Assembly (NCBI GenBank): GCA_002704915.1
Contig: PAIP01000068.1
Span: 186,001-250,000, forward strand
Source: Parvularcula sp.
GTDB lineage: Bacteria; Pseudomonadota; Alphaproteobacteria; Caulobacterales; Parvularculaceae
Length of the DNA: 64,000 nucleotides
Direction of reading: 5' to 3'
Position 1 is the stretch's first letter; each line of letters begins with the position of its first letter. The notes under the pieces are model-generated. The model searched no databases, had not been told where the DNA came from, and was given only the letters and a program-made list of their open reading frames with translations. Shown piece after piece: positions 1 through 64,000 of the stretch. Both the position numbers and the translations under genes were made by a program.

Positions 1-2
1 CG

Positions 3-1466
3 GTCAATCCCTCGCTCGGGCCCGACACGCCGACGGAATTCTATCCCGGCGACCTCATCAACAAGGAAGCGCAGTTTCAGGCTGACCTTGCGCAGGTAGT
101 GGACATCGGTCTTTCAGGCCCGCTCACCATCGCTTTCGGCGCAAGCTACCTGAAAGAAGGCTATGAACTCGTCGAAGGAGATCCCGCTTCCTATGCGGAT
201 GGTCCTTTCGCCCTTCCTGATCCATTCGATTTCTGTACGGATGCCGGAACGCCCACCGCAGCGGGCAGCATGATCGCGGGACTAGACTGCACCCTGCCAG
301 AAGACGGAGGCACGGACCCCGTTTATCAGGTGGTCGGCGTCGGCTCCAACGGTTTTCCAGGCTACTCTCCCGAGTTTTCCGGAAAATACACACGCGACAG
401 TAAGGCGTTTTATCTCGATCTCAGCGCCGACATAACCGATAGCTGGTTCTTGCAGGGAGCTGTTCGCTACGAGAATTATTCCGACTTCGATAGCCAGCTT
501 ATCTACAAATTCGCTACGCGGTATGAGCTGTTTGACGGTTTTGCGCTGCGCGGCTCCTACGGCACCGGCTTCCGGGCGCCGACCCCGGGCCAGCAAGGCA
601 CCACCAACGTGTCGACGCGCCTGCCAAACGGCTTCCCGGTTGCGACCGGCCTCTTCCCGGCCTCAAGCGCCGTGGCCCAAGCACTCGGCGCCGATCCGCT
701 TGAGCCCGAAACGTCGAAGAACATCACAGCCGGCTTCACGGCGAGCTATGCCGGCATCGATCTATCGGTAGACTTCTACCGTATTGCGCTTGAAGACCGC
801 GTCAACGCTATTTCAACGCAAGATGTTTCATCAGACCCTGCCGCCGGCGATGCCTATGATAATTATCTGGCTCTTGTCGGCGCCGGCGTCACCGGCGCTG
901 AATCAATTGGCGGCGTGTTCTATTTCACAAATGCTTTCGACACAATTACCAAAGGCGTCGATGTGGTCGCAACCACGGATCTCGATTTTGGATCTGCAGG
1001 CAACACGTCGCTCTCTCTCGCTGCGAACTACAACGAGACCGAGTTCGACGGCAATGTGGACAGCCTTTTCAATCTGGAAGATCAATATGACTTCGTCAAC
1101 GGTGATCCCAACTGGCGAGGCGTGTTCACTGCCTATCATAGCGTTGGCGGGTTCGGCGCTCTAGCACGCGTCAGCTATTATGGCGGCTATAGCAATTCCA
1201 ACGGAATTATAACCGATCCAATCACTGACGAACCTATCTCGGTTCAGGACATCCAGGAATTCGACGGTGAATTTCTTGTGGATCTGGAGCTCAGCTACTC
1301 GTTCCTTGACCATTACAAAGTCTCCATTGGCGCAAGGAACATTCTCGATAATTATCCGGACCCAGGCATGATCGGCGAAACCTGCTGCGGCCGGATCTAC
1401 CGCTCCGATTCCATCGTCGACTGGCAGGGCGGATATTACTACGGACGCGTGGAAGTGACTTTCTAA
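3..1466 (+). CDS. TonB-dependent outer-membrane receptor, C-terminal part (5' end outside window)
   Basis: The reading frame is already open at the window edge, so only the last ~487 residues of a TonB-dependent receptor are present; the plug domain lies upstream. The visible part is beta-barrel: alternating hydrophobic and aromatic strands, a receptor-typical GFRAPTPGQ segment near the middle, long Asp/Asn/Gly loops, and a C-terminal strand ending YYGRVEVTF with the terminal Phe used for BAM recognition. It would import a siderophore, vitamin, glycan or peptide by proton-motive-force-driven uptake. The ligand cannot be inferred because the diagnostic neighbours are outside the window. A GTG at 99 could be mistaken for a start, but the frame upstream of it is equally receptor-like. 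A terminator follows directly. Confidence 0.9.
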   Translation, partial: VNPSLGPDTPTEFYPGDLINKEAQFQADLAQVVDIGLSGPLTIAFGASYLKEGYELVEGDPASYADGPFALPDPFDFCTDAGTPTAAGSMIAGLDCTLPEDGGTDPVYQVVGVGSNGFPGYSPEFSGKYTRDSKAFYLDLSADITDSWFLQGAVRYENYSDFDSQLIYKFATRYELFDGFALRGSYGTGFRAPTPGQQGTTNVSTRLPNGFPVATGLFPASSAVAQALGADPLEPETSKNITAGFTASYAGIDLSVDFYRIALEDRVNAISTQDVSSDPAAGDAYDNYLALVGAGVTGAESIGGVFYFTNAFDTITKGVDVVATTDLDFGSAGNTSLSLAANYNETEFDGNVDSLFNLEDQYDFVNGDPNWRGVFTAYHSVGGFGALARVSYYGGYSNSNGIITDPITDEPISVQDIQEFDGEFLVDLELSYSFLDHYKVSIGARNILDNYPDPGMIGETCCGRIYRSDSIVDWQGGYYYGRVEVTF

Positions 1467-1494
1467 CGACACGCTCGTTACCGCGAAAAAACAG

Positions 1495-1531
1495 GGGCAA
1501 GGCGCAACCCGCGCTTTGCCCTTTTGCTTTT
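1495..1531 (+). terminator. Rho-independent terminator after the TonB receptor
   Basis: An 11-bp stem (GGGCAAGGCGC with GCGCTTTGCCC, one G-U pair) encloses a 5-nt loop and is followed by TTTTGCTTTT. It lies 29 bp past the receptor stop codon, on the receptor strand. Confidence 0.8.
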
Positions 1532-1676
1532 GGCGCCATCCTTCTCCTTCAAACGGGCATAGGCTGTATGGAGGAAGAGCGTTCGCGATATGCGCCTTCA
1601 CTTGCGCCAGAGCCTGTTGAGGCAGCCGCGGGAAATCATGCTATGCACCCTGCCTGCACATTCGAGGCGGAAGACC

Positions 1677-2618
1677 ATGAGCAGCAAACAATACGGAAAA
1701 CCGGAAAGCGGCGAACGCTTGTTGGCGCTCATCAAGGCCGCCAAAACAGGCGCGCCCCTGCGCACGGCCATCGTGCATCCTGTGGATGAGCTGTCTCTGG
1801 CCGGCGCTATCAACGCTGCGAGAGAAGGCCTGATCACGCCCATATTTGTGGGCCCCCGCGCCAAAATTGATGCGGCTGCGGCGTCCAACGCGCACAATAT
1901 TGCTGATTTTGAAATTGTCGACGTTCCGCACAGCCACGCCGCGGCGGAAACTGCCGTTGCCCTCATTCGGGATGGAAGGGCAGACGCGCTCATGAAAGGC
2001 GCGCTACACACGGACGAGGTGATGGGCGCTGTCGTGCCGCGCGCCACAGGCCTGCGCACCGAACGCCGAATGAGCCATGTCTTCGTCATGGATACGCCGG
2101 CCTATCGCAAGCTGCTTTTTATCACGGACGCCGCAATCAACATTGCGCCCTCGCTGGGCGACAAGCAGGACATTGTCCAAAACGCTATCGATCTGGCGAA
2201 AGCGCTTGAGGTTAAAACCCCCAAAGTCGCAATTCTCTCCGCCGTTGAAACCGTCGAACCGAAATTGCAGTCCACGCTCGACGCCGCCGCGTTATGCAAG
2301 ATGGCGGATCGCGGTCAAATTCGCGGGGGCGCTTTGGACGGCCCTTTGGCGTTTGACAACGCCATCTCTCCAGAGGCTGCAAAAACGAAAGGCATTGTCT
2401 CAGACGTCGCGGGAGACGCTGACATCCTTGTGGCGCCGAACCTCGAAGCGGGTAATTTTATCGCCAAGGAACTCGATTATCTCGCCGGCGCGGTCGCCGC
2501 CGGCATCGTAATGGGCGCCTCTGCGCCGATCATGCTGACAAGCCGCGCCGAAGGCATGATTTCGCGGACGGCTTCGGCTGCCATCGCCAAACTCTATCGC
2601 CGCGCTCAGGAACAATAA
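1677..2618 (+). CDS. pta: Phosphate acetyl/butyryltransferase family protein
   Basis: About 313 residues, the size of a single-domain phosphotransacetylase, which interconverts acyl-CoA and acyl-phosphate in the cytoplasm. Family-typical stretches include TAIVHPVDE near the N-terminus, DALMKGALHTDE in the middle, and LLFITDAAINIAPSL, as in Pta/Ptb proteins and the PTA domain of enoyl-CoA hydratase/PTA fusions. The ATG at 1677 is preferred over upstream in-frame starts because GAGGCGG precedes it at good spacing and the extra N-terminal residues look non-coding. Acetate kinase lies 7 kb away on the other strand, so the pair could form a Pta-Ack pathway although they are not one operon. Acetyl versus butyryl preference cannot be told from sequence. 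The 3' end overlaps the convergent ArsR gene by 13 bp. Confidence 0.85.
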   Translation: MSSKQYGKPESGERLLALIKAAKTGAPLRTAIVHPVDELSLAGAINAAREGLITPIFVGPRAKIDAAAASNAHNIADFEIVDVPHSHAAAETAVALIRDGRADALMKGALHTDEVMGAVVPRATGLRTERRMSHVFVMDTPAYRKLLFITDAAINIAPSLGDKQDIVQNAIDLAKALEVKTPKVAILSAVETVEPKLQSTLDAAALCKMADRGQIRGGALDGPLAFDNAISPEAAKTKGIVSDVAGDADILVAPNLEAGNFIAKELDYLAGAVAAGIVMGASAPIMLTSRAEGMISRTASAAIAKLYRRAQEQ

Positions 2619-2902
2619 GCGTCATATAATATCCGAATGACCGCCCCGGCGGCGTCATTCGCGATACTATAGTAAATTGTCTGCGCCTCCCGCCGTGTCG
2701 CCACGAGCCCCTCCTGGCGGAGCCGCGCGAGATGCTGAGACACGGTCGCCTGACGCAAGCCAAGCTCTTCCGTCAGCTCGCTCACGGACCGCTCGCCATC
2801 CGCCATCAGGCACAACAGCATCAGCCGGTGCGGAGACGCCATGGCCTTCAGGAGATCGGCCGCCTCGCCCGCGTTTTCTTCCATTTCTGCAAACTTCGCC
2901 AT
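2606..2902 (-). CDS. ArsR-family persulfide-responsive repressor (SqrR/BigR-like)
   Basis: A 98-residue winged-helix regulator with the ArsR DNA-recognition segment LGLRQATVSQHLARLRQEGLV at about residues 48-68. It has exactly two cysteines, Cys31 and Cys97. Their spacing of 66 equals that of the redox pair in SqrR (Cys41/Cys107) and BigR (Cys42/Cys108), which form a polysulfide bridge on sensing reactive sulfur and then release DNA. Metal-binding ArsR motifs such as CxC are absent. The gene is divergent from a YgaP-like/transporter/SQR operon and faces a palindromic operator at 2913-2934. That arrangement fits a sulfide-sensing repressor of itself and the divergent operon. The family call is firm; sulfide sensing is inferred from Cys spacing and neighbours. 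Confidence 0.87.
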   Translation of the reverse strand: MAKFAEMEENAGEAADLLKAMASPHRLMLLCLMADGERSVSELTEELGLRQATVSQHLARLRQEGLVATRREAQTIYYSIANDAAGAVIRILYDAYCS

Positions 2903-2910
2903 ATTAGCTC

Positions 2911-2940
2911 TTTACATTCGTATATTCGAATGTATATATT
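2911..2940 (+). promoter_or_regulatory. Promoter of the ygaP-RND-sqr operon
   Basis: TTTACA (2911-2916) and TATATT (2935-2940) are separated by 18 nt, resembling sigma-70 -35 and -10 boxes. The operator palindrome fills the spacer, so bound repressor would block RNA polymerase. The first gene starts 75 nt downstream. Confidence 0.55.
2913..2934. promoter_or_regulatory. Palindromic operator between arsR and the sulfide operon
   Basis: Perfect 8-bp arms TACATTCG and CGAATGTA flank TATATT. Inside is ATTC-N8-GAAT (2916-2931), which matches the SqrR recognition pattern as I recall it from Rhodobacter. It lies in the divergent intergenic region, 11 bp from the ArsR start codon. Confidence 0.75.
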
Positions 2941-3014
2941 CTTACTGAACCCGGGACCGCAAGTCCACCCACAAGAGTGAGCAGGCAACAGGCCCGGAAA
3001 CAGGGAGTTCCGTT

Positions 3015-3218
3015 ATGAATATCGATCGGACCGTCTTCGCTTTCGCCGGCGTCGTGACGCTGATAGGGTTGGCGCTTGGGCTGTTTTTTCATCCCTACTG
3101 GTTCGCGATTAACGCATTTGTCGGCCTCAATATGCTGCAGGCCGCATTTACCGGGTTCTGTCCCCTTGCGATGATCCTGAAACGCCTGGGCCTGAAGCCG
3201 GGCATGGCTTTCGCCTGA
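3015..3218 (+). CDS. YgaP-like DUF2892 inner-membrane protein
   Basis: A 67-residue protein that begins MNIDRTVF, typical of the DUF2892/YgaP transmembrane domain. Two hydrophobic helices (about residues 8-26 and 32-52) are followed by GFCPLAMILKRLGL, which carries the conserved Cys-Pro. In YgaP this domain is fused to a rhodanese; here it stands alone. Such proteins recur beside SqrR/BigR regulators and sulfide-oxidising enzymes, and a role in sulfane-sulfur or thiocyanate handling at the membrane has been proposed for the family. The GGGAG before the ATG supports the start. It is the first gene of the operon under the palindromic operator. Confidence 0.85.
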   Translation: MNIDRTVFAFAGVVTLIGLALGLFFHPYWFAINAFVGLNMLQAAFTGFCPLAMILKRLGLKPGMAFA

Positions 3219-3268
3219 TCCAGTTCCTGCATTCATAAAAATCCCAAGACATTGCAGGAGAGCCGTTT

Positions 3269-5908
3269 ATGAACCCCTTGCCGTTGAGCGCTGCGAACAA
3301 ACCGGGGCTATATCTCTGGGGCGCCGCCCTGTTCAGCCTCATGCTTATTTTACTGGTGGCCGCGCCGACTTTGGCGCCGCAAAGCTTTTCTTTTCTCGAG
3401 CCTTTAAAAGTCGACACCGATCCGGAAAACATGCTTTCGAAAGACGAGCCAGTGCGCGTGTTTCACAATCAGATGAAAAAGGAGTTCACACTCTACGACC
3501 TGATTGTCGTTGGCGTCGTGGATGAAAACGATGGAAACGGCGTATTCAATACGGAGACGCTGGCCGATGTCTATGAGCTGACGAAATTTGCGGAAACGAT
3601 CCGATGGACTGCCGGCGCCGGAGAAAGCGCCGAGCGCAAAGGGGTTATCGCTGTCGACCTTATTGCGCCGTCGACAGTTGATTCCATCGAACAGGCCGGC
3701 CTCGGCTCTGTAAGTTTTGACTGGCTCATGCCTGCGCCGCCTCAAACCGAAGCTGAGGCTCTCGCTGTAAGAGACCGCGCAGAGCGCATTCCGACCCTCA
3801 ATGACACGCTCGTATCCGGCGATGGCAAAGCGCTGGCGATCTATATTCCGATCACCTCAAAGGATGTGAGTTTCCGCGTCGCGAACCAACTGCGTAAGAA
3901 AATTGTGACCTTTGACGGGAACGCCGTCTATCACATCACCGGCTTGCCCATCGCGCAGGACCAGTTCGGCGTTGAAATGTTCAAACAGATGGCGATTTCC
4001 GCCCCCTTGGCCATGGCGCTGATTTTCGCGCTGATGTGGTTCTTCTTCCGCCGTCTGAACCTGATTGTCTCGCCCATGATCGTGGCCATGGTCTCGGTGA
4101 TCGGCGCCATGGGCCTGCTCGTTGCGACCGGCAACACGGTTCACATTATGAGCTCCATGATCCCGATCTTCGTCATGCCGATCGCGGTGCTTGATGCGGT
4201 TCATATTCTCTCCGATTTCTATGACCGCTATCCGTCCGTTCAGGACCGTCGCAAAACGCTCGAGCATGTCATGAACGAGTTATGGCGGCCCATGTTGTTC
4301 ACGACGCTGACCACCTGTACCGGCTTCGCATCGCTGGCTTTTACGCCAATCCCGCCGGTTCAGGTATTCGGCGTGTTTGTGGCGATCGGCGTTTTCTTCG
4401 CCTGGTTTTTCACCGTAACGCTGGTTCCGGCTTATATCATGGTCATGCCGGAAAAGGCCTTTTCCGGTTTTGGCATGGGCGCCGGCGGAGAAGCCTCGGA
4501 TCATGAGGCGACGCCGCTCGCGCGGTTTCTGCATGGCGTCGGCGATTTCGCGGTGGGCCAATCGAAGCTGATTGTCGCCGGTTTTCTTTTAGCGCTGGCC
4601 ATCGCCGGCTATGGCGTCACCCAAATCCGGATCAACGATAATCCGGTGAAGTGGTTCCATGAGAACCATGAGATCCGCGTCGCCGACCGCGCGCTTAACG
4701 AGCGTTTCGGCGGCACGTATATGGCCTATCTGACGCTTTCATCCGAAAGCGAAGATGCCCTTGCGAGCGTCGCCGGAGATGCAGAAAAGCGTCTCAACGC
4801 TCTTGGCACGCCGCAGGCGCAGGAGCTTTCCGGAGAAGCTCAGGCGCTTCGCAGTTCCGCCGAAAGCGTTGATGCATTTCTCGCTGAGTTAAGCAACAAA
4901 GCCGAATCCGCGCGCGACGCCGCTGAGGCCGACGAAGACTGGTATGCGTGGGATGACGTCCTGCTCGCGCTTGACGCGGCCTCCCAGGCTGAGGAGGTTT
5001 TCAAACAGCCGGAAATGCTGGCCTATATTGAGAAGCTTCAGGCGCATCTTGCATCCACAGGTCTTGTGGGCAAATCCAACGCTGTCACCGATATCGTCAA
5101 AACAGTTCATCGGGATCTCTTTCTTGGAGAAGAGGAAGCTTATCGTATTCCCGATACGCCGGAAGCCGTAGCGCAGACTTTGATCACCTATCAGAACAGC
5201 CACCGGCCGCAGGACCTTTTTAAACTCGTCACCCCCGACTTTAAAAAAACGGTGCTCTGGCTGCAGTTGAAGAGCGGGGACAATGTCGACATGAGCGCGG
5301 TTATAAAGTCCGTGGACGACTTCATCGTCCAAAACCCACCGCCCGTCGCTGTTAGCCATAACTGGTTCGGCCTGACCTATATCAATGTGGCGTGGCAGCA
5401 GAAAATGGTGTCGGGCATGGCGAAAGCATTCCTGAGCAGTTTCGTCATCGTCCTGATCCTGATGACGATTTTGTTCCGCTCTTTCGCGTGGGGCCTTCTC
5501 TCCATGGCGCCGCTGACCGTTACGATTGGCGTGATTTACGGCGTGATCGGCCTGATTGGCAAGGATTACGACATGCCCGTTGCGGTGCTCTCCTCTCTAA
5601 GCCTCGGTCTCGCCGTCGACTACGCCATCCACTTCAATGCGCGCTCACGCGAACTCTATCGGCGGATCGGCAATTGGCGCGATACGGCGAAGAAAGCTTT
5701 TGGCGAGCCGGCGCGCGCCATCTTCCGCAATGTGATTGTCATCGGCGTCGGCTTCATGCCGCTGCTGCTGGCGCCGCTTGTGCCCTATCAAACGGTCGGC
5801 GTTTTCATCTCGGCGATCCTGTTCCTCGCCGGCGTCGCCACCCTCTTGGGCCTGCCTGCCCTGATCACCATATTTAAAAGAGTACTGTTCCCTGAAAGGA
5901 GGGCGTAA
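3269..5908 (+). CDS. RND/MMPL-family transporter
   Basis: An 879-residue inner-membrane protein with the two-fold RND layout: a TM helix near 13-35, a large periplasmic loop, a bundle of TM helices (about 240-420), another TM near 435-455, a second Ala/Glu-rich periplasmic domain, and a final bundle (about 710-870). LDAVHILSDFYDRYP at ~307 and the matching SLGLAVDYAIHF in the second half are the TM4/TM10 signature with proton-relay acidic residues. The size is below that of drug-efflux RND pumps (about 1,030), as in the MMPL/HpnN-like branch that moves lipids or hydrophobic compounds. AGGAG precedes the ATG. It overlaps the next gene at TAATG, and the next two genes supply periplasmic and outer-membrane partners, suggesting an envelope-spanning exporter. 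The substrate is unknown. Confidence 0.88.
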   Translation: MNPLPLSAANKPGLYLWGAALFSLMLILLVAAPTLAPQSFSFLEPLKVDTDPENMLSKDEPVRVFHNQMKKEFTLYDLIVVGVVDENDGNGVFNTETLADVYELTKFAETIRWTAGAGESAERKGVIAVDLIAPSTVDSIEQAGLGSVSFDWLMPAPPQTEAEALAVRDRAERIPTLNDTLVSGDGKALAIYIPITSKDVSFRVANQLRKKIVTFDGNAVYHITGLPIAQDQFGVEMFKQMAISAPLAMALIFALMWFFFRRLNLIVSPMIVAMVSVIGAMGLLVATGNTVHIMSSMIPIFVMPIAVLDAVHILSDFYDRYPSVQDRRKTLEHVMNELWRPMLFTTLTTCTGFASLAFTPIPPVQVFGVFVAIGVFFAWFFTVTLVPAYIMVMPEKAFSGFGMGAGGEASDHEATPLARFLHGVGDFAVGQSKLIVAGFLLALAIAGYGVTQIRINDNPVKWFHENHEIRVADRALNERFGGTYMAYLTLSSESEDALASVAGDAEKRLNALGTPQAQELSGEAQALRSSAESVDAFLAELSNKAESARDAAEADEDWYAWDDVLLALDAASQAEEVFKQPEMLAYIEKLQAHLASTGLVGKSNAVTDIVKTVHRDLFLGEEEAYRIPDTPEAVAQTLITYQNSHRPQDLFKLVTPDFKKTVLWLQLKSGDNVDMSAVIKSVDDFIVQNPPPVAVSHNWFGLTYINVAWQQKMVSGMAKAFLSSFVIVLILMTILFRSFAWGLLSMAPLTVTIGVIYGVIGLIGKDYDMPVAVLSSLSLGLAVDYAIHFNARSRELYRRIGNWRDTAKKAFGEPARAIFRNVIVIGVGFMPLLLAPLVPYQTVGVFISAILFLAGVATLLGLPALITIFKRVLFPERRA

Positions 5909-6699
5909 TGTTCATCAGGAAACTCATTACAACAACAGCCGTCGCCGCTTTGTCACTCTCGACAGCGTTCGCGCAGGACGTTCAGGAGATCGTCAACAAA
6001 GCCAGCGCCGCCGCCTATTATCAAGGCGAAGACGGACGCGCGAAAGTTCATATGTCTATAAAGGACTCGCAAGGGCGCGAACGCACACGCGACTTCGTAA
6101 TTCTCCGCAAGGATATCGACAATGTCGATAATGGCGAGCAGCGCTTTTATGTCTTTTTCGAGCGGCCGGCGGACGTGAACAAAACGTCTTTCCTTGTCTG
6201 GAAGCACGCCGAAGCCGATGACGACCGCTGGCTCTACCTGCCCGCGCTTGATCTCGTCAAAAGGATTGCGCCGTCCGATGAGCGCACCAGTTTCGTTGGG
6301 TCGCATTTCTTTTATGAAGACGTTTCCGGCCGCGGCCCCGAAGAAGACAATCACGTTCTAGAGGAAGAAACGGACGACTATTACGTTGTGCGCTCGACGC
6401 CGAAAGACCCTTCCGGCGTAGAATTCTCCAGTTACAAAAACTGGATCCACAAGGCGACCTTCATTCCGGTAAAAACGGAATATTACGATGAAAACGCCGA
6501 AGCCTATCGGACCTACACGGCGCTGGGCGTCGAAACCATCGACGACAATCCCACGGTCGTTAAGTCATCCATGGCGGATACGCGCATCGGCGGCGTGACG
6601 GAAATGGTCTATTCCGAAGTCGCCTACGACACCGGATTGCCTGAAGATATCTTCTCCGAGCGTTACTTACGCAATCCGCCCCGTCGCGAATTGCGTTAA
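5908..6699 (+). CDS. LolA-like outer-membrane lipoprotein-sorting family protein
   Basis: 263 residues with a Sec signal peptide (about 1-22, ending STAFAQD). The body matches the lipoprotein-sorting/DUF4292-like fold that accompanies MMPL transporters: KDSQGRERTRDF, FFERPADVNKTSFL, DDRWLYLPAL and FVGSHFFYEDVSG are typical stretches. Such proteins are thought to carry a hydrophobic ligand through the periplasm in an open half-barrel, by analogy with LolA. It is translationally coupled to the RND gene, with GGAGGG inside the RND gene's 3' end and overlapping stop and start codons. It is not the housekeeping LolA, which lies in other contexts and lacks these stretches. The ligand cannot be inferred. 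Confidence 0.82.
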   Translation: MFIRKLITTTAVAALSLSTAFAQDVQEIVNKASAAAYYQGEDGRAKVHMSIKDSQGRERTRDFVILRKDIDNVDNGEQRFYVFFERPADVNKTSFLVWKHAEADDDRWLYLPALDLVKRIAPSDERTSFVGSHFFYEDVSGRGPEEDNHVLEEETDDYYVVRSTPKDPSGVEFSSYKNWIHKATFIPVKTEYYDENAEAYRTYTALGVETIDDNPTVVKSSMADTRIGGVTEMVYSEVAYDTGLPEDIFSERYLRNPPRRELR

Positions 6700-6717
6700 G
6701 AGACAAGGCCGCGCGTC

Positions 6718-8217
6718 ATGAAGCTCAAAGCCATCTTCACTGCTGTATTGCTGGGCGCCGCCCCGGCAATGGCGCAGGACGCGCCGCCTCTTCCTGCGGG
6801 CCTTTCAAGCGAAAGCGCGCAAGAGAGCAGCACCAAAAAAGAACCCTCCCCCGAAGCGCCGGCGTTGCCAGCCGGTCTTGGCGATGACACAGCGCCGGCG
6901 CTTCCTTCAGGTCTCGGGGAACAGACAGGGCCGGCCCTGCCCCCAGGATTGTCCGGAGATGAAGCTACATCCGCCTCGAGGGCTCCTGCTGACACAGAAG
7001 AAGAACCCTTTGTTGTTCCTTTTGGGCTCACCGGCTTCGTGGAGGCTCGCCTCGGCGCCCGTATTGTCGAAGATCCGACGCAAAAAACACTATCCATCGG
7101 TGAAGTGCGCGCGCAGCTCGGCCGGGATATTGAAACCCGTCATGCGACATTCCGTATTGTCGGCGATCTTTTCTATGATCAGGTCGAAGACGTCAGCGAC
7201 GTCAATCTCGAAACAGGGCGCGGCTTTTTCGATTTGCGCGAGGCGAATGTGCTTGTCCGCCCGCTGGACTTTCTCGATATCAAGGCCGGCCGTCAGATCC
7301 TGACCTGGGGCGTCGGCGACCTCGTTTTCATCAATGATCTTTTTCCGAAGGATTTCCGCTCATTCTTCATTGGGCGTGATGACGAATATCTGAAAGCGCC
7401 TTCCGACGCGATCCGCATCTCTGCGTTCAACAACATCGCCAATGTCGAATTTGTCTACACGCCGCGTTTTGACGCCGACCGGTTCATCACCGGGGACCGT
7501 ATCTCTTATTACAATCCGGCGCTCGGCCGTATCGCCGGGCGCGATGCGATCGTCATGCCGCAAGCGCGCGACGACTGGTTTTCCGAAGACGAGTTCGCCG
7601 CACGCGCCTATCGCAATATCGCAGGCTTCGAAGCAGCGCTTTACGGCTATGCCGGCTATTGGAAAACGCCTGAAGGGCAAACGCTTTCCGGACAGCCTTT
7701 CCACCCCCGCCTCGCTGTTATCGGCGGCAGCCTGCGCGGGCCAGTACGGGGCGGCATTCTCACCGCCGAAGCCGGACACTATTTCAGCCGTGACGATCTC
7801 TCCGGCGACGATCCCTTTATTCGCAACAGCGAAACCCGCTTTCTGGTCGGCTATGAGCGCGAAATCGCCAGCGAGCTCACGGCCTCCGTTCAGTATGTGG
7901 GGGAGGTTCTCTCCGACTATGCGGCGCTTGCCAATTCACTCCCCCCAGGAGCGCCGTCGCCTGACCGGATGCGTCATGTGGTGACGCTGCGATTGACCAA
8001 GCTCATGCTCAACCAGAATCTGACTTTGTCGGGATTCAATTTCTGGAGCCCGAATGAAAAGGACGGCTATTTCCGTTTCCGCGCATCCTACAAGCTTAAT
8101 GATTCATGGCTTACCGAGGCCGGCGGAAATATTTTCTACGGCGCAGACGAAAACACATTTTTCGGGCAGCTTGAGAACAACTCAAATCTCTTCGTCGGCG
8201 TCCGGCGGAATTTCTAA
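6718..8217 (+). CDS. Outer-membrane beta-barrel protein, DUF1302-like
   Basis: 499 residues. A signal peptide (about 1-20) is followed by a Pro/Gly-rich low-complexity segment with four PxLPxGL repeats (22-80), then a barrel of amphipathic strands ending NLFVGVRRNF. The stretch GRQILTWGVGDLVFINDLFPKD is characteristic of DUF1302-type outer-membrane proteins that are found with RND transporters and LolA-like proteins. It sits 18 bp after the LolA-like gene in the same operon, so it is the probable outer-membrane exit or uptake port of the system. The disordered repeats after the signal peptide may contact the periplasmic partner or peptidoglycan; this is inference. The family assignment by eye is moderately secure. 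Confidence 0.75.
   Translation: MKLKAIFTAVLLGAAPAMAQDAPPLPAGLSSESAQESSTKKEPSPEAPALPAGLGDDTAPALPSGLGEQTGPALPPGLSGDEATSASRAPADTEEEPFVVPFGLTGFVEARLGARIVEDPTQKTLSIGEVRAQLGRDIETRHATFRIVGDLFYDQVEDVSDVNLETGRGFFDLREANVLVRPLDFLDIKAGRQILTWGVGDLVFINDLFPKDFRSFFIGRDDEYLKAPSDAIRISAFNNIANVEFVYTPRFDADRFITGDRISYYNPALGRIAGRDAIVMPQARDDWFSEDEFAARAYRNIAGFEAALYGYAGYWKTPEGQTLSGQPFHPRLAVIGGSLRGPVRGGILTAEAGHYFSRDDLSGDDPFIRNSETRFLVGYEREIASELTASVQYVGEVLSDYAALANSLPPGAPSPDRMRHVVTLRLTKLMLNQNLTLSGFNFWSPNEKDGYFRFRASYKLNDSWLTEAGGNIFYGADENTFFGQLENNSNLFVGVRRNF
6781..6957 (+). repeat. Four PxLPxGL peptide repeats in the outer-membrane protein
   Basis: Residues 22-80 contain PPLPAGLS, PALPAGLG, PALPSGLG and PALPPGLS. The last three are 11-12 residues apart with acidic linkers, while the first is separated by a longer Ser/Glu/Lys-rich stretch. 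This looks like a flexible periplasmic linker rather than barrel. Confidence 0.85.
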
Positions 8218-8255
8218 ACGCCGGACGTCCCGGCGCAAATATAAAGGAGGAAATC

Positions 8256-9530
8256 ATGGCGCATATTGTCGTATTAGGCGGCGGGCTTGGCGGGGTCGTT
8301 ATGGCCTATGAAATGCGCGCCGCAGCGCGTAAGGAAGATAAAATCACTGTGATTTCCGACAAGCCCACCTTTGATTTCACGCCTTCAAACCCATGGGTCG
8401 CCGTCGGCTGGCGCACGCCCGACCAGATCAGCGTCGAACTTGAAAAACCGCTGGCGAAAAAGAATATCGACTTCATTCCGGTCGCCGCGACGAAGCTGCG
8501 GCCGCAGGACAACGCGATCGATCTCGAAGACGGACGCGCCGTCGACTATGATTATCTGATCATCGCCACCGGCCCCGAGCTCGCCTTTGACGAAATTGAA
8601 GGCCTGGGGCCCCATGGCGGGCATACGCAATCCATCTGTACGACGCCCCATGCAAAAACGGCGCATGACGCATTCGAGAAATTCGTTAAAAATCCGGGTC
8701 CTATCGTCGTCGGCGCCGTTCAGGGCGCTTCGTGCTTCGGCCCCGCTTATGAGTTTGCGTTCATTCTGGATGCAGAACTGCGCAAACGGAAAATCCGCGA
8801 CAAGGTGCCAATGACCTTTGTCACGTCAGAGCCTTACATCGGTCATCTGGGCCTCGATGGCGTCGGCGATACGAAGACCTTGCTCGAGTCGCAATTGCGC
8901 GACCATCACATCAAATGGATCACCAACGCCAAAGTGAAAGGCGTCAGCGCCGAAAAGCTTCAGGTCGAGGAACTGGACGAACGCGGAAATCTTAAAAAAG
9001 AGCACGAGGTTGAAGCATCTTTTTCGATGATGCTGCCTGCATTTCGCGGAATTCCCGCGGTTCGCGATATCGAAGGCCTCGTTAATCCGCGCGGCTTCAT
9101 TATCGTCGACAAGCACCAGCGCAACCCAACCTATCAGAATGTCTTTTCTGTCGGCGTATGCGTCGCCATTCCGCCCATTGGACCGACGCCAGTGCCTGTC
9201 GGCGTTCCCAAAACCGGCTTCATGATCGAATCCATGACCGCAGCGACGGCTGAAAACATCGGCGCCATCCTGCACGGGAAAGAGCCCAGCAGCGAAGCAA
9301 CCTGGAACGCCATGTGCCTTGCCGATTTCGGGGATGGCGGCGTCGCTTTCGTCGCCATGCCGCAAATCCCGCCGCGCAATGTCAACTGGGCTTCAGAGGG
9401 ACGCTGGGTCCATCTCGCCAAAGTGGCCTTCGAAAAATATTTCATCGGCAAAGTCAAAAGCGGCCAGACCGAGCCTTATTATGAAAAAGCGGTTCTGAAA
9501 CTGCTCGGCCTTGAAAAACTCAAGGTTTAG
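8256..9530 (+). CDS. sqr: Sulfide:quinone oxidoreductase
   Basis: A 424-residue FAD-dependent disulfide-reductase-like protein. The dinucleotide-binding motif is VVLGGGLGG (5-13) and the second FAD contact is FSVGVCVAIPP (297-307). Cys128, Cys160 and Cys354 fall at the positions of the three catalytic cysteines of Acidithiobacillus SQR (128, 160, 356), and the KTGFMIESM stretch is also SQR-like. It would oxidise sulfide to sulfane sulfur or polysulfide and pass electrons to ubiquinone at the cytoplasmic membrane; the C-terminal amphipathic region (about 375-424) would be the membrane anchor. AAAGGAGG precedes the ATG. It is the last gene of the operon controlled by the SqrR/BigR-like regulator, which strongly supports the sulfide assignment. 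No persulfide dioxygenase is in the window. Confidence 0.88.
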   Translation: MAHIVVLGGGLGGVVMAYEMRAAARKEDKITVISDKPTFDFTPSNPWVAVGWRTPDQISVELEKPLAKKNIDFIPVAATKLRPQDNAIDLEDGRAVDYDYLIIATGPELAFDEIEGLGPHGGHTQSICTTPHAKTAHDAFEKFVKNPGPIVVGAVQGASCFGPAYEFAFILDAELRKRKIRDKVPMTFVTSEPYIGHLGLDGVGDTKTLLESQLRDHHIKWITNAKVKGVSAEKLQVEELDERGNLKKEHEVEASFSMMLPAFRGIPAVRDIEGLVNPRGFIIVDKHQRNPTYQNVFSVGVCVAIPPIGPTPVPVGVPKTGFMIESMTAATAENIGAILHGKEPSSEATWNAMCLADFGDGGVAFVAMPQIPPRNVNWASEGRWVHLAKVAFEKYFIGKVKSGQTEPYYEKAVLKLLGLEKLKV

Positions 9531-9537
9531 GGACGTG

Positions 9538-10740
9538 CTAAAAACCATCCACCGCTAAATTGGCTACGCTTCGCGCAATCATTAATTCTTCATTTGTCGG
9601 GATTACCCAGGCTGGGACTGAGGATTTGCGCGTTGTGATCAACGGGCCATTCGCATTATTCTTCTTATGGTCACAGTCAAATCCGAGCCAGCCCAGACCA
9701 TCCAGAATTGCGGCGCGAATTGCAGCAGCGTTTTCACCGACGCCAGCGGTGAAAACCAATGTATCGACACCGCCCAAAGCACCTGCCAGCGCCCCGATTT
9801 CCCGAATGCAATGATAGACGAAGTAATCGACCGCTTCAGCCGCGGCCTTGCTATCGCTCTCCAATAGAACGCGCATGTCGCCGCTGACGCCGGAGAGCCC
9901 GAGCAATCCGGACTGGTTGTAAAGAAGATCGCTGATCGCAGCGGCGTCCATCTTTCGTTGTTGCATGAGATATATAAGGACGCCGGGATCAATGGCGCCG
10001 CTCCGCGTCGCCATGGGCAGCCCATCAAGGGCGGTAAATCCCATCGTCGTGGCGACGCTCCTGCCTTCACGAAGCGCGCATAGAGACGCCCCCGCGCCGA
10101 GATGCGCCACGATCATGCGTTCTGCAGCAGCCGGCCCGACGATCTCCGGCGCCGCCTGCGCAATGTAATCATAAGATAGGCCGTGAAATCCGTACCGAAT
10201 GACGCCGCCGGCTTCATATTGGCGCGGCAAGGCGAAAAGCTGCGCGATGCGCGGCTGGCTGCGGTGGAAAGCCGTATCGAAACAGGCCATTTGAGAGGCT
10301 TCCGGCCAGCGCGCCTGTGCATGAGAAACGCCATCCAGATTATAAGGCTGATGTCCTGGCGCCAAGGGACACAGGGCGGCAAGCGCCTCTAACGTAGTGC
10401 CGTCAAGACGTTCCGGTTTGCAATAATGGGCGCCGCCATGAACGATTCGATGACCAACCCCGCTTACGGCGTCAGGACTATAACCGGCTTTCGCCAGACC
10501 TGCGTCAATCGCTTCAAAAACACAATTCCAGGCATCGTCATGCCCGCCGCCGCTTGATCGAAAAGGCCTTCGGACATCTGGCTCTCCGTCTGTCTGGATG
10601 CGGCATTCGCCTTCGCCCCCGATGCCGGAAACGCTCGCGCGCAGGAGCGGCGTTTCATCAAGTACTGCATGCTTAATTTTGTAAACCGCCGTCTTGATGC
10701 TCGACGAACCTGCATTCAGCGTGACGACAAGCTTGCTCAT
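9538..10740 (-). CDS. ackA: Acetate kinase (acetate/propionate kinase family)
   Basis: 400 residues, the usual length. The N-terminal ASKHA phosphate-binding motif is LVVTLNAGSSSIK; GHRIVHGG, FDTAFHRSQP, YGFHGLSYDYIA, MIVAHLGAGASLCA and FTAGVGENAAAIR are the diagnostic blocks. It converts acetyl-phosphate and ADP to acetate and ATP, and would pair with the phosphotransacetylase-like gene at 1677-2618. It converges on the SQR gene, with 7 bp between the stop codons. GGACGGAA precedes the start. The unusual point is the separation of the two Pta-Ack genes by the sulfide operon. Confidence 0.95.
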   Translation of the reverse strand: MSKLVVTLNAGSSSIKTAVYKIKHAVLDETPLLRASVSGIGGEGECRIQTDGEPDVRRPFRSSGGGHDDAWNCVFEAIDAGLAKAGYSPDAVSGVGHRIVHGGAHYCKPERLDGTTLEALAALCPLAPGHQPYNLDGVSHAQARWPEASQMACFDTAFHRSQPRIAQLFALPRQYEAGGVIRYGFHGLSYDYIAQAAPEIVGPAAAERMIVAHLGAGASLCALREGRSVATTMGFTALDGLPMATRSGAIDPGVLIYLMQQRKMDAAAISDLLYNQSGLLGLSGVSGDMRVLLESDSKAAAEAVDYFVYHCIREIGALAGALGGVDTLVFTAGVGENAAAIRAAILDGLGWLGFDCDHKKNNANGPLITTRKSSVPAWVIPTNEELMIARSVANLAVDGF

Positions 10741-11023
10741 GGTGTTTCCGTCCTGCCCTCAACTGTGCCCTATCTTCCATCACATTATAACCGCCTACAC
10801 TATCCGTAAGCTTATATGCGAGAGCCTGTCGGCGTTCATGGGCAATATCCGCCTTAACGCCATTCTCTGTTTTCTGAGTGATTCAGGAATAACCGAAACC
10901 GCCGCCTGCCGGTTTGACGGTCGCCAAGCCTCTCAGCATTAAGACGCTGTTTCCTGATTCCTTGAGTACGGTCGCTAGTGCAATGCAATACTTCGCGTCA
11001 ACGCCAAATAGCCGACCGGAGAA
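10741..11023. other. Intergenic stretch without recognised features
   Basis: Between the acetate kinase start and the end of the Wza-like gene I see no credible gene or hairpin. The promoter of acetate kinase should lie at its left end. Confidence 0.5.
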
Positions 11024-11566
11024 CTAGAAGAATCGCTGGACAATGCGAATCGTATCACCGGGCTGAAGCATCGTTGTTGCGGTCAGCTTGTATTTCTTCT
11101 CTTCCTCACCGGCGTGGTGAAGAACATAAAAAACAGACCGATTGGCGCGATAGGTGAAACCGCCGGCTTTCGCCACAGCCTGCATCACAGTCATGGCTTC
11201 GCCATACTCATACTCGCCCGGCTGGTTTACTTCTCCTAAAATATAAACGGGCCGAGGATCGGAGACTTCGACGCTGACCCGGGGATCCTGAAGATAGCGG
11301 CCCAGATAAGCTTCTCTGATCTTCGTCTGCAATTCATCGGTGGTAAGCCCCGCCGCCTGAATTGAGCCGGCCAGCGGCAGTTCAAGCGTCCCCAGTTCAT
11401 TAATGCGGTAGGGTCCGGTGAGATCTGGCTCGGCGAAAATCGTAACCATGACGCCATCTCCAGCCGCGAGGCGGTAGGCAACATCCTCTTCGACCTTCAT
11501 GACTTCGCCGCCCGTGGCGCAGGCCGCCATGACAAAAGCCAAAAAACTGGTGAGCAGAACACGCAT
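11024..11566 (-). CDS. Polysaccharide export lipoprotein (Wza/KpsD-like, short form)
   Basis: 180 residues. A lipoprotein signal peptide (1-16, VMAAC with the lipidated Cys at about 16) is followed by the Poly_export domain (YRLAAGDGVMVTIFAEPDLTGPYRI) and one SLBB-type domain (PVYILGEVNQPGEYEYGEAMTVMQAVAKAGGFT). Family members form outer-membrane export assemblies for capsule or exopolysaccharide. This one is about half the length of Wza and lacks the C-terminal helix that makes the Wza outer-membrane pore, so a separate barrel may serve as the channel; the one at 23167-24447 is a candidate. It is divergent from the glycosyltransferase at 11701. Confidence 0.88.
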   Translation of the reverse strand: MRVLLTSFLAFVMAACATGGEVMKVEEDVAYRLAAGDGVMVTIFAEPDLTGPYRINELGTLELPLAGSIQAAGLTTDELQTKIREAYLGRYLQDPRVSVEVSDPRPVYILGEVNQPGEYEYGEAMTVMQAVAKAGGFTYRANRSVFYVLHHAGEEEKKYKLTATTMLQPGDTIRIVQRFF

Positions 11567-11700
11567 GGATGACGGTCTCCTCGTCCCGATGATTTACGAG
11601 CAAATGATAGACCGGCCTCTTCGCAAGTGCAATAATAACCTTCGCACCCGCACAACTTCAGGCAAGCGGCGGCGTGTCGCAACGCAATCGGTCGATTCTG

Positions 11701-12783
11701 ATGACGAATGTTTATCTCAACGGTCGTTTTCTTATGGCGCGGCAAAGCGGCGTTCAACGCGTGGCGCGGCGGATTGTGCTTGCGCTCGACGATTTGCTGA
11801 ATGAACAGCCTGACATAAACAACAAATATCATCTCGTTTGCCCGGAAGGCGAGATGGATATTTCTCTCCGGTCGATTTCCACGATCCGTCTTCCGTCCAC
11901 AGGACAACGGTTCGAACAGGCAAGCCTGCCCAGGGCCTGCGCCGACGGTTTGCTGGTCAATCTGGCGAATAGCGGCCCTTTAACGCATAACAACAGCATC
12001 GTCATGATGCATGACGCGCAGGTCTGGACGACGCCGAAGAGCTATTCGCCCGCCTTTCGCCTTTGGTACAAGAGCGTCCAACCTCTCCTTGGGCGCCGGG
12101 CCCGGAAGGTCCTTACCGTATCGGCCTTTTCAGCCGATAACCTGATGAGCCATGGCGTCGTCGAAACAGCGCCCACCGTCATTCACAACGGCGTCGATCA
12201 TATTCTGGATGCGGCGCCGGAACCGGATGTGCTTGATCGGCTTGGCGTCACATCGAGGTCATACATTTTCGCTTTTGCCTCTGCGCAGCCGCACAAGAAT
12301 ACCAGACTTCTGCTCGATCTCGCCAAGTTCTCAGATGCGCCTGAAATCGTGCTGGCCGGCGACTTGCCGGACAACGCATCGCCTACGGAGAATATAATAA
12401 GAACAGGAAAGATCAGCGATGGAGCCTTGCGCACCCTCTATGAGAATGCGCTTTGTTTTGCACTTCCCTCTCTAACGGAAGGCTTTGGCCTGCCGGCCGG
12501 CGAAGCGATGACCTGCGATTGCCCCGTGCTTGCCGCGAAAGCCGGCGCGCTGACCGAAATATATTCGCAAGCGGCGATAATGCTCGATCCACACAACCCC
12601 AAAGACTGGCTGTCGGCAATTCAAGGCCTCGCCAATAATCCTAAAGAGCGCCAGGCCCTTATCGACAAGGGCCGCAAAAGGGCCGCGACGCTGACATGGG
12701 CCCGCGCGGCGGAAACGTTGCGCCGGATTATCGGGGAAACTCTGGAAGCTGACACCGCTCAACGCGCCGCAAAGGCATCGTAA
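11701..12783 (+). CDS. Glycosyltransferase family 4 (GT-B fold)
   Basis: About 360 residues. The C-terminal half has the GT4 hallmarks: FAFASAQPHKNTRLLLDL, then ALPSLTEGFGLPAGEAM, the E-x7-E nucleotide-sugar binding motif, and CPVLAAKAGALTEI. The N-terminal half begins VYLNGRFLMARQSGVQRVA, as in mannosyltransferase-like GT4 enzymes. It would transfer a sugar from an NDP-sugar to the lipid-linked repeat unit on the cytoplasmic face. The ATG at 11701 is chosen because the conserved N-terminus begins there; a GTG at 11674 would add nine residues. It is divergent from the Wza-like gene and overlaps the convergent sulfotransferase by 25 bp. Confidence 0.9.
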   Translation: MTNVYLNGRFLMARQSGVQRVARRIVLALDDLLNEQPDINNKYHLVCPEGEMDISLRSISTIRLPSTGQRFEQASLPRACADGLLVNLANSGPLTHNNSIVMMHDAQVWTTPKSYSPAFRLWYKSVQPLLGRRARKVLTVSAFSADNLMSHGVVETAPTVIHNGVDHILDAAPEPDVLDRLGVTSRSYIFAFASAQPHKNTRLLLDLAKFSDAPEIVLAGDLPDNASPTENIIRTGKISDGALRTLYENALCFALPSLTEGFGLPAGEAMTCDCPVLAAKAGALTEIYSQAAIMLDPHNPKDWLSAIQGLANNPKERQALIDKGRKRAATLTWARAAETLRRIIGETLEADTAQRAAKAS

Positions 12784-13517
12784 ATCCGCCTGTCCAGCGC
12801 GCACATTTCTTTCAGCTTAGCCAGATCCGCATCAGCAATATCGTACTGTTTTTCTTTTCTTTGTGCGCCGATATTGCGCTTCGGAAGAGCGATTTTAACG
12901 CCCAGATTTTCCTGACATTCACGGGAAAACGCCTCTTGGTCTTCCAGAACACCAACCACCGAGAATTTTTCCAGGTTTTGGATCGCACGCGCAGGAGCAT
13001 CTTCGATGCCCTCCCGAACGCCCCAAGGCTGCTCACCGAAAAAATAGCAAAGTATATGACTTTCGATCCAGCCACGTCTGCTTTCCAGAAATTCCGAGAA
13101 TGGATATTTTCGGCATTTGGGATCAAAGTGGTAATGAGAAATAAAACGGTCCACAGGATCGCGAAGTAATGTAACGAATAAAAATTCGTCCGCATATTGT
13201 GAGATAAAGTCCTCATCGATCGGCGCATGTCCTTGGATGTAGTGAGAACCGCCTGAGGCGTGATAGGCCATAAGATCACGCTTGAATCTCATCCAGTCAG
13301 CGGCGTCGACATCCTGCAAGGCGCGCGAACTCGCCTCTTCGCTGACTTTGAAAGATGAAAGGGGATATCGCGCCCGAAAAGAATGAGACAAAGAGGTGCC
13401 GCCGCATTTCGGCACGTGAACGAACATGACCTTGTTCTTGTAGAGAACATCTTTGATGTTCCGCCATTTCCGTCCCGCACCGGAAAAATTGACTGATTTG
13501 ACCAAGCTGTTCAGCAT
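12759..13517 (-). CDS. Sulfotransferase family protein
   Basis: About 252 residues. The 5'-phosphosulfate-binding loop is VMFVHVPKCGGTSLSHSF (about residues 28-45) and the 3'-phosphate-binding region is FVTLLRDPVDRFISHYHF, both typical of PAPS-dependent carbohydrate sulfotransferases (Sulfotransfer_2 type). It would add sulfate from PAPS to a sugar of the polysaccharide. The ATG at 13517 has GGAGAGGTGAC in front; the frame extends to 13655 but that part is Arg/Gly-rich and looks non-coding. Neighbours are glycosyltransferases on both sides, supporting action on the repeat unit. A second, unrelated-looking sulfotransferase lies at 15636. Confidence 0.86.
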   Translation of the reverse strand: MLNSLVKSVNFSGAGRKWRNIKDVLYKNKVMFVHVPKCGGTSLSHSFRARYPLSSFKVSEEASSRALQDVDAADWMRFKRDLMAYHASGGSHYIQGHAPIDEDFISQYADEFLFVTLLRDPVDRFISHYHFDPKCRKYPFSEFLESRRGWIESHILCYFFGEQPWGVREGIEDAPARAIQNLEKFSVVGVLEDQEAFSRECQENLGVKIALPKRNIGAQRKEKQYDIADADLAKLKEMCALDRRIYDAFAAR

Positions 13518-13581
13518 GTCACCTCTCCAAATGAACTCTCGGCCTTTGCCCCCTCGGCCCGCGCCGACAGCCTCAGGGCAT

Positions 13582-14451
13582 TCATTCAGCCGCGCTCTTC
13601 GACTGCGGCGGCGGCGCCAAATATCCCTCCGCCCGACCAAAGAAAATCGCGCCAAGCTCAGAGGTTTTCTTGAACCTGCCGCGCAGGACGTTGAGCGGTA
13701 TTTTCGCGAGGGGACGCATCAGCCACCAAAACAATGAGGCTGCAGAATACTCATGAAGTCTCAGGACCCTTCCCAGACCGCGCGCATATCCGCGCGCTTT
13801 TATAATATTGGCGCGATCCGGTCTGACCTTCGAGATGTCTTCATGATGCCCGAAAAGATCCGGGTCATAAAACGCCTTTGCGCCGCAGGAAAGCGCGCGC
13901 AAGACGATATCCTGCCCCTCGCAAGCCTGAAACGGCGTGCTCGCGCCAACGCCGATGTCTTCGTCAAACCCCTCGATCTTCTGCAAAACCTCACGGCGAA
14001 AAAAGATCATCCATTCAATTTGCGTAGTGAAAACATTTTGCCGGCTCACCGGCTGAGGCGTTTTTTCAAAACGCCCATTGATGGATTCGCCTGACATATT
14101 CGCCGCACGACCGCAAAGAATGTCCGCATCGAGATCTTCGAGCAACTTCACCGCCTTCGATAAAAAATCCGCCGGATACCAGCAATCGTCATCGGGAAAA
14201 AGCACGAAATCGCCCCGCGCCTCCCTCCAGCCGACATTGCGACCACGGCTTGCGCCCCGCTGACCCGGCGTGTGAATGCGCTTCAACGGAAAGCTCCAGT
14301 CAGACTGGACAAAGGACGCCAGAAAATCCTCGTCATTCTGGTCTACAATAATAACCTCAAAATCGTGGAAGGTTTGCGCTGTGAGGCTTTCAAACAGCTT
14401 GGTAAGATCGCTGGTTCGTCCCAAAGTGGAGATGACGAGAGAAAGTTTCAT
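13582..14451 (-). CDS. Glycosyltransferase family 2
   Basis: 289 residues with a GT-A fold start (KLSLVISTLGRTSDLTKLFESL), the nucleotide-binding VIIVDQNDED, the metal-binding FPDDDCWYP (DxD-like) near residue 90, and GFDEDIGVGASTPFQACEGQDIVLRAL carrying the putative acceptor-site catalytic ED region. It would add one sugar to the lipid-linked exopolysaccharide unit in the cytoplasm. It is transcribed ahead of the sulfotransferase at 12759-13517, with 64 bp between them, and follows a second GT2 gene. The donor sugar is not predictable. Confidence 0.9.
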   Translation of the reverse strand: MKLSLVISTLGRTSDLTKLFESLTAQTFHDFEVIIVDQNDEDFLASFVQSDWSFPLKRIHTPGQRGASRGRNVGWREARGDFVLFPDDDCWYPADFLSKAVKLLEDLDADILCGRAANMSGESINGRFEKTPQPVSRQNVFTTQIEWMIFFRREVLQKIEGFDEDIGVGASTPFQACEGQDIVLRALSCGAKAFYDPDLFGHHEDISKVRPDRANIIKARGYARGLGRVLRLHEYSAASLFWWLMRPLAKIPLNVLRGRFKKTSELGAIFFGRAEGYLAPPPQSKSAAE

Positions 14452-14542
14452 TTAGCCCGCCCTGGGTTAAATTTTGCAGCTCGATGCGGGAGAGACTTCA
14501 AAACCGCCTATATGACGGCGCTTGCGTGCCTGAGCCATAACG

Positions 14543-15460
14543 TCAAAGATCCAAAATACGCGAGGGATGAAGCTTTCCCCTCATCATTGATGCGAACGCA
14601 GCAAGATTGCCGGAAAGACGCCCGCGATAGTCGACATACGGATCGTTCCGGATGCTCTTCACTATATTGGCGGCAATCGCGCGCCACAAAAATCGCCAGC
14701 AATATCGCGCTTGCATCGTCCCCTTTCTCATCAGGTAGATCGGATTAGCGATCTGCGAGTACCCCATGCGAACGCCGCTTGTACGGCCGCCCTTTACACC
14801 AAGATGAACGCCCCTTGGCGCCGGATGATAGATGATGCGCCCATAGGCTTGCGCCTGACCGGTGTAATCACGATCTTCCTGCCAGGCGTATAGAGGAAGG
14901 TCTTCGTCAAAACGCACATCGCGCGTCACGACATCGCGAAACGCCATGTTGCAGCCATAGACGGAAGAGATAGGCCTGGGCTCTTCCCATTGCGCCCAGC
15001 AGCGCCCTGGCGGCAGACGCCCTTCAAGATAGGCGAGGGCATCGTCTTCGCTAATGCTGGCGCCATGAATGCCGTCCGCGATTACTTGCCCGGTCACACC
15101 CATGATTTTTGGATCGTCCAGAAAAATGTTGCGGACCTGTTCCAGCCAATCGGCGGCGGGGCGAAAATCATCATCGAAAAACGCGGCGAACCAGTCGCCC
15201 GCCGGACGCCAGTCAGTGAGCACCCGTTCGATGCCGATGTTGCGCTGCAAGGTCAGACCAGGACGCGTGGCGTAGCAAAGCCGGCAATCGAGTTCAGCAA
15301 AACAAGGCGCTTCTTCTAGGCCATCCAAGTCGGCGGGCTCAGCGCCGACGAAAATCACACCCTTTGGCTTAAGGGTCTGTTTTGAAAGGGATAACAGAAG
15401 GCGCCGAGACTCCCGCGCACGCCCTTTCGTGGCGATTATGACAAAAGCCTCCATGGGCAT
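14543..15460 (-). CDS. Glycosyltransferase family 2
   Basis: 305 residues. The start AFVIIATKGRARESRRLLLSLSKQT is GT-A type; the metal-binding motif is AFFDDDFRPAADWLE near 90-105, and DEDLPLYAWQEDRDYTGQAQ carries the ED acceptor motif. The C-terminal third is basic with a hydrophobic patch and may touch the membrane. It is the first gene of a probable minus-strand group GT2-GT2-sulfotransferase; its upstream region (15461-15635) is a divergent promoter region shared with the AT-rich sulfotransferase. Confidence 0.9.
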   Translation of the reverse strand: MPMEAFVIIATKGRARESRRLLLSLSKQTLKPKGVIFVGAEPADLDGLEEAPCFAELDCRLCYATRPGLTLQRNIGIERVLTDWRPAGDWFAAFFDDDFRPAADWLEQVRNIFLDDPKIMGVTGQVIADGIHGASISEDDALAYLEGRLPPGRCWAQWEEPRPISSVYGCNMAFRDVVTRDVRFDEDLPLYAWQEDRDYTGQAQAYGRIIYHPAPRGVHLGVKGGRTSGVRMGYSQIANPIYLMRKGTMQARYCWRFLWRAIAANIVKSIRNDPYVDYRGRLSGNLAAFASMMRGKLHPSRILDL

Positions 15461-15635
15461 CCCCGCTTACCCGCCGCTGTCACTATAACGGCGCCAAGGG
15501 AAGACTTGCAATTATTTTTTTGCGCTGCAACATAATTGATGGGGAGCTATTTCAAACAAATTCATCCCTCACAAGCGAGCAAAAAGAACAAATTTGGATA
15601 CTTCACGTCGACGAGCTGAGACTTACGCATATGGA

Positions 15636-16427
15636 ATGCAGATGGCCCTTACAGGACAGTTGAAACATAATCTCGGCGCCGCGACCAATGCATTGCTGCC
15701 GCAATGCAATTATTCTCGATGTATCTTTTTAATCGGGCATATGCGCTGCGGCTCCACAGCATTGTCCAATATTCTATGCTCAAGGCCTGACATCAGCGGA
15801 TATGGCGAAACTCATATTTCGTATACAGACAAAAACGGGCCAGGGGCGCTTGTTCTTAATCAACTCAAAAGAAGCGCCTGGAAACCGCAGGCAGACTACC
15901 TTTTCGATAAAATATTGCATAATGTACTCGATTCAAAACCTCCGGAAGAATTCTTCAAAAGCTGCGCCATATTTTTGATACGCGACCCCAAAGCGGCGAT
16001 TCCGTCTATTTTGAATCTCTCTCAAAAAACAGGGATGCGTGAATATGCTACCTTCAAAGACGCTGAGAGTTATTATACAGACCGCCTTTTGCATATAAAA
16101 ACGCTTTGGAAGCGTTTCCCGAGCGATAGGCGCTGTGGTTTCACACATGACGCCTTAACTCAGGACACTAAAACTGTTTTGAATACCATCTCACAATTCT
16201 TAGGCTTGGAATCGCCTTTGAGAAACTATTACGCACCAAGCAGAGCAACTAAGCAACACGGAACAGGAGACCCGTTAAACGCACATAAGCATAACGCCAT
16301 TGTAGAAGGTGGCATAAAAAAGGCGCGCAATCAGAATACCGTTTCAGAAGGGCGCAAAATAGCTGACCGAACAGAGGAGCTTTGGCTGGAAACCTCCACA
16401 CTCTTTCAAAGAGACAGGGAACGATAA
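15636..16427 (+). CDS. Sulfotransferase-like protein in an AT-richer segment
   Basis: About 263 residues. CIFLIGHMRCGSTALSNIL (near residue 30) is the 5'-PAPS loop and CAIFLIRDPKAAIPSILNLS (near 110) the 3'-phosphate site, as in the Sulfotransfer_1/3 families. The ATG at 15636 is chosen; an upstream TTG at 15594 and an ATG at 15642 are alternatives, and none has a strong ribosome site. Base composition is clearly richer in A+T than the flanking genes, with codons such as ATA, AAA and TTA frequent, suggesting recent transfer. It lies between GT2 and flippase genes of the exopolysaccharide locus, so a role in polymer sulfation is plausible but unproven. Confidence 0.78.
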   Translation: MQMALTGQLKHNLGAATNALLPQCNYSRCIFLIGHMRCGSTALSNILCSRPDISGYGETHISYTDKNGPGALVLNQLKRSAWKPQADYLFDKILHNVLDSKPPEEFFKSCAIFLIRDPKAAIPSILNLSQKTGMREYATFKDAESYYTDRLLHIKTLWKRFPSDRRCGFTHDALTQDTKTVLNTISQFLGLESPLRNYYAPSRATKQHGTGDPLNAHKHNAIVEGGIKKARNQNTVSEGRKIADRTEELWLETSTLFQRDRER

Positions 16428-16777
16428 GAAAAACTCAATACCGTCACATCAACCTTGGCGCCTGCCCAGCGAGAAAGAGTCGCGATGATTGCGCAGTTTT
16501 TTTGAAGGGCTATTTCGCTATTTTCGCCGCCTCATCACGCAAAATCAGACCCAATCCGAAGCATCCTTGACGCGACACATTGACGATCCATTGCCAAGAT
16601 CCGCAATCGACCAACCTTGCTCAAAAAGTGGCTCTTACTCATGACAGAAAAGTCAGTAGAAAAAAGCATCAAAGGCCCTACACTCCGCAAATGCTTGGTT
16701 CTTTGTGAAACGATACCGCAACGAGATCGAGCTTTTGAGTATGTACTTCAAAACTGACCAGATAGAACTAGCCACGC
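16428..16777. other. Intergenic stretch of 350 bp, AT-richer, no gene recognised
   Basis: No frame here has coding character or a ribosome-binding site. It probably contains the promoter of the flippase gene; a T7 run near 16498 is preceded by only a very weak hairpin, so I do not call a terminator. Confidence 0.45.
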
Positions 16778-18337
16778 ATGGCGTTCTTCACCCGGAAAGG
16801 GCTGTCCGTGCAAAACGGGGGCGATGATCAGCAACCAGGGTTCGGCATAAGGCTGGCGAAAGCCGGGAGCTGGTCCATCCTCGGAAAGTTTGCAGGACGG
16901 CTGATAGATCTTTTCACGCTGATCATTCTGACCAATGCGCTTCAACCGACAGACTTTGGTCTGGTGGCCCAGGCCATGACGGTCATCATCATTGTCGAAG
17001 CCGTGACCTCAATGCCCATCGGACAGCCTTTATTGCGCATGAAGGCGCCCGAAGGCGCCGCATATGATACCGGCTTTACGCTGACTTTTCTGCGCGCGAT
17101 CGGCATCGGCGTCATAATAATTGTCTTGTCTCATCCGCTTGCTGCGTTTTTTCACGAGCCGCGCCTGCCTCCTCTCCTCGCCATTCTGGCCCTGGCGCCA
17201 ATCCTGCGGGGCTGCATCAGCCCGTTAATGGTGGAATTCATTCGCAGCTATAATCTGCGCCCGGAAGCCATGATGGATATCTTTTCGAAACTGGCCTCCC
17301 TGGCGGTTGTCATTATCATGGTCTGGCTGTCGCCGAGCTACTGGGCGATTATCGCCGCTACAGTCACGACGCCTGCCGTGCTTTGCTTAATGAGCTATGC
17401 ACTGGCGCCGTATCGTCCGCGCCTGTCGTTGAAATATTGGCGCAGTTTCGCTGACGTCATCGGCTGGAACGCGGTGATCGCAGCGTTAAACGCGATATTC
17501 TTTCAAATCGATCGCGTCCTTCTGGGCCGCGCTCTTGGGAATGCCGATTTCGGACGGTATGCGGTCAGCCGCACATTCGTGGATATCCCCCACCAGGCCA
17601 TACTGGCGCCGCTCACGCGGCCAATGACCGCTTCCTTCGCACAAACGGAAAATGAAGGGCGCCGTCAAACGCTCTGGCTGAAATGCGCGCATTCCATGTT
17701 CTTTATTGTCGGACCTGTATTGGTGACGATGGCGATTCTGGCGGAGCAGATCATTTTCATTGTCACCGGACCGGACTGGAAAGGCGCTGGAGTTTATCTT
17801 AGCGGCCTCGCCCTTGCCTTGTTGCCGTCGCTTCCCAACTATCCCCTGAACACGTTGGCTATTTCCATGTATCGCACAGGCATGGCGGCGCAGCGCGTTT
17901 TTATTCAATTTTCCATTACGATTCCGCTGATGATTGTGTTTGTGCAATGGCACGGCGCCGTTGGGGCGATAGTCGCCCGAGGCGCAATCAGCATTTTCAT
18001 GCTCTTTATCTCTGCGTTTTTTGTCCGTCGTCTTTTGAATCTTTCTGTCGCCAGGCAATTGGCGGTTCATTGGCGCACGGCGGTCGGGCTCGCGGCTATG
18101 GCGCTCGTCATGCTTCTTTTTAGAGACTTCGTAGCGGCGGAATCGTCACGGCTTATGGCTGCAGTAAAAGGCGGGATCGTTTTTTCGCTGGGCGGCGTCA
18201 CATATCTTGCGGTCAATTTAGGGCTTTGGCGCATCTTCGGCATGCCGCAGTCACTCGAATCAATTTTCGTCACCCAGTGCAACGCGGTGATGCAATCTTA
18301 TCGAAACCGCCGCGCGTCAAGAACTCCTCAGCCCTAG
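16778..18337 (+). CDS. Wzx-like oligosaccharide flippase
   Basis: 519 residues and about 12-14 hydrophobic helices throughout, the layout of the polysaccharide transporter/MOP superfamily. The N-terminal amphipathic piece GSWSILGKFAGRLIDLFTLIILTNAL and FQIDRVLLGRALGNADFGRYAVS at about 240-265 are family-typical. It would flip undecaprenyl-diphosphate-linked repeat units to the periplasmic face for polymerisation. It converges on the Wzy-like gene with a 21-bp overlap. Length and composition match neighbouring GC-rich genes, unlike the sulfotransferase upstream. Confidence 0.88.
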   Translation: MAFFTRKGLSVQNGGDDQQPGFGIRLAKAGSWSILGKFAGRLIDLFTLIILTNALQPTDFGLVAQAMTVIIIVEAVTSMPIGQPLLRMKAPEGAAYDTGFTLTFLRAIGIGVIIIVLSHPLAAFFHEPRLPPLLAILALAPILRGCISPLMVEFIRSYNLRPEAMMDIFSKLASLAVVIIMVWLSPSYWAIIAATVTTPAVLCLMSYALAPYRPRLSLKYWRSFADVIGWNAVIAALNAIFFQIDRVLLGRALGNADFGRYAVSRTFVDIPHQAILAPLTRPMTASFAQTENEGRRQTLWLKCAHSMFFIVGPVLVTMAILAEQIIFIVTGPDWKGAGVYLSGLALALLPSLPNYPLNTLAISMYRTGMAAQRVFIQFSITIPLMIVFVQWHGAVGAIVARGAISIFMLFISAFFVRRLLNLSVARQLAVHWRTAVGLAAMALVMLLFRDFVAAESSRLMAAVKGGIVFSLGGVTYLAVNLGLWRIFGMPQSLESIFVTQCNAVMQSYRNRRASRTPQP

Positions 18338-19684
18338 GGACGCGCCCGAAATCATGCCGAAAATAATCCCCGGATCCGGCGACGCCCCGGAGACGAGCGC
18401 CGGCAGAAAAACCGAGAACGCCCCCCATGCCAGCGCGGAGCCGACATTCGATCGAAAATCTTCAACGGCATGATAGGTCGACATTGCAAATGGCTTCAGA
18501 ACGCTGACCAGAAACCATACGAATGTGACGACGCCGATCACGCCGGTGCTGCCCATGATGGCGGTGGCGATGCTTGATGATCTGAAACTTCCGGCTCCGA
18601 TCCCTATTCCCCAGGTCGACATAAAGAAATCGATACCCTGCAAAGCCCAGAACAGCCGCTGCTCCCCCGAATCGGAGGCGCTTTTTTCCACCGTCAGCTT
18701 GCGAATGACATCGAGGAAAGACTGCGCCAGATCGGGATTCGTCATGAAAAGCGTCAGCACTGCGAGAAGACCCGCTATTGAGCCCCCAGCCGCCGCAACA
18801 ATCAGTTTCGGTCTGAACATGGCCGGTTGCAGCACGCCACGGAGCAAAAAAATGAAAACATAGGCGGCGAGGCTGACGAGAGCGGTCGAAGACAAGGATA
18901 AAACCAGCAAGGGAAGCAACATGGCTGCGCTGACGCCCGTGGCGCGCGGCCAGACATCGCGCAGCCAAAGCTCAAAACTGCACACAAACCAGGGAAGCGC
19001 AAAAGCCGCATAGGCGGAAGGCTCCGGAAAGATCCCGTTAATCCGGGTAAAGCCGTCAATCGCCTGATTGTGCTGCGCGTAATTGGCGTTCCTGAAAAAC
19101 TCCAGAAAAGCTTCGAAAGGCGTGCCCGAAAGAAAAAGATCGGCTACGCCTAACCCCGCATGGGTTACGGCGATGGCAACGATCGTCATCACCAGAACGC
19201 GCGGCGCCGAGGGCTGCTGAACGGCGATCCAGGCTGAAAGCGCGGCCATCATCGTTGCAAGCATGTAGAACGCCGTCGTGATGTTCTGGTTTGTAAAATG
19301 AAGCAGGGCCGTATCGAAACGCGACGTCAATCCTCGCGGGTTCATCGGAACCACCTGAAAATCGCCGGCGAAAATTAACGGCAACAGAAATGCCGAGAGC
19401 GCTCCATAGGCGCAAAACACGACCAGCGGGAAATTTTGGACAATGGCTGTGGGCAGGAGCGCTGCGCGACGCGCGCCCGGCAGGCAGACGGCTGCGGAAA
19501 GTATCACCATTGCGAGCAAAGAGGGTCGCACGGAAGCGCCCCCAAGCGATGTTAAGATCATCGCTGCGGAGCCGCCCATTAGCGTGAAAAGCATGACGGC
19601 GACAAGCAAGGACAAAGGACCGCGGGTGAACAGGAGGTATCCGCACACGGCCAAGACCGCCAGACCGAAAATGCTAAGGCTCAT
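18317..19684 (-). CDS. Wzy-like O-antigen/exopolysaccharide polymerase
   Basis: 455 residues with about 11-12 transmembrane helices and one larger periplasmic loop (about 190-230) containing NGIFPEPSAYAAFALPW. This resembles the catalytic loop of the O-antigen ligase/polymerase family, in which a Pro-Glu-Ser/Ala motif follows the transmembrane bundle. It would polymerise lipid-linked repeat units in the periplasm. It lies directly downstream of a GT4 gene, 6 bp away, and the BY-kinase gene on the same strand, forming a group BY-kinase, GT4, Wzy. Sequence divergence in this family is high, so the assignment rests on topology, the loop motif and context. Confidence 0.8.
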   Translation of the reverse strand: MSLSIFGLAVLAVCGYLLFTRGPLSLLVAVMLFTLMGGSAAMILTSLGGASVRPSLLAMVILSAAVCLPGARRAALLPTAIVQNFPLVVFCAYGALSAFLLPLIFAGDFQVVPMNPRGLTSRFDTALLHFTNQNITTAFYMLATMMAALSAWIAVQQPSAPRVLVMTIVAIAVTHAGLGVADLFLSGTPFEAFLEFFRNANYAQHNQAIDGFTRINGIFPEPSAYAAFALPWFVCSFELWLRDVWPRATGVSAAMLLPLLVLSLSSTALVSLAAYVFIFLLRGVLQPAMFRPKLIVAAAGGSIAGLLAVLTLFMTNPDLAQSFLDVIRKLTVEKSASDSGEQRLFWALQGIDFFMSTWGIGIGAGSFRSSSIATAIMGSTGVIGVVTFVWFLVSVLKPFAMSTYHAVEDFRSNVGSALAWGAFSVFLPALVSGASPDPGIIFGMISGASLGLRSS

Positions 19685-19690
19685 CTTCCG

Positions 19691-20827
19691 TCAGTTTCCT
19701 GCGCCGGCGCTGGCGAAGACCGGAGCCTTTGCGGGCGCGCCGCCAGCAAGGCTCCGCTCCACGACGGCGCGGATATTTCGGTCAAAATGATGCGGTGCGA
19801 ATCGCTTCGCATTTTCCATGGCGGCGGCGGGTCTGAAATCGGCGAGCCAGTTTTCGCAAGCCTCCACCGCCGCGATCAGCGCGTCTGGCGTCTGCTCGTG
19901 GAAGAAAAGCCCTGTTTCCTTGTCGACGATAGTCTCCAGCGCGCCGCCCCGGCCATAGGCGATCACCGGACGCCCGGAGGCGTTCGCCTCCACAGGGATG
20001 ATGCCAAAGTCTTCCTCCGGCGGAAAAATCAAAGCCCGGCAGGAAGCGTAGGCCTTGCGCAATTCGTCGAAATTGAGCCGTTCAACGATTTGGATATTCG
20101 GCCCCGCGCGCTTGGCGATGTCTTTTGCAAGCTCGCCTGCGCCCACCATCAACAACGGCAATCCAAGTTTCGTAAAAGCGTCGGCCACAAGACCCGCCCT
20201 TTTGTAAGGCGTCATCTGACCCACCCAGAGATAACGATCGCTCACTTCGGTCGACGGCGTGAAGAGATCTGTGTCGACCGGCGGATGCACCACCACCGCG
20301 TCGCGACCCCATGACTTGGCGATGCGTTTGCGGATAAACTCCGAATTGGCGATAAAAGCATCCACCCTGTTCGCTGAGGTGGCGTCCCAGCCGCGCATGT
20401 AATGAAACATCAGCGGCATGGCTGCACGGGCGACAGCGCCAGCCTGCGAGCGATAGTCATGATAGTGGTCCCATAAATAGCGCATGGGAGAATGACAGTA
20501 ACAGACATGCGCAGCCGATGGCGGCGATATCACGCCCTTGGCGGGACCGGACTCGCTGCTGATGACGAGATCATAGCCGCGCAAATCAAGCCCTTCGAGC
20601 GCCATGGGCATCAGCGGCAGATATTTCTGATAGTGCTTTTTTGCTTGCGGAAGCTTTTGAATAAAGGTCGTCTTTACATTCCGGTTGCGAATTTTCTGCG
20701 AAACCGCAGCCGGATCATAAACATGCGTAAATATATCCGCTTGCGGATATAGGTCGAGGAGACGTTCAAGCACGCGCTCGCCGCCGCGCATCGCGACGAG
20801 CCAATAATGTATGATTGCAACCCTCAT
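19691..20827 (-). CDS. Glycosyltransferase family 4 (WbaZ/mannosyltransferase-like)
   Basis: 378 residues. It starts MRVAIIHYWLVAMRGGERVLE, the typical N-terminus of WbaZ-like GT4 enzymes, contains VCYCHSPMRYLWDHYHDY, and in the C-terminal domain RYLWVGQMTPYKRAGLV and FPPEEDFGIIPVEANASGRPVIAYG, the E-x7-E donor-binding motif. It would transfer a hexose, possibly mannose, from an NDP-sugar to the lipid-linked oligosaccharide. It lies between the BY-kinase and polymerase genes in the same direction. Confidence 0.92.
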   Translation of the reverse strand: MRVAIIHYWLVAMRGGERVLERLLDLYPQADIFTHVYDPAAVSQKIRNRNVKTTFIQKLPQAKKHYQKYLPLMPMALEGLDLRGYDLVISSESGPAKGVISPPSAAHVCYCHSPMRYLWDHYHDYRSQAGAVARAAMPLMFHYMRGWDATSANRVDAFIANSEFIRKRIAKSWGRDAVVVHPPVDTDLFTPSTEVSDRYLWVGQMTPYKRAGLVADAFTKLGLPLLMVGAGELAKDIAKRAGPNIQIVERLNFDELRKAYASCRALIFPPEEDFGIIPVEANASGRPVIAYGRGGALETIVDKETGLFFHEQTPDALIAAVEACENWLADFRPAAAMENAKRFAPHHFDRNIRAVVERSLAGGAPAKAPVFASAGAGN

Positions 20828-20860
20828 CGCTGATAATCCAGCCTTGCCTGCCTTTATCGT

Positions 20861-23119
20861 TCAGGCGAAGTAATGCCCTATATATTTGTTGCTGTAGGAA
20901 AGCGTGTCTTCGACGCCGAACCGGCTTTGCAGCTTCGCATTGACCCGCGTAAGCGCGACGCCCACCGCGTCCAGTGTGTGGTCCGGCAATGTCCTGATCG
21001 CCTGGCGCACCGTGTTCACCCGAGTTTTCCGCCAATGCACCGCGAAGAGAACGAAATCGGCATGCGCCGCAATCTTGCGGGCCTCCGCAAACGGCATGAC
21101 CGGCGCGCCATCGAGAATGATGATTTCATAACGGCGCTTCAACTCGTCGATGAAACCCGCAAATCGCTCATCGTCAGCGAACTGTTCATTGTCGCGACTG
21201 GAATCGCAATTCTTCAAGATATCCGGACGATCCGGCCGTGTTGTGACGATTGCATCATCAAGCGAGGCGTCGCCCTGAAGCACATCGGAAACGCCGAACT
21301 CCACCGCCTTGCCGTTCAGGCGTGACAGGTCCCGCTTCATGCGGTCACAATCGACAATGATTGTTTTCTCGCCGGCGCGCGCGGCGGCGATCCCCAAGGC
21401 GGCCGTCAAGGTTGTCTTGCCTTCGTCAGGCACGGCCGAGGTGACATATATCACATGCGGCCCGGGATGGCCCAATCGAAACTGAATAGAGGTCATCAAA
21501 CTCGAAAGGGATTCCGATAATGGCGAATGCGGATGGTTGATGACCGTCGACAATACGCTCTTGTCGTGAGGCGACACCGTATGATTGAGCGGCACGGCGC
21601 CCACCGCCGGCGCGCCCAGCTTTTGCTCGACTTCCGTTGTCGAAGTGAAGCCGCCATATGTCATCTCCATGATGAAAGCGGCGACGGCGGCGACCGTGCC
21701 GCCCAGGATAATGCCGAAAACAAGATTCAGGGGAATATTCGGCTTGCTGGGCGCACTGGGCACGCGGGCGGCGGTGATGATGCGCGCGTCAGGCTTTTCG
21801 ACGCCTTCGCGCGCCACGATTTCCTTATAGCTATTGAGGAAACTTTCATACAGCGCCTGCGAAGCGCGGGCGCGCCGCTCAAGATCACCAAGCTCGACCG
21901 AAGCGGTGTTGTTCTTGGCGAGCTCCTGTTTGAGCTGGTTCAGGCTCGCCGTCAGGGAGGCGACCCGCTGGCGGGAGACATTATATTTTCCCTCAAGTCC
22001 TGAAATCACGCGGTTGATTTCGGTCTGGATCTGCTCGTCGATATCGCGCAGCTCCGCTTCGCCTTTTTTCAGCTCCGGGTGATCTGGCCCATACCGCCCG
22101 CTCAAATCTGCAACACGCATGCTGATATTCGCCCGTTGCGCGCGCAGCGATTGAACGACGCCGGAGGCAAGAACATCGCTCACATCATCCCCAGCCGACC
22201 CCACCTCAAGACGCTGGCGTGCAGTCGTCAGCCGCGCAACATCTTCCGCCGCCACGGCCTTGGCCTGCGCGAGCTGTTGATTGAGCGCAGAAATATCCTG
22301 TTCGGTAAGGGTTGCGCCGGTCGTGCTGAGCATATTGTTGGCGATGCGAAATTCCTGCACCTTTTCCTGATCGCTTTGCGCCTGCTGGCGCAGCTCTTCG
22401 ATCTTGCGGTTGAGGAAGTCGGCATTTCCACGGCTTGATTGTTGCTTGCGGCTCAACTGGTCGTGGACATAAGCGCCGGCATAAGCGTCGGCCATCTGGG
22501 CGGCGCGATAGGGGTTGCTGTGGATATAGGTAATTTGGAGAGAGTAGGTGTTGCCGATGCGCGAGGCCCGCAAGCCGCTGCGCAAATAGTCTGCAACCAA
22601 GGGTCGCGAAGCCTCTAACGCCTCTTCCGTCGGCGCGAGCCGCGGCTCCGCCGGAGCAGCGCCGAACAGCCTGGCGAGCAATGACGGCTTGGCGTCCGCA
22701 GACATCAATAGCGGGCTGAACTCAGGGTCGTGAACAAGATCGAGCTGATCTACGATGGTGAGCGCGAGTTCGCGGGAATAAAGAATGCGCAGCTCTGTGC
22801 TTAGCTCCGCCTCCCCGCGCAGGATTTCCGACCCCTCCTCAAGCACATCGGGCGTGGCCTCCCCGCGTGTATTGAGGACCACCTCCGCCGACGCCGTGTA
22901 TTGTTTTGGCGTCGTAAATGTCTTGATCACGCTCAATGTAAAAATCGCAAGAAAGATTACGACCGCAAGACCCAGCCGGCGCAGAAAGAGACTCTTCAGC
23001 ATATCGAGATCGATGCGGTCGCCGCCGCGTGTCGAGTCAAAAGCCGATTTCTGGCGCGCGCCTTCTTCCGGGCGCCAGAATTGCGCTTCTTTCGGGGTGA
23101 TGATCTCAGGCAAGCTCAT
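20861..23119 (-). CDS. Polysaccharide co-polymerase and BY-kinase (Wzc/ExoP-like)
   Basis: 752 residues in one chain. An N-terminal Wzz domain with TM1 near 48-68 is followed by a coiled-coil periplasmic region (about 220-400) and GNVR-type RVPSAPSKPNIPLNLVFGIILGG leading into TM2 (about 465-490). The cytoplasmic kinase has Walker A AVPDEGKTTL (about 562-570), Walker A' TIIVDCDRM and Walker B IIILDGAP. The C-terminus ends with three tyrosines in SYSNKYIGHYFA, a short version of the Tyr cluster used for trans-autophosphorylation. It controls polymer length and couples polymerisation to export through the Wza-like lipoprotein. It follows an outer-membrane barrel gene, and the two probably share a transcript. 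Confidence 0.94.
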   Translation of the reverse strand: MSLPEIITPKEAQFWRPEEGARQKSAFDSTRGGDRIDLDMLKSLFLRRLGLAVVIFLAIFTLSVIKTFTTPKQYTASAEVVLNTRGEATPDVLEEGSEILRGEAELSTELRILYSRELALTIVDQLDLVHDPEFSPLLMSADAKPSLLARLFGAAPAEPRLAPTEEALEASRPLVADYLRSGLRASRIGNTYSLQITYIHSNPYRAAQMADAYAGAYVHDQLSRKQQSSRGNADFLNRKIEELRQQAQSDQEKVQEFRIANNMLSTTGATLTEQDISALNQQLAQAKAVAAEDVARLTTARQRLEVGSAGDDVSDVLASGVVQSLRAQRANISMRVADLSGRYGPDHPELKKGEAELRDIDEQIQTEINRVISGLEGKYNVSRQRVASLTASLNQLKQELAKNNTASVELGDLERRARASQALYESFLNSYKEIVAREGVEKPDARIITAARVPSAPSKPNIPLNLVFGIILGGTVAAVAAFIMEMTYGGFTSTTEVEQKLGAPAVGAVPLNHTVSPHDKSVLSTVINHPHSPLSESLSSLMTSIQFRLGHPGPHVIYVTSAVPDEGKTTLTAALGIAAARAGEKTIIVDCDRMKRDLSRLNGKAVEFGVSDVLQGDASLDDAIVTTRPDRPDILKNCDSSRDNEQFADDERFAGFIDELKRRYEIIILDGAPVMPFAEARKIAAHADFVLFAVHWRKTRVNTVRQAIRTLPDHTLDAVGVALTRVNAKLQSRFGVEDTLSYSNKYIGHYFA

Positions 23120-23166
23120 TCGGCTTTCCGATCTTCCTGTTTTGACCCGCCGTCACACCGTTCATT

Positions 23167-24447
23167 TCAGGCCATCACCGACAGCTTGAAGGCGAGCGTG
23201 TAGCGTTCGAAGTTCTGTCCCGGCGCAGCGGTCGGCGAGAGCGAGCGATCGGCGTAAGACGCACGCACCCCGAGGGCCAAATGGCGGTTCAGCTTGTAGT
23301 CGCCGCCGATCTGCGCTTCATATCGCTCTGCGGTCGCATTGAGATTTTCAAAATTCTCACGCGCATAACTCATCATGCCGGTGACGATGAAGTTACGCAG
23401 CAACTCATAATCGACCGTCGCCGAAGACCGAGTAACCGTAATAGCGTCCACTTGTGAGAACGCGCTCGTCAGAATTTCCTGCCCGCTATTGATAGAGACA
23501 CTAATTAACGGCGTGGGATGCCAGTCCACAGACGCTGCAATACTGACCCCGTCAAAATCGGAAAAGCTGTCATCGTCGAAGGTTGTCTTGCGATAACCGA
23601 CAATCACACTACTGCTGATGAGTTCCGTCAGATTGTAGGCAAATCCGGCGCCCGCAGAAACCGATTGCGAGTCACGGCTGACGCCAGCCTCTTCATTTGT
23701 GAAATCATTTTTCGAGATGGTTCCATTGACGAGAAAAGAGAGGCGTTCGCTTGCGTCGATGCTGGCCGTTGTCGAATTCGAGACAGTGTTCCGGTCCCGG
23801 AAATCCTGATCAATATCGCCTTGCGCCGTTTCGATATCGCTATAATCGACCTTTGAAAAGGTAGCTTCATTGCGCAGGCCGAAACCGCCGAAGTCATGAC
23901 TGAATCCTACTGCAAAGTCAGCAGTCTTGCGTTCCAGCGGCGCACCGAAACCCAGGTCATTTTCAACTGTGCCGCGCGCTGCTTCCTGATCGCGAAACGC
24001 CGCCCGCGCCGCATAAGTCGTGGACGGTCCGATCAGACCCAGCGCGCTCAGCGACGCAGCGTAGTTGTTTCGGTTCTGCTGCGTAATATCGAAATAACGA
24101 TTGGCGTCCGCACTGAGCGACAACTGAACGGCATGGCGCGGACGCACATAACGAATATCTGCATTGGCGGAAAGGAAGGCGACGCCGTCCGACTGAGCGT
24201 CGACGCCGGAACTCAAGACATTGCTGTCGAGACGCACGCCGCTGTCGATACGCGGCAACAGTTTTACACCGTGAAAGTCGAAGCCTTTTGCATCATATGC
24301 CGGCTGAGGCCGCTTTCCGGCGACGTCTGGCGGCGAGGCGATGAAAATATCCTGCGCCGCCGCCGCTTTGCCGGAGATGGCCGCGATCACGCCGGCGGCG
24401 GCGTTTGCGAAATTGCGATGTCGAGTTACTCCGCTCACCGCTGCCAA
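23167..24447 (-). CDS. Outer-membrane beta-barrel protein (BBP2/exopolysaccharide-locus type)
   Basis: 426 residues: N-terminal signal-like segment (about 1-32, ending AAAAQD), then many short amphipathic strands joined by acidic turns, and the C-terminal strand RYTLAFKLSVMA. The pattern matches the outer-membrane beta-barrel family repeatedly found next to Wzc/ExoP genes in alphaproteobacteria, proposed as the outer-membrane conduit for the polymer. This would fit with the Wza-like lipoprotein of this locus being too short to make its own pore. The TTG start at 24447 has AGGGAG at good spacing; a GTG three codons later is the alternative. The gene is divergent from the EEP-family gene. Confidence 0.78.
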   Translation of the reverse strand: MAAVSGVTRHRNFANAAAGVIAAISGKAAAAQDIFIASPPDVAGKRPQPAYDAKGFDFHGVKLLPRIDSGVRLDSNVLSSGVDAQSDGVAFLSANADIRYVRPRHAVQLSLSADANRYFDITQQNRNNYAASLSALGLIGPSTTYAARAAFRDQEAARGTVENDLGFGAPLERKTADFAVGFSHDFGGFGLRNEATFSKVDYSDIETAQGDIDQDFRDRNTVSNSTTASIDASERLSFLVNGTISKNDFTNEEAGVSRDSQSVSAGAGFAYNLTELISSSVIVGYRKTTFDDDSFSDFDGVSIAASVDWHPTPLISVSINSGQEILTSAFSQVDAITVTRSSATVDYELLRNFIVTGMMSYARENFENLNATAERYEAQIGGDYKLNRHLALGVRASYADRSLSPTAAPGQNFERYTLAFKLSVMA

Positions 24448-24635
24448 ACGCCTGTCTCCCTCACTGCCTTGATGAACAGCTCAAAGCCGTCATCGGCGCG
24501 ACGCGTCCCGGGCGGATTTGCAAGCAGTTGTAAAATCCGCAGCTCCAAGCTTATGATAGCGAAAATTGGTGCGCTGCACAATGGCAATGCCGCGTTGCAG
24601 CGAACAAGGGGCGATTTGCCAGACGTCAGGTCACG

Positions 24636-25673
24636 ATGACGCCGATCATACGCAGAAGCGCTTTGCCGCCGCGAATTTTCCTGAAACCTTTTCAAGAGGT
24701 TGTCAGTTGGATCAGCTCGGCTTGCGCCTTCTTGTTGCTGCTCTCCCAAGCTGGACAATGGCTCCCGCCGGCCGATCTGTTAAACCATCTCCTGCCTCAA
24801 CTCCTTATGGTTTCGGCGATTTTTGTTGCAATGCAACTTGGCTTCGCCATCCGCTACAGAAACAGTCTCTGGGCGCCGCTGGCTATTGCCTGCCTGGTGA
24901 TCGGCGTGGCTGGCCGGATGGTGCTTCCCGAGATAGCGGCCGCCGCCCCTTCCCCGCCCGATCGCCATGGCCGAAATTATCGCTTTGCGGTCTTTAACAT
25001 GAAGCAGAAAAACCACACGCCTGACGCCGTTATCGACTGGCTGACAAACAACGCATTCGATTTCGCCGTTCTGCTTGAGGCCGATGCATCTGTTATTCGC
25101 GCGGTAGACCGGGCTTATCCCCACGCCGCCAATTGTCTCGAAAACAAGCGGCGCTGTTCAACGGTGGTGATCTCTGCGCGAGCGCCGGCGAAAATCAGGG
25201 GGCTAGCCAGTTGGGATCCGCAAAACCGCAAATCTCTCTCTGCGATCGAAACGGTTTTTTGCCTCGACGGCCAGGAGCTTACCATTATCGGCGCACACCT
25301 ATCGCGACCCTGGCCGCCTTTTGCACAAAATCGCGACCTGAAAGATCTCCTCCGGCATGTGGCGGCGAGCAACGACCGCAACATAATTGTTGCCGGCGAC
25401 TTCAACTCGACGCCTTGGTCTTTCAGATTTCGCGCATTCGATCGCAAGCTGGGCCTTACCCGCGTAACGCGCAGCCTTTTCACCTGGCCAGCGGACCGGA
25501 TTGTCCCTCCGCTCTTGCCGCTCGATCATATTTTTGTAAGCCGGGGCATACGCGCAGGCGCGCCGCATACGGCTGCGGCAAACGGCTCCGATCACCGTCC
25601 CGTAGTGATGACATTTTCACTTTCTCAAAGTGGAGATCATGCGCATCAGGCAGTATGCAGTACTTCGTCATGA
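24636..25673 (+). CDS. Membrane-anchored endonuclease/exonuclease/phosphatase (EEP) family protein
   Basis: 345 residues. Three hydrophobic segments lie between about 25 and 100, so it is anchored in the inner membrane. The C-terminal EEP domain starts RFAVFNMKQKN and keeps the catalytic blocks: EADASV (metal-binding Glu), GAHLSRPWPP, VAGDFNSTPWS (about 252-262), PLDHIFVS (about 292-299) and GSDHRPVVM (about 316-324). The domain probably faces the periplasm and hydrolyses a phosphodiester or phosphomonoester; relatives are common in exopolysaccharide loci with no proven substrate. It overlaps the following nucleotidyltransferase by 19 bp, so it may be co-expressed with the lasso cluster. Confidence 0.82.
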   Translation: MTPIIRRSALPPRIFLKPFQEVVSWISSACAFLLLLSQAGQWLPPADLLNHLLPQLLMVSAIFVAMQLGFAIRYRNSLWAPLAIACLVIGVAGRMVLPEIAAAAPSPPDRHGRNYRFAVFNMKQKNHTPDAVIDWLTNNAFDFAVLLEADASVIRAVDRAYPHAANCLENKRRCSTVVISARAPAKIRGLASWDPQNRKSLSAIETVFCLDGQELTIIGAHLSRPWPPFAQNRDLKDLLRHVAASNDRNIIVAGDFNSTPWSFRFRAFDRKLGLTRVTRSLFTWPADRIVPPLLPLDHIFVSRGIRAGAPHTAAANGSDHRPVVMTFSLSQSGDHAHQAVCSTSS

Positions 25674-26773
25674 GAGAGCGGAAGAAAAGATATTCCCCGG
25701 AATTTCGCTTGATATTAGGCGTTCTCTCCTCTTCACAACCCGGCATCTCTGACAATCCGGATATTGACTGGCCAGAGGTTGACTGGAATGAATTTTTCCA
25801 GCTCCTTCGGCGCCACCGGATTACGGGACTTGTAGCCAACCTCCTCCTGTCACCTGCCGGAGAACACAAACGCTCGCCCTTGCCGAAAGAAATCATCCCG
25901 GCCCTGGCCGAGGCGCAGCGTCAATCGCTGGCGCAGGAAATGGCGGCGCTTGTTGAAGCGCGCGCCCTGATCGATCTTTTCGAGGATAACGGACTTGCGC
26001 CAATATTGCTGAAAGGCCTGACGCTATCCCATGACGCCTTCGGCAGGATCGGATGGCGCAACAATTATGACACGGATATCTTGTTGAGGCCTGACGAAAT
26101 CCTGCTTGCGGACCGACTGCTCCGTGAGCGGAATTACTCCCGCTTTGAGCCCGCAGAAGACGCAAATGATCAAAAATGGGCTTTGTGGCGCCGGCGGCGC
26201 AAGGACGCCGCCTATAGAAATCAAAAATCAGGGTCGATTGTCGAACTCCATTGGCGCCTGTTCGATAACCCGGCCATTCTCCCCGCGCCCTTGAGAACGA
26301 GAAAAGCTGATCTGCTGGGCAATCTCTGTTGCACCATGCTCGAACCAGACGTGAATTTCGCCTATATCTGTTGTCATGGCAGCCAGCATGCTTTTTCGAG
26401 ATTGAAATGGCTCGCCGATGTTTATTTTCTGGCCCGCAAAAAATCCGAGGCGGAGCTGGCGGCGCTATTGGAGACTACGCCCGATCCCTATGCCCGTGCG
26501 GCCATAGCGCAAGCCCTGCTCTTGTGCAGCAAGTTGTTTGGCCTTTCCTTGCCGTCAGACACGCTTATGTTTGAAAAAACCAATATCCGCCTCGCCGCCT
26601 GGATGGCCGATAAGACGCTGACCCGCGGCGGCAGCCGGGAGATCGAGACACTTCCTTTTGGCGCAACACTGAAAACGCTCAGCCATTATTTAATGAGCGC
26701 GGCCCCCGATTATCTCGCCCGGGAAGCCCTGTTCGATGCGCGCGAAAAACTCCACGGAAGGACTACAATATAG
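25655..26773 (+). CDS. Nucleotidyltransferase-fold protein (NTP_transf_5) in the lasso cluster
   Basis: About 372 residues. GLAPILLKGLTLSHDAFGRIGWRNNYDTDILLRPDEI at about residues 110-150 carries the nucleotidyltransferase core: the K-G segment and the metal-binding D-x-D of NYDTDILL. This is the family named uncharacterised nucleotidyltransferase, members of which occur in lasso-peptide clusters, including some with a kinase. A possible role is adding a nucleotide or other group to the phosphorylated lasso peptide, but no reaction can be read from sequence. The start is 25655, or 25670 where ATGA overlaps the previous stop codon. The frame stays open upstream only as a shadow of the EEP gene. 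The lasso precursor follows 150 bp downstream. Confidence 0.82.
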   Translation: MQYFVMRERKKRYSPEFRLILGVLSSSQPGISDNPDIDWPEVDWNEFFQLLRRHRITGLVANLLLSPAGEHKRSPLPKEIIPALAEAQRQSLAQEMAALVEARALIDLFEDNGLAPILLKGLTLSHDAFGRIGWRNNYDTDILLRPDEILLADRLLRERNYSRFEPAEDANDQKWALWRRRRKDAAYRNQKSGSIVELHWRLFDNPAILPAPLRTRKADLLGNLCCTMLEPDVNFAYICCHGSQHAFSRLKWLADVYFLARKKSEAELAALLETTPDPYARAAIAQALLLCSKLFGLSLPSDTLMFEKTNIRLAAWMADKTLTRGGSREIETLPFGATLKTLSHYLMSAAPDYLAREALFDAREKLHGRTTI

Positions 26774-26834
26774 CGCGAAGGCGCAACTAATGCGGCAGCG
26801 CAGCAAGATTTTTGTTGCGGTAGCGAAAAAGATA

Positions 26835-26865
26835 TTGACAGTACTGGACGGCGCGCGCCTAAGAT
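26835..26865 (+). promoter_or_regulatory. Candidate sigma-70 promoter of the lasso precursor
   Basis: A perfect TTGACA (26835-26840) is followed after 19 nt by TAAGAT (26860-26865). The spacer is longer than ideal. The precursor ATG lies 58 nt downstream, behind GGAGGG. Confidence 0.5.
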
Positions 26866-26923
26866 TAACAGTTATTAGTAATTTTGCACTTTCAGAACGG
26901 TACGATTCTCTACGGAGGGGGCC

Positions 26924-27076
26924 ATGCAAAAGAAAGTCTACGAGACGCCTGCGCTTGAAGAAGCCGGCTCATTCGAAGAAGTAACGCTCGCCATTCAGGG
27001 CGGGACGATTGTCGACCAGGAATTTATCGATTCCATCGTGTTGGGCGATCCTGTTCCCACCGGAGCGTTTTCCTAA
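26924..27076 (+). CDS. Lasso peptide precursor (50 aa)
   Basis: A 50-residue peptide with GGAGGG in front of its ATG. Residues 6-21 (YETPALEEAGSFEEVT) match YxxPxLxxxGxFxxxT exactly, the leader motif bound by B1 (PqqD-like) proteins. The Thr is normally the penultimate leader residue, so cleavage is expected after Leu22. The core would be Ala23-Ser50, 28 residues: AIQGGTIVD forms the ring, Ala1 joined to Asp9; the loop and tail are acidic and hydrophobic, with DPVP and a C-terminal Ser. Ala1-Asp9 rings and terminal Ser are known from paeninodin. An alternative core from Gly26 would give a Gly1-Glu8 ring. The hand-computed neutral monoisotopic mass of the 28-residue lasso is about 2827.4 Da. 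All maturation genes follow on the same strand. Confidence 0.9.
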   Translation: MQKKVYETPALEEAGSFEEVTLAIQGGTIVDQEFIDSIVLGDPVPTGAFS

Positions 27077-27132
27077 GAAGCCGTCCAGCGGATCAGCGCC
27101 TTCCGCAGCGTTTGTATGAGCGGAGCCGCACC

Positions 27133-27402
27133 ATGTATGTTGTGCCAGATCGCGTCGTTGCAGCCCCAGTGCCGGAAGGCGTCGCGATATTAAACACGCA
27201 AACTAATCGTTACTACACGCTGAATTCAGTCGGCGAATATATCTGGCGCGGCTTATGCGACGGTCAGACAAGCGATGTCATCATCGCCGGTCTTGCAGAG
27301 ACATATGATGTAGAGGCGAGCCGAGCGGAAGCGGATCTATCGGCCCTGCTAAGCCAACTGGAAAATGCCGGCCTCATCGCTCAATCCAATGAACCAGCCT
27401 GA
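27133..27402 (+). CDS. PqqD-like lasso leader-binding protein (B1)
   Basis: About 89 residues of the PqqD/RRE fold: VAILNTQTNRYYTLNSVGEYIWRGL followed by VDVIIAGLAETYDV-like helices and SALLSQLENAGLI. In split lasso systems this stand-alone RiPP recognition element binds the leader motif of the precursor and delivers it to the B2 protease. The ATG at 27133 has GGAG upstream; a TTG at 27112 is possible but adds an untypical tail. It begins 56 bp after the precursor stop codon and overlaps the B2 gene by 14 bp, so the pair is translationally coupled. Confidence 0.9.
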   Translation: MYVVPDRVVAAPVPEGVAILNTQTNRYYTLNSVGEYIWRGLCDGQTSDVIIAGLAETYDVEASRAEADLSALLSQLENAGLIAQSNEPA

Positions 27403-27817
27403 TAGCTCATCCGTCGGCGCGGAATTTCGGTCCGCGCGCCTTTTTGTGCTTGCCTGGCTCAGTTTGATTTTATTCCGCTTCACACTTTCTCTTTTCGGAT
27501 ACCGCCTATCGAAGCGGCTTTTGCGCGATGATGTCGAGAATTTACAGCCGGCGCCGCCTGCTTTTGCGCGTCGCGCCGCTCTCGCCGCCAACCGGGCAAG
27601 CCGCTACACGCCCGGCGCGACCTGTCTGGTGCGGGCCATGGCGGGAAAATTCCTTCTCGACAGAAAATCTTTCGCATCGTCGATCTGCATCGGCGTCGCC
27701 AAAGAGATCAATGAACCGCTGAAAGCGCATGCCTGGCTGAAAAGCGGAGACCTTGTCGTCATCGGCGATGAAGAACGCCAGCTTGGCCGTTATGCGCCGC
27801 TGATGAGAAGCTCGTGA
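27389..27817 (+). CDS. Lasso peptide leader peptidase (B2, transglutaminase-like)
   Basis: About 142 residues. The conserved Cys-His-Asp triad of the B2 cysteine protease is present: Cys in GATCLVRAM (about 79), His in KAHAWLK (about 114) and Asp in SGDLVVIG (about 121). A hydrophobic helix near the N-terminus (about 20-38) may attach it to the membrane. It cleaves the leader after the Thr-X pair of the precursor. The ATG at 27389 is favoured because it overlaps the B1 gene; an ATG at 27365 would add eight residues. Its stop codon is one base from the cyclase start. Confidence 0.9.
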   Translation: MNQPDSSSVGAEFRSARLFVLAWLSLILFRFTLSLFGYRLSKRLLRDDVENLQPAPPAFARRAALAANRASRYTPGATCLVRAMAGKFLLDRKSFASSICIGVAKEINEPLKAHAWLKSGDLVVIGDEERQLGRYAPLMRSS

Positions 27818-27818
27818 C

Positions 27819-29753
27819 ATGGGGGCGCTCGCGGGGATTTGCGCAGGGCCCGGCGAGGCATGGCATGAAGAGAAGATACGCAAGGCCGCGCGTCAGTCTC
27901 TCTCGGCGATCCAATCCTCAGGCGTAAACCCGTCCTCGCATCACTTTGAGGGCGGCGCCTTGCTGAGCGCCGCCGGCTATGCCGGCCTTGACGGGCTCTA
28001 TCATGACAATAAAGGCAATGCGGCTGTCATTGAGGGCCGGCTCGACGACGTCGCCGAGCTTGCAGACGCGCTGGGCGTTGCGGGCCAGCTTGAGGATGCG
28101 GCCTTGCTCCTCACGGCCTATGATCGCTGGGGCCTTGATGTCGTCGAAAACATCAAAGGCAATTTCACCTTCGCCATGTGGGACGCCGGACAAAAACAAT
28201 TATTGGCCGCCCGGGACGCCATCGGCTTCGGCCCGCTTTACTACGCATTGCATGAAGGGACGCTTCTCTTCGGCTCCCGGATGGAAGCCCTGCTTCGAGC
28301 GGCGCCGCAATTGCGCGCCGGGCTGCGCCACGAAATCCTCGAAGATTACGCCGCAAGCGCGATCGCATATGACGAAGACCGAACATTATATGACGGAATA
28401 AAGCGTCTTCATCCTGCGAGCCTGCTCGTTTTCAAGAATGGCTGCGTGGAAACGAAAACCTATTGGCGGCTGGCGCCCAAAGAAATATCCGGAGATTGTG
28501 GCGAAGAATTTCTGGCGCGCTTTACAAAGGCCGTTCAACGACGCATGCGTGGGGCCAGCCAGATCGCTTCATCTTTAAGCGGCGGACTCGATTCATCCTC
28601 CATCACTTGCTTGTTGCACAAGCGCCTCGCCAGTGGCGGCGCCCGGCCTCCCGTCGCGCTGTCCAGCATTTTCGATGGCAAAAACGGCCCTGACGAGCGC
28701 GACTATATGGACGCCGTTTGGCGCACGCTGCCGGCTTCATCCCGGAAACTTGTGGTTGATTCAAGCGAGGTCGCCGCTTTTGAAAAGCTCGACCGCCTCG
28801 TAAGCGACCACAGTCAGCCCTTATGGATGCCGAATGCAGCGATTGCGATGCATCCGGTCGAAGAGCTGCGTGACCGGACAAATGTCAATGTTCTGCTGCA
28901 TGGCCATGGCGGCGATGAAGTCGTTTATCACGGCGCCACCTATCTTTTCGAACTTGCGGAGAAAGGTCGCTGGGGCGAACTCTGGCGCGAGCTCGATATG
29001 GAATCCATTAGCCGCAATCCATCGAACAAGCTCGTCTATTATCTTTGGCTGATGATGACGCTCGGCCCTGCGGCGAAGACGGTCTGGCGCGTCCGACAGG
29101 CTGCTGCGCTCCGTCTTTGCAAACAAAATGCTCTCGGCTGGCCCCTCGGCGCCGAATTCTGGCCGCGCCATGTGCGCGCCAGATATGAAGAAGATCAGCG
29201 CCTCTTCGCGCGCTTTGCCCGCCCCCACCCTACCGATGACTTGCGCGCCCTGCCGCGGTCACAGCGCGAACATCTTTTGATCCTGACGGACCCCTTGCAA
29301 GCCTATGGCCGAGAAGCGTTGCATCACCAATATGCGGGGGCCGGCGTTGAAATCCGCTATCCGTTCTGGGACGCCGAGCTGGCGGAATTCTCTGTTTCCC
29401 TGCCCGGCTCGGAAAAATGGAAAAACGGACTTGGACGGTCGATCCTGCGCCGGTCCATGAACGGCTTGTTGCCGACTGAGGTTGCCCAACGCAAAACCAA
29501 ATACAATTTCAAGGGCTATCTGGCGCGCAGCATGCGCAATGGCGGGGGCGAGAACGTCATCGCCCATGCGGTTTACGATCAGGCGGACGACCTCGCGCCT
29601 TATTTCGATGTCGCCAAGCTTCAGAAAACATTCGAAACCTTCCGCAGCGGCGAGGACTTGCAGGAAGGCGTCGCATTGTTCGCGCTCTGGCGGGCGGTCA
29701 TTCTCGGGGCCTGGCTGCAAAAAAACCGCGAGGCGCCGGCTTATGTCCACTGA
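27819..29753 (+). CDS. Lasso cyclase (asparagine synthetase-like, C protein)
   Basis: 644 residues with the two-domain AsnB layout. The N-terminal glutamine-amidotransferase-like domain (about 1-210) starts MGALAGICAG, so the catalytic Cys that AsnB has at position 2 is missing, as in lasso cyclases, which do not need ammonia. The synthetase domain has the ATP pyrophosphatase loop SSLSGGLDSSSITCLL (about 251-266) and further AsnB-like blocks such as LLHGHGGDEVVYHG, and EIRYPFWDAELAEF. It would adenylate the ring Asp side chain and join it to the core N-terminus. It starts one base after the B2 gene and overlaps the kinase gene by 11 bp. Confidence 0.92.
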   Translation: MGALAGICAGPGEAWHEEKIRKAARQSLSAIQSSGVNPSSHHFEGGALLSAAGYAGLDGLYHDNKGNAAVIEGRLDDVAELADALGVAGQLEDAALLLTAYDRWGLDVVENIKGNFTFAMWDAGQKQLLAARDAIGFGPLYYALHEGTLLFGSRMEALLRAAPQLRAGLRHEILEDYAASAIAYDEDRTLYDGIKRLHPASLLVFKNGCVETKTYWRLAPKEISGDCGEEFLARFTKAVQRRMRGASQIASSLSGGLDSSSITCLLHKRLASGGARPPVALSSIFDGKNGPDERDYMDAVWRTLPASSRKLVVDSSEVAAFEKLDRLVSDHSQPLWMPNAAIAMHPVEELRDRTNVNVLLHGHGGDEVVYHGATYLFELAEKGRWGELWRELDMESISRNPSNKLVYYLWLMMTLGPAAKTVWRVRQAAALRLCKQNALGWPLGAEFWPRHVRARYEEDQRLFARFARPHPTDDLRALPRSQREHLLILTDPLQAYGREALHHQYAGAGVEIRYPFWDAELAEFSVSLPGSEKWKNGLGRSILRRSMNGLLPTEVAQRKTKYNFKGYLARSMRNGGGENVIAHAVYDQADDLAPYFDVAKLQKTFETFRSGEDLQEGVALFALWRAVILGAWLQKNREAPAYVH

Positions 29754-30654
29754 CGCCAAAACGCCGCCTTTCGCCTATGAATGTTTCGGGCAGCACATCC
29801 ATTCCGATTTTCAGTTTCAGGAAATGGATGAGACGCAGGCGGCCGATCCCGATCTTTTGATCATTCGCAACAAGGCGTTGCTGCGGCCGCCCGAAAAAAC
29901 TCAGATGGCGCAGTTTCTACCGGACCGGCAGTTCTTCGATTTTCCGGACGTCGCACAAGCGGAAATCACCGATAAGACGCGCCTCGCAATCGCCCTTTAT
30001 CCCGGCGCGGCGGAGGCGATGCTGGGCCTGCCGGTCTTCGGGCCGGTCATGGCGACCATGCTGCATTACAGGGGGTATCTGGTTCTTCACGGCAGCGGCC
30101 TCGTCATCGACGGAAAACTGAATGTCTTTGTCGGGCATCGCGGCGCCGGCAAATCGACCACGGCCGCCTGTCTGGTGAAGCGCGGCCATCAGCTTTTCAC
30201 CGACGATCTTGTCGTCATCGATCTGAGCGATCCTTCAAATCCTCTCGCCCTCCCCGGTTACTCGGCGATGAAAATTGCACCGGACATTGCGGGGCGCTTT
30301 CAGCCGGAGGAAGCTGAGCTGCTCTCTAATGGGGGCTATCCCTATCCAAAGGAGCGGTTGCGCATCAGGCAGAAGCAGCCGCTGCAATGCATGCCGATCA
30401 AGGCGATTTATGAACTCGAAAGAGCCGACGGCGCAGGGCTCGAAGCGCTCGATTTCAATCCGGCGATGAACACGCTCATGCAGCATTCTTATATGCTGAA
30501 ATTTGGCAACGCGCCCATGGCCGCCGGGCGCGGCGCGGCGCACTTCACTCAGGTGACGCGGCTCGCAAGCCTAGTCGGCGTCCACAGGCTGAAAACCCCG
30601 TCAAGCCTCGCCGCCCTTCATCAGATCGAACCGCTTTTGACCGGAGCGGCCTGA
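29743..30654 (+). CDS. HprK-like kinase, probable lasso peptide tailoring enzyme
   Basis: 303 residues. The Walker A loop is FVGHRGAGKSTTAA (about 129-142), followed by LFTDDLVVIDL with the paired Asp (154-155) expected of HPr kinase-type active sites, and YLVLHGSGLVI before it. Such kinases phosphorylate the C-terminal Ser of the linear precursor in paeninodin and related clusters; the precursor here ends in Ser. There is no HPr or phosphotransferase gene nearby, so regulation of sugar transport is unlikely. The ATG at 29743 lies inside the cyclase 3' end; the frame is open further upstream only as a shadow of the cyclase. The ABC transporter follows without a gap (TGAGTG). Confidence 0.86.
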   Translation: MSTDAKTPPFAYECFGQHIHSDFQFQEMDETQAADPDLLIIRNKALLRPPEKTQMAQFLPDRQFFDFPDVAQAEITDKTRLAIALYPGAAEAMLGLPVFGPVMATMLHYRGYLVLHGSGLVIDGKLNVFVGHRGAGKSTTAACLVKRGHQLFTDDLVVIDLSDPSNPLALPGYSAMKIAPDIAGRFQPEEAELLSNGGYPYPKERLRIRQKQPLQCMPIKAIYELERADGAGLEALDFNPAMNTLMQHSYMLKFGNAPMAAGRGAAHFTQVTRLASLVGVHRLKTPSSLAALHQIEPLLTGAA

Positions 30655-32463
30655 GTGAAACAGAACGCCGCCTCTCCCAGATCCAGTGACAGAAAGCGTC
30701 ACGACATCCGAGATCTCCTGGCGAATCTCATTGTCGATCAAAAGAGCACATTTTGGCTCGCAGCCTTTTTGTTGCTGCTGACAGGCGCGAGCGAGGGCTT
30801 CTCGATTGCGCTGCTCATTCCGTTTATCGGTCTTATCAATACGGCGGATGAGACAATCGACCTTTCGCCGCCCGCCGGCTTGTCAGGCGGAGAATCTTTT
30901 TCAATCGGTCTCGGCGTCTTTCTCCTGGCTTTTCTCGCCATTATCGTCATCCGCGCAGCTCTGGTGCATATCTCGGCGCTGACCAGCGCCCGGCTTGTGC
31001 AGGATTATGTGAAAAATATTCGCATGCGTCTTTTCGACAGCATCATCCATGCAAAATGGTCGTACTTGTCCGGCCTACGCAACGCCGATCTCTATCACGC
31101 AATGACCGCCGACATCGACCGCATCCAGGCGACGGTGACCGTGATCATGGAGCTGATCAAGTCATCCATCCTTATCCTCATTTACCTTTCCCTCTCTTTG
31201 CTGATTTCATGGCGGCTCACCCTCGCCGCCGCAGTCATCGGAACGCTGTTGATCCTGGCCCTGCGCCCCCTCCGCCGGCGAGCAAGCCAGCACGGCGAGA
31301 CCTATACGTCGGGGCGGCGCGAGCAGTCGCGAATCATTTCCGACTTTCTCGACAATATGAAAATCACCAAAGCCTATTCAGCCGAAGAGCGATTTTCAAA
31401 AACGCTTGAACAATCGATGACTGGATTGCGCGAAACGATCATTTCGTTTCAGCGCCTTTCCTCCCGGGTCAATTTCATTGTTCAGGCCGCATCCGCGCTT
31501 GCGCTCTGCGCCATCGTTTATCTTGCGCTCACCGCCTTTGACATGACCGCCGCCGGAACGCTGGCGATCCTTGTTCTTTATTTCCGCTTCGCTCCGAAAG
31601 TTGTGCAACTTCAGGCTCATGCGCAAACGCTGAACAGCAATATGAGCGCGCTGCAAAACGTGCTTTCTCATATGCGCGATGCTGAGAATGAGCAGGAAGT
31701 CATATCCGGGTCACAGCCGGGATCCCTAAGCCTGAAAAAGGAAATCAGGCTGGAGAACGTCAGCTTCCAATATGACGGCGGAAAACAGGCAATCCGGGGA
31801 GCAAGCGTTGATATCCCCGCGAATAAAATCACCGTGTTCGCCGGCGCCACAGGCAGCGGCAAGAGCACCCTTGCGGATCTGTTGATGGGCATGATCGCGC
31901 AGCAACAAGGGACGATCAAAATTGACGGCGCGCTTCTGGATGAGCGCACGATCGGCGCCTGGCGGCGGTCTATCGGCTATGTGCCGCAGGATCCTTTTCT
32001 TTTTCACGCCACCATACGCGAAAACCTTATGCTCGCCGATCAGGAGGCCGATGAAGCGGCCTTGTGGACGGCCCTGCGCGCCGCGCATGCGGAAAAACTC
32101 GTCCGGACTTTGCCGGCGGGTCTCGATACAATCGTCGGAAACCAAGGCCAGTTGCTTTCCGGCGGCGAACGCCAGCGCCTTGTCCTGGCGCGTGCGCTTT
32201 TGCGCAAGCCTGCGCTTTTGATTCTTGATGAAGCGACAAGCGCTCTCGACTGGGAGCATGAAACCGCCATCGCCACATCGCTGAAGGCGCTGAAACAGGA
32301 ACTGACCATTGTCATGATCGCTCATCGCCGACGCATCATCGCCTTGGCCGATAATATCGTGATCTTGCAGGATGGCGCCGTCATCGAGCAAGGGCCGCCC
32401 AAAGACCTGCTCATGGACGGGACGGGCTATCTTTCGCGACTGGAGAACAGCGAAAGCGGCTGA
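30655..32463 (+). CDS. ABC transporter, lasso peptide exporter (D protein)
   Basis: 602 residues, a fused half-transporter. Six hydrophobic helices occupy about 35-330. The ATPase domain has all motifs: Walker A FAGATGSGKSTLADLL (about 393-408), Q-loop VPQDPFLFH, signature LLSGGERQRLVLARALL, Walker B ALLILDEATSALD and the H-loop MIAHRRR. It would work as a homodimer to export the mature peptide and give self-immunity. The start is GTG, directly after the kinase stop codon. It closes the lasso operon. Unlike the ABC gene at 36452-38158, its ATPase motifs are intact. Confidence 0.93.
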   Translation: MKQNAASPRSSDRKRHDIRDLLANLIVDQKSTFWLAAFLLLLTGASEGFSIALLIPFIGLINTADETIDLSPPAGLSGGESFSIGLGVFLLAFLAIIVIRAALVHISALTSARLVQDYVKNIRMRLFDSIIHAKWSYLSGLRNADLYHAMTADIDRIQATVTVIMELIKSSILILIYLSLSLLISWRLTLAAAVIGTLLILALRPLRRRASQHGETYTSGRREQSRIISDFLDNMKITKAYSAEERFSKTLEQSMTGLRETIISFQRLSSRVNFIVQAASALALCAIVYLALTAFDMTAAGTLAILVLYFRFAPKVVQLQAHAQTLNSNMSALQNVLSHMRDAENEQEVISGSQPGSLSLKKEIRLENVSFQYDGGKQAIRGASVDIPANKITVFAGATGSGKSTLADLLMGMIAQQQGTIKIDGALLDERTIGAWRRSIGYVPQDPFLFHATIRENLMLADQEADEAALWTALRAAHAEKLVRTLPAGLDTIVGNQGQLLSGGERQRLVLARALLRKPALLILDEATSALDWEHETAIATSLKALKQELTIVMIAHRRRIIALADNIVILQDGAVIEQGPPKDLLMDGTGYLSRLENSESG

Positions 32464-32591
32464 GGAAAATCGGCGCCTGCACTCGTCTTTTTTTCAAGCC
32501 ACGAGCATCTTTGCTGCTTTGCAATAAAAAAATGTTGCAGCGCACGATGACTGCCCATAAGGTTAAATCGTCAGGAACGACGGGGGCTGTC

Positions 32592-33350
32592 ATGGCGTTT
32601 GAGTCGCGTTCTAAGTCCGATCTCGACCCGATTTCGTTTTATCAAACGACCCCGGGAGCAAATGTCGTCGCCCTGCGCCAATCTCCCAAACCAGAGTCTG
32701 ACGCGCGCGACGCAGCCAATCCGCCGGTCGCTTCCATGCCTGTGGGCGGCGCTTTGAAGCGCGCTTTCGACATTATGGGCGCTGCCGGGGCGCTCCTGTT
32801 TTTTGCCCCGCTTATGCTCGTGATTTCAGCCCTGCTTTCGCTTGAAGGCGGGCCCGTTTTCTTCGCGCATAAGCGTATCGGCTTTGGCGGCAAAAGCTTC
32901 GGGTGTCTGAAATTCCGGTCGATGATTGTCGACGCCGAAGCGAAACTTGAAGAATATCTCGCTGCGAATCCTGACGCGCGGGCGCAATGGCGGCGCGAAC
33001 GCAAGCTTGATAATGATCCGCGCATCACGCGTCTTGGAAAAATCTTGCGGGTCACCAGCCTTGATGAGCTTCCGCAGTTCATCAATGTCCTTAAAGGCGA
33101 GATGAGCCTTGTGGGACCGCGCCCAATCACGCGCGACGAGGCCGGTTATTACGGCGAAAAGTTCACGCATTATCTCGCCTGCCGGCCCGGCATTACCGGC
33201 GCATGGCAAGTGAGCGGACGCAGCGATACGTCATATAATCAACGCGTCGATCTCGATGCGACTTATGCGCTCGGACATTCTGTAATGATTGATATGGATA
33301 TATTGTTCCGGACGGCAAAGGTCGTGCTCGAACGCACGGGCGCTAAATAA
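32592..33350 (+). CDS. Priming sugar transferase (undecaprenyl-phosphate glycosyl-1-phosphate transferase)
   Basis: About 252 residues of the bacterial sugar-transferase family in short form. A single membrane helix or re-entrant hairpin (about 58-80, AFDIMGAAGALLFFAPLMLV) is followed by the catalytic block: GGPVFFAHKRIGF, KFRSMIVDAE, RITRLGKILRVTSLDELPQF, MSLVGPRPITRDE and CRPGITGAWQVSGRS. It starts repeat-unit assembly by linking a hexose-1-phosphate to undecaprenyl phosphate. The ATG at 32592 gives an N-terminus of normal length; starts at 32511 and 32547 are possible. It is a core exopolysaccharide gene lying directly behind the lasso operon, which shows that the latter is inserted in the locus. 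Confidence 0.92.
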   Translation: MAFESRSKSDLDPISFYQTTPGANVVALRQSPKPESDARDAANPPVASMPVGGALKRAFDIMGAAGALLFFAPLMLVISALLSLEGGPVFFAHKRIGFGGKSFGCLKFRSMIVDAEAKLEEYLAANPDARAQWRRERKLDNDPRITRLGKILRVTSLDELPQFINVLKGEMSLVGPRPITRDEAGYYGEKFTHYLACRPGITGAWQVSGRSDTSYNQRVDLDATYALGHSVMIDMDILFRTAKVVLERTGAK

Positions 33351-33384
33351 AAGCCTCGCCGCCAAATCATCCCCCTCGGGATGG

Positions 33385-33621
33385 TTAAAGCAAGACCCAG
33401 CGCGCAACTGCGAAGATAAGCGCCCAGGACAGAACACCCAACGCAATCGCAAGCGCAATGCGCAGACCGCGCGGCAGCTTTTCGTACTTGCGATCAACAG
33501 CAGGAGCAGCGTCCCGTTCAGGCTTGCCGGTCAAATTGTCGGCATCGCGATCGAGAACATGCTCCTCGGATGCGCCCAAAGAGGCGGGCCGTCGCAGTTC
33601 CTGCGCGGTCGTGGTGTCCAC
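33385..33621 (-). CDS. Small single-TM protein, unknown function
   Basis: 78 residues with a GTG start preceded by GGGAGGAAATAACC, a strong ribosome-binding site that makes it likely real. The first 50 residues are polar and charged, and residues 55-76 (IALAIALGVLSWALIFAVARW) form one transmembrane helix near the C-terminus, suggesting a tail-anchored cytoplasmic protein. No family recognised. It lies between the sugar-transferase and TolC-like genes, convergent with the former. Confidence 0.6.
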   Translation of the reverse strand: MDTTTAQELRRPASLGASEEHVLDRDADNLTGKPERDAAPAVDRKYEKLPRGLRIALAIALGVLSWALIFAVARWVLL

Positions 33622-33965
33622 GGTTATTTCCTCCCGGCTTTTGATGACAGTTTTAACACAAAGGCTTCAAAAAGTTTAACAAAAATACCTTGCCGAAAGA
33701 TTGAGCAATGTTGCGCCGCACATAGCGAGCCCAAGCCCGGAGAGGGATACTCCGACAACTGAGCGAGTGAGCTGGCTTGGCCGTCAGCGCAATGCGCGGC
33801 GGCCCCGAAGACCATATCCGAACCAAAACCAGCTTTTATGAAGGCCCACAGGCGTGGCCTTGCTTGATGCAAGGAGGAAAGTTCGGGACAGCATTCCTTC
33901 GCATGTTCGGTTTTTGTTCCAACCCTTTTAATGCTGATCTTCGAAGTCGCGCGCCAACATTAAAG
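33622..33965. other. Intergenic stretch of 344 bp
   Basis: It separates the TolC-like gene's end from the small TM gene on the same strand and should carry the latter's promoter. I see no further gene and no clear terminator. Confidence 0.45.
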
Positions 33966-35420
33966 TCAGCCTTCAACCAGAACGTCCGACAAGCCGAACC
34001 GCTGCAGATTAACAGTGGCGGCGTCGAAGTTCACACGGGCAATGCGCGCCCGCGCAATGGCGCGAAGCATCCCGATCTGCGCATCCGCCGCCGCTTCCTC
34101 GCGCAGGTTCAGAAGGAAAAAATCGCTGGCCCCATTGGCGAAACGCTCCTGCTCGGCGCGGCGCATGGTTTCCGCCTGCTCGACTTCATCCCTTGCCATG
34201 CCGACGAGCTCAGTCGCGGTTTTCAGCTCAATCAGGATATTTCGAATTTCTATTTCGACGCGTTCCGCCGCCAGTTTCCTTTGTTGCAGCGTCGCTTCGC
34301 GTTTTGCTTCCGCCGCCGCGAGACGTCCGCGTGCTTCGCGCCGTTGCAGGGGCAGGGAAAAACGCAAGCCCACATATGCCTCGGTCATGCCGGACGGGGT
34401 ATCGTCGATGCCCGCCGCATCAAAATCCTTGGAGACTTCCGCCTTCAGATCAAGCCGGGGCAGAAGCTGGTTGCGGCGCAGATCGGTTTCGACCTCAAGC
34501 CTTTCGAGAGCCGCAGACAAAAGCGCAAGTTCCGGCCGATGCCGTATGGCTTCCGCGATCGCCGCCGATGGCGACATGATTGTCTCGCTTTCCACGCCCG
34601 CGGGGAACGAATTGGGAAGGCCGTTGTCGGATGGGATTAGCGGCGTTCCGTCCGGACTTCGATAAAACAAGGACAGCTCGTTCGCAGCCGCTTCATAGTC
34701 CCGCTGCGCTTCGGCCGCCAGACGCTGGCGGCGAATGATGTTCTGCCGGTTTTCCGTCAGAAAGATAGCCGCCTGCGCGCCGCGGCGCACCTGTTCTTCC
34801 AGCCCGGTTTCACGCTCTTTGGCGATGGAAAGCAGGCGTTCATAGACCCGCAACTGATACCCTGCGGCAACCCAGCGCCAATAGGCGACGGCCGCCTGCC
34901 GCTGCACGCCGATTTTTGTTAACAGAACATCGAGTTCCGCCTGCTGCAGCGCCAGCCTGGCGTCGAACTCTGAAAAGCGCCGCTCATCGATCGAGCGATC
35001 GCGCAGCAGGGAGAAAACAACGCCCAGCCGCGCCTCCCCCGCATCGGCGGTTTCAAAATCGCGTTCATAAATCGGGAAGTCACCGCCGGACAGACGATAA
35101 CCGCTGTAAAGGCTGGCGCCCAGCGGCCGCAGATTGCGCCGAATTTCGGCATCCAGCGCCTGTCCTGAATAAAATCCCGATACGCGGTCCACGGACTCGG
35201 CGGAAAATACGAGATCAAACGCCCCTTGCGCTTCAATGACAGCCCCAGCCGCCGCTTTCCGTCGCGCGAGGCCCTCGAGAATAGAAGGGTAGTTCTTTGC
35301 CGCGCTGGCAAGCACGTCATCGACTTCAAGCGCCGTGGTCTCCGGCGCCTGACCCAGCGCTGGGTGAAACGATGACGCAATGAGGGCCAACAGCATAACT
35401 ATAACGCGCCCAAACCTCAT
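33966..35420 (-). CDS. TolC-like outer-membrane efflux protein
   Basis: 484 residues. The signal peptide (about 1-24, ending HPALGQ) is followed by two repeats of long alpha-helical coiled segments separated by strand-like stretches, the TolC/OEP layout. LDLKAEVSKDFDAAGI and YVGLRFSLPLQRREARGRLAAAEA resemble the strand-and-helix junctions of the family. It would form the trimeric channel-tunnel for the HlyD and ABC partners encoded directly upstream. It overlaps the HlyD gene by 4 bp. Confidence 0.85.
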   Translation of the reverse strand: MRFGRVIVMLLALIASSFHPALGQAPETTALEVDDVLASAAKNYPSILEGLARRKAAAGAVIEAQGAFDLVFSAESVDRVSGFYSGQALDAEIRRNLRPLGASLYSGYRLSGGDFPIYERDFETADAGEARLGVVFSLLRDRSIDERRFSEFDARLALQQAELDVLLTKIGVQRQAAVAYWRWVAAGYQLRVYERLLSIAKERETGLEEQVRRGAQAAIFLTENRQNIIRRQRLAAEAQRDYEAAANELSLFYRSPDGTPLIPSDNGLPNSFPAGVESETIMSPSAAIAEAIRHRPELALLSAALERLEVETDLRRNQLLPRLDLKAEVSKDFDAAGIDDTPSGMTEAYVGLRFSLPLQRREARGRLAAAEAKREATLQQRKLAAERVEIEIRNILIELKTATELVGMARDEVEQAETMRRAEQERFANGASDFFLLNLREEAAADAQIGMLRAIARARIARVNFDAATVNLQRFGLSDVLVEG

Positions 35421-36448
35421 AAAGATGCTCCCATATTGGCGTCTGCGGGAAATTTGGGCGGGAAGTTATTCAACTGGCGCCAGAGTTCGTAACCGACAGA
35501 CACCCGTTCCAGCAGCACCCAGCCCCGCGCGCCGGCGCCGAAGCGAATGTAACGCTCATCCGGCCATGGGTTGGGATCCGTTTCATCTTCTATGATGAGA
35601 ACACGAAACCGGCCGCTGGCGTCAGCCGAAGGATCGATGGCGGCGACAACGCCGCCGAATGTGCCGACCGCAACAGAGGGCCATCCGCTGAACTGAACGA
35701 CCGGCCAGCCTTCGAATTGAAGGCGGACCTTGGACCCTGGCCTCACAAGCGCAACATCGCGGCCGTCTATGAAGAGCTCGACAGCCCGTTCCACATTTTC
35801 AGGAACAAAAGTGGCGATGACATCGCCGGCATTGACAAAGGTCGCTGTGTCGCCGGCCTGCATGCGTATGATGACGCCATCGCGCGGGGCGCGAACAATC
35901 TGCATTGATTGCCGGGAAATGTTGACATCAATCCGGTTAAGCTGGGCTTCCGCATCGGCCACCTGGGTGCGCAAGGATTCAACGCGAATCTGCGCTTGTT
36001 CAAATTCGCGCCGCGAAGAGAGACCTTTTTCGAAAAGCGTTTTCATCCGGTCGTAATCGAGGCTGGCCGTTTTCTGCGCGACCTTTGCCGCGTCGATCTT
36101 GGCGATCACCTGCGCCCGCTCCGCTTCCAGCCGCTCAATCAGCAACGGATCATTGTCGACGATCCTGACGATCGGATCTCCGCTTTTGACGGCGCTCCCT
36201 TCGCGCACATGCCATTCCACTATGCGGCCGGAAACGAGCGCGTTAATCTCCTGCAACCGATCATTGGGATTCAGGGCGGTTACGACGCCTGCGCCTGCGC
36301 TCGTCTGCACCCAGGGGGTGAACACGAGAAAAACAAGCGCCGCAGCGACGCCTGCAGAGAGCATAATGGCGACGGCTGAAATCAGTCGAGGCGTCCGGAT
36401 CGAAGCCAGGGTTTTGAAATGGCGGATATGACGTTCGCGAAACGGCAT
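35417..36448 (-). CDS. HlyD-family periplasmic adaptor
   Basis: 343 residues with one N-terminal membrane helix (about 23-48), a barrel-sandwich segment (GRIVEWHVREGSAVKSGDPIVRIVDND), a coiled-coil hairpin (about 105-180) and the return half (RAPRDGVIIRMQAGDTATFVNAGDVI), followed by a beta-barrel domain. It would bridge the ABC protein and the TolC-like channel. It is coupled by ATGA to the TolC gene and is 3 bp from the ABC gene. The substrate may be a peptide, protein or polysaccharide; context allows either the lasso peptide or the polymer. Confidence 0.88.
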   Translation of the reverse strand: MPFRERHIRHFKTLASIRTPRLISAVAIMLSAGVAAALVFLVFTPWVQTSAGAGVVTALNPNDRLQEINALVSGRIVEWHVREGSAVKSGDPIVRIVDNDPLLIERLEAERAQVIAKIDAAKVAQKTASLDYDRMKTLFEKGLSSRREFEQAQIRVESLRTQVADAEAQLNRIDVNISRQSMQIVRAPRDGVIIRMQAGDTATFVNAGDVIATFVPENVERAVELFIDGRDVALVRPGSKVRLQFEGWPVVQFSGWPSVAVGTFGGVVAAIDPSADASGRFRVLIIEDETDPNPWPDERYIRFGAGARGWVLLERVSVGYELWRQLNNFPPKFPADANMGASL

Positions 36449-36451
36449 TGG

Positions 36452-38158
36452 TTACGCGCACTCCTCTTCTGTGGCAGGCGCGCGCGCGACTTCCGCAGTC
36501 GCAACCGCCAATCCCGCAACGGAATCGTAAAAGCGCTGCCGGTCGCGTCCCAGATAGAGAAATTCGTCAAAACCCAAATCGCGAGAACGATTGCTGAAAT
36601 AGATCAGCGTCGTGTGGGGATCGTCACGCAACGCGCGGATCGCGGTCACGAGATGCTCCTCGCAAACGACATCGAAGAGCTGATTCAAAATAAGCACCCG
36701 CGGCCGCGCCAGCAGGGCTGCGGCAAGTTTGAGCTGCATGATCTCCGTGATCGACAGCGGCCACCCCGTAGTCGCGATCTTCGTATCCAGTCCGTCTTCG
36801 AGCTCGGCCACGGGCTGCTCGAGCCCGACCGCACGCAAGGCTTCCAGGATGCTTTCCGGCTCAGCATCTCCGGCGCTGAGGCGCAGATAATCCCTGATCG
36901 TCGATTCAATGACCGTCGGACGGTCAAGAACGATAATTTCCTGACGCAGCGCATGTATTTCCGTATCGCGGATATCGCGTCCGCCGAGGGTGATGTAGCC
37001 GCCCTTTTCCATGACGTGACGTTTCAAAAGATTGCAAACGAGACGTTGGACGCCATGATTTTGCGCGCGAGCCATCACCGCGGCGCCATTTTCGAGACGG
37101 AAATCCAATAGCGCCGGCGCGCCGCGCGCATCGCCCTGCACCTGGGCGAAAACGAGCGTTGAATCGTGACGCATGGGCATGTGAGAGCCTTTCGGCTCTT
37201 CCTGTCGCACCTCGTAAAACAATGACAACTCTTCGAGAGCGGCGCACAGATCGTAAAAATAATTGAGGTAAGCGCCGAGCTGCGACACGCCGAAAAAGGC
37301 CGCCGACAAGACAAGCTCCGCTGCAACAAGCTGACCGATGCTTAACTGACCTTGAATCACCAGCCACCCGCCAAGGCCGAGCAGGCTGGCGCTCGCCGCT
37401 GCATAGATAACGAAAAAACTGACCGTTTGAGCAAAATGACGGCGAAAATGACGACGATGCGCGTCTACATAGCTGGCGGTCACCGCATCAGTCCGCCCCA
37501 GGGCGTAGGCGATATGCATCTCTGATTTGTAATAACCGTTGGATGCGCCAAGCCCTTCAAGCCAAGCCGCGGCGATATGCTTTCGGTGCGACAGCTCGCA
37601 AGCCTCGCGGATCGCGGACTTCCCCCATACGCGCCACACGGCCCAAATGAATGTAATGAGGATCAGGTTGAAGGCGAGAAAAAGCGGATGATAAAAGGAT
37701 ACGAGAGCAAAGCCGACGCCCGCCTGCAAGATCAACGTAAACCCGCCGATCAGGAGAACCGGAATGTTCTTCTGGACCGTGAGGATGTCAAAATACCGAT
37801 TGAACAGCGAGGTTCGCCCGTCATCTGCAAAAAACGGGTTTTGCGCATAAAGGGACCGCAGCGCGATTTCCGAAACCAGGCGAGCATAAAATCGCCGTCC
37901 GAAAATCTCCATCAAATGAACGCGCAGGGCGTTTAACAGTCCCGACACCAGCAACAGCGCGAAAAGCGTCAAAGACAGAACGACAAGCGGCGTGGCGAGG
38001 CCTGTATTCGCCACCGTATTGATCAGCATCTGAACGGAAATCGGCGTCGCCAGCGACAAGAAGCTGATGCCAATGCCGTAGATGATGGTCAGTATGAAAA
38101 AATCCCGTTCCGGTCCGAGTATTTTTCCAAAAAGGCTCACAACCTTGGAGAGCGTCAT
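36452..38158 (-). CDS. ABC half-transporter with a fully degenerate ATPase domain
   Basis: About 568 residues: six TM helices (about 15-300), then a full-length nucleotide-binding domain without any catalytic motif. The Walker A position reads ARAQNHGVQRL, without GxxGxGKS/T. The Q-loop position reads IIVLDRPTVIE. The signature reads PLSITEIMQ instead of LSGGQ. Walker B reads VLILNQLFD, with Asp-Glu changed to Asn-Gln. The H-loop position reads IYFSNRSRD. The reading frame is intact and HlyD and TolC partners follow directly, so it does not look like a decaying pseudogene. It may dimerise with an active ABC subunit such as the one at 30655-32463, or act without ATP hydrolysis. The start at 38158 has AAGG upstream; 38185 is the alternative. 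Confidence 0.83.
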   Translation of the reverse strand: MTLSKVVSLFGKILGPERDFFILTIIYGIGISFLSLATPISVQMLINTVANTGLATPLVVLSLTLFALLLVSGLLNALRVHLMEIFGRRFYARLVSEIALRSLYAQNPFFADDGRTSLFNRYFDILTVQKNIPVLLIGGFTLILQAGVGFALVSFYHPLFLAFNLILITFIWAVWRVWGKSAIREACELSHRKHIAAAWLEGLGASNGYYKSEMHIAYALGRTDAVTASYVDAHRRHFRRHFAQTVSFFVIYAAASASLLGLGGWLVIQGQLSIGQLVAAELVLSAAFFGVSQLGAYLNYFYDLCAALEELSLFYEVRQEEPKGSHMPMRHDSTLVFAQVQGDARGAPALLDFRLENGAAVMARAQNHGVQRLVCNLLKRHVMEKGGYITLGGRDIRDTEIHALRQEIIVLDRPTVIESTIRDYLRLSAGDAEPESILEALRAVGLEQPVAELEDGLDTKIATTGWPLSITEIMQLKLAAALLARPRVLILNQLFDVVCEEHLVTAIRALRDDPHTTLIYFSNRSRDLGFDEFLYLGRDRQRFYDSVAGLAVATAEVARAPATEEECA

Positions 38159-38258
38159 CGCTCGACCTTCGCCCGCCCATTCCATTTCTTTCTTCGCTCG
38201 TCAGACGAGCGTCCCCTCTACGATACTTGTTTGGAAGTGTCTGGTTTTCACGCTGGCG

Positions 38259-38687
38259 TCACGGCGAATGCCGGTGCGCCCGAAAATGCCTGGTGGTCGA
38301 GATCTGATCGAAGCTCTCCCACTTTCCGAAGAAAGCATTTCCTATCTGCGCCGGATCGCCTGCCGCATATGAAGCCTGAAGTTGTTTTTGACCGCGCGCG
38401 CCCAGACCCTCACGCGCCCCTATGTCGGCGAGCTCAGAAGGGCGCCTTTCTTCAGTAGGCTTTATTTCTTGCAGCATCAGCGGCGTTGAGAATGCAGGCG
38501 CCGGAGGGACAGGGTGGATGACTTCCGGCGCCAGGGCCGAGGGCGTCAGCATCAGGGCGGGCTGCGGCGCCGATATGGGATGACTATTCACGGCCTTCAC
38601 GCGAGGCGCGTCATAGGAATCGAACGCGTACACAGACGAACTTGAGGCCGCCAGAACCGTCGCCAGCAAAAGCATCATTTTTTTCAT
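38259..38687 (-). CDS. Secreted Pro-rich protein of unknown function
   Basis: 142 residues with a clear Sec signal peptide (about 1-22, MLLLATVLAASSSSVYAFDS). The middle is rich in Pro and Ala (APQPALMLTPSALAPEVIHPVPPAPAF) and looks disordered; the C-terminal part is polar with several His and Arg. AAAGGG precedes the ATG. It is the first gene of a probable minus-strand operon with the degenerate ABC, HlyD and TolC genes, 100 bp upstream of the ABC start. It could be a periplasmic accessory or the exported substrate. No family recognised. Confidence 0.65.
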   Translation of the reverse strand: MKKMMLLLATVLAASSSSVYAFDSYDAPRVKAVNSHPISAPQPALMLTPSALAPEVIHPVPPAPAFSTPLMLQEIKPTEERRPSELADIGAREGLGARGQKQLQASYAAGDPAQIGNAFFGKWESFDQISTTRHFRAHRHSP

Positions 38688-39746
38688 CGTCGCCCTTTCA
38701 GGTTACGCCGCCGGCGCCAGACCCCGCAGGCTCACGCCCGAGGCCTGCATATGACGCAAGCGCGCTTTTCCTCGACCGGCGGCCAATGCTGCACCGCCAA
38801 AACCCATATAGCGACGCAACACTCACAACCAATTCAATTGGACAATGGATTTCGATAGAATTTTTCTATCATGTTTCCCGGAAGGGGGTCGCGACTTCGC
38901 CCTGCCGACCTCAAAGTTAAGCGCCCGTTCATCATTGATTTCGAGTCCTGGATTCATCGAGGGAAGAGAGATGAGCCGGATGTGTAAACAGGCCGGGACA
39001 AAAGGGGCCGCACCCGCGCGCCTCTGGCGCGCAAAATCATAACAACGAGGGTGAGCCCGATCGCGGTGTGGCTGGCGGCCATCTGATGATCACAGTCAAA
39101 CTGGCGGTGGAAGCGGACAGGTTCGAACGCGTCTCGCGCCGAATTCCTTGATAAACGGGAATGTACAAGGAATTTTCACTACTTTGGGGTGATCGTGATC
39201 ATATTGGCGCTCGAATTTAGGCGAAAATTCAATATCTTAGAATTGGATTCGCCGCTCTCCTTAACAGGGAATTATTCTGCCGAAACAGGCAAATGAAATC
39301 CGATAGTAAGGAATAGTCAGATCGAATCCGGTTTTGGAAAGCAGCGGTGGCTTTCTAAGTTAGCGCGCTACCAACATGCTGCGGCACCAGAAAGTCTTTT
39401 AAACCGACTTCAAGCGATTCCGCGCCACCCCTCTCGGTTTCGACCTATTCCCCGGGACGTCATATAGTAGGGGCTGTCGCCATTGATCTGTACTTGCCTA
39501 TTCGCAGCCGCGAAGCATTTGGTGCAATATCCCTAGTTTCCGAAATGTGGTCTTTGAGACCAAATTCAGAATCGCTTGCGATATCAACGACTTCATATTT
39601 TAGAACAACGGCGACCAAGCCAAAAAGCTCGTTAGTCTGATCCAGACAATATCATCGAGGACACCGGTCAGTGAGCGTTTGGGAAAGGCGCCCCGAGGAT
39701 GGTCTCCATAGTAGCGGCGATCATTTCCCCGAGGGGTATCAAAAAA
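38688..39746. other. Gene-poor stretch of about 1.06 kb
   Basis: No frame here has convincing codon usage or a ribosome site. It becomes progressively richer in A+T. Short repeated pieces of the type GGGAAT/AAGGAATT occur at about 39158-39275. It may be a remnant of a mobile or decayed segment, but no transposase or terminal repeats were recognised. Confidence 0.5.
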
Positions 39747-40427
39747 TTATATATCTACCAAAACGAACTCTTCTCCATCTTGTTCAGCACATTGATCCAA
39801 CACGCCCAATAGCGAAGTTATCGCAAACTTATTTGGCGATCGAATCCTTCGCGAGTTTGTCTCTTCTCTAGTGACAAATCGAGAGTCCTGAATCGTCAAA
39901 CAATTTATACGAGTAACTGATTCAGCATTTATCTTGGCTGCCCGGAAAAACTCCCTCGCCCAGGCAACCATCGACGACGCCATTGCATTGGCTGCATGCG
40001 CTGGAAGTAAAACAATTATTGATCTTAAATTTCGAATGCATATCGGCGCAAACTTTAATGAAAAAGCCATCTTGTTTATCTCTCTCACACAACACCAGGA
40101 CAAGATCTCATCAGATAACTCTTCAACTCCAACATCAAACGATTCAAATCCGATCGCAATCAGCAGAAAATCAAAATTGCCTTCCTGGAACTTCAGCTGA
40201 TCATAAAAGCGTTTAACTAGTTCCTGATTCCTTGAATCAAACGGCGTCAATTTATATGCGCCGCCTCCGCATCCCTCAGGAACCTCACCTAAAGCGGCGT
40301 AAGTAACAGAGATATTCCGCGTCGCTTCTGGCGTTCCCACCCAGTCAGAGAGCAAGCCAGGAGTCCCCAGGACCAAGAGATTATAACTATTGTCTTTCAG
40401 CACTATTCTAGCATCAGAATATGACAC
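39747..40427 (-). CDS. Unrecognised protein coupled to an Lrp/AsnC regulator
   Basis: 226 residues with a GTG start that directly follows the TAG of the Lrp gene (TAGGTG), so it is translationally coupled to it. Composition is AT-richer than the rest of the window. The N-terminal NLLVLGTPG and the helix ANAMASSMVAWAREFF followed by VTRINCL faintly recall a short-chain dehydrogenase, but the glycine motif and the Tyr-x3-Lys are absent. It may be a degenerate enzyme or a transferred gene. No function assigned. Confidence 0.5.
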   Translation of the reverse strand: MSYSDARIVLKDNSYNLLVLGTPGLLSDWVGTPEATRNISVTYAALGEVPEGCGGGAYKLTPFDSRNQELVKRFYDQLKFQEGNFDFLLIAIGFESFDVGVEELSDEILSWCCVREINKMAFSLKFAPICIRNLRSIIVLLPAHAANAMASSMVAWAREFFRAAKINAESVTRINCLTIQDSRFVTREETNSRRIRSPNKFAITSLLGVLDQCAEQDGEEFVLVDI

Positions 40428-40883
40428 CTACAGCGGCAGCTTGGTAGTTTGTTTGAGCTCACGAAGCGCTATGCTGGAGCGAATCTGACTGACGCCCGGA
40501 AGCTCGAATAGAAATTTCTGCATAAAGGCATCGTAAGTCTGTATGTCCTTTGCAATAACCCGAAGAGTGAAATCTGAATCCCCTGTCGTCGCATAACATT
40601 CCTGGACTTCTGCCCGATCCATAATTTTCTGTTCAATCTCTGCAATGATGTTCTTGTACTGACGTTCTATGGATAAATGTACAAACGCGCATACATTGTA
40701 ACCTAACTTTTTGCGATCCAGGACAGCGCGATACCCACTGATGTAACCGGCTTCCTCAAGGCTTTTTAAGCGCCGCCAACAAGTCGCTGATGAAGAAACG
40801 CCGGCGGCTTCAGCCAGTTCTTGCGCAGACAATTTTCCGCGTTCTTGCAACACCGAAAGTATCTTTTTGTCAGTGTCATCCAT
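40428..40883 (-). CDS. Lrp/AsnC-family transcriptional regulator
   Basis: 151 residues. The N-terminal helix-turn-helix (DDTDKKILSVLQERGKLSAQELAEAAGVSSSATCWRRLKSLEEAGYI) is Lrp-type, and the C-terminal RAM domain has VQECYATTGDSDFTLRVIAKD, the effector-binding turn. The ATG at 40883 has GAGGATCCGGG upstream; the frame is open to 40934. It is divergent from the indolepyruvate oxidoreductase gene, so it probably senses an aromatic amino acid and controls that catabolic pair, as Lrp-type regulators commonly do. Confidence 0.92.
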   Translation of the reverse strand: MDDTDKKILSVLQERGKLSAQELAEAAGVSSSATCWRRLKSLEEAGYISGYRAVLDRKKLGYNVCAFVHLSIERQYKNIIAEIEQKIMDRAEVQECYATTGDSDFTLRVIAKDIQTYDAFMQKFLFELPGVSQIRSSIALRELKQTTKLPL

Positions 40884-41076
40884 CCCGGATCCTCGCACCA
40901 AGCCTTTGCAGACATGCTGAGAAACATAACGCATAGCCGTGATACGAAAAACTCATGATTATGGTTAATTCAGCAACATTTGTTTCAAAATTCCCTGTAT
41001 TCATGACGAGATTGAAAAGAATGGCCGCGAATTGCGCAGCATAGTGTTCACCGTAAGAAACACTGGAAAAAATGCT

Positions 41077-44000
41077 GTGCTCACAACTCTTCAAGAACAT
41101 AATCCGCAGCTTGACGACTATGTTCTCGAAGACAGGTTTCGACGCGTAAAAGGACGCGTATTCCTCACCGGAACACAAGCGCTCGTCGCAATCCTCTTGA
41201 TGCAACGGCGCCTCGATTGCGCAGCGGGTCTCAACACCGCGGGGTTCATCAGCGGTTATCGCGGCTCTCCCCTCGGCGCAGTCGATCAGGCTCTTTGGCG
41301 CGCTAAAAAATTTCTCAAAGAACACAACGTTAAGTTTCTGCCAGCCATCAATGAGGATCTCGCAGCAACCGCCGTCCTGGGCAGCCAGCAGGTGGAAGTC
41401 GAAGACACGCGCGAAGTCGATGGCGTTTTTTCCATGTGGTACGGCAAGGGTCCCGGCGTCGATCGCGCGGGCGATGCTTTGAAGCATGGCAACGCATATG
41501 GATCGTCACCGCATGGCGGCGTTCTTGTCGTGGCCGGCGACGATCACGGCTGCGTGTCATCGAGCATGTCGCATCAATCCGATGTCGCCTTCATGGCCTG
41601 GTATATGCCGACCATCAATCCAGCCAGCATTGGCGAATATATCGAATTTGGCCTTTGGGGATACGCCGCATCGCGATTTTCCGGCATGTGGATCGGCTTT
41701 AAGGCTGTTTCCGAAGCTGTTGAAAGCGCCGCCTCGGTTGAATTGCCGGACATGCCTGCATTCAAAACGCCTGATGATTTCGTCATGCCCGAAGGAGGCC
41801 TCAATTTCCGCTGGCCCGACCTGCCAGGCATGCAAATCGAAACCCGGATGCAGGATAAGAAAGAGGCTGTGCGCGCCTTCGCCCGCGCCAACCCCATCGA
41901 TAAAGTGATTTACAACGATACGGGAGCCAAATTCGGCATCGTCACCACTGGCAAGGCCCATCTCGATGTCATGGAGGCGCTCGCCCAACTCGGAATAGAC
42001 GAAGCCCGCGCGAGAGAAATCGGTCTCGACATTTATAAAGTCGGTCTTGTCTGGCCTATCGAAACTTCTGGCGCCGAACGTTTCATGGCCCGCAAGGAAG
42101 AAGTGCTCGTTATCGAAGAAAAGCGCGGCATCATAGAAAGTCAGCTTAAAGAATACATCTATGATCGCGCAGTCGAAAAACCGAAACGCATCATTGGCAA
42201 GCACGATGAAAATGGCGAGCGGCTGATTTCATGGGTCGATGAATTATCGCCCTCCATGCTGACGCCAATCCTCGCAGAGCGGCTTCGCAAAGTTTTCCCT
42301 ACTCTTAATTTCGAGCGCGAACTGACGGTTCTGGAAAGCGCGACGCAAATAACGCCTGCGCCAGGCGGCGCCAAGCGCCTGCCCTATTTTTGTTCAGGCT
42401 GCCCACACAACACATCCACAAAAGTGCCGGAAGGCTCGCGCGCGCTTGCCGGGATCGGCTGCCACTTCATGGCGTCATGGATGGACCGCAAAACGACGGA
42501 TCTCATCCAGATGGGCGGCGAAGGCGTCAACTGGGCGGCCAAGTCCATGTTCCTTTCTGAAAAGCACATCTTTCAAAATCTCGGCGACGGCACCTATTAT
42601 CATTCCGGCTATATGGCGATCCGGCAAGCGATCGCCGCCGGCGCCAACATCACGTACAAGATTCTTTATAACGACGCCGTCGCCATGACCGGCGGTCAGC
42701 CGGTAGACGGAACGCTGACTGTTCCGCAAATCGCGGCGCAGCTTCTCGCCGAAGGCGTAAAAAAGGTCGTTATTGCCAGCGATGACCCAGAGCGCACTGA
42801 AGGATACGGCGTTTACCCTGCCGGCCTTGTGGTTCGACACCGCGACGAGCTGGACGAAATCCAGCGCGAACTGCGCGAGATACCCGGTGTCACTGCGCTT
42901 ATATACGATCAGACATGCGCGGCGGAAAAACGCCGACGCCGCAAGCGCGGAACTTATCCGGATCCGGCGAAACGCATCTTCATCAACGATCTCGTCTGCG
43001 AAGGCTGCGGCGACTGCTCCAAACAGTCGAACTGTCTCTCCATTGTTCCCAAAGAAACGAAGCTCGGGCGCAAACGGATGATCGACCAATCCTCGTGCAA
43101 CAAGGATTATTCCTGCGTTAAAGGCTTCTGCCCGAGCTTTGTTTCGGTCGAGGGCGGCGAGCTTAAAAAACCCGAGCCCCGTGCTTTCAGCGACGAACTC
43201 GAAACGCTGCTCGCCGCTTTGCCGGCCCCGCAGAGACCGCAAATCGACCGCGTCTATGATCTCCTCATCGGCGGCGTGGGCGGCACCGGCGTTGTCACCA
43301 TCGGCGCAATCACGACCATGGCGGCGCATCTCGAAGGCAAGGGCGCGAGCGTTCTCGACTTCATGGGATTTGCTCAAAAAGGGGGCACGGTGCTCAGCTA
43401 TGTGCGACTTGCGGAAACGCCCGACGCGCTCAATCAGGTGCGCATCGATCGGGGCGAAGCGGAAGCGGCGATACTCTGCGATCTCGTGGTCGGCACAGAC
43501 CCGCGCGCGCTTTATGTCATGCGCGAAGGCCATACGCGCGCCATCGCCAACACGGATATCATCCCGACTGCGGATTTCATTCGTGATCGGAATATGGACT
43601 TTCAGTCTCACCTGCGTGTGAAAACGATTAGAGACGCTTGTAGCGACGAGAATGTAGATAGTTTCGACGCCAATACCGTCGCTGGACGGCTGATGGGCGA
43701 TTTTGTTTTCTCCAATATGCTTCTTTTCGGTTTTGCCTGGCAAAAAGGACTCGTGCCGTTAAGCCTTCAGGCCATCGAAAAGGCTATCGAGCTTAACGGG
43801 GTCGCCGTTGAGAAGAACAAACGCGCTTTCTCCCTCGGGCGCGCGGCGGCCGTGGAGGCTGGCGTCGTGCATCGCGCCGCTGGTCTCGGCGACGCGCCGG
43901 AGATCGAAGAAAATCTGGACAATATTGTGTCTTATCGCGCTGATTTCCTGACCGCCTATCAGAACGTGGCCTATGCAACATCCTATCGTGATTTTGTCGC

Positions 44001-44565
44001 AGACATGGAAAAGGCGGCGGGCGCCCTTCCCGGCGCTGACGAATTCGCAAAGGCGGCTGCGCGTAATCTCTTCAAACTGATGGCCTATAAAGACGAATAT
44101 GAAGTGGCGCGCCTTTATACAGACGGGTCTTTCCGGAAAAAACTGGCGGAGCAGTTCGCCGGCGATTACCGCCTGAAGTTCCACATGGCGCCGCCGATGT
44201 TTCACCGTGGACTCGATCCGGAAGGCCGTCCGAAGAAATCCGAATTCGGTCCGTGGATGCAGGGCGCCCTTAACGTCCTCGCAAAATTCAAATTTCTTCG
44301 CGGCACGGTGTTCGATCCTTTCGGACGCAGCACGGAGCGCCGTATGGAACGTCAGCTCATAGAAGACTATAAACGCCGATTGACGGAACTCGCGCCCAGG
44401 CTAACGCCCGCCAATATCGGGACAGCGACAAAGATCGCCGCTCTGCCCCAGGACATACGCGGTTTCGGACCCGTCAAGGAAAAGTCTGTCGCGGAAGTCG
44501 ACAAGCGCCTGAAGATCCTGCTGGAAGAGTTCGATGCTGCTGAACCTGCCAGCCGCGCCGCTTGA
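41077..44565 (+). CDS. Indolepyruvate ferredoxin oxidoreductase, fused alpha-beta form
   Basis: About 1,162 residues. The N-terminal pyrimidine-binding part starts FLTGTQALVAILLMQR and GFISGYRGSPLGAVDQAL. The thiamine-diphosphate domain has the Cys-rich CSGCPHNTSTKVPEGS, then GIGCHFMASWM and QMGGEGVNWA. A ferredoxin-like insert carries FeS cysteines (CEGCGDCSKQSNC and CNKDYSCVKGFC). The C-terminal gamma-type domain begins LIGGVGGTGVVT. It decarboxylates arylpyruvates (indole-, phenyl- or hydroxyphenylpyruvate) to arylacetyl-CoA. The GTG at 41077 is a tentative start; a TTG at 41032 is possible. The aminotransferase gene follows, giving a two-step route from aromatic amino acids to the paa pathway encoded 10 kb away. 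Confidence 0.92.
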   Translation: MLTTLQEHNPQLDDYVLEDRFRRVKGRVFLTGTQALVAILLMQRRLDCAAGLNTAGFISGYRGSPLGAVDQALWRAKKFLKEHNVKFLPAINEDLAATAVLGSQQVEVEDTREVDGVFSMWYGKGPGVDRAGDALKHGNAYGSSPHGGVLVVAGDDHGCVSSSMSHQSDVAFMAWYMPTINPASIGEYIEFGLWGYAASRFSGMWIGFKAVSEAVESAASVELPDMPAFKTPDDFVMPEGGLNFRWPDLPGMQIETRMQDKKEAVRAFARANPIDKVIYNDTGAKFGIVTTGKAHLDVMEALAQLGIDEARAREIGLDIYKVGLVWPIETSGAERFMARKEEVLVIEEKRGIIESQLKEYIYDRAVEKPKRIIGKHDENGERLISWVDELSPSMLTPILAERLRKVFPTLNFERELTVLESATQITPAPGGAKRLPYFCSGCPHNTSTKVPEGSRALAGIGCHFMASWMDRKTTDLIQMGGEGVNWAAKSMFLSEKHIFQNLGDGTYYHSGYMAIRQAIAAGANITYKILYNDAVAMTGGQPVDGTLTVPQIAAQLLAEGVKKVVIASDDPERTEGYGVYPAGLVVRHRDELDEIQRELREIPGVTALIYDQTCAAEKRRRRKRGTYPDPAKRIFINDLVCEGCGDCSKQSNCLSIVPKETKLGRKRMIDQSSCNKDYSCVKGFCPSFVSVEGGELKKPEPRAFSDELETLLAALPAPQRPQIDRVYDLLIGGVGGTGVVTIGAITTMAAHLEGKGASVLDFMGFAQKGGTVLSYVRLAETPDALNQVRIDRGEAEAAILCDLVVGTDPRALYVMREGHTRAIANTDIIPTADFIRDRNMDFQSHLRVKTIRDACSDENVDSFDANTVAGRLMGDFVFSNMLLFGFAWQKGLVPLSLQAIEKAIELNGVAVEKNKRAFSLGRAAAVEAGVVHRAAGLGDAPEIEENLDNIVSYRADFLTAYQNVAYATSYRDFVADMEKAAGALPGADEFAKAAARNLFKLMAYKDEYEVARLYTDGSFRKKLAEQFAGDYRLKFHMAPPMFHRGLDPEGRPKKSEFGPWMQGALNVLAKFKFLRGTVFDPFGRSTERRMERQLIEDYKRRLTELAPRLTPANIGTATKIAALPQDIRGFGPVKEKSVAEVDKRLKILLEEFDAAEPASRAA

Positions 44566-44595
44566 CGCTCGCCGTTTCGCTGATACGAAAGCGCT

Positions 44596-45789
44596 ATGTT
44601 TCAAGACACTAAACTCCTCCCACCCGACCCGATTCTGGGATTGACCAAGCTCTTTCAGGACGACCCGCGTTCGGAGAAGATCGATCTTGGCGTCGGCGTT
44701 TATCGCGATCTTCGTGGCGCAACGCCGGTGATGAAGGCGGTCGTGCAGGCGGAGGCCAACGTGACCGCCGCGCAGAAGACAAAAGCTTATACGCCGGCGG
44801 ACGGGGCGCCCGGTTTTGGCCCAGCCATTCTCGACCTGGTTTTCGGCAAGGATAGCAATATTCTGTCTTCCGGCCGCGCGGCTGCGGTGCAAACGCCCGG
44901 CGGCTGCGGCGCGCTGCGGCTTGCGGGCGAGCTCTTGAACACGCAAGGCGCCGCGAGCCTGACGCTGGGCGAGCCGACCTGGCCCAACCATGTTCCGTTG
45001 CTGTCCGCCGCCGGGCTGAAACTCAACTCAGTTCCCTATTATGATCGCGACGCAAATGGCGTCGACTTTGCGGCCTTCAAGGCGGGTGTCTCTAGGCTTG
45101 GGGCAAACGATGTGCTCCTCTTGCATGGCTGCTGTCACAACCCCACAGGAGCGGATCTTTCTATTGAGCAAGTCGACGAGATTGCAAATATGGCGGCGGC
45201 GCAAGGCTTCCTACCCCTCATCGACGCCGCTTATCACGGATTTGCAAAAGACCTCGACGCTGACGCTTACATGATCCGCAAATTTTCGGCGGACTTGCCG
45301 GAAGTGCTGGTCACCTATTCCTGTTCCAAAAATTTCGGGCTTTACCGCGAGCGCACGGGCGCGTTGATTATCGTCGGGGCGTCCGCAGACCGCGCGGCGG
45401 CCGTCAAATCTCAAGCGATCAGCCTGGCGCGTAAAAACTATTCCATGCCACCGGCTCATGGCGGCGAGGTTGTCGCGGAAATTTTAAGCGATCCTGCATT
45501 ATCAAAGCTCTGGCGCGAGGAACTGACGGAAATGGCCGACCGCGTGCGCAGCAATCGCCAGTTGCTCGAAAGAACGGCGCAAGCCTCTGGTCTGCATAAC
45601 CGGTTGAGCTTTGTTGCCGATCAAGCTGGCATGTTTTCACTTCTGCCGCTTTCCGAAGATCAGATTCGCATTATGCGTGAGGATTATGGCGTTTACATTG
45701 TTGGCGGCGGCCGCATCAATTTGTGCGGCGTCAACGAGGTCAATGTTGAACATCTCGTGCGCGCCTACAAGGCGGCCACATCGGCCTGA
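44596..45789 (+). CDS. Aromatic/aspartate aminotransferase (class I)
   Basis: 397 residues, the standard length of the AspC/TyrB family. Marks include IDLGVGVYRD near the N-terminus, QTPGGCGALRLAGELL, the Asn-Pro-Thr-Gly site in LLHGCCHNPTGADL, and the PLP lysine in VTYSCSKNFGLYRERTGAL. It transfers the amino group of Phe, Tyr or Trp to a 2-oxo acid, supplying the arylpyruvate for the enzyme encoded 30 bp upstream. Context favours aromatic substrates over aspartate, but the family uses both. Confidence 0.9.
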   Translation: MFQDTKLLPPDPILGLTKLFQDDPRSEKIDLGVGVYRDLRGATPVMKAVVQAEANVTAAQKTKAYTPADGAPGFGPAILDLVFGKDSNILSSGRAAAVQTPGGCGALRLAGELLNTQGAASLTLGEPTWPNHVPLLSAAGLKLNSVPYYDRDANGVDFAAFKAGVSRLGANDVLLLHGCCHNPTGADLSIEQVDEIANMAAAQGFLPLIDAAYHGFAKDLDADAYMIRKFSADLPEVLVTYSCSKNFGLYRERTGALIIVGASADRAAAVKSQAISLARKNYSMPPAHGGEVVAEILSDPALSKLWREELTEMADRVRSNRQLLERTAQASGLHNRLSFVADQAGMFSLLPLSEDQIRIMREDYGVYIVGGGRINLCGVNEVNVEHLVRAYKAATSA

Positions 45790-45814
45790 CCTCGCGGCGA
45801 AATCATCTTCCATT

Positions 45815-45849
45815 AAAAAAGCGGCGCAATGGCAACAGCCATTGCGCCG
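45815..45849 (-). terminator. Rho-independent terminator of the TonB receptor gene
   Basis: A perfect 12-bp stem (CGGCGCAATGGC, 45822-45833, with 45838-45849) and 4-nt loop. On the minus strand it is followed by six T, so it ends the TonB receptor transcript 26 bp past its stop codon. It may also serve the convergent aminotransferase gene. Confidence 0.85.
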
Positions 45850-45874
45850 TATTCTTGCCGGAGGAATGACAAGA

Positions 45875-48046
45875 CTAGTAATTGAACTTCACGTCGAAAC
45901 CATAGGTGCGCGGCTTCGCCTGAAACGCCAAATCGAAGGGCGCGCCGGAATATTCAAACGGATTGAAGTCGGCGTAATATTTTTCATCAAGAAGATTTTT
46001 AGTCCAGAGTGAAGCGCTCCAGCGTTCGCCTTCCAACGACGCGCGCAAGCCCACAAGATGAATCGGACTGCGCACATCCATGTTGTCGAGCTGCCAGTAT
46101 TTGTCGCCCTGATACTCATAGTCTGCGCGCAATACGACATTGAGGCTGTTTCCAACTGGCTGTACGAGCTGGGCGCCGAAATTGATGTTCCAGTCCGTCG
46201 TTCTGGGCGAATGGGCGCCGATGACGCTGGCGGTGTTGACTCCGGATGCGGTCAAATAGGCTTCGAGCGCGGGGTTGCCGATGTCCTTGATTTCAGAATC
46301 CGTGTAACCGACGCCGCCATAAATGGTGAATTGATCGCTCGCCCGAATTTTGAAATCGGCGTCAAAGCCCCAAAGGTCCACTTCCGCAAGATTAGAGATG
46401 ATTTGCGATGCGGTTGTCGCATCCACGAAGAAGAACTGGAAGTCTTCGCTCTCTGACATGAAGCCGGCGAGGTTAAATGTGACGCGCTGATCCCAGAATT
46501 GTGACTTCAATCCGATTTCGAAGTTCGTAAGCGTTTCGTCCTCGAAATCCGGCAGGACAACGCCCGGCGCGTTGAAGCCGCCGGAGCGGAAACCGGTGCT
46601 GTAGGTGAAATAGCCGAGCATAGCATCCGTAAAGTCATAGCTCAGTGTTGCTTTAGGTTGGAACGAATCAAAGGTCGCGGAGCGCTCGGAGCCGGTGACG
46701 CCTGGAATTTCCTGTTTGCGCTCATCCTCGTCATAACGGCCGCCAAGCTGAAGTGTCAGACGGTCGGTAAAATCGAGCTCGGCTTGACCAAAAATCGCCC
46801 ACGCCGTGTTGTCGTTCGCCTCATTGCGATCGATGATGACAATGCCGCTGTCGAACTGTTCCGGCGTATTGTCGACGTCAATGAATGCACGCGTCAGGAG
46901 ATCGCGCTCCGTATCGAGATAATAGGCGCCGATGATCCAGCGAAACGCCTGATCGTCGCGGGAAACGAAACGCAATTCGTGACTCAAGAGCGAGACATCG
47001 AGATTTTGCCCCTGTCCCAACTCGCCAAAAGGACCGAACGTGTCTTGCGTAGGGTTGGAGAAGTCAAGATCGGCGCGATAATCTTCGTTCAGATCCGTGT
47101 AGCCGAGAATATAGGTCGCTGTCGCAAATCCAAAATCTGCTTCAAATTTGCCCGAAGCGTCAAACACATCGCCCGTCGTGAAACCGGCGAAGTTGGACGT
47201 TGGCGGTAAAATATCATTGGCGTCATTGCCGCTGCGAAAGCCGGGATTGAGAAGGCTGTTCACAATCGTATCGTAGCTCGACCCCGCCTTGAAATTGTTG
47301 TATGAGGCGCGCAAATCAATGCTGATATTTTCAGCCGGAAAAATAGCGACTTTACCGCGGATCGAATAATCGTGATCCACATTATCAACGTCTTCGCCAA
47401 TATAAGTGTTTTCGATGAGCCCGTCCGTTTCATAATATGATCCGGAAAGGCGGAACAGAACCGTTTCTTCGACAATTGGGCCACTGACCCCCGCCTGCGC
47501 GCGATAGCCAACGCCGTTTTCAACGCCTCCGCCGATAAAGCCTTCGAATTCGTTCGTCGGCTGTTTGGTGACGATGTTGATCGCACCGCCAATGGCATTG
47601 CGGCCATAGAGGGAGCCTTGCGGGCCTTTCAAAACTTCAATCTGCTGAACATCGAAAAGCGGCATCTTGAACTGCTTCTGATTGTTCTGCGGCACGCCAT
47701 CGACAATGATCGCCACTGGCGAGTCGGCGTTATTGATCTGCGTCACGCCGCGAATGACCACGAAACTGTTAAGATAGGTGAACGAGTCGTCGAATGTGAG
47801 GTTCGGCGTCAGCGCCGCAAAATCCTCTGTCGATTTCATGCCGGCGTCTTCAATGTCGCTCACCGTAAAGGCCGTCACTGCTGTCGGCACTTCCTGCAGG
47901 GATTGCTCCCGGAACTGCGCCGTCACGGTAATGACGTCCGCCGGTCCGGCGCCCGTATCCTGGGCCTGCGCAGCCGGTAAGGCCATTGCGAGCGCGGACA
48001 CAGCCGTGGTTAGACTAAGATAAGCTTTTCTGGCTTCTTGTTTCAT
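45875..48046 (-). CDS. TonB-dependent outer-membrane receptor
   Basis: 723 residues. Signal peptide (about 1-28, ALPAAQAQD), a TonB-box-like ADVITVTAQ, plug domain (REQSLQEVPTAVTAFTVSDIEDAG, IEVLKGPQGSLYGRNAIGGAINIVTKQP), then a 22-strand-type barrel ending TYGFDVKFNY with aromatic residues at the end. AAGGAGGG precedes the ATG. It is the last gene of a minus-strand group with DUF917, HyuA and a LuxR-type regulator, so the ligand is likely the substrate of that hydantoinase-like pair, or a related cyclic amide. A terminator follows. Confidence 0.94.
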   Translation of the reverse strand: MKQEARKAYLSLTTAVSALAMALPAAQAQDTGAGPADVITVTAQFREQSLQEVPTAVTAFTVSDIEDAGMKSTEDFAALTPNLTFDDSFTYLNSFVVIRGVTQINNADSPVAIIVDGVPQNNQKQFKMPLFDVQQIEVLKGPQGSLYGRNAIGGAINIVTKQPTNEFEGFIGGGVENGVGYRAQAGVSGPIVEETVLFRLSGSYYETDGLIENTYIGEDVDNVDHDYSIRGKVAIFPAENISIDLRASYNNFKAGSSYDTIVNSLLNPGFRSGNDANDILPPTSNFAGFTTGDVFDASGKFEADFGFATATYILGYTDLNEDYRADLDFSNPTQDTFGPFGELGQGQNLDVSLLSHELRFVSRDDQAFRWIIGAYYLDTERDLLTRAFIDVDNTPEQFDSGIVIIDRNEANDNTAWAIFGQAELDFTDRLTLQLGGRYDEDERKQEIPGVTGSERSATFDSFQPKATLSYDFTDAMLGYFTYSTGFRSGGFNAPGVVLPDFEDETLTNFEIGLKSQFWDQRVTFNLAGFMSESEDFQFFFVDATTASQIISNLAEVDLWGFDADFKIRASDQFTIYGGVGYTDSEIKDIGNPALEAYLTASGVNTASVIGAHSPRTTDWNINFGAQLVQPVGNSLNVVLRADYEYQGDKYWQLDNMDVRSPIHLVGLRASLEGERWSASLWTKNLLDEKYYADFNPFEYSGAPFDLAFQAKPRTYGFDVKFNY

Positions 48047-48079
48047 ATTGCCCTCCTTGAAGTTCCTTTCGACTTTCCC

Positions 48080-49231
48080 CTAAGCACGTGCAGCCTCTGC
48101 AAGCACTTCAATCGGAGTAAATTCAAAATCGAGCCCGAAGCAGCGCGGATGAACATACGCAAGCGCCTGCGGCGTCTTGAGGGCGTCAGGCGCGGCGGCT
48201 GCAATGACGCTGACTCTCTGGCCGTATCGCAAAGCTTCGGTTGGAATAGGCTCGGCTGTTTCCACATCAACGATGGTGATGAGGTCCGGCACAATAGCGT
48301 TCACAACGCCGTTGACGAGAACCACAAGATTTTCATTCTGAAACCGGATGTCAGCTGCGCACGAGGCATCATCGAACGCTTCAATCCGGCAATTGCCGAT
48401 GGAAAAGCCCTTGGTGGTCTCGCGCCGCAAGTCAGTTATCTTTCCAGAGAAGACTTCCCGCGCAAATCCATAGATCGGATGGGTTTCAAGCACATGGATC
48501 AGCGCCCTTACGGGATCGCCCGCCTTGCGCCCTTCCCTTATCGCCTCGCCGATCTGAAGCGCCGCGCTAAGCGTATTATGTACTGTCGCGTGTTTAACAT
48601 CTGCGCCGCTCATGGCGTAACCGGCAGTCAGGCAACTCATCCCCATCTGAACCGCGATGCTCCGCGAAATGTCTTCAGTACGCTGTGCGGTGTCAGCCTT
48701 GACCACGACCTTGTTCAAATGATCGTCGACAAGAACGAAAGGGCAGGCCGAAACCCCCTCGAAATTCATGGCCACCATGGCGATGCTTGGAAACGCCCGG
48801 CCCATACCGTCGACATCGACAAGCGGCAAACCAAGGCGCGCCGCGGCGACGACCGGCAGCGTTGAATTGAAACCCCCGATCTCTCCCGGCATTAGCGCGT
48901 CGATAGGCCGGCCGATCTGCGCCGACAATTCCTGCACCGCGCAATCAATATCGTCGCCCGACGCGCCCTTTTCACAAAGCACGGTCGGGGCGCCCATCAT
49001 CGCGACAAACGCCACCGTCGCATCATCGGAAAGTTCATCGACGCCAATAATGCGCGGACTGCCAAACTCGCGAATGGCGTTTTTCGCCATCAATCGGCCG
49101 AGATAGGGATCGCCGCCGCCGCCAGTGCCGAGAAAAGCGGCGCCGCGGGCGAAATCTTCGAGATTACTCTCAGAAAGCACAAGCTCCCCCCGCGCTGACG
49201 CATTGGCGCTGATCAAGCCGCGCACGCTCAT
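48080..49231 (-). CDS. DUF917-family protein
   Basis: 383 residues. The N-terminal DFARGAAFLGTGGGGDPYLGRLM is the hallmark of DUF917, followed by AMMGAPTVLCEKG, ALMPGEIGGFNSTLPVVAAA and PLVDVDGMGRAFPSIAM. DUF917 proteins pair with HyuA-type hydantoinase/oxoprolinase subunits, often as the neighbouring gene. It overlaps the HyuA gene by 4 bp, so they likely form one complex. The reaction may be ATP-dependent opening of a cyclic amide, but the substrate is not identified. Confidence 0.9.
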   Translation of the reverse strand: MSVRGLISANASARGELVLSESNLEDFARGAAFLGTGGGGDPYLGRLMAKNAIREFGSPRIIGVDELSDDATVAFVAMMGAPTVLCEKGASGDDIDCAVQELSAQIGRPIDALMPGEIGGFNSTLPVVAAARLGLPLVDVDGMGRAFPSIAMVAMNFEGVSACPFVLVDDHLNKVVVKADTAQRTEDISRSIAVQMGMSCLTAGYAMSGADVKHATVHNTLSAALQIGEAIREGRKAGDPVRALIHVLETHPIYGFAREVFSGKITDLRRETTKGFSIGNCRIEAFDDASCAADIRFQNENLVVLVNGVVNAIVPDLITIVDVETAEPIPTEALRYGQRVSVIAAAAPDALKTPQALAYVHPRCFGLDFEFTPIEVLAEAARA

Positions 49232-50811
49232 GCTGCATCTCCATAGGCTGTATTAAGATCACCGGCGACTTTGATGCGGAGACGAACAGAACCGCCGGGC
49301 ATGTAAGCAAGCGGCAATTCCTCTATTTCCATCGTCTCAAGGCTCGCCGCATCGGCGCCTGCGGCAACTGCGCGTTCATTGGCTTCCGAAACAGCGGCAG
49401 CGATGGTCGCTTCCCGCCCTACGCCTTCATAGGAAAAGACCTTGTCGACCTCGCCGCCGACGCGCGCGATTGAAGCGCCGATGGCGTTGGCGACGCTGGC
49501 TTCTTCATGAGTATGAACTTCGCTGACGCCTCTGAGCGGTTTGTTGATAAGGACCGAACCGCCACCGACAAGAATAAGCGGCGCATCGCCGCCCGTTGTT
49601 TTCATTCGGTCGATGCCACCTTCCACCAGCCGATGGATTTCCCTGACTGCGGCTTCGACCATCGCCGGATCGAGGTGGCGTACGCGCTCACGATCACCAA
49701 TATCAGCATATCCCGCCGCGACCGCGATATCGGTCGCCGTCAAAACATCGCCGCCAAAAACCAGCGCCTTTTCCATAATGCGATAGCCGACGGATTTCGG
49801 TCCGACCTTCACCCTGGCGCCGTCAACAGAAACAAGGCTGCCGCCGCCTAGACCGATCGCACAAACATCCGGCATGCGGAAATTCGTCCTGACGCCGCCA
49901 ATATCCGTCATGATTGAGGATTCGCGCGGGAAGCCGCCGCGCAACACGCCGATATCCGTCGTCGTACCGCCAATATCGGCGACGAGCGCATCCGTTAGCC
50001 CCGCGAGATGCGCACCGCCCCGCATACTGTTGGTCGGGCCGGAGGCAAAGGTGAGTATTGGGTGTCTTTCGACAAAATCAGCACTCATCAGCGTGCCGTC
50101 ATTCTGGGAGATATAAAACGGCGCGGTGACGCCAAGCTTTTTCAAAGCCGTCCGGAAGCCGCCCACGGTTTCCATAGCTAGCGTTGCAAGGCTGGCGTTC
50201 ATGATCCCCGCGTTTTCGCGCTCCAGCAGGCCAATGCGGCCGATATCTGATGACAGGGTGATGCTGCTATCCGGATGTTCGTTTCTGACGATCTCGCCGG
50301 CGCGTTTTTCCATAACGTCATTCAACGGCGCGAAGACAGCAGAAATAGCGACCGAATTTGTTCCCTCTTTATGGAACCGGCGCGCAGCTGCAGCGACTGC
50401 CATCTCATCAAGGTCGGCATAGGGGTGCCCGTCAAATTGGAAACCGCCACGCACCATTTCGATGCCTGCCGCGACTTCATCAGCAATGTCATCCGGCCAG
50501 TCTGTGAGCGGCGGCAACGCTTTCGCCGCCGGCAGGCCAATGCGCAAAACGCCTACCCGGTCAAGGCTGCGCCGCTCGACAAAAGCGTTTGTGAAATGCG
50601 TTGTTCCGATGGAGACAATGCCGACAGCATCGGGACTGATACCCGCCTGCTTCATGACGTGGGCGATGGCGGCGACAATACCATCGCTGACCTGAGCCGT
50701 TGTCGGCGATTTAATGGACGCCAACACCTCACCGTCGTGCATCAGGACCGCGTCCGTGTTGGTGCCGCCGACATCGACACCGATCCGCAAGAATTCTTGT
50801 TTATCCGCCAA
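49228..50811 (-). CDS. Hydantoinase/oxoprolinase HyuA-type subunit
   Basis: About 527 residues. RIGVDVGGTNTDAVLM (about 9-24) is the N-terminal phosphate-binding motif and ADIGGTTTDIGVLRGGFP the second one of the ASKHA fold; ICRPGXX-like RVGVLRIGLPA and SIGTTHFTNAFVERR are family-typical. It would use ATP to open a cyclic amide such as a hydantoin or oxoproline-like ring. The TTG at 50811 (AGAGGG upstream) is preferred over a TTG at 50937, because the latter adds 42 Arg-rich, unconserved residues. It is coupled to DUF917 and controlled presumably by the LuxR-type regulator upstream. Confidence 0.87.
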   Translation of the reverse strand: MADKQEFLRIGVDVGGTNTDAVLMHDGEVLASIKSPTTAQVSDGIVAAIAHVMKQAGISPDAVGIVSIGTTHFTNAFVERRSLDRVGVLRIGLPAAKALPPLTDWPDDIADEVAAGIEMVRGGFQFDGHPYADLDEMAVAAAARRFHKEGTNSVAISAVFAPLNDVMEKRAGEIVRNEHPDSSITLSSDIGRIGLLERENAGIMNASLATLAMETVGGFRTALKKLGVTAPFYISQNDGTLMSADFVERHPILTFASGPTNSMRGGAHLAGLTDALVADIGGTTTDIGVLRGGFPRESSIMTDIGGVRTNFRMPDVCAIGLGGGSLVSVDGARVKVGPKSVGYRIMEKALVFGGDVLTATDIAVAAGYADIGDRERVRHLDPAMVEAAVREIHRLVEGGIDRMKTTGGDAPLILVGGGSVLINKPLRGVSEVHTHEEASVANAIGASIARVGGEVDKVFSYEGVGREATIAAAVSEANERAVAAGADAASLETMEIEELPLAYMPGGSVRLRIKVAGDLNTAYGDAA

Positions 50812-50948
50812 AACAGGCGCCCTCTCGCCGCTGCGGCCGCCTCGCCGCCCCAATAGAAAACGTAACGGAAAATCTGTGCTATCGCGCGGGCTTCGGTCGG
50901 TAGGCTGCCCCACAGATTGGTACGGCGTGATTTTCAAGAATTTTTTAT

Positions 50949-50968
50949 GACTACTAAAATTAGTAGTC
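50949..50968. promoter_or_regulatory. 20-bp palindrome between the LuxR-type and HyuA genes
   Basis: GACTACTAAAATTAGTAGTC has perfect 8-bp arms around AAAT. It overlaps the first base of the regulator's stop codon and lies 138 bp before the HyuA TTG. There is no T-run on the minus strand after it, so an operator is more likely than a terminator. Confidence 0.55.
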
Positions 50969-53640
50969 TAAATTGACCCCGCAGCCGGAATCCCGAGGGC
51001 GCGCCCTTTTTGCACCGCATCGAGCCGGTTTTGGGCACCGAGTTTCAGATAGATATTTTTCAAATGATATCGAACGCCGTGTTCAGTAACACCGATCACC
51101 AGTGCAATCTGTTTATCGGATTGGCCGGTGGCGAGCTGGCGCAAAACGGTCAATTCTTTTTCTGTCAAAATCGACTGCCCCTGGTCAACCGTCCCTACCG
51201 AATCTTCGTTTTTTCCCTGCACAAGACGCATCACATCCCGCACATTCGTGTAAGCTTGCTCAGCGCCTTGAAAATCATACTTTTCTGACATGGCGTCATG
51301 GCAGAGCCAGAATGCGCGTGCAAATTGCGGCCCGATGCTCCTGTTCAACATGCCAAGATCGTCTTCCCCGCCGCTTCGCGCAGCAAGAAGAGCGCCGAGG
51401 CGGCAAGCAGCGCGCTTATTGCCGCGATCCAAATTTAGGTCGCGATAGGAGCGCCACATCTCCAGATCGGTTTTCGACGCATTATCGCCCAAGAGATATA
51501 GAGCCGCTTCCCCGACGGCCTCTCCGGCGCGCCATGGCGCGATATGAAGATATGATTGCGGATCTTCCTTAAAGCCGGTTATTTTTTCAAAAGCAGCCAC
51601 TGCTTCGTCTCTTCTTCCCGAGGCTGCCAACAACAGCGAGCGCTCGGCGAAGCAAATATCCAGCAGATAGCGCATATCATTTTTAGATGAGAACGCCGCA
51701 AACGATTCCAGCGACAACAACGCCTCTTTCAACCCGCTTGCACCATATTGCTTTTCACTCAGCGTCCTGAAAGCGGAGGCGTAAATATCAAGCCAACCCT
51801 CTCCTTTCATCAGGCTGACGACAACATTGGCCAAACGCTGAAACTGTTTCGTTTCCAAAGGAAGCGCCTCATGGTCGCATTCAAGCTTTAGAATCTCAAG
51901 CAAGGGCTTGACGCCTGTGTCATAAGACAACTCCTGGCGAATGATGTCTTTTGCTTGCGCAAAGGCGGCTCCGTGACTGTGCTCGGCGTCCATCAGCCAG
52001 TCCACCATGCCGAGATGCAAGTGGATATAGAACTCGCCGTAAACAGACCCTACCGCGCGGAAATAAGCGATCGCCCTTTCAGCATGACCAATGGCTTCAT
52101 GAAACAGTCCGCATTGATGCGCGCTCACGCATTTCATGGTGAGTACATAACCCGTGAAAAGGCTCGCGGTTTCAGACGCGCTCTTCTCGAAAGTCTCTAT
52201 TTCTTCAATCGGAATGTAGAGCCCGCGATAGATAGACAGCATGATCTTGCAGGCGAATGCCGACATGGAAAGAAGTTCGTTTTCTTTGAAGCGTTCCTGA
52301 TGCTGCTCTATGATGCGGTCATAAAGAACGCCGGCTTCATATTGCTTGCCAGACTTCATCAATATGATGCAACGCATGAAGCCGGCGCTTGGCGACGACA
52401 ACACGGCCTTCTCATCCAACATACGATCGATTGGGCGGAATTCGATCAATCCTTCTTTCAGCCAGAGTCTCAAGCCGCAGGTTGCATCCAGAATGTCGCA
52501 AAGCAAACGCGATTCCTTACTGGCGAGTGCGTGACGCACCGCTCTTACATGGTTTCCCTTTTCTGAATACCAGTGTGCCGCTTTCTCCTGTAGACGCTGA
52601 AATTCTTGAGAATGTTCATCTTCAAGCTTATGCAAAAGATAGTCGCGCATCATTGGGTGGAGGCGATAGCCGCCGTCATCGCCGGATATGGGCGCAATAA
52701 ACGCCTCAAGACTGTCGAGTTTTTCTCTCAGCGGATATGCCTGCGGAACGCCAAGAATTTCTTCCATAATGGCGTCCGACAGATCGTCAAAAACCGACGC
52801 CTTGATCAGGAAATGGCGCATCTCTACGTCGAGGCGCGACAGGATTTTCTGCTCGAAATAAGTCGTAATCGAACTGTCATTATGACTGATGTCGTCAATA
52901 TGGCGAATATCAAACTCACCAATGTCGGCGGCCGACAGCAACAGGCGCACCAGAACCGGCCAACCTTCCGTCTGGTCTTCTATACGCGCAAGTTGTCGCG
53001 GTGTAACGCGCGCGCCCCAAAGCAATTTCAACTCATCTTGTGAAAAGCGCAGATGGCGCGGGCCGATGCGCACGACGAGCCCGCGATGTTCTATGTCGAC
53101 CGTATTTATACCCGCCGCTTCGCGCGACGCCAGGATCAGCGTGCAGTTTTCAGGCAAACGACGCAGCAGTAAAGGCATAACCGAGTGGCGAACATTCTCA
53201 CTCAATCTCTCGCAGTCATCAATGATAAGACGGACCGGACTTGGATGACGCTCCAGCTGCGACAACAACTGGTAAATCGATTGAAGCGCATTCTTTTCCG
53301 TATAATGCTCGAAGCTCATCAGTTCCGACCCAGAAACATCAACGCCGGAAGCATGCGCCGCAAAAGCGAGATACGCCAGAAACGTGTCAGCGTCGTCGTC
53401 TTCGTCAACGGAAAGCCAGCAGACCGTTTCGCCCTGCTCCTGACGGCGGTCCTTCCATTCGGAGAGAAGACATGTCTTGCCGTATCCGCCCGGCGCCTCG
53501 AGAATGATCAGGGCTCCTTCTGCGCCTTTGTCCAGCAGGGCGACAAGCGCAGGCCGGGGCAACACTGACAGCAATTGCCGCGGCGGCGTTATTTTTGACC
53601 GCAACAGCCAAGGCGCAATGACGTCTGAGGAACCGGACAT
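50968..53640 (-). CDS. LuxR-family regulator with MalT-like ATPase (LAL type)
   Basis: 890 residues. The N-terminal STAND/NB-ARC-type ATPase has Walker A LEAPGGYGKTCLL (about 47-59) and Walker B LIIDDCERL (about 139-147). A long helical TPR-like middle (about 350-810) would bind effector or partner, and the C-terminal LuxR helix-turn-helix reads ILTEKELTVLRQLATGQSDKQIA and HGVRYHLKNIYLKLGAQNRLDAV (about 820-880). MalT-type proteins become active multimers when they bind ATP and an inducer. It precedes the HyuA-DUF917-TonB receptor genes on the same strand and probably activates them in response to their substrate. Confidence 0.9.
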   Translation of the reverse strand: MSGSSDVIAPWLLRSKITPPRQLLSVLPRPALVALLDKGAEGALIILEAPGGYGKTCLLSEWKDRRQEQGETVCWLSVDEDDDADTFLAYLAFAAHASGVDVSGSELMSFEHYTEKNALQSIYQLLSQLERHPSPVRLIIDDCERLSENVRHSVMPLLLRRLPENCTLILASREAAGINTVDIEHRGLVVRIGPRHLRFSQDELKLLWGARVTPRQLARIEDQTEGWPVLVRLLLSAADIGEFDIRHIDDISHNDSSITTYFEQKILSRLDVEMRHFLIKASVFDDLSDAIMEEILGVPQAYPLREKLDSLEAFIAPISGDDGGYRLHPMMRDYLLHKLEDEHSQEFQRLQEKAAHWYSEKGNHVRAVRHALASKESRLLCDILDATCGLRLWLKEGLIEFRPIDRMLDEKAVLSSPSAGFMRCIILMKSGKQYEAGVLYDRIIEQHQERFKENELLSMSAFACKIMLSIYRGLYIPIEEIETFEKSASETASLFTGYVLTMKCVSAHQCGLFHEAIGHAERAIAYFRAVGSVYGEFYIHLHLGMVDWLMDAEHSHGAAFAQAKDIIRQELSYDTGVKPLLEILKLECDHEALPLETKQFQRLANVVVSLMKGEGWLDIYASAFRTLSEKQYGASGLKEALLSLESFAAFSSKNDMRYLLDICFAERSLLLAASGRRDEAVAAFEKITGFKEDPQSYLHIAPWRAGEAVGEAALYLLGDNASKTDLEMWRSYRDLNLDRGNKRAACRLGALLAARSGGEDDLGMLNRSIGPQFARAFWLCHDAMSEKYDFQGAEQAYTNVRDVMRLVQGKNEDSVGTVDQGQSILTEKELTVLRQLATGQSDKQIALVIGVTEHGVRYHLKNIYLKLGAQNRLDAVQKGRALGIPAAGSI

Positions 53641-53767
53641 AAGAGACTTTCACGCCAGCAACAACTTCCAACGCCCTATCTTTGCACAGCTGGCGGACGA
53701 GGAAAATCTCGGATATTGAGCCGTCAGCAACAGGGCGCGAGACCAACAAACATACACGCCCCGTCGA

Positions 53768-54547
53768 TCAGCGACCTTTCCAGACAGGCTGTCGTTTTTC
53801 AAGAAAAGCGTTGACGCCTTCCTTTTTGTCTTCAGTCGAAAACAACAGCGAGAAGGCCTGCCGCTCAAACGCCAGATGCGCGGCAAGCGGCGTATCGAAA
53901 GCTGCATTAACGACTGCTTTCGCCTGCTGCATGGCGAGCGGCGCCCGGCCGGCGATTTCCGATGCTAGCCCGATGGCGCGCGCGGTCGCTTCTCCTGCTT
54001 CAGCGAGTTCGGCCACAAGGCCGTATTGCAAAGCCTCTTCGGCGGTGATGGCTGCGCCGGTCAGCACCATTTTCATGGCGCGCGAACGCCCGACCAGCCT
54101 CGCCAGCACGGCGCCGCCGCCTGCTCCCGGAATTATGCCGAGATTGGTTTCTGGCTGGCCAAACTTCGCTTCTTTCGAAGCGACCGCTATATCGCAACAC
54201 ATCAACAGCTCATTGCCGGCGCCGAGACACCAGCCTTCAACAGCGGCGACAACCGGCTTGCGCGTTGCTCGGATCGCCGCCCAAAGCGCAGGCCGTTCGT
54301 CTGCAAGTCCCTCGGGCGCTTCTTTCGGCGCCATCTCATTGATATCGGCGCCGGCGGCGAAAATCTTGTCGCCGCCTGTGATGACAAAAACGCGCACACC
54401 CTTGTCGCGGTCGCCCTTCTTCAACGCATATGCTATTTCTGCCAGCAAGGGCGTCGCCAACGCATTGCGTTTTTCCGGGCGGTTAAGGCGCAGCAAGCGG
54501 ACGCCGTCGGCGGGAATTTCAATCAGCAGTTCGTTTGCGCTGGGCAT
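53768..54547 (-). CDS. paaF: Enoyl-CoA hydratase, phenylacetate pathway
   Basis: 259 residues of the crotonase fold: KIFAAGADINEMAPKEA (first oxyanion-hole segment), AAVEGWCLGAGNELLMCCDIAVAS and FGQPETNLGIIPGAGGGAVLARLVG (with the catalytic Glu). It hydrates 2,3-dehydroadipyl-CoA to 3-hydroxyadipyl-CoA in the cytoplasm. It overlaps the paaH gene by 29 bp and ends the paaABCDEHF operon. The paaF/paaG split is based on gene order; both are crotonases. Confidence 0.87.
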   Translation of the reverse strand: MPSANELLIEIPADGVRLLRLNRPEKRNALATPLLAEIAYALKKGDRDKGVRVFVITGGDKIFAAGADINEMAPKEAPEGLADERPALWAAIRATRKPVVAAVEGWCLGAGNELLMCCDIAVASKEAKFGQPETNLGIIPGAGGGAVLARLVGRSRAMKMVLTGAAITAEEALQYGLVAELAEAGEATARAIGLASEIAGRAPLAMQQAKAVVNAAFDTPLAAHLAFERQAFSLLFSTEDKKEGVNAFLEKRQPVWKGR

Positions 54548-56045
54548 TTATCAACTCCTGATGGGCTTCCGCATTCAAGGCTTCGCTTGGGCGATAGATT
54601 TCATCGCTAGTTTCCAATGCGATCTCATGCAGAGCGTCACAGAGCTTCACCACTCCATATTCCCGGGCCCATTGCATCGGCCCGAAGGGATAATTGACGC
54701 CGTTCATCATCGCCTTGTCGATGGCGGCGGCCTCGGCGACATTGTCCCGTATGGCGTCGGCGGCGCAGTTTGCCAGCTGCGCAAGCGTCCGGAAAACAAC
54801 AAGACCCGGCCCGTCGGCAAGCTCAACCGATTTTTTTCCGAGCGCCGCGGCAAGTTTGCGCGCCGCTTCTCTTGCGCGATCGTCGGAGGCTGCGAAAGCT
54901 ATCGCCCTGGCGGACTTGGGATCGCGCATCCAGTCAAGAACAACGCAGGAATAGCCGGGCGCCCGCGCCATTTTCCGAGCCGTCTCGCCGAATGTGAATG
55001 AGACGTCCACGTCGTCGACTTTGGCTTCGCGCTCACATCCCTGATCCGTCAAAGGTTCAAAGGCGACACCGCATGCTTCCAGAAGAAAACGCATGTCAGC
55101 CGCTTCTCCGCCCACAAAAATCGAGCGCGGCTTTTCCGCTGCTTCGGGTTCGAATTTTGGCCCCGGTTTTTCTGCGCAATCGCTGTAATCGAATACGCCC
55201 CGGCCACTCTTGCGCCCCAAACGGCCAGCCGCGGCGAGCTGTCCCTGCAACAAGGACGGATGGAAGCGCGTCTTTCCAAAATAAGCGTCAAAAACCGATT
55301 TCGCCGATTCGTAATTGACATCGTGACCAATGAGGTCGCCCAATTCGAACGGCCCCATGCGAAACCCTGCCAGATCTCGATAAACAAAATCGAGCGTCGC
55401 CGCATCGGCCGCGCCCTCTTCATAGGCTCGCCAGCCTTCGCCATAAAACGGGCGCGCCACGCGATTGACGATAAAGCCCGGCACGTCGCGCACCATTACC
55501 GCGACCTTGCCCCATGAGGTCACTAACGCCAACGCCTCTTCCTTCAGCGCCGCATCTGTATCGAGGCCGGCCACCACCTCAACCAGTTTCATCACCGGCG
55601 CCGGATTGAAAAAATGCAGGCCCATGAAGCGGCGCGGCCTTCCAATGCGGGCAGCCAGCGCCGTCACCGAAAGCGAAGATGTGTTTGTCGCGATCACTGC
55701 ATTCGGCGACAGCACAGATTCCAAAGACGCGTATAGAGATTGCTTCGCATCGGCGTTTTCGATAATCGCTTCAATGACAAGCGCTGCTGGCGACAAATCG
55801 CCCGCATCGAGCGTCCAGCTAATGCGCGCCTGGAGCGCCGCTGCTTCTCCCTCATCGATTTTGCCGCGCTTCAACAGGGCTGCCGCACCTTTGGCCACGA
55901 CATCGCGTCCGCGCACCAGCGCGTCTTCATCGCGATCGAGCACAATGACGCGATGGCCCGCTTGCGCCGCGACCTGCGCAATTCCTGCGCCCATGGCGCC
56001 GGCGCCGGCGACGCCGATGAAACTGTCTGCGTTAAGGATGGCCAT
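54519..56045 (-). CDS. paaH: 3-hydroxyacyl-CoA (3-hydroxyadipyl-CoA) dehydrogenase
   Basis: 508 residues, the long PaaH form with two C-terminal 3HCDH domains. The NAD-binding motif is GVAGAGAMGAGIAQVAAQAGH near the N-terminus; IATNTSSLSVTALA, RFMGLHFFNPAPVMKLVEVV and PGFIVNRVARPFYGEGW are diagnostic, the last two containing the catalytic His region and Asn. It oxidises 3-hydroxyadipyl-CoA to 3-oxoadipyl-CoA. It lies between paaE and paaF in the operon. Confidence 0.93.
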   Translation of the reverse strand: MAILNADSFIGVAGAGAMGAGIAQVAAQAGHRVIVLDRDEDALVRGRDVVAKGAAALLKRGKIDEGEAAALQARISWTLDAGDLSPAALVIEAIIENADAKQSLYASLESVLSPNAVIATNTSSLSVTALAARIGRPRRFMGLHFFNPAPVMKLVEVVAGLDTDAALKEEALALVTSWGKVAVMVRDVPGFIVNRVARPFYGEGWRAYEEGAADAATLDFVYRDLAGFRMGPFELGDLIGHDVNYESAKSVFDAYFGKTRFHPSLLQGQLAAAGRLGRKSGRGVFDYSDCAEKPGPKFEPEAAEKPRSIFVGGEAADMRFLLEACGVAFEPLTDQGCEREAKVDDVDVSFTFGETARKMARAPGYSCVVLDWMRDPKSARAIAFAASDDRAREAARKLAAALGKKSVELADGPGLVVFRTLAQLANCAADAIRDNVAEAAAIDKAMMNGVNYPFGPMQWAREYGVVKLCDALHEIALETSDEIYRPSEALNAEAHQELINAQRKRTAD

Positions 56046-56055
56046 TCAATTCCGC

Positions 56056-57132
56056 TTATTGATCGTAATCGACAACAACACGCGCCGTGCGGGGGTGGCT
56101 TTGACAGGTCAGGATGTAACCGCGTTCGACTTCGTAATCCTCAAGGGCATAGTTTACGTCCATGTCCACTTCGCCTTCAATCAGCTTCGCGCGGCAGGTG
56201 GAGCATACCCCTCCGCGACAGGCGTAAGGCGCATCGATTTTCGTCTTTAAGGCCGCCTCGAGCAACGTTTCGCCGGGAGCGATTTCAACCTCGCGCGCAG
56301 CGCCGTCAATAATGATGGTCGCAGCGGCGCGCACGCCGTGTTCTTCGCCCGGAAGCATCGACTTCTGACGCGCGCGTTTCGGGAGAGCCGAGGCGAACAG
56401 CTCGAACTTGATGACGCCCTTGTCCATCCCATGCGCCTCAAGGGATGCCGCCACGGCCTTCATCATCGGCTCCGGCCCGCAAATGAAAGCGAGATCAGCC
56501 CGTCCCACATCGATCCATTTGTCAAACAGCGCATCGCATTTTTCACGGTCAAGCCGGCCGGAAAACAGTTTGATGTCGGCCACATCGCTTTCAAGCACAT
56601 GAACGATGTTGAGCCGTCCCAGATAAGTGTTCTTCAGATCCTCAAGCTCTTCACGGAACATAACGGCGTTTGCCGCCCTGTTTCCATAGACAAGCGTGAA
56701 GTCCGACTTCGGCTCAGCTTCCAGCACTGTCTTGATAAGGCTGACCATGGGCGTAATGCCGGAACCGCCGGTGAAACCAAGATAGGACCGCGCCTTTTCC
56801 GGTTTTAACGGCGCATGAAAATTTCCCATAGGCGTCATCGCCTCAAGGACGTCGCCGACCTTCAGCTCATCATTGGCGAAGGTTGAAAACCACCCGCCAT
56901 CAACCTTTTTGATGCCGACGCGCAAGACGCCGTCATTAACGCCCGCACAAATCGAATAAGAGCGACGCATCTCTTCGCCGTCAAACTCACGGCGAAAAGT
57001 CAGATACTGGCCCTGAATGAATTTGAACGCGCTTTTATCTGCTTCAGAAGGCTCAAGGGTGAGAATGACGGCGTCGCGCGTGTCGCGTTTGATGTCGGCC
57101 ACCCGAAGGGAATGAAATTTCGCCATGGTCAA
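56056..57132 (-). CDS. paaE: Phenylacetyl-CoA epoxidase reductase subunit PaaE
   Basis: 358 residues. A ferredoxin-NADP reductase-like module (RRSYSICAGVNDG for FAD, GFTGGSGITPMVSLIKTVLE for NADPH) is followed by a 2Fe-2S ferredoxin domain with PYACRGGVCSTCRAKL and a last Cys in ILTCQSHP. It passes electrons from NADPH to the diiron PaaA subunit. It overlaps paaD by 4 bp. Confidence 0.95.
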   Translation of the reverse strand: MTMAKFHSLRVADIKRDTRDAVILTLEPSEADKSAFKFIQGQYLTFRREFDGEEMRRSYSICAGVNDGVLRVGIKKVDGGWFSTFANDELKVGDVLEAMTPMGNFHAPLKPEKARSYLGFTGGSGITPMVSLIKTVLEAEPKSDFTLVYGNRAANAVMFREELEDLKNTYLGRLNIVHVLESDVADIKLFSGRLDREKCDALFDKWIDVGRADLAFICGPEPMMKAVAASLEAHGMDKGVIKFELFASALPKRARQKSMLPGEEHGVRAAATIIIDGAAREVEIAPGETLLEAALKTKIDAPYACRGGVCSTCRAKLIEGEVDMDVNYALEDYEVERGYILTCQSHPRTARVVVDYDQ

Positions 57133-57650
57133 AAACTCTTGAAATAGTCAAACGGTTCGAGACAGTCATTGCAACGCCAGTGAGCCTTGCATGGAGTGGA
57201 GCCGAATCGGCTGGTTTCGACCGTATTCAGCGATCCGCAGCGGGGGCACGCCACCGGACCAGCGGCCTTCATGGCCCCGACACAGGCGCCTTCGACGGGC
57301 GGGGCAATCCCGTAGTTTTTCAGTTTTTCGCGCGCATTGTCCGTAATCCACGCCGTCGTCCAGGCCGGCGATAGGCGGGTTTCGATGCGAACATCTTCAA
57401 GACCCCGCGCATGCAGCGCGTTTTCGATATCGAGGGAAATGACCGCCGTCGCCGGACAGCCGGAATAGGTCGGCGTTACGGTCACGACATACTTCCCGTC
57501 TTCCATCGACACATCGCGAACAATGCCAAGATCGACAACCGAAACGACAGGAATTTCCGGGTCCGGCACCTCTTCAAGCCACCGCCAAACCCGATCAACC
57601 GAAGACGATTGGCCGCCGCTTGCCTCGCCTGCTTTCTCCGCCGCCGTCAT
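57129..57650 (-). CDS. paaD: PaaD, maturation factor of phenylacetyl-CoA epoxidase
   Basis: About 173 residues. A MIP18/SufT-type domain (VPDPEIPVVSVVDLGIVRDV, TPTYSGCPATAVISLDIE) is followed by a zinc-ribbon tail with CPRCGSLNT and CNDCLEPFD. PaaD is needed for a functional epoxidase, probably through FeS or diiron assembly. The ATG at 57650 has GGTGAG upstream; the open frame up to 57692 is a shadow of paaC. Confidence 0.93.
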   Translation of the reverse strand: MTAAEKAGEASGGQSSSVDRVWRWLEEVPDPEIPVVSVVDLGIVRDVSMEDGKYVVTVTPTYSGCPATAVISLDIENALHARGLEDVRIETRLSPAWTTAWITDNAREKLKNYGIAPPVEGACVGAMKAAGPVACPRCGSLNTVETSRFGSTPCKAHWRCNDCLEPFDYFKSF

Positions 57651-57655
57651 AATAC

Positions 57656-58426
57656 TCACCAGACAGCGCCGGGATGAGAACGCTGAAGCCATTGCATCTC
57701 CGGCAAGAGATGACCAAGCGCTTCGGAATGATCCCCCACCTTGCCGCCTTTGCGGATCGGCGCCTGCCAGTCGGCTGTCAGCGTCGCCTTTTTCAGCATC
57801 CGCTCCATATATTCTTTATATTCCGCTCCGATTGCGCCGAGATCCGGGCCCAAGCCCTTATCTGCAAGCGCAACATCGATCTCGTCAGCGCATGTCAGCT
57901 CGCCGGCGAAAGGCCACAAAACATCAAGCGCATCCTGCATGCGCCGGTGGCTTTCATCCGAGCCGTCGCCGAGACGGATAACGAAATCTTCCGAGCGCTC
58001 AAGGTGGTATGTCGCTTCTTTCGCCGATTTTGCAGCGATCGCGGCGACGCGCTCATCGGAAGATAATGTCAGCGCTTTCAGCATGGGCAGGTGCCAGGCA
58101 TCGAAAAGGAACTGCCGCATCAATGTGTGACCGAAATCTCCATTGGGCTGTTCGACGAGCAGACAATTCCGGAACTCGCGATCGGCGCGCAGAAAAGCAA
58201 GGTTATCTGCGGTGCGCCCTTCGCCTTCGATCTCGCCCGCAAACCCAAGCCACAGGCTCGCTTGGCCGATGAGATCAAGCGCTACATTGGCGAGTGCGAT
58301 GTCTTCTTCCAGCACCGGCGCATGGCCGCACCAGGCGGAAATGCGTTGCCCCAGGATCAAGGCGTTGTCGCCCATGCGCAAGGAAAGCTCAAACAGAGTC
58401 TGGTCATGTTTGCCCGTCGCCATCAC
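57656..58426 (-). CDS. paaC: Phenylacetyl-CoA epoxidase structural subunit PaaC
   Basis: 256 residues, ferritin-like. LRMGDNALILGQRISAWCGHAPVLEEDIALANVALDLIGQA at the N-terminus, NGDFGHTLMRQFLFDAW and KEATYHLERSEDFVIRLGDGSDESHRRMQDALD are characteristic. PaaC binds PaaA and holds the complex, but lacks a working diiron centre. It overlaps paaB by 4 bp and is followed by paaD 5 bp later. Confidence 0.94.
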   Translation of the reverse strand: MMATGKHDQTLFELSLRMGDNALILGQRISAWCGHAPVLEEDIALANVALDLIGQASLWLGFAGEIEGEGRTADNLAFLRADREFRNCLLVEQPNGDFGHTLMRQFLFDAWHLPMLKALTLSSDERVAAIAAKSAKEATYHLERSEDFVIRLGDGSDESHRRMQDALDVLWPFAGELTCADEIDVALADKGLGPDLGAIGAEYKEYMERMLKKATLTADWQAPIRKGGKVGDHSEALGHLLPEMQWLQRSHPGAVW

Positions 58427-58707
58427 ATGTGCCCCACTTCATCCGGAATATCGAAAAAGCTCGGATGACGATATACCTTGGCGTTGGATGGTTCGAACAA
58501 AGGCTCCTTGTCGCCCGGCGCCGATGCGGTAATGTCTGTCGACTTCACCACCCAGATGGAAACGCCTTCATTGCGGCGCGTATAAACATCGCGCGCATTG
58601 TTGAGCGCAAGCTTCACATCCGGCGCATGCAGACTGCCCACGTGACGGTGCGCCAGACCGTGCTGTCCGCGCACAAACACTTCCCAAAGCGGCCATTCGT
58701 TTGACAT
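58423..58707 (-). CDS. paaB: Phenylacetyl-CoA epoxidase subunit PaaB
   Basis: 94 residues, the usual size. EWPLWEVFVRGQHGLAHRHVGSLHA and ALNNARDVYTRRNEGVSIWVV are the family blocks. It bridges PaaAC units in the epoxidase complex. The ATG at 58707 has TAGGAGAG at good spacing; the frame upstream of it overlaps paaA out of frame and is non-coding. Confidence 0.95.
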   Translation of the reverse strand: MSNEWPLWEVFVRGQHGLAHRHVGSLHAPDVKLALNNARDVYTRRNEGVSIWVVKSTDITASAPGDKEPLFEPSNAKVYRHPSFFDIPDEVGHM

Positions 58708-58715
58708 GATCTCTC

Positions 58716-59714
58716 CTATTCCGCCGCCATGATGCGGGTTTCTTTTTTCCTGGCATGCGCCATCAGCCCCTCTCGGAACCATGCGCCATCGTCCCAAGCC
58801 TTGCGCCGCGCCGCCATACGCTCGGCATTGCAGGGACCATTGCCTTTCAACACCTCGTAAAATTCGTTCCAGTCGACCTCCCCGAAATCATAAGAGCCGC
58901 GCTCTTCATTCCAACGAAGGTCCGGGTCCGGAACTTTAAGCCCGAGATAATCCGCCTGAGGAACTGTCTGATCGACGAATTTCTGGCGTAATTCGTCATT
59001 GGAATTCTGCTTGATGCCCCAGGCCATGGATTGCGCCGAATGAACGCTGTCCGTATCGGACGGGCCGAACATCATCAGGGACGGCCACCACCAGCGGTTA
59101 ATCGCATCCTGCGCCATCTCTTTCTGCTCAGGCGTTCCTTTCACCAACTTCATCATGATGTCGTAGCCCTGACGCTGGTGAAAGCTCTCTTCCTTGCAGA
59201 TGCGGATCATCGCGCGCGAATAAGGGCCGTATGAACAACGTTGAAGCGGGACCTGATTCATGATCGCAGCGCCGTCCACGAGCCAGCCGATAGCGCCGAT
59301 ATCCGCCCAGGTCAGCGTCGGATAGTTGAAGATCGATGAATATTTCGCTTTGCCCGACAGCAATTGCTCCGTCATTTCATCGCGAGAAACGCCGAGCGTT
59401 TCCGCCGCACAATAAAGATAAAGCCCGTGGCCCGCCTCGTCCTGCACTTTCGCCAGCAGGATCATTTTACGCTCAAGCGTCGGCGCCCGGGTGATCCAGT
59501 TTCCTTCAGGCAACTGGCCGACAATTTCCGAATGGGCGTGCTGCGAGATTTGGCGAACCAATGTCTTGCGATAGCCTTCTGGCATCCAGTCTTTGGGTTC
59601 GATTTTCACATCCGCGTTGATGCGCTCTTGGAAGGCGCGCTCCTGCGGCTCCATTTCGTCGAGAGACTTCACGCCCTCGCCGGTGGATTTGACCATCTGT
59701 GCGTACATTGCCAC
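58716..59714 (-). CDS. paaA: Phenylacetyl-CoA 1,2-epoxidase catalytic subunit PaaA
   Basis: 332 residues. The diiron ligands sit in [18 protein letters not shown] and in [18 protein letters not shown] (two E-x2-H motifs), in a ferritin-like helical bundle. It makes the ring-1,2-epoxide of phenylacetyl-CoA with oxygen. It is the first gene of paaABCDEHF, preceded by a palindromic operator about 50 bp upstream. Confidence 0.96.
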
Positions 59715-59757
59715 CCCTTTTCAAGCGGTTCATTCGCGCTGCGGTTACCCTATAATA

Positions 59758-59777
59758 AATCGACCGATCGGTCAATT
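59758..59777. promoter_or_regulatory. Operator-like palindrome upstream of paaA
   Basis: GACCGATCGGTC (59762-59773) is a perfect palindrome extended by AATC and AATT. The plus-strand segment CGACCGATCGGTCAATTATA recurs with one change at 61520-61539, upstream of the other paa genes. TetR-type PaaR operators have this style; no paaR gene is in the window. Confidence 0.72.
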
Positions 59778-59810
59778 ATATAGAAAATAACGTTACTAAC
59801 GTATTGTTTT

Positions 59811-61013
59811 TCATACCTTTTCAATTATGCACGCAATGCCTTGACCGACGCCAATACACATGGCGGCAAGCGCATAACGCCCGTTCCGGCGATGCAACTC
59901 CTCCGCCGCGGTAAGAACAAGCCGCGCCCCGGACATGCCCAGCGGATGACCCAGGGCAATCGCGCCGCCATTGGGGTTCACATGCTCTGCATCATCCGGA
60001 AGGCTCAACTCGCGCAAAGTCGCCAGCGACTGCGATGCAAAGGCCTCATTGATTTCGATGACGTCCATATCGCCGATCGAAAGCCCCGCCTTGGCCAGAA
60101 CCGCCTTCGCCGCCGGCGCAGGGCCGATGCCCATGATGCGCGGCGGCACGCCGACCACGGCGCCGGCGACAAAACGCGCGCGGGGAGAAAGTCCATTTTT
60201 CTTTGCAGCAGTTTCCGAACCGACAATCATCGCCGCCGCGCCGTCATTCACGCCAGATGCATTGCCCGCCGTGATGACGCCTTCCTTTTTTACAAAGGCT
60301 TTTAAAGACGCGAGCTTTTCAATCGACGTTTCGCGCGGATGCTCATCCTTGTCGACAATGATCGGATCGCCTTTACGCTGTGGAATAGATACCGGCACAA
60401 TCTCCGCTCCAAGCCGTCCATTGGCTTGCGCCGCCGCCGCGCGCTGTTGCGACCGAAAAGCAAAAGCGTCCTGGTCTTCCCGGCTGATTGCAAAATCCTC
60501 CGCAACATTCTCCGCCGTTTCCGGCATTGAATCGATTCCATATTGCGCCTTTAAAACCGGATTGACGAAACGCCAGCCAATGGTGGTGTCAAAAATTTCC
60601 GCGCTTCGCGAAAACGCCGCGTCCGCCTTACCCATCACGAAAGGCGCGCGGGACATGGATTCAACGCCGCCCGCAATTATCAGGTCCGCCTCGCCCGCCT
60701 TGATCGCGCGGGCCGCCATGGTCGCCGCATCCATACCCGAGCCGCAAAGGCGATTGACTGTCGTGCCCGGCGTTCCTTCGAAAAGGCCGGCGAGGAGCGC
60801 CGCCATGCGCGCTACATTCCGGTTGTCTTCCCCGGCCTGATTTGCGCAACCAAGGATCACATCTTCAACTGCTTCCCAGTCCGCCTTCCGGTTGCGCTCT
60901 TTCAAGGCCCGCAGCGGAATGGCCGCAAGATCATCGGCGCGGACCGGAGACAGGGCGCCGCCATAGCGGCCGATAGGCGTTCTGACGCCGTCACAAATAA
61001 AAGCATCCGTCAC
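59811..61013 (-). CDS. paaJ: 3-oxoadipyl-CoA/acetyl-CoA thiolase
   Basis: 400 residues. The nucleophile Cys lies in NRLCGSGMDAATMAARAI (about 90), and the C-terminal active-site blocks are NGGAIALGHPLGMSGAR and MCIGVGQGIACIIE. It cleaves 3-oxoadipyl-CoA to succinyl-CoA and acetyl-CoA, and in the paa pathway also the 3-oxo-5,6-dehydrosuberyl-CoA intermediate. It overlaps paaI by 4 bp. It could also serve beta-ketoadipate degradation (PcaF), but the neighbours fix the name. Confidence 0.93.
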   Translation of the reverse strand: MTDAFICDGVRTPIGRYGGALSPVRADDLAAIPLRALKERNRKADWEAVEDVILGCANQAGEDNRNVARMAALLAGLFEGTPGTTVNRLCGSGMDAATMAARAIKAGEADLIIAGGVESMSRAPFVMGKADAAFSRSAEIFDTTIGWRFVNPVLKAQYGIDSMPETAENVAEDFAISREDQDAFAFRSQQRAAAAQANGRLGAEIVPVSIPQRKGDPIIVDKDEHPRETSIEKLASLKAFVKKEGVITAGNASGVNDGAAAMIVGSETAAKKNGLSPRARFVAGAVVGVPPRIMGIGPAPAAKAVLAKAGLSIGDMDVIEINEAFASQSLATLRELSLPDDAEHVNPNGGAIALGHPLGMSGARLVLTAAEELHRRNGRYALAAMCIGVGQGIACIIEKV

Positions 61014-61462
61014 GAATTTGATTCCCTTTCATCAAGCACAGAACCGCCTGCCGTGCGCGACAGCCCTTGAAAAACAGCAACAACACGCCCGTCATCAACG
61101 GTGACGCGCACCGTGTAAACGCCGGTTCTTCCCGATGCGCCGTCTTCACGGGCCTCCGCGACCAAGGTTTCACCGGCATAGGCTGGAGACAAAAATGAAA
61201 TCGACGCTTGTTGCGCGAAAGTGGCGACGTTTCGAGAATTGCATGCCCAGGCGAACGCGGTATCCGCAAGCGAAAAAATCATGCCGCCATGAGCGGTCTT
61301 CAATCCATTGAGCATGTCTTTGCGAATAAGCATTGAGCATTTCGCCCATCCCTCACCCGCGTCAATCAGCTTCAACCCCCATGCCTCGGACGTCGTTTCC
61401 CGCGCATATAGCGTGTTGGCGACGGCAAGCCCTTTCTCGTCAGGGGTGTTGAATTTAGTCAT
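61010..61462 (-). CDS. paaI: Hotdog thioesterase PaaI
   Basis: 150 residues. DMLNGLKTAHGGMIFSLADTAFAWACNS is the PaaI active-site segment with HGG and the catalytic Asp; AKCSMLIRK and GETLVAEAREDG complete the fold. It hydrolyses stalled ring-hydroxylated or epoxide CoA esters and so protects the CoA pool. It is the first gene of the paaIJ pair, divergent from paaG. Confidence 0.93.
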   Translation of the reverse strand: MTKFNTPDEKGLAVANTLYARETTSEAWGLKLIDAGEGWAKCSMLIRKDMLNGLKTAHGGMIFSLADTAFAWACNSRNVATFAQQASISFLSPAYAGETLVAEAREDGASGRTGVYTVRVTVDDGRVVAVFQGLSRTAGGSVLDERESNS

Positions 61463-61513
61463 AGATTTCTACGCTTGGAGACAATCTCGCATCGGCCCGC
61501 TCCAATATTGTAA

Positions 61514-61533
61514 TTGACCGACCGATCGTTCAA
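61514..61533. promoter_or_regulatory. Operator-like palindrome between paaI and paaG
   Basis: TTGACCGACCGATCGTTCAA is an imperfect 20-bp palindrome in the divergent intergenic region. With flanks it repeats the site upstream of paaA (one difference over 20 bp), so one regulator probably controls both paa transcription units and paaGZ. Confidence 0.7.
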
Positions 61534-61613
61534 TTATATGATCCCGATCAAGAATGCAATTGAGAATTGCCAGCATTTTAAGGGAGGGGGGTCCGTGAGG
61601 CCCGGTCGCCGCG

Positions 61614-62405
61614 ATGGCTTTCAACACAATCATATTCAGCATTACCGATAACATTGCGCGCCTCACACTCAACAGGCCCGACCGCCTCAACAGCTTCACC
61701 ACCGAAATGCATGAAGAGGTGCAAGCCGCCCTTGACGCTATCGAGAAGGACAGCGACGTCAGAACCCTTCTTCTCACTGGCGCCGGGCGCGGCTTCTGCG
61801 CAGGACAGGATTTGTCCGATCGCGCCGTCGCGCCGGGAGGCGACGCCGTCGATCTCGGCGAGTCCGTCGAACAACGCTACAATCCATTGATCCGCCGATT
61901 GACGAGTTTGCCAATGCCGGTGATCTGCGCCGTCAATGGCGTTGCGGCAGGCGCCGGGGTGTCAGTCGCCTTCGCCTGCGACATCGTTCTTGCGGCAAAG
62001 TCCGCAAAATTCATCATGTCGTTCGCAAATATCGGCCTTATCCCCGATTCAGGCAGCTCATGGACCCTCCCCCGGCTAGCCGGACAGGCGCGCGCCCTCG
62101 GCATGGCGCTGACAGGCGAACCCGTCGGCGCAGAACAGGCCACTGACTGGGGGCTCATTTGGAAATGCATTGAGGATGATGCGCTTTCTGGAGAAGCTGA
62201 AGCGCTGGCTGCGAAATTTGCTTCAGCGCCCACGCGTGGCCTTTCTGAAACCAAGAAACTGATCCGCACCGCCTTCACCCGCACGCTCGACGATCAGCTT
62301 AAGCTTGAACGCGACAAGATGCGAGAGCTCGGCTTTTCCGATGATTACAAGGAAGGCGTCGACGCCTTTATGAACAAACGCAAACCCCAATTCAAAGGCA
62401 AATAA
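61614..62405 (+). CDS. paaG: Epoxide isomerase of phenylacetyl-CoA degradation (crotonase family)
   Basis: 263 residues. GAGRGFCAGQDLSDRAV, the PaaG-type first oxyanion-hole segment with the Gln-Asp-Leu-Ser stretch, then NGVAAGAGVSVAFACDIVLAA and SFANIGLIPDSGSSWTLPRLAG, in which the Asp of IPDSGS replaces a hydratase Glu, as in isomerases. It turns the ring epoxide into the oxepin-CoA. It is followed 29 bp later by paaZ. Confidence 0.93.
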   Translation: MAFNTIIFSITDNIARLTLNRPDRLNSFTTEMHEEVQAALDAIEKDSDVRTLLLTGAGRGFCAGQDLSDRAVAPGGDAVDLGESVEQRYNPLIRRLTSLPMPVICAVNGVAAGAGVSVAFACDIVLAAKSAKFIMSFANIGLIPDSGSSWTLPRLAGQARALGMALTGEPVGAEQATDWGLIWKCIEDDALSGEAEALAAKFASAPTRGLSETKKLIRTAFTRTLDDQLKLERDKMRELGFSDDYKEGVDAFMNKRKPQFKGK

Positions 62406-62434
62406 CAAACGCCCTCGTCCAACAGGAGAAACCC

Positions 62435-64000
62435 ATGACTGAGACTATTCTGGAGAATTATGCGCTGGGCGAATGGCGCCGGGGCGATGGCGGCCATGCC
62501 GACATCCGGTCCGCTATTACGGGAAAGACGGTTGCAAAAACCTCTTCCGCCGGTCTCGATTTCAAGGCCATGGCGGCTTTTGCACGCGACATTGGCGCCC
62601 CCGCGCTACGCAAGATGACGTTTCAGGAACGCGCGGCCATGGTGAAGGCGCTCGGCCTCGCCATCATGGAGCGCAAGGAAGAACTATACTCCCTGAATAT
62701 TCACACCGGCGCCACGCGCAAAGATGGCTGGATCGATATTGAAGGCGGTGCCGGAACGCTTCTGTCCACTGCCTCCAAGGCAAAGCGCGAGCTGCCCGAC
62801 GACACAATTATTCTCGACGGCGCCGTGGAGCAGATTTCCAAGAACGGCGCCTTCATGGCGCAACACATTTACACCTCTCCGCAAGGCGTCGCAGTGCATA
62901 TCAACGCCTTCAACTTTCCCGTCTGGGGCATGCTTGAAAAACTGGCGCCAACGCTCATCGCCGGCGTTCCTGCCATCGTCAAACCGGCAACGGCCACCGC
63001 CTATCTTACCGAAGCCGCCTTCCGCATTCTCATCGACTCCGGTTTATTGCCCAAAGGTGCAGTGCAGCTCATCGTCGGCTCCACCGGCGATCTTCTGGAT
63101 CATCTGACCGGACAGGATGTCGTGTCCTTCACTGGCTCTGCCTCGACGGCGTCGAAACTAAAGGCGCATCCCACGATCATTCGCGAAAGCGTGCGATTCA
63201 TCGCCGAACAGGACTCGCTCAACGCCTCCATGCTGGGGCCGGACGCCACGGAAGAAAGTCCCGAATTCGACCTCTTCGTCAAAGAGGTTGTGCGCGAGAT
63301 GACGGTCAAGGCAGGCCAGAAATGCACCGCCATTCGCCGGGCGCTCGTTCCCGCCGCGCTTCTCGACGCGGCGCAGAACGCTATCGCCGGACGGCTTGCC
63401 AAAACCACCATCGGCGATCCCGGTCTCGAACAGGTGCGCATGGGCGCCCTCGTCTCTCAATCCCAACGCTCTGATGTGCGGGAGAAGGTTTCCATCCTTT
63501 CAGGTGAAGCGAAGATCGTTTTCGGTGATCCGGAAACCGCCGTAATCATCGGCGATGACGCACAATCCGGTGCTTTTGTGTCGCCGATTCTTCTGCGCTG
63601 CGACGATCCGTGGTCTGCAAAATCCGTTCACGAAGTCGAAGCCTTCGGTCCAGTCTCAACGCTGATGCCGTACAAGAATTTTACAGACGCAATTGAGCTT
63701 TGCAATCGCGGCGGCGGTTCGCTGGTCATGTCCCTCTTCACCCATGATCCGCAACTCGCACGCGAAGTGGTCCGCAACACCGGCGCCTTTCACGGCCGCA
63801 TCGCAGTCATCAATCGCGACAGCGCCAAAGAATCGACGGGGCATGGCTCACCGCTCCCCACGCTGGTTCACGGCGGACCGGGGCGCGCCGGCGGCGGCGA
63901 GGAGATGGGCGGCGTTCGCGGCGTCAAACATTACATGCAACGCACAGCCATACAGGGCTCGCCGGATATTCTCGCCGGGATCACGGGCGCCTGGGTTAAG
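62435..64000 (+). CDS. paaZ: PaaZ oxepin-CoA hydrolase/aldehyde dehydrogenase, N-terminal 522 aa (truncated by window)
   Basis: The frame starts at an ATG preceded by AACAGGAGAA and is open to the last base of the window, so the C-terminal end is missing. The aldehyde dehydrogenase domain is nearly complete: INAFNFPVWGMLEKLAPTL, VSFTGSASTASKL, the catalytic Cys in VKAGQKCTAIRRALVP (about 293) and EVEAFGPVSTLMPY. LVHGGPGRAGGGEEMGG near the end is typical of PaaZ. The MaoC-like hydratase domain that opens the oxepin ring should follow (full length about 680). It oxidises the aldehyde to 3-oxo-5,6-dehydrosuberyl-CoA. It forms the plus-strand pair with paaG. Confidence 0.95.
   Translation, partial: MTETILENYALGEWRRGDGGHADIRSAITGKTVAKTSSAGLDFKAMAAFARDIGAPALRKMTFQERAAMVKALGLAIMERKEELYSLNIHTGATRKDGWIDIEGGAGTLLSTASKAKRELPDDTIILDGAVEQISKNGAFMAQHIYTSPQGVAVHINAFNFPVWGMLEKLAPTLIAGVPAIVKPATATAYLTEAAFRILIDSGLLPKGAVQLIVGSTGDLLDHLTGQDVVSFTGSASTASKLKAHPTIIRESVRFIAEQDSLNASMLGPDATEESPEFDLFVKEVVREMTVKAGQKCTAIRRALVPAALLDAAQNAIAGRLAKTTIGDPGLEQVRMGALVSQSQRSDVREKVSILSGEAKIVFGDPETAVIIGDDAQSGAFVSPILLRCDDPWSAKSVHEVEAFGPVSTLMPYKNFTDAIELCNRGGGSLVMSLFTHDPQLAREVVRNTGAFHGRIAVINRDSAKESTGHGSPLPTLVHGGPGRAGGGEEMGGVRGVKHYMQRTAIQGSPDILAGITGAWVK

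Follow-up and report, generated by a model that had tools for sequence, protein, structure and literature searches.

The described lasso peptides closest to the system reported here are paeninodin of Paenibacillus dendritiformis, with the core AGPGTSTPDAFQPDPDEDVHYDS, which holds no Lys or Arg, and pseudomycoidin of Bacillus pseudomycoides, with the core AGPGKRLVDQVFEDEDEQGALHHS (PMC12427821). The kinase PadeK modifies the precursor at its C-terminal Ser while it is still linear; PsmK places phosphate or polyphosphate on the Ser at the C terminus, and the resulting phospho-Ser receives one or two hexoses from PsmN, a prior nucleotidylation being given as the alternative (PMC9266682). In Bradymonas, BsfK modifies Ser3 of the core and not the C terminus (PMC10368454). 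A WxxP leader is nearly invariant in paeninodins, and both the paeninodins and the linear polyphosphorylated peptides (LPP), found in capsule loci of Bacilli, are called restricted to Bacillota in PMC13381572. This study of Bacilli already reports the co-location of such clusters with polysaccharide genes and leaves its role open; the roles of paeninodins are described there as unknown (PMC13381572).

Here we describe a locus from Parvularcula sp. that adds a proteobacterial case, with a kinase, a nucleotidyltransferase and a distinct core. The whole stretch of 64,000 nucleotides that was analysed is called the window. The placement of this cluster in a polysaccharide locus is new here, the Bacilli version having been published already; in the literature searched, with partial coverage, no proteobacterial report of a link between lasso peptides and polysaccharides was found.

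Results

The lasso genes and their immediate neighbours are as follows, in positions of the window.

20861 to 23119, minus strand: Wzc-type chain-length protein with an ATPase domain, 41% identical to the protein of locus L110 (Sphingopyxis sp. JAI128)
23167 to 24447, minus strand: BBP2 beta-barrel outer-membrane protein (PF10082, 172 bits), in the same place in L110 and in locus L285
24636 to 25673, plus strand: EEP-family (endonuclease/exonuclease/phosphatase) protein (PF03372)
25670 to 26773, plus strand: N, PF14907 nucleotidyltransferase (Pfam 141.5 bits, tested from 25682), Lys-Gly and Asp-x-Asp intact, pol-beta-type nucleotidyltransferase fold
26924 to 27076, plus strand: A, putative lasso precursor, 50 residues and a stop, predicted leader M1-L22 and core A23-S50 (28 residues)
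27133 to 27402, plus strand: B1, PqqD-type leader-recognition protein (RRE) (PF05402, 66.4 bits)
27389 to 27817, plus strand: B2, transglutaminase-like leader peptidase (NF033537, 85.1 bits, cut-off 33)
27819 to 29753, plus strand: C, asparagine-synthase-like macrolactam cyclase (PF00733, SGGLDSS motif at 254, tree placement)
29743 to 30654, plus strand: K, HPr-kinase-like precursor kinase (conserved residues, profile match to HPr kinases)
30655 to 32463, plus strand: D, ABC exporter with membrane and ATPase domains (Walker A GATGSGKS, homologues in relatives)
32511 to 33350 (start approximate), plus strand: WbaP-type sugar-phosphate transferase (PF02397, 204.6 bits), 47 bases after D

The operon has the order N-A-B1-B2-C-K-D. 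The start of N overlaps the stop of the upstream EEP gene by 4 bases and N ends 150 bases before A; A and B1 are 56 bases apart, and the gaps that follow are -14 (B1-B2), 1 (B2-C), -11 (C-K) and 0 bases (K-D). Neither a hairpin nor a terminator is supported in the space from A to B1 (fold z-score 0.38; one weak terminator-like site, with 0.7 expected). An earlier note on this DNA had placed B1, B2 and C after A, and this part of its reading of the locus stands; the nucleotidyltransferase, Ser28 as the modified residue and the polysaccharide locus were not named in it.

The translation of A is MQKKVYETPALEEAGSFEEVTLAIQGGTIVDQEFIDSIVLGDPVPTGAFS, and a purine-rich, ribosome-site-like acggaggggg lies immediately 5' of its ATG. 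The description of a 50-residue open reading frame with a YxxPxLxxxGxFxxxT leader directly before B1-B2-C proved exact, and A passes two curated models, NF033521 lasso_leader_L3 of NCBIfam (31.2 bits, curated cut-off 19) and PF19397 of Pfam (25.7 bits, curated cut-off 22.6). It had also been thought too short for usual gene calling; this is not borne out by the two curated models, both of which recognise it. Across the whole 4.5-Mb genome, NF033521 at E<=10 hits six places, of which A alone, at 31.3 bits, lies above the cut-off; the remaining five score 9.9-11.7 bits. The exact leader motif occurs in 1 of the window's 587 open reading frames of 30-150 residues; it is absent from the 4,680 such frames of 37 further class loci with B2 and from the 57,071 frames of 60 simulated windows. 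A looser pattern, Y..P.[LIV] followed by 3-4 residues, G, 4-6 residues and T, matches once in the window, six times in the 37 class loci and nine times in the 60 simulated windows. The model scores above cut-off, the single match in the genome and the rarity of the motif thus argue that A is real and no chance match, and the open reading frame at 26924-27076 very probably encodes a complete lasso precursor.

The enzymes retain their characteristic residues. In N, K111-G112, R126, D130, D132, H190 and D246 (alignment numbering) are kept in all 23 aligned sequences. Its AlphaFold model (mean pLDDT 79.5) matches nucleotidyltransferase folds, best of all a MenT1 structure (E 3.7e-5), and less well aminoglycoside enzymes (E 4e-3 and weaker) and FKRP-type proteins (E 0.02 and weaker); the TM-scores by query length are 0.19-0.37 in the rows listed, so the fold match covers part of the model. 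B1 scores 69.8 bits on NF033530, slightly under the cut-off of 70, and in B2 C79 and H114-A115-W116 are invariant in the five aligned sequences. For C the nearest cyclase model is NF033535, which gives 355.6 bits, below its cut-off of 525. K likewise falls below the cut-off of PF07475 (28.7 bits, cut-off 33.3). Nevertheless, K has H116, G134, G136, K137, S138, D154 and D155, none of which varies among the 19 lasso kinases aligned, as well as G131, so that the BsfK motif (as given in PMC10368454) is complete with its eight residues and their spacing. When the lasso-kinase profile was run against PDB sequences, HPr kinases were the best matches. By predicted function, the core genes A-B1-B2-C together with K, D and N are the gene set of pseudomycoidin.

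The predicted core of A has an A1-D9 ring, F12 and a C-terminal F27-S28; it contains no Cys, hence no disulfide, and besides Ser28 it has Ser15, Thr6 and Thr24. It was aligned with 13 selected precursors, namely 11 of the clade described below, Nostoc L128 and Pyrinomonadaceae L148. Left out were L283 (core as in L282), L144 (core as in L128), 35 of the 37 Mesorhizobium loci from the best 80 of 531 relatives, and three precursors that depart from the pattern (the second of L148, Calothrix L137 and the second of Sulfitobacter L196). Thr at position -2, Asp9 and Phe or Tyr at 12 are found in all 14 aligned precursors, and a C-terminal Ser in 13, the exception being L100, which ends in Ser-Asn. 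Gly1 is the commonest first residue (11 of 14), and Ala1 is also found in L100, paeninodin and pseudomycoidin. The boundary two residues past Thr, giving a 28-residue core, is kept as a prediction because Thr has the same spacing in all 13 selected relatives. Asp9 counted from it is likewise present in each of them, so that the Ala1-Asp9 ring already proposed for A can be regarded as a well-supported prediction. The hand-computed mass of the unmodified Ala1-Asp9 lasso, about 2827.4 Da, was recomputed as 2827.428 Da; with phosphate it would be 2907.394 Da, and with phosphate and a hexose 3069.447 Da.

The relatives' cores have 24 residues in 12 of 13 cases and 25 in L100. The four extra residues of the window's core align as one block after position 14, and the Gly-Asp-Pro that follows aligns with x-Thr-Pro in 13 of 13 relatives (Gly-Thr-Pro in 8). 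On this alignment, the 28 residues are the usual 24 plus a four-residue insertion. The earlier note had taken 28 residues to be long for the class; ubonodin has an equal length (PMC12427821), and achromonodin-1, with 30, and pandonodin, with 33, are longer (PMC13352647). It had also called the precursor probably undescribed, which agrees with the fact that neither the core nor the tails searched for are printed in the literature searched, again with partial coverage.

Several precursors depart from this pattern. The precursor of Calothrix L137 has 30 residues and ends in Gly. Most cyanobacterial precursors in the wider precursor list have Asp at 8 or 9 with other tails and ends, so that clusters with a kinase do not always encode a final Ser. 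Pyrinomonadaceae L148 carries two precursors, at 9882-10043 and 11032-11208, and one of them has a 30-residue core that ends in Ala-Phe-Ser, as does the window's. The Sulfitobacter indolifex plasmid L196 has two precursor-like frames, at 5057-5197 (plus strand) and 2726-2863 (minus strand), near one lasso cluster; neither is among the record's listed genes, and the second ends in Thr-Thr-Pro and has no C-terminal Ser. In the alphaproteobacterium L070, two precursor-like frames (5004-5180 and 6151-6315) with the common end GEYNSYDQCGHASWGC lie near a cyclase-like gene.

Searched at strict thresholds, the cyclase was seen in the window's own genome only, both among 62 genomes of the family (E<=1e-60) and among 385 of the class (E<=1e-50); the class result is a weak negative, at most three candidates having been scored per genome. 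The single window cyclase found no relatives in the public genome collection. When the class was searched with the B2 family, 33 of 385 genomes matched, among them that of the window, and 12 of 37 stretches from the other B2-positive class genomes, when put in trees, fell outside the window's clade. Relatives came from three further searches. The cyclase alignment A5 gave 531, of which the best 80 were taken (loci L110-L189); the phylum search contributed L100, from the same order, together with six genomes that belong to a single genus; and the kinase search of 298 genomes of the family labelled f15 matched 68, from 40 of which stretches were taken. The six best of these kinase loci (L282-L287) have an operon and a precursor of the window's kind.

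Kinase trees were made with 42 rows (quick) and 39 rows (careful), and a cyclase tree with 42 rows. The window groups with Sphingopyxis L110 with SH-aLRT 97 and 99 in the 42-row trees, and with L285 as well in the 39-row tree (98/89). The alphaproteobacterial clade that contains them has support of 99 (42-row) and 100/99 (39-row) for the kinase and 96 for the cyclase, and the Bacillota loci L197 and L198 lie outside it. Judged by these trees, kinase and cyclase alike place the window in a clade of kinase-type lasso clusters that is alphaproteobacterial. Long-branch flags stand on C in the 42-row tree and on K in the 39-row tree, and the exact sister is therefore less sure than the clade. The GC content does not change along the window and so shows no trace of recent transfer, against which stands the absence of Wzc and EEP matches from the rest of the genus, given below.

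Gene content and order indicate that the lasso operon is embedded in an exopolysaccharide locus (20861-33350) colinear with those of Sphingopyxis L110 and L285. L110 has the same order of Wzc (minus strand), BBP2 (minus strand), EEP, N, A, B1, B2, C, K and D, and L285 repeats this ten-gene block and has a WbaP-like gene on the far side of D. Both share with the window the leader and the Asp9, Phe12 and Phe-Ser features of the core; unlike the window, both have 24-residue cores with Gly1, and L110 is only 28-41% identical over the nine proteins other than A. In the window's family, Wzc is found in 15 of 62 genomes and the EEP gene in 1 of 62, the window's genome included, and among 27 other genomes of the same genus neither Wzc (E<=1e-60) nor the EEP gene (E<=1e-15) was found. 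Among the loci probed, EEP homologues stand beside a lasso cluster only in L110 and L285. On the minus strand beside the locus lie an outer-membrane efflux protein (33966-35420), an HlyD-type adaptor (35417-36448) and an ABC-type protein (36452-38185). In the last, Pfam finds the membrane part only and there is no GxxxxGK[ST] or LSGG[EQ] motif, so its ATPase looks degenerate.

The window's own polysaccharide proteins were then used as probes, with matches counted at phmmer scores of at least 50 bits. With the window excluded, six of eight lineages of the clade have the lasso cluster beside polysaccharide genes (L110, L285, L286, L100, Mesorhizobium and Sulfitobacter); the negative lineages are L287 and the three g490 genomes L282-L284, taken as one, and L117 was left out of the count, being a contig of 4.5 kb. 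A WbaP-like gene is present in 37 of 37 Mesorhizobium loci (from the best 80 of 531), in Sulfitobacter L196 and near the clusters of L285 and L286, and L100 has a Wzc-like gene. In the controls, 1 of 37 class B2-bearing loci (L039), 1 of 34 lower-scoring f15 kinase loci (L292) and 1 of 40 stretches taken arbitrarily from class genomes (L225) were positive. By Fisher's test, 6 of 8 against 2 of 71 lasso-type B2 or kinase loci gives p 2.7e-6, in a comparison in which the lineages are not fully independent and about one third of the 34 f15 controls have, in the stretch taken, the kinase as their sole lasso gene. Against the 40 arbitrary stretches p is 1.5e-5, and with L110 and L285 counted as one it is 2.0e-5 against the 71. 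The other phylum-level cyclase hits (L098-L109 minus L100) are positive in 3 of 11, and adding them to the controls gives p 1.9e-5. Among the best 80 of 531, 41 loci lie outside Mesorhizobium, L110 and L117, and 11 of these have a Wzc- or GT4-like gene; all 11 are cyanobacterial, and the cyanobacterial Wzc-like matches are weak (50-88 bits). The TFS-type loci L128, L137, L144 and L148 gave no match to the polysaccharide probes.

Discussion

The present analysis describes a lasso operon, N-A-B1-B2-C-K-D, of an alphaproteobacterial clade, and we think it likely that it makes an Ala1-Asp9 lasso peptide with a four-residue insertion that is phosphorylated on Ser28, further modified by N and exported by D. 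B1 would bind the YxxPxL leader, and K would phosphorylate Ser28, the C-terminal residue of the core, on the linear precursor. B2 would then cleave after Leu(-1), two residues past Thr, and C would close the ring between the Ala1 amino group and the Asp9 side chain, with the tail caught inside. N may add a further group on the phosphate, most likely a hexose, and D would export the product. The genes, the motifs, the catalytic residues of K, N and B2, the core register and the relatives are seen directly; the order of steps, the site of phosphorylation and the role of N are proposed on the basis of the published paeninodin, pseudomycoidin and Bsf work together with the intact gene set. The product is most likely a class II lasso peptide, phosphorylated on Ser28 and possibly glycosylated there. 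Possible phosphorylation had been suggested before, and as a prediction it gains from the HPr-kinase-like K downstream and from the C-terminal Ser in 13 of the 14 selected precursors.

The same lasso peptide could be made with a different decoration, K modifying the internal Ser15, Thr6 or Thr24, or N serving the polysaccharide genes and leaving the peptide alone; we consider this unlikely. BsfK, which acts on Ser3, makes it clear that the kinase family does not fix the phosphorylation site, and departures from a C-terminal Ser are seen in L100 (Ser-Asn), in the second Sulfitobacter precursor (Pro) and in many kinase-bearing cyanobacterial precursors. However, the terminal Ser is kept in all but one of the selected precursors, whereas position 6 is variable and position 15 lies inside the insertion. 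As for N, it overlaps the EEP gene and stands apart from A, and of the clade members only the window, L110 and L285 show an N above 20 bits in the stretches retrieved, all three with the full polysaccharide arrangement. Against this, homologues of N stand beside lasso genes without such polysaccharide genes, for example in L293, L296 and L300, and the literature describes psmN as a tailoring gene (PMC9266682). Phosphorylation of Ser28 with modification by N is retained as the preferred reading.

It is improbable that the cluster is decayed or silent and yields no product. The long branches of the window's C and K and the presence of the cyclase in only one of 62 family genomes would fit such a fate, as would the promoter search of 26600-27200, in which no promoter-like site was found (0.4 expected). 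However, all seven genes are open and tightly packed, K, N and B2 have lost none of the residues listed for them, C and D retain their nucleotide-binding motifs, and the GC content is like that of the surroundings. Very improbable is another boundary, ranked by the earlier note as the main alternative, in which Gly26 of the precursor is residue 1 and Glu8 of that frame closes the ring of a 25-residue core of 2515.248 Da: Gly is first in 11 of 14 aligned cores and the Gly26-Glu33 spacing is legal, but the cut would fall five residues after Thr, the Thr(-2) register gives Asp9 in every aligned precursor, Ala1 has precedents in L100, paeninodin and pseudomycoidin, and nothing in the present data supports Gly26.

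Most worth pursuing, for the predicted Ser28-phosphorylated lasso peptide, is its conserved setting among polysaccharide genes. This setting hints at a role in the outer coat of the cell. Taken further, the lasso peptide could be a working part of the exopolysaccharide system and not a secreted antibiotic, namely a phosphorylated, sugar-bearing knot that is exported with the polymer and possibly tied to it via its phospho-Ser-sugar end. We put this forward as a doubtful proposal, because the order of ten genes is kept at 28-41% identity between the window and L110 and because six of eight lineages lie by polysaccharide genes. The locus also suggests that the polysaccharide link of the Bacilli type extends to enzymes whose clade is distinct from that of the tested paeninodins. 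Through this locus, the question of what the phosphate is for becomes a testable one.

How does the window compare with the described peptides? It has the sequence features expected of a class II lasso peptide, namely YxxPxL with Thr(-2), B1, B2 and C alongside, Asp9 within the range of 7-9 and no Cys. As in C-terminally phosphorylated lasso peptides, there is an HPr-kinase-like K with the His, the P-loop Lys and Ser and the Asp-Asp, and the core ends in Ser; as in the glycosylated pseudomycoidin, a PF14907 nucleotidyltransferase stands beside the cluster. LPP resembles it in having an HprK kinase, an NTP transferase, an exporter and a place in polysaccharide loci (PMC13381572). LPP is, however, without a cyclase and has a SipW-like peptidase instead of B2, whereas the window has both C and B2, and none of the 19 window proteins scanned is a SipW-like peptidase. 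SyanA/SyanK of Sphingobium yanoikuyae, a phosphorylated lasso system, is, by description, also proteobacterial, with a kinase and a C-terminal Ser (PMC9266682).

The composition of the core had been thought unlike that of known lasso peptides; paeninodin and pseudomycoidin in fact share its A1-D9 register, acidic tail and C-terminal Ser, and an acidic core of this kind, with A1-D9 and a final Ser, marks the phosphorylated lasso type. Paeninodin is likewise free of Lys and Arg and has an HPr-kinase-like K (PMC9266682), but it has 23 residues, Gln and not Phe at 12, and belongs to a Bacillota clade with WxxP leaders (PMC13381572). The window's core has four identities in register with paeninodin (p 0.03), and a local alignment of the two over their full length does not reach significance (p 0.95). 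Pseudomycoidin, compared in register, agrees with the window's core at 7 of its first 14 positions (A1, G4, V8, D9, Q10, F12 and D14), a number reached by none of 5,000 shuffles, and the full-length local alignment gives a weaker p of 0.009. Pseudomycoidin also has, by description, a kinase and a nucleotidyltransferase beside its lasso genes (PMC9266682) and ends in Ser. It differs in its 24 residues, against 28 in the window, and in its Bacillota origin: paeninodin-type leaders of Bacillota are said to have Trp (PMC13381572), whereas the window's leader has Tyr, and the window's enzymes belong to an alphaproteobacterial clade that excludes both Bacillota sets in the trees (L197 and L198). A search for pseudomycoidin in plasmid records found nothing. 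By the strict description of the Bacillota paeninodins, the leader would read WxxP and K and C would group with L197 and L198; the window has YxxP, and its K and C lie outside that group. It should therefore work like paeninodin and pseudomycoidin without being a paeninodin in the strict sense, and A is probably of the C-terminally phosphorylated class II lasso type, with a four-residue insertion and a probable further modification by N.
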